Source: a virus
Virus record (IMG/VR): IMGVR_UViG_3300027747_002867
Location: 1-26,159 of that record
Reading direction: 5' to 3' (one strand)
Length of the DNA stretch: 26,159 nt
The notes under the pieces are model-generated. The model saw nothing but the letters and a program-made list of their open reading frames with translations, searched no databases and was not told the origin of the DNA. The position numbers and the translations under genes are program-made. Shown piece by piece: positions 1 to 26,159 of the stretch; position 1 is the stretch's first letter, and every line of letters begins with the position of its first letter.

Positions 1-1188
1 AATACCAGAAAATATCGGACCGCTTGGAGCTGCTGTTGTTGTTGTGGTTGGGGCTACCGTAGTTGTTGTGGTTGGGGCTACCGTAGTTGTTGTGGTTGGG
101 GCTTCCGTAGTTGTTGTGGTTGGGGCTTCCGTAGTTGTTGTGGTTGGGGCGTCCGTAGTTGTTGTGGTTGGGGCGTCCGTAGTTGTTGTGGTTGGGGCGT
201 CCGTAGTTGTTGTGGTTGGAGCGTCCGTAGTTGTTGTGGTTGGAGCGTCCGTAGTTGTTGTGGTTGGAGCATCCGTAGTTGTTGTGGTTGGCGCATCCGT
301 AGTTGTTGTGGTTGGAGCGTCTGTTGTTGTAGTCGAACCAACTGTTTGATCGATAGCTCCCTCTAGACCAATAACTGTAGAAAGAACAGGTAAAATCTCA
401 GCATGAGTAGCATCCCAGTCTCCAATAGCAGCATTATTGCCATCACCATTTTCTCCAAGATTTTGTAAATTATCAAAAATATTACCATTTTGAGTAAAGT
501 TTTCTGTTGCTGTTGCTATAAAATTTGCTTCATCTGATGATAATACCAAATCTTCTTGTGTACTTTGGATTCCAATGCCTGTCTCAAAACTACTTCTAGT
601 CAACCCATAAACAGCTAATGCTTTTCCAAAGCCATCCCACAAAACTCCGTCTCCACCATTCCATAAAACCCCATTATTATCAGCTACTCTTTTAAGAATA
701 GGAACAATAGCACCACCTAGTTTAACTACATTATTAATACTAGACCAACTCATTTCAAAAGAAAGATAAGAACTTGCCCCAGTTCCATTTTTCAAAATAT
801 TTAGAGTTACTGGACCAAGAGTTAATTTAGTTGTAGAGTTATATGTTGTAGAAACAGTATTATAATTTACTCTTATATTATCAATAACCTTGGCATTGCC
901 ATAAGCCTTGTTTGTATAATAAATTTTTATACTATGTGTTGATGTTTGTAAATCTAATAATTGAAGTTCATTATTACCTGATATTCCTGGTTTATTATCT
1001 CCCCACTGAGCTATGGTTTTAGTACTTACTCTATTTTTAGAATCCGTAGAGCTAGTAGTAATATAAAAGTGAGGATCTCCCCAAGCTCCTACTGTCATAG
1101 CTGATAGTGTTGATAATGGAGGGGCTGGTGGTTTTGGTGGATTGACCTTAGCTCGTCCATTTACTATAAAAAATTTACCACTTTTCAT
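1..1188 (-). CDS. GDPHF/von Willebrand D-like virion protein with Thr-rich repeats (partial, C-terminus off window)
   Basis: The minus frame is open from ATG at 1188 to the window edge (396 codons, no stop). Residues 17-24 are Pro-rich, and GDPHF at about residues 37-41 is the signature that opens von Willebrand type D domains. A beta-rich region follows, with an Asn/Gly-rich stretch, and from about residue 283 a tail of TTTTT(D/E/V)AP repeats. It is the last gene of the tail unit, just after the tail fibre, so a surface-exposed, adhesin-like or fibre-associated virion protein is inferred. GDPHF-type domains are known mainly from extracellular proteins. The start has only a weak upstream AGAG. 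The product beyond the repeat (AAPSGPIFSGI) is unseen. Confidence 0.75.
   Translation of the reverse strand, partial: MKSGKFFIVNGRAKVNPPKPPAPPLSTLSAMTVGAWGDPHFYITTSSTDSKNRVSTKTIAQWGDNKPGISGNNELQLLDLQTSTHSIKIYYTNKAYGNAKVIDNIRVNYNTVSTTYNSTTKLTLGPVTLNILKNGTGASSYLSFEMSWSSINNVVKLGGAIVPILKRVADNNGVLWNGGDGVLWDGFGKALAVYGLTRSSFETGIGIQSTQEDLVLSSDEANFIATATENFTQNGNIFDNLQNLGENGDGNNAAIGDWDATHAEILPVLSTVIGLEGAIDQTVGSTTTTDAPTTTTTDAPTTTTTDAPTTTTTDAPTTTTTDAPTTTTTDAPTTTTTDAPTTTTTDAPTTTTTEAPTTTTTEAPTTTTTVAPTTTTTVAPTTTTTAAPSGPIFSGI
59..322. repeat. 24-bp tandem repeat, 11 near-identical copies
   Basis: The unit starts GTAGTTGTTGTGGTTGG and recurs every 24 bp at 59, 83, 107, 131 and so on to 299, with degenerate half-copies on both sides (about 35-58 and 323-340). 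On the minus strand each unit encodes eight residues, TTTTT-x-AP, where x is Asp, Glu or Val. Variants are ordered in runs (Val near the left, then Glu, then Asp), as expected from repeat duplication. It lies in frame inside the GDPHF protein gene. Confidence 0.95.
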
Positions 1189-1255
1189 ATTATATTTCTC
1201 TAGTATAAAGGATTAAATTATTAGCGACTTATAACAAATTTTAAACAAAACTTTA

Positions 1256-3982
1256 TTATGGCGTTCCACCATCTATAATAAAGTATTTCAATGTTGTTGC
1301 TGGTGTTGTATTCGATGAGCCTAATAACTGATTATTAGCAGCATCAAACCTTAAGTTGTTATTAACACTTGGTTTAAGATTACCATCTGTACCGTTAACA
1401 AAAACTAGATTATTAGTATTAGCACTACTAAGATCAACTTCAATATTATTGGCATTAGTTGCTGTACCACTAAGACTACCAACAAATGATGTGCTACTAA
1501 CACTACTTAATCCTGACACAGAAGTAATGGTTCCACCGAGACTAACCGATGTTGAACCAATGGTGACAGAGCTGTTAGCTAGTTGAGAATTATCAACACC
1601 ACTAGCTTTGATGCTAACAGCACCAGAAGAAACACTAAAATCTCCACTATCAAAGCTAGCAATACCCTTAACAGAAGTTGTTGCATCTTTTACATCTGCT
1701 GTGGTTACACCTGTAACCCTACCATAACTATCTCTAGTTACGGATTGAACAAAGGTGACGCCAGCAGAACCACTACTATCAGATTGAGTTACAGTATCAA
1801 GATCAATATTATCAGCATTAACAACTATACGACCAGCTGTACCAACAGCGTCTATAGTGTTACCATTCTTTGTTAAACCAGCACCAGCAGTAATCTGACC
1901 AGCTCCAGAGAATTGAGCAAAAGCTAGGCTCGTTGTTCCAAGAGTAATAACATCGTTTGTTGTTAGTACCCAACCACTATCAGAATTAACCGTACCTTCG
2001 GATACGAAAGTAAATAGTCCAGCAGTAACTTCAGAATCAGAATCAGCATCAGACGCTCTGCTCCAAGATCCAGCAGCTACAACATAGATACCATTTTGAC
2101 TAGCTGTGCTCTGGTTCTTTACCAATACTCTATCGCCAGCTATAACGGCAACCCCGTCAATAGTTTGAGTGCCAGATAGTGTTATATTGGCTGTTGTAGC
2201 AACTCTGACACTTGCTTTAACATCAAGACCCATTCGGGCAGCATCTACGTATGCTTTTGTGGCAGCGTCTTGAGCACTAACTGGATCTGCTAAACTAGTA
2301 ATCTTAACACTATTGAAGGATACGTCACTTGTAGGAACGCTCATTTGATCCAAACGATTGGTTCTTACAGCAGTATTGAAGTCATTAATATTACTAGCAA
2401 CTAAACCACTACCACCAACAGTAAGATTACCATTAACAGTAACTCCACTCATTGTGGGGTTATTTGCAAATACTAGCGACCCTGTTCCTGTTTCATCACT
2501 GATAACTCCGGCTAGTTCAGAACTAGTTGTAGATGACAGAGCATTTAGCTTATTACTAGTATAAAGTACTGTTCCACCACCTCCGAAAGCGACAGAGCTA
2601 GAATCTGTACCAGTAAAGGTTAAGGTATTGCTAGCAGTAAGGGTTTTCCCATCAGCAACAGTTAATGTAGATCCATTCGCTGGAGCTGTGATTGTAACTT
2701 TATTTAGGGTGGTAGCAGTTGCCGCTCCTAAAGTTGGACTAACTAATGTTGGACTATTATTAAAAACTAGTAATCCACTACCAGTTTCATCGCTAATAAC
2801 CCCAGCTAATTGGGAAGATGTTGTTGAAGCAAACTGAGCTAAAGTTCCTGCCACAGCAGCACGACTAGTATCTGTTGGATGAACGTGGTCAGCACGAGCT
2901 GCTGCTGTAGAGGTACCGACGGCTGCGGTACTGTTCATCAAAGGTGTTGAGCTACTCAAACCAGTGATACTATTAAAAGATGTACCTGTTGCTACTCCAA
3001 TGCTTGGAGAAACAAGTGTAGGACTATTAGAAAATACTAAGTTTCCTGATCCAGTTTCATCTGTAACAAGAGTTGAGAGATTGTTGCTACTTGGCGTCAA
3101 CAAAAAAGTTCTAGCATTAGCAGATAGGTCCGTGATCTCTGCTAATTGGATAGTAGGATCACTTAAGCTAACAACATAATTTCCACTATTATGAGTTAAG
3201 GCTATTCCACTACCTGCAGTTAGAGCACTACTAATAGTAAGAGTATTTGTACCGCTATTGTATACAATATCAACACCACTACCACCAACAATACTTGCGC
3301 TAACAGCATTGTCAATAAGAGCATTAACCCCACTAGCAAAGTTAGTAATCAAAGATGTTGGGATACCAGTAACACTAATTGTTTGGTTTCCTGCAACATT
3401 TACAATACCTACTCCAGTACCTTGAATTAAACTTTTAACTCCTAATAGTCCACTAACTGCTGTATTAAAATCCCCAATATATGAACTATTGAGTCCTGTA
3501 ACTGAAAGAGTTTCTATTTTCCCAACGCTGTCGTAACTTGCTCTAATGCCGCTAACACCAGTAATAGTTGATCCGATAATATCTTTAACAGTGTTCTCAT
3601 TTACTGGGGAGCTAATAACAAATCCTTTATCTCCTGTTGGAGTTACAGTAATATTATTTCCAGCAATAACACTTTTTACTGGAAGCAGCCCGCTAACCGC
3701 ACTATTAAAATCGCTTAAATAACTAGAGCTTAAACCAGTAACTGATACTGTGGCAATACCGCTGGTGCCAGCATAAGATATGTTAATGCCGCTAGCGCCT
3801 ACTAAATCACTTCCTATAATAGTGGCCCATGGTAAACTACTCCATAAACTAGTACCATCACCAACCTTAAATTTTTTCAGACTTAGATCGTAACCCATCT
3901 CTCCTTGGGATAGAGGGTCCAGCGAAGCTAGCCACTCTGCTGTTGTTCCACGACGAATCTGAATTTTTGTTAGTGCTGGCAT
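1256..3982 (-). CDS. Tail fibre protein, 908 aa
   Basis: Probable receptor-binding or side fibre. Residues 1-52 (IQIRRGTTAEW, then FKVGDGTSLWSSLPW) match the N-terminal domain seen in Mtd-like and hyaluronidase-like phage fibres, which attaches to the baseplate. Internal repeats follow: DFN(S/T)AV at about 91, 171 and 534, and DETG(S/T)G-x-LVF at about 308, 398 and 497. ADHVHPTDTSR at 364-374 is a common fibre motif. Residues about 585-692 (AGDRVLVKNQ, NGIYVV, then GWVLTT) form another widespread fibre module. It is low-complexity, Ser/Thr/Gly-rich and suited to a trimeric beta fibre. A CGGAG Shine-Dalgarno lies upstream. The C-terminus ends DGGTP. No chaperone domain is seen. Confidence 0.88.
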   Translation of the reverse strand: MPALTKIQIRRGTTAEWLASLDPLSQGEMGYDLSLKKFKVGDGTSLWSSLPWATIIGSDLVGASGINISYAGTSGIATVSVTGLSSSYLSDFNSAVSGLLPVKSVIAGNNITVTPTGDKGFVISSPVNENTVKDIIGSTITGVSGIRASYDSVGKIETLSVTGLNSSYIGDFNTAVSGLLGVKSLIQGTGVGIVNVAGNQTISVTGIPTSLITNFASGVNALIDNAVSASIVGGSGVDIVYNSGTNTLTISSALTAGSGIALTHNSGNYVVSLSDPTIQLAEITDLSANARTFLLTPSSNNLSTLVTDETGSGNLVFSNSPTLVSPSIGVATGTSFNSITGLSSSTPLMNSTAAVGTSTAAARADHVHPTDTSRAAVAGTLAQFASTTSSQLAGVISDETGSGLLVFNNSPTLVSPTLGAATATTLNKVTITAPANGSTLTVADGKTLTASNTLTFTGTDSSSVAFGGGGTVLYTSNKLNALSSTTSSELAGVISDETGTGSLVFANNPTMSGVTVNGNLTVGGSGLVASNINDFNTAVRTNRLDQMSVPTSDVSFNSVKITSLADPVSAQDAATKAYVDAARMGLDVKASVRVATTANITLSGTQTIDGVAVIAGDRVLVKNQSTASQNGIYVVAAGSWSRASDADSDSEVTAGLFTFVSEGTVNSDSGWVLTTNDVITLGTTSLAFAQFSGAGQITAGAGLTKNGNTIDAVGTAGRIVVNADNIDLDTVTQSDSSGSAGVTFVQSVTRDSYGRVTGVTTADVKDATTSVKGIASFDSGDFSVSSGAVSIKASGVDNSQLANSSVTIGSTSVSLGGTITSVSGLSSVSSTSFVGSLSGTATNANNIEVDLSSANTNNLVFVNGTDGNLKPSVNNNLRFDAANNQLLGSSNTTPATTLKYFIIDGGTP

Positions 3983-4015
3983 TTTATAATCTCCGGTATA
4001 TTAATATTAAAAGTT

Positions 4016-4279
4016 TTATGGGGTACCACAGTCGAAATTGTAATGGTCTAAGTAATCATCTAGTCCGCCAATTCTTCCAACATCTAAATTTCCAAATGTA
4101 TTTTCTAAAAATATATCAGGCAAATCACTAAATAGTATTCTTTCTGTATTAACAATTTCCAAATTAAATGTTTGATAATTTTCTATCTCAATATTATTTA
4201 CATTATTAATAAAGCTAGTTTCAATATCTAATACGTAAGTATTTGGTTCTATTTCTATGATAAATGATTCGTCACTCAT
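4016..4279 (-). CDS. Small virion-module protein, 87 aa, unknown
   Basis: Acidic 87-aa protein, largely alternating hydrophobic and polar residues, so probably beta-rich. It contains no recognised motif. Its ATG overlaps the stop of the upstream 134-aa gene (ATGA), so the two are probably translationally coupled. It ends FDCGTP, close to the DGGTP end of the tail fibre. Its place between a tail-type protein and the fibre suggests a tail or fibre connector, which is inference only. Confidence 0.7.
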   Translation of the reverse strand: MSDESFIIEIEPNTYVLDIETSFINNVNNIEIENYQTFNLEIVNTERILFSDLPDIFLENTFGNLDVGRIGGLDDYLDHYNFDCGTP

Positions 4280-4680
4280 GTGTTACAGCTCAAAGCTTCG
4301 TGGGATTGGCTATTTCGTTTTATGATTGTGACTGTTCCAAAAAGAATTCTTGTTGTATACTTGCCTCCTCCAGTATATAAATCATCTGGAGATTGTAGCT
4401 CTAAATCATACTTAGCGTAGTTGAAATCAAAGTTATTAGTACTTGATGCTGGTATCAATAGTGTAATTTTACCATTGTTCTCATCAATACTAAATCTATA
4501 TACACTAGGGTCTATATTATCAGTTGTAAAAATCTGTGTTTGATTTAAATTAGTTTTCCATATAAGTCTTGCACAATATCCTTGTAGTGGTACAACATTT
4601 CTATCTTGATCTTTATATATTAAAGCAAATTTAAAAGATGTTCCTTGTTCTATCGCGAAATCATATTTGCCTGCTGCCAT
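4276..4680 (-). CDS. Beta-sandwich virion protein, 134 aa
   Basis: Begins GKYDFAIEQGTSFKFALIYKD and continues LQGYCARLIWK. This is the recognisable start of a widespread phage family (EQG-T-F ... Y-D ... L-x-GY-x-A-R-x-x-W) placed beside baseplate and fibre genes and resembling the N-terminal fold of BppU-type baseplate proteins. The exact role is not established. It is the first gene after the terminator that closes the capsid unit, so it may start a separate tail transcript. The spacing to the next gene is a 4-nt overlap. Confidence 0.65.
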   Translation of the reverse strand: MAAGKYDFAIEQGTSFKFALIYKDQDRNVVPLQGYCARLIWKTNLNQTQIFTTDNIDPSVYRFSIDENNGKITLLIPASSTNNFDFNYAKYDLELQSPDDLYTGGGKYTTRILFGTVTIIKRNSQSHEALSCNT

Positions 4681-4741
4681 TTTTGAGTTCCGATATAAAT
4701 TGGCTTAGTTGATTAACTGTAACTATATTATGAAATACACC

Positions 4742-4778
4742 TAACATGATTTTATGTTAATTGTATCTTACTAAGATA
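4742..4778. promoter_or_regulatory. Two adjacent perfect dyads upstream of the tail unit
   Basis: TAACAT (4742-4747) pairs with ATGTTA (4754-4759) across a 6-nt loop. Next to it, TATCTTA-C-TAAGATA (4764-4778) is a perfect palindrome with a 1-nt centre. They lie just past the capsid-unit terminator and before the first tail gene, where an operator or promoter for the tail unit would be expected. No convincing -35/-10 pair or T4-type late TATAAATA box was found near them. Confidence 0.4.
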
Positions 4779-4782
4779 TGAA

Positions 4783-4814
4783 AGAAAAAAGGACTGACAT
4801 TGCTGCCAGTCCTT
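4783..4814 (-). terminator. Rho-independent terminator after the major capsid gene
   Basis: AAGGACTG (4789-4796) and CAGTCCTT (4807-4814) form an 8-bp perfect stem with a 10-nt loop. Read on the minus strand, the stem is followed by a run of T (4790 down to 4784, then CTTTC). It lies about 30 nt past the capsid stop, so it should end or attenuate the head transcript. That is common where capsid mRNA must be more abundant than tail mRNA. Confidence 0.85.
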
Positions 4815-4845
4815 AATTCATAACATTGCTTTTTTAAAGCTAAAA

Positions 4846-5856
4846 TTATAGTGAGCCAAGTAGTACTCTACGGTTGTCAAGAACGGCAAAGCCTTGTTCT
4901 GCCCATCCATAGAAACCAGCTCTCTTTTGACGATGAAGTGTATCATCCTCAAAAATTTGAACTTGTTCACGAACTGGCATTATGAAACTGTCTCTCTTAC
5001 GGAGATCTAGCCCAACAACGATCTCACTCTTACCACTTGGTAATGATCCGCTTAGAATGTCGCTATAGAATAGCTGATATTCTTGGCCTTCTCCAAGTTC
5101 ATCAAGATCATGTAGATTGATACCGAATACACGGTTTAGTGTACCATCAGCAGCTGTGTAAATTTCTCTACGTGTTGTTTCATCAACCTGATCAATGCCC
5201 CAGTTACGAATGTCTTCCATGCTTTCTGGAGAAACATAAAGGTCAGTTAGTAAACCACGATTATTACTAGCGGAGTTACCACCACCATTTCTGCGCATAA
5301 CTGTTTTCATAAGACTAACTAGTCTCTTTGTAAATAGTCCATTAGAAGCATCTGAATCATATACAACAATATTACGATCTACACCAGCGGCCATTAGTGT
5401 GTGCCAGCCATCATCGTTCATCTTCTTGACGAATGAAGACTCAAGCACTTCCATAGCGCGACCAACTACGTCCCATCGAGCATCACGAGCATACTTTAGA
5501 AGATAATCAATTGAAGCACCGATATCATAGGTTGGAACCATGATATAATCGCCTTCAACATGACGCTCTGGAATCTGACCGTGATTAGGAATAGTATAGG
5601 CAACAAAGTCTTTCTCTGTGCCAGGAGCAAGAAAATCTAGTGGGAATTCAGGAGTAGCACTTTGAGCTAGTTGAATTGGCTCAAAAATGCCATCTAGAAT
5701 ATCACCACTTAATAGAGCTTGTCTAAGTGGTAACTCAAGAGCCTTTGCAAACTCAGAGTTAGCAGCTAGAGCTACTTCTCTATTTGGTGATCCAGAGCGA
5801 ACCAAGAGATCAGTTAGTTCTGGTGTTGGTTTAAAAGTTTTGGTATTAGCTGACAT
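4846..5856 (-). CDS. Major capsid protein (HK97-fold type), 336 aa
   Basis: Builds the icosahedral head. An acidic/helical N-terminal part (LTDLLVRSGS to LPLRQALLSG) is followed by PEFPLDFLAPGTEKDFVAYTIPNHG and a long alpha/beta body containing DDGWHTLMAAGV, LTDLYVSPESMEDIRNW and a C-terminal RAGFYGWAEQGFAVLDNRRV, as in capsid proteins of HK97-fold phages. It directly follows protease-scaffold and decoration genes. The frame extends 10 codons further upstream, but the start at 5856 is chosen because GGGAG (5867-5863) lies 6 nt before it and the upstream part overlaps the preceding gene. It is followed by a strong terminator. Confidence 0.85.
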   Translation of the reverse strand: MSANTKTFKPTPELTDLLVRSGSPNREVALAANSEFAKALELPLRQALLSGDILDGIFEPIQLAQSATPEFPLDFLAPGTEKDFVAYTIPNHGQIPERHVEGDYIMVPTYDIGASIDYLLKYARDARWDVVGRAMEVLESSFVKKMNDDGWHTLMAAGVDRNIVVYDSDASNGLFTKRLVSLMKTVMRRNGGGNSASNNRGLLTDLYVSPESMEDIRNWGIDQVDETTRREIYTAADGTLNRVFGINLHDLDELGEGQEYQLFYSDILSGSLPSGKSEIVVGLDLRKRDSFIMPVREQVQIFEDDTLHRQKRAGFYGWAEQGFAVLDNRRVLLGSL

Positions 5857-5882
5857 TTTTTTCTCCCTTATTAAAGCTATAA

Positions 5883-6338
5883 TCAAGTAATGTTTACGGA
5901 TAGTTTGACATAACCATCAGCGTCTTTGCTGCCAAGGAACTGACCGACCTTAACACTATTGGTGCTTGATGTACCAACAAGACCATTAACACCAACATAA
6001 GCATCAACGCCAGCTGCTGGAGTAATTCCGTTAACTAGCATATTTGTTGTTACTTGTCCCTGACGTAGTAGTACAACTTTGCCACCAACTTGCACTTCAT
6101 CTTTGTGCCAATTGATATGCTGTCTGGTTAGGTCATAATTTACAACATCATTTAACAAAATGCCTAGAGGCTTGGCTCCGCTGACGGTGGCTGCATATGC
6201 AACTACGCTGTTAGCGTCGTCCATAGCTACACCAGAACCGCTTGTAACAGCAGATACCACACCGCCACGCTCGGCAGTTGTGTTCATGAAAAAGGAAATA
6301 TCTGTAAGTAATTCAATACGATCTGCTTTAAGAGCCAT
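5883..6338 (-). CDS. Probable head decoration protein, 151 aa
   Basis: A small Gly/Val/Thr-rich beta-type protein without membrane segments, between scaffold and major capsid genes, the usual place of the capsid decoration (stabilising) protein. Features: ISFFMNTTAERGGVVS near the N-terminus, AKPLGILLNDV in the middle and a repetitive GVNGLVG, VGQFLG, GYVKLSV C-terminus. GGGAG lies 6 nt before the ATG, with a leader (AATAAGGGAGAA) nearly the same as that of the capsid gene, which suggests matched high expression. The assignment rests mainly on position and composition. Confidence 0.6.
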   Translation of the reverse strand: MALKADRIELLTDISFFMNTTAERGGVVSAVTSGSGVAMDDANSVVAYAATVSGAKPLGILLNDVVNYDLTRQHINWHKDEVQVGGKVVLLRQGQVTTNMLVNGITPAAGVDAYVGVNGLVGTSSTNSVKVGQFLGSKDADGYVKLSVNIT

Positions 6339-6339
6339 G

Positions 6340-7062
6340 TTATTCTCCCTTATTAAGTTTTTTACCTAGTCTAGCACAAACAAATTCAACTAATTCTGCA
6401 CGTGTGGAGTCGATTGAGGAAACCTCATCGCTACCAACACTAAGATTTACAGCTTCTTCTACTTCGACGTTTTCAAGAATGGATGAGTCTACTGTTTCGT
6501 CAATAGATGCTTTCTTTTTGGCATCTTTTGTTTTATCAGTTTCTTTGTCATCTCCCTTTTTGAACTTTTCTAACCATGGTGGCAGCTTGCCGGCCAATAG
6601 ATTTGTCATTGCGTCGAAAGCATCGTCATTTAATGATTCAAATTTTTCTAGAGTAGCTTCAGATGTTTCGTCATCAAAACCACAACTTAAAAGAGAAGCT
6701 TTTCTTTTCATCTTCTTTTCTTTCTTAGCCATCTCTTCTTCTTTCATCATATAGGCAGCAATTACTTCATTAGCCACCTCTAAAGCCGCTTTAAGATTTT
6801 TGTTTTCTTCATCCTTGGCGTCTTCGTCTTCTTTGACTTTTTTAGCAGCTTCTTCTTTTTTAGCTTTTTCTTCCTTCATTTTTACTTCTTCGTCCTTAGC
6901 CTTCTTGGCTGCTTCTTCTTTTTCTGTCTCTAGTGTATTAATGATTTCTGTCTGAGCAGCTACCTGAGTTTGTAGTTCTGTAATTTGATCTTGTAAGCCC
7001 TGAATATTAACTTCAGGAGTTGTCTCGGTAGCTTGTACGGATGCTTCTGTATTATCACTCAT
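6340..7062 (-). CDS. Scaffold protein from an in-frame internal start, 240 aa
   Basis: An ATG at 7062 is in frame with the long gene (residue 274, MSDNTEAS) and is preceded by GGAG at 7075-7072 with 9-nt spacing. The product is exactly the coiled-coil plus C-terminal region without the protease. The layout copies lambda Nu3 inside C and other protease/scaffold pairs, where many free scaffold copies are needed for few protease copies. The start is inferred from sequence only. Confidence 0.6.
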   Translation of the reverse strand: MSDNTEASVQATETTPEVNIQGLQDQITELQTQVAAQTEIINTLETEKEEAAKKAKDEEVKMKEEKAKKEEAAKKVKEDEDAKDEENKNLKAALEVANEVIAAYMMKEEEMAKKEKKMKRKASLLSCGFDDETSEATLEKFESLNDDAFDAMTNLLAGKLPPWLEKFKKGDDKETDKTKDAKKKASIDETVDSSILENVEVEEAVNLSVGSDEVSSIDSTRAELVEFVCARLGKKLNKGE

Positions 7063-7881
7063 ATTACTATTCTCCACATTAGAGGTTGACTGATTGTTAA
7101 ATACACCTGAAATTGATAAATCATCATTTTTTTTATTAAATAATCTATCAACAATATCTTTTGTAAAAATAATACTATCTGGATTAGCTGGTTTTTCAAC
7201 AAAACCCTTACCAGAAAATGTAATATTTCTTAATACTCTACCTATTTTATAATTATCATGCTCACCATCACCACCATATGCTCTAAGATATTTTGTTAAG
7301 TATGCTGTATTCTCATTACGAGCTAAAATTTTATAGCTACCAGTTGTTTTATCAGTTATTCCATAATCGAAACCTTTAAAAAAACATTCCATACTAACAA
7401 ACATATTTCCTGATTCTATACTAGATATTAATTTGTCTGATCTTTCTTTAAGCTCAGGACTTGTAAATGCTCTATAAATTACAGAACCTGTTAATATATG
7501 ATATTTTTCTGGTAAACTATTTATATCTGTATTTTCTGGAATAATTTCACCATCTTCAGTGATGGGCCAATTGTTAGTTATATGTCCAATTATATTACTT
7601 TCGTCGTGTTCGAGATTTGTTGGCTTATCTTCTGGAGTCTTTCGAGCTACCCAAACCTCACCAACTTCAAAAATATCATCATTTTTATTCCATGATGAGC
7701 TTACTAAAATAGATTGAACATAGTATAAGTCTGAATCATTAAACGAAGCTAAACTTTTAATACTAGAAACATTTGGCCTATTTAATAAACAAGGCTCTGC
7801 TATCGAAGCATAAGAAAATGATGCAGATGATGATATTTTGTGTTCAAGTCCGTCGTTGATTTCATGTTGAAATATTTTCAT
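6340..7881 (-). CDS. Prohead protease-scaffold fusion, 513 aa
   Basis: The N-terminal ~250 residues look like a phage prohead serine protease of the herpesvirus/HK97 type. Key points are H100 in GHITNNW, the helix SPELKERSDKLISSIESG (141-158) and VSMEC with candidate nucleophile S163. Residues about 290-395 are a long Glu/Lys/Ala coiled coil, typical of an internal scaffold that is cleaved during head maturation. A globular C-terminus ends at LGKKLNKGE. The gene follows the portal by 3 nt. GAGGT lies 7 nt before the ATG. The protease domain probably cuts the coiled coil and the capsid N-terminus; cleavage sites are not assigned. Confidence 0.78.
   Translation of the reverse strand: MKIFQHEINDGLEHKISSSASFSYASIAEPCLLNRPNVSSIKSLASFNDSDLYYVQSILVSSSWNKNDDIFEVGEVWVARKTPEDKPTNLEHDESNIIGHITNNWPITEDGEIIPENTDINSLPEKYHILTGSVIYRAFTSPELKERSDKLISSIESGNMFVSMECFFKGFDYGITDKTTGSYKILARNENTAYLTKYLRAYGGDGEHDNYKIGRVLRNITFSGKGFVEKPANPDSIIFTKDIVDRLFNKKNDDLSISGVFNNQSTSNVENSNMSDNTEASVQATETTPEVNIQGLQDQITELQTQVAAQTEIINTLETEKEEAAKKAKDEEVKMKEEKAKKEEAAKKVKEDEDAKDEENKNLKAALEVANEVIAAYMMKEEEMAKKEKKMKRKASLLSCGFDDETSEATLEKFESLNDDAFDAMTNLLAGKLPPWLEKFKKGDDKETDKTKDAKKKASIDETVDSSILENVEVEEAVNLSVGSDEVSSIDSTRAELVEFVCARLGKKLNKGE
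7072..7075 (-). promoter_or_regulatory. Internal Shine-Dalgarno for the scaffold start
   Basis: GGAG on the minus strand, inside the coding sequence for the linker between protease and coiled coil. It is 9 nt from an in-frame ATG. The Asn/Ser-rich linker (NNQSTSNVENSN) is where a domain boundary and an embedded signal can be tolerated. Confidence 0.55.
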
Positions 7882-7884
7882 AAT

Positions 7885-10083
7885 TTATACCTCTTTGTCT
7901 GCCAATGAGTACACCATACAATAAAATGACGCTTTAGCTTGTTTTAGTTCATCAACAGTTAAATCTTTATTAAGTTCTGATTTTAATTCTTTAAGCCAAT
8001 GATTATAAGCTTGTACTAATTCTGAAGAACTATCTATATCGTTTAAAGATTGTAAAATAATATCTGTATTTATACTACTAAATGCCTGTAAACTAAATAG
8101 TAGCTTTGTTTTTATAGAATCTAGCTCTTTGACTTCTTCATTAGATAAGCTGCGTAAATTTTTCTTATTAAAAAATTGCAATAAAATCGGGTTAACAATT
8201 TGACTAATTTTATCTTGGGTTTCGTTTGCCCATAAAAGAAGTTTGGCTCCGGTTTGTGGTTTGAAAACTTTCGTTTTTCTTTTTTTGGAGTCTTTAGAGT
8301 TTTTTGGGCGACCTTGGCCGGGTACTCCTGGCAATGATTCTGGCGAATCATTTGCCAACTTCGTTGAGGGTACAGGCGAAGAGGGAGTTTTCATTTCGAG
8401 AGCTGATTTTTCTCCATTTTTCTTCTTTTCAAGTTCTAGTCCTACTTGACTAGGAGTTACAATGCCTGTTTGTAATGCTATTTTCTTTAAGCCATCCTCG
8501 GGATCGGGATTAAACCAAGGTCCAGCCTTATTAACCATTCTTGAGGTTTGCCTATCTCGATTTTCTCTATTTAGTCTAGTTTTTTCCATATCTGGATCAA
8601 GTCCGAATCTAGCTTGTATAAGCTCGTCACTAATAATATTTCTATCAGCTAGCTGTATTAATAGTGACTTTTCAGCATCTTCATTACTTAGATCCATTCT
8701 ATCAAATTCAATTTTAGCTGGATATTTAAACCCCATAGCTTTTTGTACTAGCTCTATTTCTTTTTCCCAAAAAGATACTAGTATATCTCTTCCGTATTGA
8801 AGTCTTTGGGTAAGTGTTTTTAAACTAATAAAATTATTCGTTGTTCCAGCTGCTCCAAATGTTCCTGTAAGCGTTGGAGGAATCCCAAGACCAGCATAAA
8901 CACTATTCATATGAGGCACATATTTGCCCTCTCCAAGAAATTGATGAACATTTGTATTGCTCTCTATTAGCTCAATATCAGGACCCCATACCAAGTCCAT
9001 AGTTCCTCCACCGACATTATTTCCTAATATCTGAGCAAGTTTAGCTGTAGCTGCTTTTGTGGGAGCTATCTTATGTTCTAAGCTGCCAAGTTTAAAAATA
9101 CGAATATTGGATATGGCGCCATCTAATGCTGCCATGTCTGCAAGTTTCAGTTTTTCAATAACTGTTATATCATCCATAATTGCATATATCATAGGAAAAG
9201 CCCAGCTCTGCCAATCGTCTTTCTTGTAATGAAATACTAGTGTTTTTCCTGTATCTAAAGGATAGGGCAGTCTAGTTTTGGCTGCTTCTATTATGGCTGG
9301 TGGTAATCCTGCAATAATTGTTTTGTCGGCTTCTGTTTTGGGACTATTAATAATTTTGCGTAATTGAGGAGGCAAAACTAACTGATATGATTTTTTAGAA
9401 GAAAAAGAAGCTAGTGGACCAGCAGCTATTTCAATAAAAAAAGGATCCATGAAAGTATATTTCCAAGGAATTTCTCTTTTTTCTATAGGGGGCTCGTTTA
9501 ATTCTTGAACTTGAAAATCTGGAGATCCCAAAGCTTGATATAATTTATCTGATACTTTTACACTAAGTTTGCCTGTTTGTCTATTGATTACAACATTACC
9601 TGTTTTGTATAGATTATTTAAGAATCGCTCACTGCGATCTTTACCTTGGATTTTTTTAAACCATTGTCTATAAAATCTTTCTATTCTTTTATTTCTGTGC
9701 ACAAGACGAATGCCCTGAGCTGAAAAATCTCCCATAAGATCTATAACATTTTTTACTAAACCAACTCTTTGATAAATATCTTCGGCTTTTTTTAATATTA
9801 ACTTAATTTCACGAGGAACGGCTTCGTCTGGTCTAAAGTAATCATAATCAGAACGACTGAGACCAGGACGACCGCTAGTATTTTTATCTAAATTAGAATA
9901 ATCTAGTCCATATCTTCTCATTCCGATAGTTTTATTAACTAAAGTAAATTCTGATAAAGACTCTGAAGACTGATTAAGAGCAGTTTGTTTACTAGCTAAA
10001 TCATCTCCCCAAGTTACATAAGCTGGTCCATTCTGTTCAGATAAATTTTGTATAGCTTCACTTTTGGGGTATCTTTTAGCCAT
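7885..10083 (-). CDS. Portal protein, 732 aa
   Basis: Forms the dodecameric DNA entry/exit ring at the head vertex. After an N-terminal tail come YDYFRPDEAVPREIKLILKKAEDIYQRVGLVKNVIDLMG (about 80-120) and IERFYRQWFKKIQG, the typical early helices of phage portals. The GTFGAAGTTNNFISLKTL ... RLQYGRDILVSFWEKEIE region in the second half is characteristic of the portal stem/tunnel, followed by EKSLLIQLADRNIISDELIQARFGLDP. The C-terminus is Lys/Pro-rich (about 540-620) then helical. It lies between large terminase and protease genes, the standard order. The ATG at 10083 has no clear Shine-Dalgarno. Confidence 0.85.
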   Translation of the reverse strand: MAKRYPKSEAIQNLSEQNGPAYVTWGDDLASKQTALNQSSESLSEFTLVNKTIGMRRYGLDYSNLDKNTSGRPGLSRSDYDYFRPDEAVPREIKLILKKAEDIYQRVGLVKNVIDLMGDFSAQGIRLVHRNKRIERFYRQWFKKIQGKDRSERFLNNLYKTGNVVINRQTGKLSVKVSDKLYQALGSPDFQVQELNEPPIEKREIPWKYTFMDPFFIEIAAGPLASFSSKKSYQLVLPPQLRKIINSPKTEADKTIIAGLPPAIIEAAKTRLPYPLDTGKTLVFHYKKDDWQSWAFPMIYAIMDDITVIEKLKLADMAALDGAISNIRIFKLGSLEHKIAPTKAATAKLAQILGNNVGGGTMDLVWGPDIELIESNTNVHQFLGEGKYVPHMNSVYAGLGIPPTLTGTFGAAGTTNNFISLKTLTQRLQYGRDILVSFWEKEIELVQKAMGFKYPAKIEFDRMDLSNEDAEKSLLIQLADRNIISDELIQARFGLDPDMEKTRLNRENRDRQTSRMVNKAGPWFNPDPEDGLKKIALQTGIVTPSQVGLELEKKKNGEKSALEMKTPSSPVPSTKLANDSPESLPGVPGQGRPKNSKDSKKRKTKVFKPQTGAKLLLWANETQDKISQIVNPILLQFFNKKNLRSLSNEEVKELDSIKTKLLFSLQAFSSINTDIILQSLNDIDSSSELVQAYNHWLKELKSELNKDLTVDELKQAKASFYCMVYSLADKEV

Positions 10084-10139
10084 TTTTATTATTTAAACCT
10101 TAATAGAATTACAATTGAATTACTTTTATTAAATACACT

Positions 10140-12170
10140 TTATCTATAAATTCCCGTATAAAGATCATCGTCGTTAGCTCCATTGATAAACCACTCTGGG
10201 CCTCTGTACATTTGACCATCATGTTTAACTGCTGAGCGAGCATTATCTCCAATAATATCATATTCTATATTTTTTAATGTTCTATTCATTTGACGAGCTA
10301 ACATATTAGCAATAACTAAGGCGCTATATCTATCTTTTCTTAATCTACCTTTTCTACCATTAGGCATTTTGACTTCTGGAGTATCCCAGCGATCTCTAGC
10401 ATTAGGCCCAGTACTAGTTTGACTCATAACGATAGTTGTCAATTCATTTTTAAGTTCTTCTATTTCTAATATACATTCGCTTAAATTATCATAAATTGGA
10501 TTAAGATCAGAATTTAATATATCTTTACCTTCTTGTTCTAGAGCCAATCCTAATGTTAAGTTGTCAAATCTTGGAAATAATAGTACCTTATCTTCAAGGT
10601 CTTTGCGCAATCCATGGTTGGCTTGACTTGTCCAATCGGCCTTAGCAAACTGTACAAGCTCTATAATATGTAATCCTGGTTGAGCATCAGTATCTTTAAT
10701 TTTATCATAGTTAATAATTGGCCAGATTAGACTTTCTCCTTCTTCAAGCTTTGATGGATCATGCAAAGCCTCTTCTATGGCAACTCCGCCACCTTGAGCA
10801 TCTAATCCTATTCTAAAACATGGAAAGGTTTTGGATAAGTTTCTAATTTTCCTTGCACAAAAACCATAAAAATCATGATCTTTAATTAATCCTGTTTTTT
10901 GTCTTTCTTTAAAATTAGCTCTATTTGTTGTCCAAACATAAACTATTCGAGAATGATCTGGATGAACTTCTAATACAACAATACTAAAATTATCTTGTTC
11001 ACTAGCTGGGTCTATTCCATAAACATACTGTAATGAAGGATCTCCAGATACCCTAGGGTCAAATATTATTGACTTATTATTAATAGTAATCGGACTAGTC
11101 TCATTAACTACACAACTTTCTATCAATGATCTTTTGAAAAATCCCGAGCTATCAATAGTAAAACAAGCAGCATATTCCATATTATATATGCCAGTATGAA
11201 TAGTGGCCTTGGCTCTGCTTACCTGCTTATCATCCATGAATCCCTTGGGTATCAATTCATAAGGAATACGTATGATACTATAGTCTTTCCAGTTGAAGTT
11301 ATCTGGAATATCATCCTTAAATAATTCTGATAATTTTTGTTTATCTCCTTGACTTTCAATAATAGCTTTGTATCTTTTCCAATAGCTTGCAAAATGTTTA
11401 AAGTCATAATCAGCAGTACCACTAATTATAGCCTGATTACCCATTTTATAATTTAATGTTTCTAATTCCTCATTCCATAAACCAACTTCTGCCATAGCTG
11501 CTCTTCTGGCTTGCTCCTTAACATTTTGTATTGGACTGGCACTAACAGCAGCAAAACCAGAAACTACAGTTTCATAAATATCCGGAGATATTGAAGCAAA
11601 TTCATCAGCAATAATGATATGAGCTCTTAATCCTCTGATTTTACTACCATCACCCATTGGAACAGCTATGGTCCAACTGTCTCCTAATCGAATAGTACAT
11701 CTATCAACGTCTCTTCGTGGGCCATCATCATTTCCATTAAAAATACTACGCAAAATAGGACTATTACGCCATATAGTTTCCATATATTCAAAAATAATTT
11801 TACTCTGTCGGAAAGCAGCTCCGACAACAACTATTTTGGTTCCTGGATAAAAAGTTGTGCGTAAAATACAATACAAAGCTAGTAAAAAACTTTTACCCAA
11901 ACCACGACTTGCAATATACATTGGAAAAGCACGAATCCATAATTCTTGTAAAATAGCAATTTGTAGTGGATGTAGTTCTATATTAAAAAGCACATTACAA
12001 GTATATCCTAAATTTTTAGGATTTCTTAATAATTTCATTAGATGCAAATCAGGATTCTCTATATCCTCTTTGCTCCTATGTATCATAGGATTATTAGGAA
12101 TAATTAACTTAGATAAGTCACCTAGTCCCAGCCAAGCATCATCAAATATCTGTTGGTCTTGGTTGCTCAA
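10140..12170 (-). CDS. terL: Terminase large subunit, 676 aa
   Basis: The DNA-packaging motor. The ATPase part has Walker A SRGLGKS (88-94) after a LHPLQIAILQ adenine-binding-type motif, and Walker B IIIADE (185-190) with FAS next, as in other TerL proteins. The C-terminal RNase H-like nuclease has YGIDPASEQDN as first acidic motif, RIGLDAQGGG as second and KDRYSALVIA near the end as likely third. The chosen start is TTG at 12170, inside the end of the ERCC4-nuclease gene, with AAGG 9 nt upstream. No ATG occurs in frame until residue 29 (MIHRSK), which is the alternative start. Confidence 0.9.
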   Translation of the reverse strand: MSNQDQQIFDDAWLGLGDLSKLIIPNNPMIHRSKEDIENPDLHLMKLLRNPKNLGYTCNVLFNIELHPLQIAILQELWIRAFPMYIASRGLGKSFLLALYCILRTTFYPGTKIVVVGAAFRQSKIIFEYMETIWRNSPILRSIFNGNDDGPRRDVDRCTIRLGDSWTIAVPMGDGSKIRGLRAHIIIADEFASISPDIYETVVSGFAAVSASPIQNVKEQARRAAMAEVGLWNEELETLNYKMGNQAIISGTADYDFKHFASYWKRYKAIIESQGDKQKLSELFKDDIPDNFNWKDYSIIRIPYELIPKGFMDDKQVSRAKATIHTGIYNMEYAACFTIDSSGFFKRSLIESCVVNETSPITINNKSIIFDPRVSGDPSLQYVYGIDPASEQDNFSIVVLEVHPDHSRIVYVWTTNRANFKERQKTGLIKDHDFYGFCARKIRNLSKTFPCFRIGLDAQGGGVAIEEALHDPSKLEEGESLIWPIINYDKIKDTDAQPGLHIIELVQFAKADWTSQANHGLRKDLEDKVLLFPRFDNLTLGLALEQEGKDILNSDLNPIYDNLSECILEIEELKNELTTIVMSQTSTGPNARDRWDTPEVKMPNGRKGRLRKDRYSALVIANMLARQMNRTLKNIEYDIIGDNARSAVKHDGQMYRGPEWFINGANDDDLYTGIYR

Positions 12171-12621
12171 TTTCGTAAACCTTTTTCATAATGGATAATG
12201 CCATGCGCTCAGCATTAGAAGCTGAGCCGCAAAATAATACTTTTATATTAAAGAATACTTGTAATTCAACCAAATGTTTAATTAAAAAATTAGGTGTAAT
12301 TTTTAGTTTATCCCACATTTTTTTAGGAACATTTGAGCCTATTGGATAAGATAATACATTTTCAAAATCAAATTCTAGTAATAAAAATGAATACTTATAT
12401 TGAGTCATTCGTGCCACAACATCTTTGAATCTTTTTTCAGTAATATTGTTTGCAATTTCACTAACACTTTTCTTTCGCTCTATGCAAAGTTGATTCTCTA
12501 ATCCTCTAACGGAATAATCTCCAGTATCTAGCTTTTCGCAAGCCTTTACATGATGTTCAAAAACCCAGGGCTGTTGCTCCCTAGTATCTATAATAATTTC
12601 AAATTTATTGTAGTCTATCAT
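12142..12621 (-). CDS. ERCC4/XPF-type nuclease, 159 aa
   Basis: Stand-alone ERCC4 nuclease domain. IDTREQQPW (11-19) carries D12 and E15, LDTGDYSV has G34-D35, and CIERKK has E48-R49-K50. Together these are the GDx(n)ERK active-site pattern of XPF/Mus81/Hef nucleases, which cut branched DNA. Eukaryotic members are fused to helicases and HhH domains; neither is present here. It overlaps the HNH gene upstream (17 nt) and terL downstream (29 nt). That suggests a role in resolving replicative branches before packaging, which is inference. ATG at 12621. Confidence 0.82.
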   Translation of the reverse strand: MIDYNKFEIIIDTREQQPWVFEHHVKACEKLDTGDYSVRGLENQLCIERKKSVSEIANNITEKRFKDVVARMTQYKYSFLLLEFDFENVLSYPIGSNVPKKMWDKLKITPNFLIKHLVELQVFFNIKVLFCGSASNAERMALSIMKKVYEIEQPRPTDI

Positions 12622-12874
12622 TTGCTAAAATTCTTAAAAAAGTTGATTCATAAATGTTTTCCATGCCTTTTATGAGATCATGATGATATTTACACAAAGA
12701 AATACCATTAGCAACTTCAAATCTTAAGCCCGGAAAATCTGCCCATGTTTTAATATGATGAGCATTTAATTTTCTTTTTAAGTTACAATTTGGCCAGCGA
12801 CATTGGTATCCATCTCTCTGATAAACAGCTTTTCTCCATTTTTTATATTGAGGATCATTAAAATTTCTAAGCAT
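12605..12874 (-). CDS. HNH endonuclease, 89 aa
   Basis: Compact HNH domain: KKWRKAVYQRDGYQCRWPNC opens with the Cys pair (C25, C30), NAHHIKTWAD supplies the first His pair (39-40), N57 lies in VANGISL and CKYHHDL gives the last His pair (64-65). HNH proteins of this size beside the terminase are often needed, with TerL, for specific cos or pac cleavage in HK97-like phages. The gene overlaps the dehydratase stop by 8 nt and the ERCC4 gene by 17 nt. A free-standing homing nuclease is the alternative. Confidence 0.85.
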   Translation of the reverse strand: MLRNFNDPQYKKWRKAVYQRDGYQCRWPNCNLKRKLNAHHIKTWADFPGLRFEVANGISLCKYHHDLIKGMENIYESTFLRILANDRLQ

Positions 12875-13844
12875 TGTTTAAATCACTTATGATCATGTCA
12901 TTAATTAATTCATTAAAAGAGATTTTATTATTCCACCCTAATATAGATTTAGCTTTGGATGGATCTCCTAATAAGTAATCAACCTCTGATGGACGATAAA
13001 ATTTAGGATCAATAACTACATAATTATTATAATCTAAATTAAAGTACTCAAATGCTTTAGTTAAAAATTCCCTGACACTATGAGTTTCTCCAGTAGCTAT
13101 TATATAATCTGATGGATTTTTTTGTTGCAGCATCAGATACATTGCTTCAATATAGTCTTTTGCGTGTCCCCAGTCTCTGTATGAATCCAAATTGCCTAAG
13201 TAAAGCTTTTCACTAGTTTTATTTTTGATCAGATTTGCTAAATATTTAGTAATTTTACGGGTTACAAAATTTTCTCCGCGCCGTGGACTTTCGTGATTAA
13301 ATAATATGCCAGAACATCCAAATATATTATAAGAAGACCGATATATTTGAACCATATGATAAGATGCTAGTTTAGCTACTCCGTATGGACTTTGAGGAAG
13401 CATAGTTGTATTTTCGTCTTGATATTTTTTACCATCTTTAAGGGTATAATTTCGTCCAAACATTTCGCTTGTGCTAGCTTGATAAAATTTAGTATGTGAA
13501 GAAAAATTACGTATACTTTCTAGTATATTAATGACTCCTACGCTATTAATCTCAAAAGTTGTAGTTGGTTGGTCAAAACTAGTACCAACATGACTTTGAG
13601 CAGCAAGATTATAGAATTCTTCTGGCTGATATTTTTGTATTATTCTGTTGGTGGTGCTAGGGTCAGTGAGATCATATTCTTCTATGATTAAGTTTGGATG
13701 ATTTAAAAAATGTTTTATACGACTAAAATTATTTGAACTGGATCTTCTTTGTAATCCTACTACTTTATAATCTTTGTCTAAAAGAAATTCGGACAAATAG
13801 CTACCATCTTGTCCTGTTATTCCTGTCACTAGTGCTGTTCTCAT
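12867..13844 (-). CDS. gmd: GDP-mannose 4,6-dehydratase, 325 aa
   Basis: Short-chain dehydrogenase/reductase that makes GDP-4-keto-6-deoxymannose, precursor of GDP-fucose, rhamnose or perosamine. NAD(P)-binding TGITGQDGSYL (7-17) is the characteristic GMD form of the GxxGxxG loop. The catalytic triad lies in STSEMFG (T125, E127) and SPYGVAKL (Y154-x3-K158). NHESPRRGENFVTRKI (183-198) is the GMD nucleotide-sugar motif. It is a little shorter than typical bacterial GMD (about 370 aa) but looks intact. Its ATG overlaps the upstream stop (ATGA). A sugar gene inside the packaging module is unexpected. It may alter host surface polysaccharide or glycosylate virions or DNA; no glycosyltransferase is visible nearby. 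Confidence 0.93.
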   Translation of the reverse strand: MRTALVTGITGQDGSYLSEFLLDKDYKVVGLQRRSSSNNFSRIKHFLNHPNLIIEEYDLTDPSTTNRIIQKYQPEEFYNLAAQSHVGTSFDQPTTTFEINSVGVINILESIRNFSSHTKFYQASTSEMFGRNYTLKDGKKYQDENTTMLPQSPYGVAKLASYHMVQIYRSSYNIFGCSGILFNHESPRRGENFVTRKITKYLANLIKNKTSEKLYLGNLDSYRDWGHAKDYIEAMYLMLQQKNPSDYIIATGETHSVREFLTKAFEYFNLDYNNYVVIDPKFYRPSEVDYLLGDPSKAKSILGWNNKISFNELINDMIISDLNNA

Positions 13845-14653
13845 TTTTTATTTTCTATACTTTCTGGAGTTAAAAAAGGAAGATCAAGGTTGTTGTCTGC
13901 ATATTGATGATAATTAAATAACTTTTCTTTTATTTTTTCTGTGGCTAAATTTAATATTTGCATCTCTCGTCCTTGTTTTTCTCTTATGTCTTCATCTTCT
14001 AACATTCTTATTAGTCCAACCCAGGAACTTTTTCCGTCTTCTACTCTTTTTATTCTTTGTTCACGAGTTGCTTTAAGGTCTTTACTAATTTTTTGTTGTT
14101 CGTTAAGTAATTTGGTATATTCATTAGTATAATTAGCAATACTATTACGAGCAAAACTTAATTGAGTTTCTAAATTAGTTAATTTCGGGATATCTCTTTG
14201 ATCTTCAGGTTTTTCGTATTCTTTATCAACTTGTTTTTGTAGTTTTTCTGTTTCTGCAATATGACGTTTTCTTTCTTTCATGCTTCGATTAATAAGAATA
14301 TCAATGGTGATAAATTGTTTAATTTGTAATTCTTCAGCAGGTAGAACGTCCTCACGGAATTGTTTCACAAGATTTATCCAAACATTTTCAAAATATTCTA
14401 ATTCTCCACTATCACTATCAAATTGTTTTTTAATTTCTCCCCAAAATGATTTGCTATGTAATTTTTGTAATAATATTCTCTCTTCATTTTTTTCCAGAGG
14501 ATCGCGAGCTAGTTGATTTTCTTCTATATATCTTTCAACAGGGGAGTTTGATCTATTTAATGATTTGGCTATATCTTCAATACTCATGCTTAAAACATGA
14601 TTACGAATAAACTCTTCTTCGTCTAAACCTAATTGACCTCTTTTTTTACTCAC
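13841..14653 (-). CDS. Probable terminase small subunit, 270 aa
   Basis: N-terminal helix-turn-helix-like segment (DEEEFIRNHVLSMSIEDIAKSLNRSNSPVERYIEE, split by helix breaks) is followed by a long charged helical/coiled-coil region (about 110-215) and a short C-terminal tail. This HTH plus helical oligomerisation layout fits TerS proteins, which recognise DNA and load TerL. Its place early in the packaging unit supports it, although terL lies four genes away. The start is GTG at 14653, 3 nt after the previous stop. A transcription regulator is the main alternative. Confidence 0.5.
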   Translation of the reverse strand: MSKKRGQLGLDEEEFIRNHVLSMSIEDIAKSLNRSNSPVERYIEENQLARDPLEKNEERILLQKLHSKSFWGEIKKQFDSDSGELEYFENVWINLVKQFREDVLPAEELQIKQFITIDILINRSMKERKRHIAETEKLQKQVDKEYEKPEDQRDIPKLTNLETQLSFARNSIANYTNEYTKLLNEQQKISKDLKATREQRIKRVEDGKSSWVGLIRMLEDEDIREKQGREMQILNLATEKIKEKLFNYHQYADNNLDLPFLTPESIENKK

Positions 14654-14655
14654 TA

Positions 14656-15309
14656 TTAATACTCGTAATTGTGTTGTTTTAAAATGGATTGAATAACCTC
14701 GTAAAGCTTGCTCATTTCTGCTTTATAAATTTTTTCTCCATATTTTAACCTTAGATAAGATTCTCTATATGCTACTGGAATATGTTTATCTAATAATTCT
14801 ATAATTTGTTGATTAAAAATACTATCAGGAATATCAGAGTCTGTTACTGCTTTTATAGATTTTTCAGTTAGCTCATCCATACCAATAGGCTTCATAATAT
14901 TCTTTTTTCTACTATTTCTTTTTTCCCATCCTGAATATAGTTCACATTCACTTTTGTCAGTATATTCTAAACATTGATTAGCTGAGCTTTTGCAGTGGGC
15001 GTCGTATAATGGGCAACTTAAGCATGGTTTGTCTGGTCTTTGATAATTATCTCTTTTATAATTAAAGAGACGATTTCTAACGTGGGTCCATAAAAAATTT
15101 TCTAATGGTCGTTTATTATCATAATTTTTAAGGCCTTCTAATGCAAAAATGGCCGCTTGTTGTTTCATATCATCAAAGCTATGATAGCCAAATTTAAATT
15201 TATGGCCTAATCTTTTGCTAATATTATCTAGCGCATTCAAAAATTGGTCTTCTGTCACGCCATGTGGTAATTTAGGGTTTTGGGGGATTTTCTGATTTTT
15301 CTTGGTCAT
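14656..15309 (-). CDS. Sigma-70 region 2-like transcription factor with Cys-rich insert, 217 aa
   Basis: Residues about 44-92 (SFDDMKQQAAIFALEGL, KNYDNKRPLENFLWTHVRNR, LFNYKRD) match sigma-70 region 2: the core-binding helix (DLxQEaxxaLxxAl-like) and the melting/-10 helix (FxtYLwtrvRnrlinykR-like). Next is a Cys cluster (C96, C99, C106, C113, C122) that may bind zinc and is not normal in sigma factors. The C-terminus (about 165-217) is helical and could act as a reduced region 4. It starts the late operon, so a late-gene sigma comparable in role to T4 gp55 is inferred. The ATG at 15309 lies inside the end of the upstream small gene and lacks its own clear Shine-Dalgarno, so coupled translation is likely. 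Confidence 0.65.
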   Translation of the reverse strand: MTKKNQKIPQNPKLPHGVTEDQFLNALDNISKRLGHKFKFGYHSFDDMKQQAAIFALEGLKNYDNKRPLENFLWTHVRNRLFNYKRDNYQRPDKPCLSCPLYDAHCKSSANQCLEYTDKSECELYSGWEKRNSRKKNIMKPIGMDELTEKSIKAVTDSDIPDSIFNQQIIELLDKHIPVAYRESYLRLKYGEKIYKAEMSKLYEVIQSILKQHNYEY

Positions 15310-15424
15310 ATAATAATTGTGCTATACTTTTTCCATCTAAAGATAATAGGTCATTTGTAACATCAACACCAGACGCTTTAATTTCCAAAACTGAATCCAT
15401 AATATTAAATTCGTTATTGTTCAT
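15272..15424 (-). CDS. Small leader protein of the late operon, 50 aa
   Basis: ATG at 15424 with AAGGAG 5 nt upstream; stop at 15272. The protein begins MNNNEFNIMDSVLEIKASG and ends SENPPKP. It is acidic, with no recognised motif or membrane segment. It overlaps the start of the sigma-like gene by 38 nt, so its translation probably delivers ribosomes to that gene. First gene after the divergent promoter. Confidence 0.7.
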   Translation of the reverse strand: MNNNEFNIMDSVLEIKASGVDVTNDLLSLDGKSIAQLLYDQEKSENPPKP

Positions 15425-15459
15425 TTTTTCTCCTTGCGCAAAACTTGCCAACCTCTAAT

Positions 15460-15487
15460 ATAATAGAGTCTTTACACTTTTAGTCAA
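15460..15487 (-). promoter_or_regulatory. Promoter of the leftward operon
   Basis: On the minus strand TTGACT (15487-15482) and TATTAT (15465-15460) are separated by 16 bp, and the start of the 50-aa gene lies 35 nt downstream. The plus strand carries an overlapping TATAAT at 15459-15464 with only a weak TTGCGC 19 bp upstream. The rightward 15,509 gene may therefore use a converse promoter sharing these bases. Confidence 0.6.
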
Positions 15488-15508
15488 CTTTATTTAGGAA
15501 AGTAAGAA

Positions 15509-15739
15509 ATGGTAACTTATAAAAAATGGTCAATTTCAGAAGTAGAATTTATCAGAGATAACCATACTTTGCTGAATGATGACGCTTTAGCATCAAAACT
15601 TAGTCAAATAACAGGACAAAATATAACAACAGCTATGGTTCGTCGCCAAAGGAGAAAATTATCTCTTAAAAAATCTCGTGGACGACCACCAAAGATAAAA
15701 AATGTTACTAGTCCAATAGAATCTACTGAAAATAACTAA
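15509..15739 (+). CDS. Small HTH protein with AT-hook, 76 aa
   Basis: N-terminal part KKWSISEVEFIRDNHTLLND, then DALASKLSQITG, ITTAMVRRQRRKL, reads like a Myb/SANT or terminase-like HTH. Residues 54-62, KKSRGRPPK, form an AT-hook (core GRP) that binds the minor groove of AT-rich DNA. It is the first rightward gene, divergent from the late operon. It could regulate the divergent promoter or organise phage DNA; this is inference. AGGAAAG lies upstream of the ATG. A terminator follows directly. Confidence 0.72.
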   Translation: MVTYKKWSISEVEFIRDNHTLLNDDALASKLSQITGQNITTAMVRRQRRKLSLKKSRGRPPKIKNVTSPIESTENN

Positions 15740-15764
15740 GATTCATTTTAAAAATTCAATTTAC

Positions 15765-15802
15765 AATAGTTCCTGGGCAGTTTTTGTCTGGGAACTATTT
15801 TT
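15765..15802 (+). terminator. Rho-independent terminator
   Basis: AATAGTTCC (15765-15773) and GGAACTATT (15791-15799) form a 9-bp stem, and the following T run (15798-15802) completes a rightward terminator. It separates the AT-hook gene from the exported protein, whose Shine-Dalgarno lies only a few bases on, so partial read-through may express the next genes. No separate promoter is visible between them. Confidence 0.8.
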
Positions 15803-15818
15803 ATATAAGGAGATAAAT

Positions 15819-16124
15819 ATGATAAAGAATATTTTGTTAGTATTATTGATTATGAGTTTTGGTGCAGGAAAATCTTGCTTGGGGAGTGATTGGGGGCCAA
15901 TAACTCAGACTCCTATAGTTCAAAAAGTAGAGTATGTTCCATACTATTATACTTATACTGTTCCTGTTATAACTATGGTTCCTGTAATTACTCAGTATGT
16001 TCCAGTAGTTAAATATGAAAATTTTATGGTGGAAACTCAAAGTTGGTGCCTTCTAAAGAAATATCAGATGGTAACGGTACCAAAAGTAGTTTATATTCCT
16101 ATTAATCAGGTTAACAGATATTAG
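15819..16124 (+). CDS. Exported Val-Pro-Val-rich protein, 101 aa
   Basis: Residues 1-22 (MIKNILLVLLIMSFGAGKSC region) form a signal peptide: Lys at the start, a hydrophobic core, then small residues. The mature part is rich in Tyr, Val and Pro with repeated YVPVV/VPVIT-type motifs (about 40-68) and a later VPKVVYIP. It probably forms beta structure outside the membrane. Similar Val-Pro-Val patterns occur in secreted proteins of Planctomycetes (recalled, not searched). AAGGAG lies 8 nt before the ATG. An export-targeted phage protein could act on the host envelope, for example lysis or superinfection exclusion, but nothing here proves it. Confidence 0.75.
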   Translation: MIKNILLVLLIMSFGAGKSCLGSDWGPITQTPIVQKVEYVPYYYTYTVPVITMVPVITQYVPVVKYENFMVETQSWCLLKKYQMVTVPKVVYIPINQVNRY

Positions 16125-16135
16125 GAGTTTATTTT

Positions 16136-17275
16136 ATGAGAATAAAAAATAGTAAAGATAAAAAGAAAAGAAAAATTAAAACTATTTTAAATGGAACTCA
16201 AGAGCTAAATCTAATTAGTGATTATGAAGAAGGGGTGGCTATATACGAATTAAGAAAAAAATATAATGTATCAAAAACTTACATTAGTAACATGTTCAAA
16301 TTGAGAAAAGTTAAGAAAAGAATAGATTGGTCAGCTATCAAACAGTGGACTATGGTTGATGATGTGGAAGCGATTGGAGAGGGGGCTCATGGGATTTATG
16401 CATTATTTTTTATAAATGTTTTAGATAGCAATAATATAAAACTATATATTGGTAGTAGTACAAATATTAAAACCAGATTAAAATGTCATCTTAGAGAGTT
16501 AAAAACAGATCAACATAAGTCTATAAATTTGTTAAATATATATAGAGATGATAATTATACTATGAGATATGCTATCATAGAGTTTTGTTCTGATAAAGAA
16601 ATTTTGCAGAAAGAGAATGAGTATCTGAGAAAATGGTCTGACAGTTGTTTGTTAAACAGATCCAAACCTACCAATAAGGAAGATGTGGGGCCTTGGCTGG
16701 AGGCTGTATTAAAAAATAAAGCATATAGAGATGGATACATAATTAATAATGAAACAGAGTGCAAGGAGAGTGTGAGCGTATCTAAGAGCGGATATGGTCA
16801 AGTAAAAGTAACTCTTGGGGGATCTGGTATTACAGGAAAAGGGGTAACAAAATATTTTACTAAACACCGGGTGGCCTTTTGGGAAAAGAATGGAAGTTAT
16901 CCAGAGTTAATAAGACATAAGTGTAGGAATAAGAAATGTTATAATCCTGATCATTTAGAGTCTGGGAATCATAGAGATAATAATTTGGATAATCGAGGGG
17001 ATTTTCCAGAAGTTTTTGAGAAAGTATGGTTAGAATTAAATGGAGATTTGGAAAAGTTAACAGAACATTTCTCTAGCAGGTGGAAAAGCTCTCAACTGTG
17101 GCGAGGTAAAGCAGTATCTTATTCTGTATATGACTGGGAGAAGAAGCTGGATCTAAGGAAAAAGTATCCAGAGGTGCTGGACGCTAATAGTGACAGAAGA
17201 TTTAGTTTGTCTTATCAGAAACTAGGAAGAAGTAGAAAGAAGAAACATAAGGGGCTACCTCCAAGGTTTAGCTAG
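16136..17275 (+). CDS. HTH + GIY-YIG + HNH fusion endonuclease, 379 aa
   Basis: Three parts in one chain. Residues about 20-60 (EEGVAIYELRKKYNVSKTYISNMF) are an HTH. Residues 86-162 are a GIY-YIG nuclease: GIY 86-88, YIG 104-106, R114 and a candidate catalytic Glu at 160 or 162. Residues about 218-285 are an HNH domain of the phage type: TKHRVAFWE with H244, then H261, C263, C268, N270-P-D-H273 and N282. The C-terminus is helical and basic (RSRKKKHKG). Homing endonucleases usually carry one nuclease class. The gene is AT-rich and stands alone between the exported protein and the early region, as a selfish insertion would. AGGAG precedes the ATG. Confidence 0.85.
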   Translation: MRIKNSKDKKKRKIKTILNGTQELNLISDYEEGVAIYELRKKYNVSKTYISNMFKLRKVKKRIDWSAIKQWTMVDDVEAIGEGAHGIYALFFINVLDSNNIKLYIGSSTNIKTRLKCHLRELKTDQHKSINLLNIYRDDNYTMRYAIIEFCSDKEILQKENEYLRKWSDSCLLNRSKPTNKEDVGPWLEAVLKNKAYRDGYIINNETECKESVSVSKSGYGQVKVTLGGSGITGKGVTKYFTKHRVAFWEKNGSYPELIRHKCRNKKCYNPDHLESGNHRDNNLDNRGDFPEVFEKVWLELNGDLEKLTEHFSSRWKSSQLWRGKAVSYSVYDWEKKLDLRKKYPEVLDANSDRRFSLSYQKLGRSRKKKHKGLPPRFS

Positions 17276-17366
17276 TACATTTATTTTAAAGTCTCCTTAC
17301 TATTTATAGACCTCCCGGCGTTTTTTATGATTCTTAAAAAATTGACCTATAAAATAGAAAAACCCC

Positions 17367-17556
17367 CTAAGTCTATATGAGACAATGACTTAGAAGCTAT
17401 TTACTACCAAAAATTTGACGTAAGTACTTATATAGCAATGACTTACGACGAGTTTTTGCTGAATTTTATCTATCTTATCAGAGCAAATGGTGTGCCAAAC
17501 TAAAATAAAAAATTTTGGCATGAATTTTGCACTAGAAACCTTACGAAAATGTAAGG
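17367..17556. repeat. Intergenic cassette 1 (H1-H2-H3-H4)
   Basis: H1: CTAAGTC (17367) / GACTTAG (to 17393). H2: CGTAAGT (17419-17425) / ACTTACG (17441-17447), followed by TTTTT at 17453. H3: inverted arms at 17482-17498 and 17515-17531; the right arm reads TTGGCATGAATTTTGCA, a sigma-54-type -24/-12 element (GG 17517-17518, GC 17529-17530), and the left arm gives the same on the minus strand. H4: CCTTAC-N6-GTAAGG (17539-17556), 11 nt before the -35. The gene-free stretch 17,276-17,366 before it shows nothing else convincing. Confidence 0.85.
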
Positions 17557-17567
17557 AAAGATTTTGA

Positions 17568-17595
17568 TTGACATTGAAGATGGAGATGGTATAAT
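17568..17595 (+). promoter_or_regulatory. Early promoter, cassette 1
   Basis: TTGACA (17568-17573), 16-bp spacer, TATAAT (17590-17595), followed by GTCGATATAAGA and an almost pure purine leader up to the ATG at 17632. Confidence 0.88.
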
Positions 17596-17631
17596 GTCGA
17601 TATAAGAGAAAAGGAAAAAGAGGAAAAGAAA

Positions 17632-17865
17632 ATGGAAAACATGATTGTGCTGAACACTGTGGCTGAACTGAGAGAATTTCTTGACAACACTAGCCTTTCC
17701 ACTTTGGTTGGTAGGGTTGCTTTTGCTTCCGATTTGCTGCAAAAGGTTCGTGAGAGTGGATACAACCAAATTTGCATCGATGAAGAATTGGGATTTATGG
17801 ATGATGGTGGTTGGATCGAAGTGGATGAAGTTGGATATGTTGTGGATGATTTTGCAATCAACTGA
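17632..17865 (+). CDS. Unknown early protein, 77 aa
   Basis: Acidic, soluble, probably alpha-helical in the first half (VAELREFLDN, VGRVAFASDLLQKVRE) with an Asp-rich C-terminal half (DEELGFMDDGGWIEVDEVGYVVDDF). No known motif. It stands alone between two promoters. The ATG at 17632 is preceded by GAGGAAAAGAAA; a second ATG three codons on (MIVLNT) is possible. The more GC-rich codon use, compared with the 16,136 gene, is shared by the early genes that follow. Confidence 0.75.
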   Translation: MENMIVLNTVAELREFLDNTSLSTLVGRVAFASDLLQKVRESGYNQICIDEELGFMDDGGWIEVDEVGYVVDDFAIN

Positions 17866-17874
17866 GGGGTCAAA

Positions 17875-17931
17875 CCTTACGGTATTGTAAGGAAACTTTT
17901 CGCTTGCAAGTTCAAGAATGTCTGGTATAAT
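17875..17931 (+). promoter_or_regulatory. H4 hairpin and early promoter, cassette 2 (minimal)
   Basis: CCTTAC-ggtatt-GTAAGG (17875-17892) begins 9 nt after the previous stop. It is followed by TTGCAA (17904-17909), a 16-bp spacer and TATAAT (17926-17931), then GTCGATATAAGA. No H1, H2 or H3 here. Confidence 0.85.
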
Positions 17932-17975
17932 GTCGATATAAGAGTAAGAGAAGAAAAAGAAAAGAGAGAATGAAA

Positions 17976-18179
17976 ATGGAAAAGGTTATGAGTGTCAATG
18001 GTTTCATCGGTTCGCTTCCCAAGATTCGCAAGCGTAAGATTTGGAGTGTCATCATTGACGGAAAGATTGTTCAAGGCGTGAGTGCCTCTGATAATCGTAA
18101 GGAAAGTGCACAAGCGTATATCGCTAGCAAGTACCCTGGTCAAGTGTTCACCCTCAAGTTCGTTGAGTGGAGAATCTGA
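17976..18179 (+). CDS. NGFI-LPKI family early protein, 67 aa (paralogue 1)
   Basis: Small basic protein with SVNGFIGSLPKI at the N-terminus, a VIIDGKIVQGVSA beta strand pair, DNRKESAQAYIASKY helix and a VFTLKFVE strand. It is clearly paralogous to the 74-aa protein at 20,313 (SINGFIATLPKI, DNRKSSAQAYI, KY-x-GQ-x-x-TL). The ATG at 17976 is chosen over 17970 because GAGAG then has 7-nt spacing and the two paralogues align from residue 1. Function unknown. An alpha/beta fold resembling a small nucleic-acid-binding domain is possible. Confidence 0.78.
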   Translation: MEKVMSVNGFIGSLPKIRKRKIWSVIIDGKIVQGVSASDNRKESAQAYIASKYPGQVFTLKFVEWRI

Positions 18180-18211
18180 ACACTAGTATAGTAGTGAACA
18201 AAGATTTGACG

Positions 18212-18403
18212 TAAGTCCTTGCTGCTAAAGGACTTAGGAAAAATTTTCGGCGCCAAAATCGACGTAAGTGCTTATGCTGCAATGACTTACAACGAGTTTT
18301 TCTTAAATACTACCTATCTTACCAATAGCAAATGCTATGCCAATCAAGAAAAAAGTTTTTTGGCATGCAATATGCTCATGAGAAACCTTACGATATTGTA
18401 AGG
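18212..18403. repeat. Intergenic cassette 3 (H1-H2-H3-H4)
   Basis: H1: TAAGTCCTT (18212-18220) / AAGGACTTA (18228-18236), perfect 9-bp stem. Linker: an AATTTT/AAAAT-type stem around CGGCGCC. H2: CGTAAGT (18263) / ACTTAC (to 18290), T run 18297-18301. H3 arms 18327-18343 and 18360-18376 (right arm TTGGCATGCAATATGCT, one base off the -12 consensus). H4: CCTTAC-gatatt-GTAAGG (18386-18403). Confidence 0.88.
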
Positions 18404-18412
18404 TTCAAGCCA

Positions 18413-18440
18413 TTGACGCTCACAAGCCGATATGTATAAT
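18413..18440 (+). promoter_or_regulatory. Early promoter, cassette 3
   Basis: TTGACG (18413-18418), 16-bp spacer, TATAAT (18435-18440). The downstream GTCGATATAAGA element is absent; the sequence reads ACAGACATGAGAACG instead. Confidence 0.82.
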
Positions 18441-18479
18441 ACAGACATGAGAACGAACGACAAAGAAAAGGGTATGAAA

Positions 18480-18659
18480 ATGAAGATTGGTGATTTTGTT
18501 TTTGCAGAATACGATAACGGTGAAATCGTCAATGGGGAAGTGGTGAACGTTCGCAACTTTGGTGAACGTGTTCTCTTGACGGTAAAGGCTGAGCAAGGGT
18601 TTCGGTCGATCTATCTTGACAAGTGCATCACGTTTGACCACATGCAAGCCGCTAACTAA
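18480..18659 (+). CDS. Small beta-barrel-like early protein, 59 aa
   Basis: MKIGDFVFAEYDNGEIVNGEV then VLLTVKAEQGFRSIYLDKCITF reads as a five-strand SH3/KOW-like barrel (IGDFV-x-A, G-x-V-V-x-V, L-x-x-CITF). The frame is open from further upstream, but that overlaps the promoter. The ATG at 18480 has AAGGG 7 nt upstream, whereas 18474 would leave only 1 nt. First of three closely spaced genes. Function unknown; a nucleic-acid or protein-binding adaptor is possible. Confidence 0.7.
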   Translation: MKIGDFVFAEYDNGEIVNGEVVNVRNFGERVLLTVKAEQGFRSIYLDKCITFDHMQAAN

Positions 18660-18673
18660 CAAAGGGCAAAGCA

Positions 18674-18823
18674 ATGAAAACGATCTACTGGAATACTTCG
18701 AATCGTGCTGGTGATCGGTATGAGGTATGGTATGGTGGTGTGGTAATCGCTCGACATATCACGTTTAATGAATGTTGGGCACTTGTCGAATCTCTCCAAG
18801 CAAAACAAGAGGCTATCGTATGA
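18674..18823 (+). CDS. Unknown small protein, 49 aa
   Basis: ATG at 18674 with AAAGGG 7 nt upstream; stop at 18821-18823. The sequence begins MKTIYWNTSNRAGDRYEVWY and ends LQAKQEAIV: a beta hairpin (YEVWYGGVVIARHI) followed by a helix (FNECWALVESLQAKQE), a compact beta-beta-alpha fold. It overlaps the next gene by ATGA. No known family recognised. Confidence 0.65.
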   Translation: MKTIYWNTSNRAGDRYEVWYGGVVIARHITFNECWALVESLQAKQEAIV

Positions 18824-18912
18824 TCGTTGTAGACTTGATCGCCTGTACACTACTCACTGTACTCATGTATAGGTTCTTTGTGGTCGTTGGAGAACTGTAC
18901 GAAACGCTATAG
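18820..18912 (+). CDS. Tiny membrane protein, 30 aa
   Basis: ATG overlaps the previous stop (ATGA), so translation is probably coupled. The 30 residues start MIVVDLIACTLLTVLMYRFF and form one hydrophobic segment with an acidic end (GELYETL). Single-pass inner-membrane microprotein, one of five in this early region. Function unknown. Confidence 0.55.
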   Translation: MIVVDLIACTLLTVLMYRFFVVVGELYETL

Positions 18913-18942
18913 CTATACGCTTGTACAGTATACCGAACAATT

Positions 18943-19136
18943 CGACGTAAACCCTTACTGCTAAAGGACTTGCGACGAATTTGCGGCGCAAAATTTGACG
19001 TAAGTGCTTACGTAGCAACAACTTACGACGAGTTTTTCTAGAATCCTTTCTATCTTACCATAGCAAATGCTGTGCCAAACTAGAAAAAGTTTTTTTGGCA
19101 TGATATTTGCTGTACGAACCTTACGAAATTGTAAGG
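18943..19136. repeat. Intergenic cassette 4 (H1-H2-H3-H4)
   Basis: H1 (about 18943-18976): CCTT (18953-18956) / AAGG (18964-18967) inside TTCG/CGAA outer bases. Linker stem ATTTGC-ggc-GCAAAAT. H2: CGTAAGT (18999) / ACTTACG (19021-19027), T run 19033-19037. H3 left arm AGCAAATGCTGTGCCAA (19062-19078), right arm TTGGCATGATATTTGCT (19095-19111; GG 19097-19098, GC 19109-19110). H4 19119-19136 (CCTTAC-gaaatt-GTAAGG). This is the best-formed copy. Confidence 0.88.
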
Positions 19137-19147
19137 AAACTTTTCGC

Positions 19148-19175
19148 TTGCAACCTGAATATCCTTTGGTATAAT
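19148..19175 (+). promoter_or_regulatory. Early promoter, cassette 4
   Basis: TTGCAA (19148-19153), 16-bp spacer, TATAAT (19170-19175), then GTCGATATAAGA and a purine-rich leader with AAAGGG before the ATG. Confidence 0.87.
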
Positions 19176-19213
19176 GTCGATATAAGAGAAAAGAGAAAGA
19201 AAAGGGTATAAGA

Positions 19214-19408
19214 ATGGAAAAGACAGTGTTTTACGTTTCCGATTGCTGTAATGCTGAAAGCAATGTCGATCATGAGATTTGCTCCCAGTGCGGTGAACAC
19301 TGCACGATCATTGTGGACGACAGCATCGAAGCCGACTACATTCCCGGCCTTGACGATGGCGAATGGGATAGCGACGAGGATTTTTGCGGCGAAGAAGACT
19401 TTGCCTGA
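19214..19408 (+). CDS. Zinc-ribbon-like acidic protein, 64 aa
   Basis: VSDCCNAESNVDHEICSQCGEHC contains Cys at 11, 12, 22, 25 and 28, a CC ... CxxCxxxC pattern as in small phage zinc ribbons. The C-terminal 30 residues are very acidic (DDGEWDSDEDFCGEEDF). GGG lies 7 nt before the ATG, as in neighbouring leaders. A zinc-stabilised knuckle with an acidic tail could bind host transcription or DNA proteins; this is inference. Its stop lies 1 nt before the next H4 hairpin. Confidence 0.72.
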   Translation: MEKTVFYVSDCCNAESNVDHEICSQCGEHCTIIVDDSIEADYIPGLDDGEWDSDEDFCGEEDFA

Positions 19409-19409
19409 A

Positions 19410-19466
19410 CCTTACGGTATTGTAAGAAAACTTTTTGCTGGACATTGAAAAACTGTTTGGTATAAT
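19410..19466 (+). promoter_or_regulatory. H4 hairpin and early promoter, cassette 5 (minimal)
   Basis: CCTTAC-ggtatt-GTAAGa (19410-19427; 5-bp stem) directly after the stop, then TGGACA (19439-19444), a 16-bp spacer and TATAAT (19461-19466). The start-region element is a variant here (GCACACATAAGAG). Confidence 0.8.
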
Positions 19467-19507
19467 GCACACATAAGAGAACGATAGAACCTAAGAAAGA
19501 AAAGAAA

Positions 19508-19885
19508 ATGAAAACCAAGTTCCCCATCATTGAAAATGCCAAGCGTCAAGCCCGAATGATCTTCAAGGGTATTGCAATCCCTATGCTGGTCGAAATCCCC
19601 GATGATCGAATCACGGAAGATACCGATTACGTCTATGGTGTGGATGATCAGAAGCGTTACGTTGTGAGCGAAAAGGTAATCAAGTTCAATCGTACTGCCT
19701 TGAAGAATCTTGGCAAAGTTCGCAAGGAAAAGGTTGACCCCCGCTACGCAGGGGGTGAGGATACCATGATCGTTCCGGTTGGCAAGCCGGGAAGCCGTGA
19801 ACGTGTTGAGGAACTAGCCAAGCAGTATGGTGCGGTCGCTCATCTGGAACTTAGCCCGTTCAGCTTCAAGGGAGAGGATGAATGA
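19508..19885 (+). CDS. Unknown early protein, 125 aa
   Basis: Basic N-terminal half (MKTKFPIIENAKRQARMIFKG) with an AIPMLVEIPDDR strand, a central DTDYVYGVDDQKRYVVSEKVIKFNR and a C-terminal helix (GSRERVEELAKQYGAVAHL). No motif recognised; alpha/beta and soluble. GC content and codon choice are higher than in the late genes. Its stop overlaps the next gene (ATGAATGA). The leader is purine-only apart from one CC. Confidence 0.72.
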   Translation: MKTKFPIIENAKRQARMIFKGIAIPMLVEIPDDRITEDTDYVYGVDDQKRYVVSEKVIKFNRTALKNLGKVRKEKVDPRYAGGEDTMIVPVGKPGSRERVEELAKQYGAVAHLELSPFSFKGEDE

Positions 19886-20022
19886 ACGATTGTACACTAG
19901 TATACGACGTTATACAGGATCGTGAGCGTTGGGTGAGGGATACATATGTACACTTGTATCCTAAGCTCTACCTACCCGTTTGGGTGGGTACTGAACGAAT
20001 ATACAGACGACGCAAAACTTGA
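19882..20022 (+). CDS. Unknown small protein, 46 aa
   Basis: ATG overlaps the previous stop. The protein begins MNDCTLVYDVIQDRERWVRD and ends ERIYRRRKT: aromatic and basic, without a membrane segment. Its TGA lies inside the TTGACGTAA that opens the next cassette, so the cassette supplies its stop. Short and without homologue known to me, so coding status is moderately sure. Confidence 0.5.
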   Translation: MNDCTLVYDVIQDRERWVRDTYVHLYPKLYLPVWVGTERIYRRRKT

Positions 20023-20175
20023 CGTAAACCCTTGCTACCAAAGGACTTATGACGAATTTTCGGCGCAAAATTTGACGTAAGTGCTTATGCTGTAAAGACT
20101 TATGACAAATCCTCATAGCAAATGCTGTGCCATGATTTTTGGCATGATAATTGCACGTAGCAAATACTGTGCCAA
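20023..20175. repeat. Intergenic cassette 6 (H1-H2-H3 with extra arm, no H4)
   Basis: H1: 20023-20051 (CCTT ... AAGG). Linker stem AATTTT-cggcgc-AAAATT. H2: CGTAAGT (20076) / ACTTAtG (to 20104). H3 left arm 20117-20133, shortened spacer, right arm TTGGCATGATAATTGCA (20139-20155; GG 20141-20142, GC 20153-20154), then a second left arm AGCAAATACTGTGCCAA (20159-20175). H4 is missing. The rest up to the promoter is AT-rich, with an unpaired TTGACA at 20213. Confidence 0.85.
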
Positions 20176-20238
20176 TCGTACTCAAAATTACGAAAAGTTT
20201 TGTCAAAATTTCTTGACAATATTCTTGGAATTTTTCTC

Positions 20239-20266
20239 TTGCAATCTAAAGAATCGATGGTATAAT
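20239..20266 (+). promoter_or_regulatory. Early promoter, cassette 6
   Basis: TTGCAA (20239-20244), 16-bp spacer, TATAAT (20261-20266), then GTCGATATAAGA and a leader of almost only A and G up to the ATG at 20313. Confidence 0.87.
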
Positions 20267-20312
20267 GTCGATATAAGAAGTAAGAGAGAAAGAAAGAAAG
20301 AGAAAAAGAAAA

Positions 20313-20537
20313 ATGGAAAAGAATACTAGCATCAACGGTTTCATCGCTACCCTTCCTAAGATTGTCGAAAAGAAAGTTTGGAAAGTGACCGATCAAGATG
20401 GTACGGTTGTTCAGTATGTTGGTGCTACCGATAATCGGAAAAGTTCTGCACAAGCGTACATTGACCAAAAGTATGTTGGTCAAAATCTTACCCTGACGTT
20501 TTCGCACTTCAAGGGATTGATGACCCTCCCCCGATAA
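20313..20537 (+). CDS. NGFI-LPKI family early protein, 74 aa (paralogue 2)
   Basis: TSINGFIATLPKI, then VWKVTDQDGTVVQYVGATDNRKSSAQAYIDQKYVGQNLTLTF, matches the 67-aa protein at 17,976 through most of its length; the last 10 residues (KGLMTLPR region) are its own. It has the same promoter type. The two copies lie about 2.3 kb apart with different neighbours, as expected if a gene and its cassette were copied together. The stop lies inside the CCCCC/GGGG hairpin of the next promoter. Function unknown. Confidence 0.78.
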   Translation: MEKNTSINGFIATLPKIVEKKVWKVTDQDGTVVQYVGATDNRKSSAQAYIDQKYVGQNLTLTFSHFKGLMTLPR

Positions 20538-20572
20538 GAGGGGATTGACAACGCGGAAAAGTTTGATAGAAT
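20529..20572 (+). promoter_or_regulatory. CCCC/GGGG hairpin promoter (type B), first copy
   Basis: CCCC (20529-20532) and GGGG (20540-20543) flank a 7-nt loop GATAAGA. Directly after come TTGACA (20545-20550), a 16-bp spacer holding GGAAAAGTTTG and TAGAAT (20567-20572). The same arrangement recurs at 21,929. Confidence 0.82.
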
Positions 20573-20598
20573 TTTGGAAAGAGAAAGAGAGAAAGAAA

Positions 20599-20796
20599 AT
20601 GAATTTTGGATACGAAACTTGGCATACGATGAAGTTTGGCAATACCACTGCAACCTTCAAGGTTTATCCTAGTGGTTCCTTCGTGATTCAGACCATCCTG
20701 CGTGATGGAAAGAATGTTACCGATAGCCTCTTGGCTAATCGTAGTATCTCTGGATTGATTCGGTTCAATGTCGCCAATAATCTTATCAAGTATTGA
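20599..20796 (+). CDS. Unknown early protein, 65 aa
   Basis: Starts MNFGYETWHTMKFGNTTATF, with strands FKVYPSGSFVIQTI and a C-terminal helix (GLIRFNVANNLIKY). The frame is open from 20545, but that lies in the promoter. The ATG at 20599, after a purine-only GAGAAAGAGAGAAAGAAA leader, is the start. First of four genes in this unit. Function unknown. Confidence 0.7.
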   Translation: MNFGYETWHTMKFGNTTATFKVYPSGSFVIQTILRDGKNVTDSLLANRSISGLIRFNVANNLIKY

Positions 20797-20806
20797 AAGA
20801 ATTCTA

Positions 20807-20920
20807 ATGATTACAGCTATTGAATATGTTCAACTGTTTGCTCTGATTGCTGGGTGTGCTTTTATCACCTATACTGTGCATGAAGTGGGTAATGCTATTC
20901 ATTCCATGCTGAACGACTAA
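20807..20920 (+). CDS. Small membrane protein, 37 aa
   Basis: ATG at 20807, stop 20918-20920. The N-terminal 24 residues (MITAIEYVQLFALIAGCAFI and on) form one membrane segment; the rest (HEVGNAIHSMLND) is hydrophilic and helical. Shine-Dalgarno weak. Function unknown. Confidence 0.55.
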   Translation: MITAIEYVQLFALIAGCAFITYTVHEVGNAIHSMLND

Positions 20921-20941
20921 TTCCATAAGAAAGAAAACAAT

Positions 20942-21259
20942 ATGACACACTATGAAGCAGTGAAAATGGTTCGTGGTAAGACTAATAAGGATACTCGCAA
21001 GGTTGGTAACAATACCTATGCTGAAATTCTTCCTGATGGTAGCGTAGGCATCATGCTGCATAGTACCTATGTGGTAAAGATTCATCCTGACAATAGTGCT
21101 ACCCTCAATAGTGGGGGTTGGCATACTGCAACAACTAAGGATAGAATCAACCAGTATTCGCCCGTGCGAGTATATCAACGCAAGGGAGAATGGTATCTGG
21201 AGAGTGGCCTAGAGTATGAAGATGGTATGGTTGTGGCTGATAACAATCTGATCTACTAA
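20942..21259 (+). CDS. Widespread phage protein (LNSGGW-TTKDRIN family), 105 aa
   Basis: Contains RKVGNNTYAEILPDGSVGIM, LHSTYVVKIHPDNSATLNSG, GWHTATTKDRINQY and later VYQRKGEWYL. This pattern is a recurrent unnamed family in phages and their hosts, recognised by LNSGGW followed by TTKDRIN. Its activity is not known to me. It is a beta-rich, soluble protein in the middle of a four-gene unit. Confidence 0.78.
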   Translation: MTHYEAVKMVRGKTNKDTRKVGNNTYAEILPDGSVGIMLHSTYVVKIHPDNSATLNSGGWHTATTKDRINQYSPVRVYQRKGEWYLESGLEYEDGMVVADNNLIY

Positions 21260-21272
21260 ACAAAGGAAACAA

Positions 21273-21461
21273 ATGTTCACTACAGAAAATACTCCGCGAT
21301 ATGGGCAAACCGTGATGCACCGCTCTAAGGTTGTTACTGTACGTTCGTTCATGGGTGTGCTTGCGGATGCTGTATATGGTACGGCAAATGCGTGGGCATC
21401 TGTACAGGATGAGGATGGGAACGTATACAACTGTTCACTATATGAGCTGAGTCCGACGTAA
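21273..21461 (+). CDS. Small beta-rich protein, 62 aa
   Basis: AAAGGAAACAA precedes the ATG. PRYGQTVMHRSKVVTVRSF, then WASVQDEDGNVYNCSLYEL, resembles a small SH3-like barrel, as in the 59-aa and 57-aa proteins nearby. Its TAA stop is formed by the ACGTAA that opens the next H1 hairpin, so the repeat abuts the coding end. Function unknown. Confidence 0.7.
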   Translation: MFTTENTPRYGQTVMHRSKVVTVRSFMGVLADAVYGTANAWASVQDEDGNVYNCSLYELSPT

Positions 21462-21640
21462 ACCCTTGCTGCCAAAGGACTTAGGACAAGGCGGGCGCGC
21501 CACGCTCGACGTAAGTGCTTATGCTGCAACGACTTACGACAAATCATCATAGCAAATCCTATACCAGTTTTTTTGGCATGAAAATTGCATAGAGCAAATG
21601 CTGTGCCAAAACCAATCATGAACCTTACGAAATTGCAAGG
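21456..21640. repeat. Intergenic cassette 7 (H1-GC linker-H2-H3 with extra arm-H4)
   Basis: H1: 21456-21485. Linker is GC-rich and holds the palindrome GGCGCGCC (21494-21501). H2: CGTAAGT (21510) / ACTTACG (to 21538), here without a T run. H3 left arm degenerate (21551 on), right arm TTGGCATGAAAATTGCA (21573-21589; GG 21575-21576, GC 21587-21588), second left arm AGCAAATGCTGTGCCAA (21593-21609). H4: CCTTAC-gaaatt-GcAAGG (21623-21640), one mismatch. Confidence 0.85.
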
Positions 21641-21662
21641 AAACTTTTTCTGGTCTACCCTA

Positions 21663-21691
21663 TTGACATTGGACGATAATTATGGTATAAT
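21663..21691 (+). promoter_or_regulatory. Early promoter (type C), cassette 7
   Basis: TTGACA (21663-21668), 17-bp spacer starting TTGGACGATAAT, TATAAT (21686-21691), then GATAGGACAAGAAAG. Shares the spacer sequence with the promoters at 23,088 and 23,330. Confidence 0.87.
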
Positions 21692-21719
21692 GATAGGACA
21701 AGAAAGAAAAGGAATGAAA

Positions 21720-21938
21720 ATGAGAAAGCCTCCAAAAAGTTCGACCGTCAAGGGTAAGATCAACGCCTATGCCTACAAGTGTGGATTTTCGTTCCACCCC
21801 CAAAATGATGGGACGTATGCTCTGTTCGACATTCACATGGGATACTACGTTTGCCGTGGTTCGCATGATCGTGTTGTCCAGTTTGTTATCGATGAATTGT
21901 GGGCAAAATATTATCGCTCACAACCGACCCCCGTATAA
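21720..21938 (+). CDS. Unknown basic early protein, 72 aa
   Basis: Starts MRKPPKSSTVKGKINAYAYK, continues FSFHPQNDGTYALFDIHMGYYVCRG and ends in a helix (HDRVVQFVIDELWAKYY). This layout (strand, DGTYALFD hairpin, helix) recalls small phage proteins with a swapped-hairpin or RHH-like fold, but no family is assigned. AAGG lies 7 nt before the ATG at 21720; the ATG at 21714 is too close to it, and upstream in-frame codons lie in the promoter. Confidence 0.72.
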   Translation: MRKPPKSSTVKGKINAYAYKCGFSFHPQNDGTYALFDIHMGYYVCRGSHDRVVQFVIDELWAKYYRSQPTPV

Positions 21939-21973
21939 GAGGGGTTGACAGTGGTGGAAAAGTTTGGTAAAAT
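21929..21973 (+). promoter_or_regulatory. CCCC/GGGG hairpin promoter (type B), second copy
   Basis: CCCC (21929-21932) / GGGG (21941-21944), loop GTATAAGA, then TTGACA (21945-21950), a 17-bp spacer again containing GGAAAAGTTTG and TAAAAT (21968-21973). The hairpin spans the stop codon of the gene before. Confidence 0.8.
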
Positions 21974-21993
21974 AATTGAAACAGGAAAACAAG

Positions 21994-22167
21994 ATGCAAA
22001 AGATTATGGTTGGCGATGTGGTTCAAGTAGTCAGCGGGTATGGTAATGTCCAGCAAATAGTCGGAAAGAATATTAAAGTTCAGATTTCCGGCCGATTCGA
22101 AGGTGAATGGTATACGCTTGACCAGATTGTGTCTCATGCCTATCTGAGCAAAAAGAAAAGTAATTGA
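21994..22167 (+). CDS. Small beta-barrel-like protein, 57 aa
   Basis: VGDVVQVVSGYGNVQQIVGKN then IKVQISGRFEGEWYTLDQIV has the spacing of a KOW/SH3-like barrel (GD-x-V-x-V, G ... IVGK, W-Y-x-L-x-Q-I). AGGA lies 7 nt before the ATG at 21994; the TTG further upstream overlaps the promoter. Compare the 59-aa protein at 18,480. Function unknown. Confidence 0.7.
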   Translation: MQKIMVGDVVQVVSGYGNVQQIVGKNIKVQISGRFEGEWYTLDQIVSHAYLSKKKSN

Positions 22168-22192
22168 CAATACAAAAACAGTTTGGTAGAAT
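22164..22192 (+). promoter_or_regulatory. Early promoter overlapping a stop codon
   Basis: TTGACA (22164-22169) shares bases with the TGA stop of the 57-aa gene (22165-22167). A 17-bp spacer containing CAGTTTGG precedes TAGAAT (22187-22192). Confidence 0.83.
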
Positions 22193-22218
22193 AAAAACAC
22201 AAGAAAGAGAGAATGAAG

Positions 22219-22500
22219 ATGTTTGAAGATGTGAAGTTCAAGGTAAGATTCGATGGTTTTGAACAGCCGTATACTGATACGATTGAGAAAGCTATCAAGT
22301 GGTATATTCTTGGTGTGAAAGGTAGTGCTCAATATAGGGTAGATTTACTCTATAGTGTAGATGGTGGAAATGAATGGATTATGTATGAGAGTCAGCATAA
22401 TAAAACTCTGAAAGATAGCAACTTTGCAGAAGCTATGCTGAATGATCTGTCTAGTCAGATTATGGAGCTTGCAGACTATTCTCCCGGAGATGAGGGCTAG
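22219..22500 (+). CDS. Unknown early protein, 93 aa
   Basis: Starts MFEDVKFKVRFDGFEQPYTD; an AIKWYILGVKGSAQYRVDLLY alpha/beta centre, then VDGGNEWIMYESQ and an acidic helix (FAEAMLNDLSSQIMELADY). No motif known. GAGAG gives 7-nt spacing to the ATG at 22219 but 1 nt to the ATG at 22213, so the second is chosen. Its 3' end forms the left half of a GC-rich hairpin. Confidence 0.72.
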   Translation: MFEDVKFKVRFDGFEQPYTDTIEKAIKWYILGVKGSAQYRVDLLYSVDGGNEWIMYESQHNKTLKDSNFAEAMLNDLSSQIMELADYSPGDEG

Positions 22501-22519
22501 TCTTAGCTAACCCTCCGGG
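22483..22519. terminator. GC-rich hairpin across a stop codon, possible weak terminator
   Basis: CCCGGAG (22483-22489) and CTCCGGG (22513-22519) form a perfect 7-bp stem with an inner GGCTA/TAGC pairing around the TAG stop. Only TTTGGG follows, so termination would be weak. It may instead protect the mRNA 3' end. Confidence 0.45.
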
Positions 22520-22559
22520 TTTGGGTAGGGTGGGTATAGTCAGCCTAAAGTCAGAGCCC

Positions 22560-22588
22560 TTGACGGGCCGATAACAATAGTATAGAAT
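22560..22588 (+). promoter_or_regulatory. Early promoter
   Basis: TTGACG (22560-22565), 17-bp spacer with CCGATAACAATAG, TAGAAT (22583-22588). The -35 lies in a GCCC-TTGAC-GGGC dyad. AAAGGAG and an ATG follow. Confidence 0.8.
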
Positions 22589-22606
22589 GGTGCAAAGGAG
22601 AAGAAT

Positions 22607-22780
22607 ATGAGAATGATTGAATATCCGTTTATGTTGGTTATGGGGGCTTTTCTTAAGGTTATGGAAACTATGTGTGAGGTTTGGCAGAGAATTAATGAAT
22701 ATGAGAATATGAAGTCTAGGGGTTATACTCTTATGAAAAGTGATAAGGGTGATGATTTCTGGGTAGGTTATGGGGATTGA
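22607..22780 (+). CDS. Unknown small protein, 57 aa
   Basis: AAAGGAG 6 nt before the ATG; stop 22778-22780. The N-terminal half (MRMIEYPFMLVMGAFLKVME) is amphipathic to hydrophobic and Met-rich; the C-terminal half (KSRGYTLMKSDKGDDFWVGY) is polar. It may lie on a membrane. No family recognised. Confidence 0.62.
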   Translation: MRMIEYPFMLVMGAFLKVMETMCEVWQRINEYENMKSRGYTLMKSDKGDDFWVGYGD

Positions 22781-22807
22781 CCACTTAAACAAAATGGAGA
22801 TACAGGG

Positions 22808-22915
22808 ATGTATCAATTCGATTTTATTAGCGTTGCTTTTGGCTACATTTGTGGTATTGTATTGTATGCTAGTATGTCAAATATCATGTATATGGAGGAA
22901 AATGATGAAAATTAG
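22808..22915 (+). CDS. Tiny membrane protein, 35 aa
   Basis: GGAG (8-nt spacing) precedes ATG 22808. Residues 1-20 (MYQFDFISVAFGYICGIVLY) form a membrane segment, followed by an acidic MEENDEN end. A different frame over the same DNA is also open (from 22794, 62 aa with two hydrophobic stretches) but has no Shine-Dalgarno, so two short genes are preferred. Confidence 0.45.
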   Translation: MYQFDFISVAFGYICGIVLYASMSNIMYMEENDEN

Positions 22916-22982
22916 TGATTATATTCTATTAGGGGTATGCTTTATACTTGGCTGCACAATGACGTATCTCCTTCACCAGTAA
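22905..22982 (+). CDS. Tiny membrane protein, 25 aa
   Basis: GGAGG lies 6 nt before ATG 22905, a strong site. The chain starts MKISDYILLGVCFILGCTMT and is one membrane segment ending LLHQ. It overlaps the end of the previous small gene by 11 nt. Its TAA stop is the first element of cassette 8. Confidence 0.55.
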   Translation: MKISDYILLGVCFILGCTMTYLLHQ

Positions 22983-23066
22983 GGACTTACGTCGAGTCCG
23001 GCCCGCCCCGCGAAGCGTAAGTGCTTATGCTGCAACGACTTACGATAATCTTACGACATTGTAAGG
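22982..23066. repeat. Intergenic cassette 8 (reduced H1, GC box, H2, H4)
   Basis: H1 remnant GGACT (22983-22987) / AGTCC (22995-22999). GC box CGGCCCGCCCCG (22999-23010), the exact reverse complement of the boxes in cassettes 9 and 10. H2: CGTAAGT (23016) / ACTTACG (to 23044), no T run. H4: CTTAC-gacatt-GTAAG (23049-23066 with a wobble pair). No sigma-54-like arms. Confidence 0.82.
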
Positions 23067-23087
23067 AAACTTTCCTGTTCATAGGTA

Positions 23088-23116
23088 TTGACACTGGACG
23101 ATAATAGGTATAGAAT
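23088..23116 (+). promoter_or_regulatory. Early promoter (type C), cassette 8
   Basis: TTGACA (23088-23093), 17-bp spacer starting CTGGACGATAAT, TAGAAT (23111-23116), then GATAGTACAAGAAAGAAAAGG. Confidence 0.85.
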
Positions 23117-23144
23117 GATAGTACAAGAAAGAAAAGGCTAAAAA

Positions 23145-23333
23145 ATGTTTTCTCCGATGGAAAAGATTTGGATGGGTCTTGGATTGCAAGGCGCTCTTGA
23201 AATGATGGATGCTTCGTGCTCCCTGTGCGAAAGGCTCACGGAAGAATGTGTTGAGAATCCCTCAGTGAAGGATGCTTTGATTCAAAGCATTGCTACTGAA
23301 ATTATTTCTGGTCGTCAACTAATTGCCTCTTGA
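23145..23333 (+). CDS. Unknown small helical protein, 62 aa
   Basis: Starts MFSPMEKIWMGLGLQGALEM; all-helical prediction with Cys at 25 and 28 (CSLCERLTEEC, plus C35), perhaps a metal or disulphide site. AAGG lies 7 nt before the ATG. Acidic and soluble. The stop lies within the next -35 box (TTGACA), so the next promoter overlaps this gene's end. Confidence 0.7.
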   Translation: MFSPMEKIWMGLGLQGALEMMDASCSLCERLTEECVENPSVKDALIQSIATEIISGRQLIAS

Positions 23334-23358
23334 CACTGGTCGATAATAGATGTATAAT
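23330..23358 (+). promoter_or_regulatory. Early promoter (type C) overlapping a stop codon
   Basis: TTGACA (23330-23335), 17-bp spacer starting CTGGTCGATAAT, TATAAT (23353-23358). Same spacer family as 21,663 and 23,088. Confidence 0.86.
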
Positions 23359-23395
23359 CGCAACATCACGAACGGAAACCACAGGAACCAGAATC

Positions 23396-23569
23396 ATGCT
23401 GAACTTCGACGAGATCAACGATATTCTGAACGACATGGCAGAGCAGGGGATTGTGGAGCCGATGGTTGAGCCTATCGACGATCCCAGTGTGGAAGTCAAC
23501 TTTTGGGATTGGGCCGATGTTGTGGGTGCTATTGACGACTTTGTTCCAGAGGAGTATACTGATGCTTAG
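23396..23569 (+). CDS. Acidic early protein, 57 aa
   Basis: Starts MLNFDEINDILNDMAEQGIV; Asp/Glu-rich throughout (VEPIDDPSVEVNFWDWADVV, EEYTDA) with no Lys or Arg. ATG at 23396 with AGGA 9 nt upstream; in-frame codons further upstream lie in the promoter. Precedes a second, even more acidic protein in the same unit. Function unknown. Confidence 0.7.
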   Translation: MLNFDEINDILNDMAEQGIVEPMVEPIDDPSVEVNFWDWADVVGAIDDFVPEEYTDA

Positions 23570-23633
23570 TGCGATTGCTTTTGTTGTGGGCTATATTGGT
23601 TTGTTTTACATTACTACCATCGTGAGGGATTGA
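23562..23633 (+). CDS. Tiny membrane protein, 23 aa
   Basis: AGAGGAG lies 7 nt before ATG 23562, one of the best ribosome sites in this region. The chain (MLSAIAFVVGYIGLFYITTI then VRD) is a single membrane helix with a basic-acidic end. It overlaps the end of the 57-aa acidic gene. Short enough to escape routine gene calling. Confidence 0.55.
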   Translation: MLSAIAFVVGYIGLFYITTIVRD

Positions 23634-23635
23634 CC

Positions 23636-23911
23636 ATGAGCTACGAATACGACGATCTTGAAGACTTTTATGGTATCGACGCCGATGATCGTACTAATGA
23701 TTATTGGGCTGGAGATGATGACTTGGAGAATGATTCTAATGATTCGTTTGATGATAGTATGGATGGTGATGCTGAGTCTGCGTTGGCTTCCGCTGGATGG
23801 GGAACCGACGAAGACTATGGTTACTATGGTGACGATGGAGTAGAAGATTTCCACGCAGATGAGGCTGTCGGATTCGTTGATTATAACGATGATGGCCCAT
23901 ATGATGATTGA
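23636..23911 (+). CDS. Extremely acidic early protein, 91 aa (possible DNA mimic)
   Basis: 34 of 91 residues are Asp or Glu, with one Arg and no Lys. Segments such as DDLEDFYGIDADD, WAGDDDLENDSNDSFDDSM and EDYGYYGDDGVED alternate acidic and aromatic or small residues. GAGGG lies 7 nt before the ATG at 23636, which is 2 nt after the membrane peptide's stop. Phage anti-restriction and anti-host proteins such as Ocr and Arn are acidic DNA mimics, so that role is plausible, but the residues are also consistent with a disordered binding protein. Confidence 0.72.
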   Translation: MSYEYDDLEDFYGIDADDRTNDYWAGDDDLENDSNDSFDDSMDGDAESALASAGWGTDEDYGYYGDDGVEDFHADEAVGFVDYNDDGPYDD

Positions 23912-23930
23912 CTGAACCACTCTCCATAAA

Positions 23931-24028
23931 CCCTTTGTGCGTAAGCACTTAGGGCTGGCGGGGCGGGCCGCTTTTGATGTAAGTCCTTATGCTGCAATAC
24001 TTTACGAAAACCTTACGAAATTGTAAGA
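23931..24028. repeat. Intergenic cassette 9 (H1, GC box, H2, H4)
   Basis: H1 variant: CCCT and GTGC (23931-23940) pair with GCAC and AGGG (23945-23954), two T-T mismatches. GC box CGGGGCGGGCCG (23959-23970). H2 degenerate: GTAAGT (23979) / ACTTTAC (to 24005). H4: CCTTAC-gaaatt-GTAAGa (24011-24028). No sigma-54-like arms. Confidence 0.78.
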
Positions 24029-24039
24029 AAACTTTTTAG

Positions 24040-24067
24040 TTGACAGCTAAAGTTTCTCTGCTATACT
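24040..24067 (+). promoter_or_regulatory. Early promoter, cassette 9
   Basis: TTGACA (24040-24045), 16-bp spacer GCTAAAGTTT..., TATACT (24062-24067), then TGTCGATATAAGAG. Near twin of the promoter at 25,005. Confidence 0.85.
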
Positions 24068-24103
24068 TGTCGATATAAGAGATAGAGAAAGAGAGAGTGA
24101 AGA

Positions 24104-24325
24104 ATGAGTTGGAATGAGTATCGGATGAGTAGGGATATGTGGGGTAATGTGAAGCATGAGCATATTCATGTTGGTTGGACTGTGACGTTTGATATGGATG
24201 GTAAGCGTTACTCGTGGAATCTTAATGCAAAGTATAGAACTAGGATTGACGTTGAGCGTAGGGTTTTTGAGAAGTATCCTACTGCTGCTAATGTTCGTTG
24301 CAACAAGAATATTTGTGAAGTTTGA
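24104..24325 (+). CDS. Unknown basic early protein, 73 aa
   Basis: Starts MSWNEYRMSRDMWGNVKHEH; IHVGWTVTFDMDGKRYSWNL gives a beta hairpin, followed by a helix (RIDVERRVFEKYP) and CNKNICEV. Soluble, basic and aromatic. No family recognised. First of four genes in this unit; the leader is GAGAGAGTGAAGA. Confidence 0.72.
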   Translation: MSWNEYRMSRDMWGNVKHEHIHVGWTVTFDMDGKRYSWNLNAKYRTRIDVERRVFEKYPTAANVRCNKNICEV

Positions 24326-24335
24326 AGGGAATAAA

Positions 24336-24548
24336 ATGAGACAGTTAACCAAAAACGAAATAGCCGATCTAGAATTTGATGCTGAACTTATGGGTTTTAG
24401 GGTGGTGTATCTTCCTAAGCCTCTTGACTGGAATCATTTTATATTGTATTATCTCAAGCCAGAGTTGACTTATGTTGGTCACTATCGTGGTTTGAATGAA
24501 GTTAAAATGGGTATGCAGAAGCATTATAGACCAGAGGTACAGAAATGA
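24336..24548 (+). CDS. Unknown early protein, 70 aa
   Basis: Starts MRQLTKNEIADLEFDAELMG and continues FRVVYLPKPLDWNHFILYYL, then GLNEVKMGMQKHY. AAGGGA lies before ATG 24336, 10 nt after the previous stop; the longer upstream frame overlaps the previous gene and is not used. Alpha/beta, aromatic, function unknown. Its TGA overlaps the next ATG. Confidence 0.68.
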   Translation: MRQLTKNEIADLEFDAELMGFRVVYLPKPLDWNHFILYYLKPELTYVGHYRGLNEVKMGMQKHYRPEVQK

Positions 24549-24700
24549 CAAACGAAGAAAAGTGGATTGAATATCGTCGTTCTGTTGGATTATCCGATAA
24601 GTCTCCAGAAATCGAAAACGGTTGGGATAAGGAACATAATTGTTCTAACCGAGTTGCTCGATTAATTTACATAAACGATTCTGATACTTATGGAGATTGA
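24545..24700 (+). CDS. Unknown small protein, 51 aa
   Basis: ATG overlaps the previous stop (ATGA) and its own TGA overlaps the next start (TGATG), so three genes are chained by coupling. Starts MTNEEKWIEYRRSVGLSDKS and ends RLIYINDSDTYGD. Polar, helical N-terminus, no known motif. Confidence 0.62.
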   Translation: MTNEEKWIEYRRSVGLSDKSPEIENGWDKEHNCSNRVARLIYINDSDTYGD

Positions 24701-25002
24701 TGATAAATATGAATGGAAATAATCCACATTGGCCATATTGGCTGAGTAATACCATAAACTTTACCTATAATGGTAAGGATGTGTGGGGTACGATTATGAA
24801 GTTTGGTAATGGTTTTGTGACTCTAATCACTAAAGACGGTTATCGTAACTATTCTTGGAATAAAATGACCCCAACAGTACTGTACTCTTGTGCAGTGAGC
24901 GAGCTGATCAAACTGTATCAGTGGCATAATGATGATCGCTTTAAGTATCTTTATGACCACTATGGCCCTTATGTTCAGCCCTATCCTTGGAAAGAAGATT
25001 AG
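24700..25002 (+). CDS. Unknown early protein, 100 aa
   Basis: Starts MINMNGNNPHWPYWLSNTIN; strands FTYNGKDVWGTIMKFGNGFVTLI then GYRNYSWNKM, followed by a helix (SCAVSELIKLYQW) and a Tyr/Pro-rich end (HYGPYVQPYPWKED). Rich in Trp and Tyr. ATG at 24700 is coupled to the previous stop; ATG 24709 is an alternative. No family recognised. Confidence 0.7.
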   Translation: MINMNGNNPHWPYWLSNTINFTYNGKDVWGTIMKFGNGFVTLITKDGYRNYSWNKMTPTVLYSCAVSELIKLYQWHNDDRFKYLYDHYGPYVQPYPWKED

Positions 25003-25004
25003 GC

Positions 25005-25032
25005 TTGACAGCTAAAGTTTTTATGGTAGAAT
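25005..25032 (+). promoter_or_regulatory. Early promoter
   Basis: TTGACA (25005-25010) two bases after the previous stop, 16-bp spacer GCTAAAGTTT..., TAGAAT (25027-25032), then GTCGATATAAGA and an all-purine leader with GAGG. Confidence 0.86.
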
Positions 25033-25060
25033 GTCGATATAAGAAGAAGAGGAAAAGAGA

Positions 25061-25204
25061 ATGAAAACTGAAAAGAAACCATTGACGAATCACCAGAAAG
25101 CTGTTATGCTTATGGAACGTGAAGCTAATCGTGCGATTGCTCGCGTGAATCTGTTGGAAAAGTTGTATCTGGAAACCCTGAAAGCAAAGGAATTGGCGAA
25201 ATGA
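25061..25204 (+). CDS. Small basic helical protein, 47 aa
   Basis: Starts MKTEKKPLTNHQKAVMLMER and continues as one amphipathic helix with Leu/Ala heptad-like spacing (RVNLLEKLYLETLKAKELAK), so a short coiled coil is likely. Purine leader with GAGG before the ATG; stop overlaps the next start (ATGA). Function unknown. Confidence 0.65.
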   Translation: MKTEKKPLTNHQKAVMLMEREANRAIARVNLLEKLYLETLKAKELAK

Positions 25205-25431
25205 AGTGCGTTGTTACCCATACTGATACTTATGGCGGTGAAGCTAACTATGGTTGGGTGAATCGTTATGAATTCATCCCCAAGAAAAATGCTAGCCAGC
25301 GTAGCGTTATTCGTAAGGCTAAGGCTTTGGCAGGTATGACAGCCGTAAAGTCTGAAACCTACGATTATGGTGATGGTTATACCGTTAAGCCACGCGGCTA
25401 TGCTCAAATCATCTTTGTTGATTTTGAGTAA
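25201..25431 (+). CDS. TDTYGGEANYGWV-type phage protein, 76 aa
   Basis: VVTHTDTYGGEANYGWVNRY followed by a basic helix (SQRSVIRKAKALAGM) and a C-terminal strand (YAQIIFVDFE). The TYGGEANY-W motif recurs in small phage and bacterial proteins without a defined role. Coupled to the 47-aa gene by ATGA. Soluble alpha/beta protein. Confidence 0.75.
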   Translation: MKCVVTHTDTYGGEANYGWVNRYEFIPKKNASQRSVIRKAKALAGMTAVKSETYDYGDGYTVKPRGYAQIIFVDFE

Positions 25432-25448
25432 ACTATCCTCGTCGTAAA

Positions 25449-25523
25449 CCCTTTGTGTTCAAGCACTTAGGGCCGACGGGGCGGGCCGGTTTTGACGTAA
25501 GTTCTTATCCTATATAGAGTTAT
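25449..25523. repeat. Intergenic cassette 10 (H1, GC box, degenerate H2)
   Basis: H1 variant CCCT (25449-25452) ... AGGG (25469-25472), inner GTG/CAC. GC box CGGGGCGGGCCG (25477-25488). H2 starts CGTAAGT (25496 area), but the right arm has decayed (AGAGTTATGG). No H3 or H4. The remaining ~30 nt before the promoter show nothing. Confidence 0.72.
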
Positions 25524-25552
25524 GGCAAAAGAAAAATTTGTCACTAAATCTA

Positions 25553-25580
25553 TTGACAATAGCCGATACTCCTGTAGAAT
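25553..25580 (+). promoter_or_regulatory. Early promoter, cassette 10
   Basis: TTGACA (25553-25558), 16-bp spacer, TAGAAT (25575-25580). The following leader is short with a strong AAAGGAGG, unlike the polypurine leaders elsewhere. Confidence 0.84.
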
Positions 25581-25604
25581 GAGCTAACCAAAGGAGGATA
25601 AGCT

Positions 25605-26132
25605 ATGTTTACGATGAAGCATCTTAAGAAGGTTTTGCCAGAGATCAAAGGATATGATCGTAAGAGTTTGTATTCTATGCGAAAGAATACGATGTGCTGT
25701 ATACTCAGTCAAATGCCGAGCCGTCATCGTGGCACAGCAATTGAGAGTATTGTGAGAGATGAACTGATTACAATGGGTTTTCGAGTTGATCATCTTGGCG
25801 GCAGTCATTCTTTCGATATGAGAGTTGATGGATACAGGGTTGAGGTGAAGTCGTCTTTGGCCCACTCTAAGATTTCTTTGCGAACTAAAAAGGTTTCATA
25901 CCATTATAATTTCCAGAATATTAAAACCAATTGTTTCGACTATCTGGTTTTAGTATTTGTTCAGCCGAAGGGTTTGTTGATTCGTATGCTAACGCAAGAA
26001 GAAGCCGAATATGCTACGCGATTTAATCTTAGAGGTAGGGAAGGTAAGAGTTTGCATCTTGATACTGATGCTCATAAGATTCCGGGCGAATCTTTCGAAA
26101 AGTTTTGGAAAGAAAGTTTTTCTGTAGCATGA
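25605..26132 (+). CDS. PD-(D/E)XK-type nuclease, 175 aa
   Basis: RGTAIESIVRDELITMGFRV has the helix with conserved Glu (E47). GGSHSFDMRVDGYRVEVKSS provides D71 and the E80-V-K82 signature, and FDYLVLVFV is the following core strand. Together they form a restriction-endonuclease-like (PD-(D/E)XK) core. The N-terminal 40 residues are basic, and the C-terminal part (LTQEEAEYATRF on) is helical. AAAGGAGG gives strong translation. A role in host DNA degradation, recombination or exclusion of other phages fits the early position. Specificity cannot be told. Confidence 0.78.
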   Translation: MFTMKHLKKVLPEIKGYDRKSLYSMRKNTMCCILSQMPSRHRGTAIESIVRDELITMGFRVDHLGGSHSFDMRVDGYRVEVKSSLAHSKISLRTKKVSYHYNFQNIKTNCFDYLVLVFVQPKGLLIRMLTQEEAEYATRFNLRGREGKSLHLDTDAHKIPGESFEKFWKESFSVA

Positions 26133-26138
26133 GAACTT

Positions 26139-26159
26139 AAGTCCTTGTCTCTAAAGAAC
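26139..26159. repeat. H1 hairpin of a further cassette, cut by the window edge
   Basis: TTAAGTCCTT and TAAAGAAC flank GTCTC; with the expected following TT the arms would pair in 7 of 8 positions, as in the other H1 copies. It begins 7 nt after the nuclease stop, so another cassette probably continues to the right. Confidence 0.6.

Follow-up and report, generated by a model that had tools for sequence, protein, structure and literature searches.

T4-type phages reportedly carry promoter early stem-loop (PeSL) cassettes, said to have been described by Arbiol 2010 and Comeau 2014. In one later account, a PeSL consists of an early promoter and a dyad element between small genes and is linked to gene shuffling (PMC4503421). 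Cluster K mycobacteriophages have ESAS elements, in which paired imperfect inverted repeats precede some nonstructural genes and the half-site consensus is subcluster specific; the repeats are 17 bp long, have a variable 4- to 13-bp spacer, and lie beside the 13-bp SAS at the start codon (PMC3203893). A 17-bp dyad, the presumed target of a dimeric regulator, is present in more than 30 copies in a Cluster O mycobacteriophage, and the stoperators of Cluster A phages (L5) are asymmetric sites with a fixed orientation to transcription (PMC4351075). In phi29, the regulator p4 binds paired imperfect inverted repeats near early and late promoters of the host RNA polymerase (PMC3100819). Here we describe an array of repeated dyads and promoters which we judge, on balance, to consist of composite DNA control regions located in the probable early region of an uncultured large phage, with two kinds of site, called the block and H4 below, bound by putative proteins.

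The stretch analyzed (the window) is an IMG/VR record of 26,159 bases, a fragment from a clade of uncultured large phages whose contigs reach 238 kb. Minus-strand genes in the window include those for terminase, portal, capsid, and other structural proteins. Small plus-strand genes begin past a turning point, after the open reading frames (ORFs) at 14656-15309, which has a weak match to sigma factor region 2, and 15509-15739. Terminase relatives, with 54 to 91% identity, are found in 46 of 50 contigs carrying H4, and as a terminase scan of IMG/VR gave at least 600 matching stretches, these phages are common in public metagenome data. No relative in culture was found. A DNA-level search of cultured phages with the region returned no match except one marginal short one. 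Among the phages listed, terminase matches are to Bacillus, Staphylococcus, and similar phages (~22 to 34% identity), with no T4-like phage among them; a portal search was without any match. Relatives are also present in MAG contigs labeled Flavobacteriales and SAR202, labels which disagree and possibly reflect mis-binning, so that neither was accepted as the host; psbA, looked for in 16 relatives, was not found.

The plus strand of the window carries H1 and H2 dyads joined by a linker into one ungapped unit. The linker is usually G/C-rich, and the two dyads are better handled as one element, the block. Complete blocks lie at 17362-17451, 18206-18295, 18942-19031, 20019-20108, 21453-21542, 22959-23048, 23921-24010, and 25439-25528, and a ninth, truncated by the window end, starts at ~26130 (26130-26159). 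The first copy is degenerate, with an H1 of the ACCCCCTAAGT type and a linker that is not G/C-rich. In the fifth, the TAA of the block is the stop codon of the ORF at 21273-21461, and the left arm of the sixth lies inside the 3' end of an ORF stopping at 22982. The H3 dyad is found on the same strand at 17482-17531 (AGCAAAT-N4-TGCCA ... TGGCA-N5-TTTGC), 18325-18376, and 19060-19111, and in a short-loop form with an extra half-site at 20116-20176, where no H4 follows, and 21550-21610.

The original prediction of at least eight copies each of H1, H2, and H4 agrees with the eight complete blocks and eight H4 copies identified here, and the fixed order it gave before promoters is also seen, running from block to H3, H4, and a sigma70-type promoter. 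The missing modules were likewise placed correctly: H4 stands without a block at 17875 and 19410 and is lacking at 20175, and H3, described as absent from 22,982 on, occurs in the first five cassettes and in none from 22959 on. The GTAAG/CTTAC core proposed for all three holds for H1 and H2 (GTAAG...CTTAC), but in H4 the arms are reversed (CTTAC...GTAAG). The array of repeated cassettes is real and the finding sound; it has a constant module order, a fixed block length, confinement to a single cluster, an association with promoters, and phased H4 copies.

Sigma70-type promoters are located on the plus strand at 17568-17595 (TTGACA-16-TATAAT), 17904-17931, 19148-19175, 19439-19466, 20239-20266, 21663-21691, and 24040-24067, all with an extended -10, and at 18413-18440, 23088-23116, and 25553-25580, the last after block 8. 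A second promoter type, H5, has a CCCC...GGGG dyad immediately ahead of its -35 box and occurs at 20529-20572 and 21929-21973 (plus strand). The density of strong sigma70-type promoters within the array is ~5 to 8 times that elsewhere, and with one exception they share the array strand. Because of these promoters and the small size of the genes, the array genes are probably early (host-takeover) genes, which the array would mark precisely. A promoter lies within 200 nt downstream of 80% of 187 blocks, compared to 34% of random positions, in line with the promoter half of the terminator-then-promoter arrangement proposed earlier. The block ends a median of 58 nt before the -10 box and is therefore not at the start codon; its phasing with the promoter is weak (R 0.20 to 0.36).

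The position of H4, by comparison, is tightly phased. Measured from the end of GTAAG, plus-strand H4 copies at 17539-17556, 17875-17892, 19119-19136, 19410-19427, and 24011-24028 are each 12 nt from a -35 box (at 17568, 17904, 19148, 19439, and 24040, respectively). The copy at 18386-18403 is 10 nt from the box at 18413, that at 23049-23066 is 22 nt from the box at 23088, and that at 21623-21640, which has one mismatch, is 23 nt from the box at 21663. Exact CTTAC-N6-GTAAG occurs seven times in the window, with 0.04 expected. Of 270 strand contexts, 264 have N6 between the arms, versus 2 of 26 in shuffled sequence, where pairs of arms turn up with all gap lengths; because the sample was selected for intact arms, their conservation is not evidence, and the spacing is.

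Among 67 nonredundant H4-promoter pairs, the distance to the -35 box is 1 nt in 4, 9 to 13 nt in 43, and 20 to 24 nt in 20, with none at 2 to 8 or 14 to 19 nt. The best period is 10.5 to 11 (R 0.88, or R 0.81 with similar promoters collapsed to 28). Orthologues of the ORF at 19508 have closely similar promoter bodies; the H4 distance is 12 nt in the window, where it is the copy at 19410-19427, and also in three relatives, but six others have 1 nt. Orthologous promoters of other genes have H4 distances of 10 to 12 and 23 nt. Orthologous promoters whose operators are shifted by one turn of the helix amount to a natural experiment on promoter architecture. The sequence AAACTTTT, which follows many H4 copies, keeps its place beside H4 rather than beside the promoter. 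Calculated from the spacings, the H4 center falls near -44, -55, or -66 relative to the start site, which would put RNA polymerase within reach of a bound dimer. Operators of the Class I activator type vary in promoter distance by whole helical turns, as is also seen for H4, and stepping by one turn fits a protein touching RNA polymerase. Many strong promoters in the relatives are without H4. We conclude with good confidence that H4 is a DNA operator and not an RNA hairpin.

To place the blocks in their genomic setting, we turn to the relatives, in which the array continues past the point where the window ends. Ten complete or near-complete arrays have 15 to 25 blocks each, spaced ~1 kb apart, and three whole genomes each have a single cluster of 17 to 25 blocks over 19 to 22 kb near the structural genes, with no block outside the cluster in a whole-genome search (E up to 10). 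Blocks were detected in 26 of the 31 terminase-selected loci having 9 kb of upstream DNA. Across the terminase-selected loci there were 333 block matches upstream of terminase, both strands of one block being counted separately, and 0 in 736 kb downstream. Even the most distant relatives (terminase identity of 54 to 55%) retain the blocks. Two inverted imperfect palindromes around a short center, in many copies per genome, are also what would be expected of a REPIN- or MITE-like nonautonomous mobile element spreading through the genome; because every relative examined keeps its blocks in a single cluster at one place in the genome, and mostly with a constant placement relative to promoters and stop codons, we consider such an origin highly improbable. 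That the blocks track promoters and stop codons also makes a partition or centromere site, raised in the original prediction, unlikely.

Across arrays, the block (H1, G/C linker, H2) measures 90 to 96 bp and contains four half-sites in which CGTAAGTCCTT alternates with its reverse complement around the usually G/C-rich center. Outer half-sites tend toward CGTAAA and inner ones toward CGTAAG, and in some phages they are changed to AAGACTTTACG/CGTAAACTCTT. The H2 core is found six times in the window and 0 times in 100 shuffles. Sixty block copies, less than 72% identical, align without gaps over 90 columns, and 484 of 495 HMM block matches show no length change. Positions of TAA/TTA are almost invariant, and most copies retain A-C and C-A mismatches midway along the H1 stem; the block therefore resembles recognized DNA half-sites, unlike a stem kept for pairing.

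The original prediction treated the parts as RNA stem-loops and looked to covarying stems among relatives for support. When all possible helices were scanned in 125 blocks, oriented by promoters and terminase, the top helix by a wide margin was instead the dyad of the inner half-sites, H1R:H2L, across the linker (Z 10.6; this and all other significance values here are inflated by sequence relatedness). In this dyad, G-T was observed once versus 21 expected and A-C 13 times versus 47 expected. RNA pairing would tolerate G-T, and because G-T is avoided as strongly as A-C, the cross-linker dyad is not RNA-like. The H2 stem pairs below the level of shuffled columns. Folding energy shows no strand bias for the whole block (p = 0.69), with phage tRNAs being biased (p = 1e-5), and none of the Rfam covariance models matched, with E values of up to 1 admitted. 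With H4 helically phased, H2 underpaired, G-T avoided, and strand bias lacking in the whole block, the stem-loop interpretation of the parts is mostly not supported. An RNA role is possible, since the all-helix scan gave weaker local pairing signals around H1 and inside the linker (Z 5 to 7) and the plus-strand RNA of the inner 50 nt folds better than the minus strand (p = 1e-5); the T run that follows 44% of blocks also suits such a role. Our confidence that the block is a DNA operator and not an RNA hairpin is moderate.

If the block is a DNA site, a phage repressor binding it in the manner of L5 stoperators might shut down early transcription, either in a lysogen or in the late stage of infection. 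The sites are multiple, sequence specific, and located in intergenic regions that have one orientation, and a conserved 76-amino-acid HTH-like protein with an AT-hook-like tail is encoded next to the array (15509-15739, plus strand). Nevertheless, we consider a stoperator-like role improbable, as stoperators are asymmetric and oriented with transcription (PMC4351075), in contrast to the block, a nearly perfect dyad whose strands score alike, and in fold the HTH-like protein best matches a small-terminase domain, though with weak significance (E 0.7). The recognition-helix region of this protein is the same in phages with the AAGACTTTACG/CGTAAACTCTT half-sites, and it was rejected as the reader of the block on the grounds of a recognition helix that is unchanged though the half-sites changed, together with the weak small-terminase match. 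For the same reasons it stays a candidate DNA-binding protein only, and it could also be small-terminase-like.

A further possibility is that the block, or H2 or H3, is an intrinsic terminator followed by an early promoter, such that gene modules travel with their own terminator-promoter unit as in PeSL cassettes. Blocks start where the preceding ORF stops (median offset from the stop codon, -4 nt), a run of at least four T residues follows 44% of blocks versus 9% of random positions, and block folding energy is below that of shuffles (mean z of -2.1). As T runs follow 44% of blocks and the blocks abut stop codons, the terminator half of the terminator-then-promoter arrangement is possible; the T run said to follow the best H2 copies is close behind in three of the eight window copies and not in the others. 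However, the T run has no fixed distance from the hairpin, and there is no association of A runs with T runs. The below-chance pairing of H2 and the intolerance of the main dyad to G-T also speak against a terminator, which needs no fixed linker length, and the phasing of H4 is left unexplained.

Gene order was compared in 13 arrays with the blocks masked, using neighboring 200-bp tiles that both had a match. At a distance of 350 bp, colinearity is lost in 23% of tile pairs spanning a block, 12% of those spanning other gene boundaries (12 to 14% at similar distances), and 1% of those inside genes, and the excess at blocks fades at longer distances. As the counts lack independence, and as co-regulated genes kept side by side would leave a similar pattern, this gives weak support to a PeSL-like shuffling role. 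Of the PeSL logic originally proposed, the repeated cassettes before strong promoters and the small genes stand, the tendency to synteny breaks has weak support, and the RNA stem-loops are mostly unsupported. Overall, we regard the PeSL-type terminator-promoter explanation as rather unlikely.

Returning to composite DNA control regions, what we infer is protein binding, the separation of transcription units by the block, and the sign of regulation. In such a region, the block would close the upstream transcription unit and would most simply be the target of a DNA-binding protein that is multimeric and sequence specific. An optional H3 dyad would come next, and then an optional H4 on the same helix face as the strong sigma70-type promoter, where an H4-bound dimer would make contact with RNA polymerase to increase or decrease firing. 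Each unit would be completed by the promoter and by a few small genes. A more specific version, which we offer tentatively, is a previously undescribed system in which a multimeric phage protein on each of ~20 four-half-site dyads would insulate one small unit or turn it off, combined with exchangeable phased H4 operators (perhaps also H5) by which promoters would be individually tunable and modules swappable. If proteins do bind these sites, the arrays offer a large natural set of operators and a view of small gene modules swapped under retained control.

How does this array compare with the described systems? With the L5 stoperators it shares the presence of many regulatory sites in one phage, but its sites are symmetric and composite. 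The Cluster O dyads are spread genome-wide, about one-third of them inside genes, whereas the sites here form one cluster tied to promoters. Pairs of imperfect inverted repeats are common to this array and phi29 p4, which differs in having another sequence and one control region versus ~20 here. The likeness to ESAS lies in the paired imperfect inverted repeats and varying half-sites; here, in contrast, the center has a fixed length and the block is upstream of the promoter and not at the start codon. The array is similar to PeSL cassettes in its early-type promoter directly downstream of a dyad, its location between small genes, and perhaps its tendency to synteny breaks. It differs in that the phage is unrelated to the T4 type and the block is a fixed-length dyad of four half-sites, without a conserved U tract and accompanied by a phased H4. 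A full member of none of these classes, the array works like a cross between PeSL cassettes and repeated phage operators.

In five loci of the window phage's relatives (L015, L031, L052, L155, and L172), many of the H1-linker-H2 blocks have altered half-sites (AAGACTTTACG / CGTAAACTCTT), whereas H4, the dyad read as an operator, is retained there in its usual form. This discrepancy between block and H4 makes it probable that the two have separate putative readers. H3, the optional dyad that follows the block (for example, at window positions 17482-17531 and 20116-20176), has a loop of either 7 to 8 or 15 to 18 nt in a set of only 14 copies. As these two classes differ by about one helical turn, the same 14 copies suggest that H3, too, is a phased pair of half-sites.

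A second promoter type, in which a CCCC...GGGG dyad (H5) directly precedes the -35 box, is found at window positions 20529-20572 and 21929-21973. The loop of this dyad varies in length, and such promoters are also present in many relatives. The dyad lies 1 to 2 nt from the -35 box in 70 of 87 promoter-linked matches (overlapping matches counted repeatedly), and it may be a further, putative phased operator.

Relatives of the window phage also occur in MAGs labelled Flavobacteriales and SAR202 (L187 and L188), a placement that probably reflects mis-binning. One relative, G047, has a 6560-aa open reading frame at 81201-100883 (loci L075-L076), among minus-strand genes.

At the array edge, a single ORF (window 16136-17275) combines GIY-YIG and HNH nuclease domains and is found in only 11 relatives of the sample. 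Within the window, positions 20942-21259 encode a 105-aa protein that matches Kyanoviridae Gp96 at slightly under the cut-off; by tblastn, its relatives lie in Caulobacter phage terminal-repeat genes and in Pseudomonas phages.
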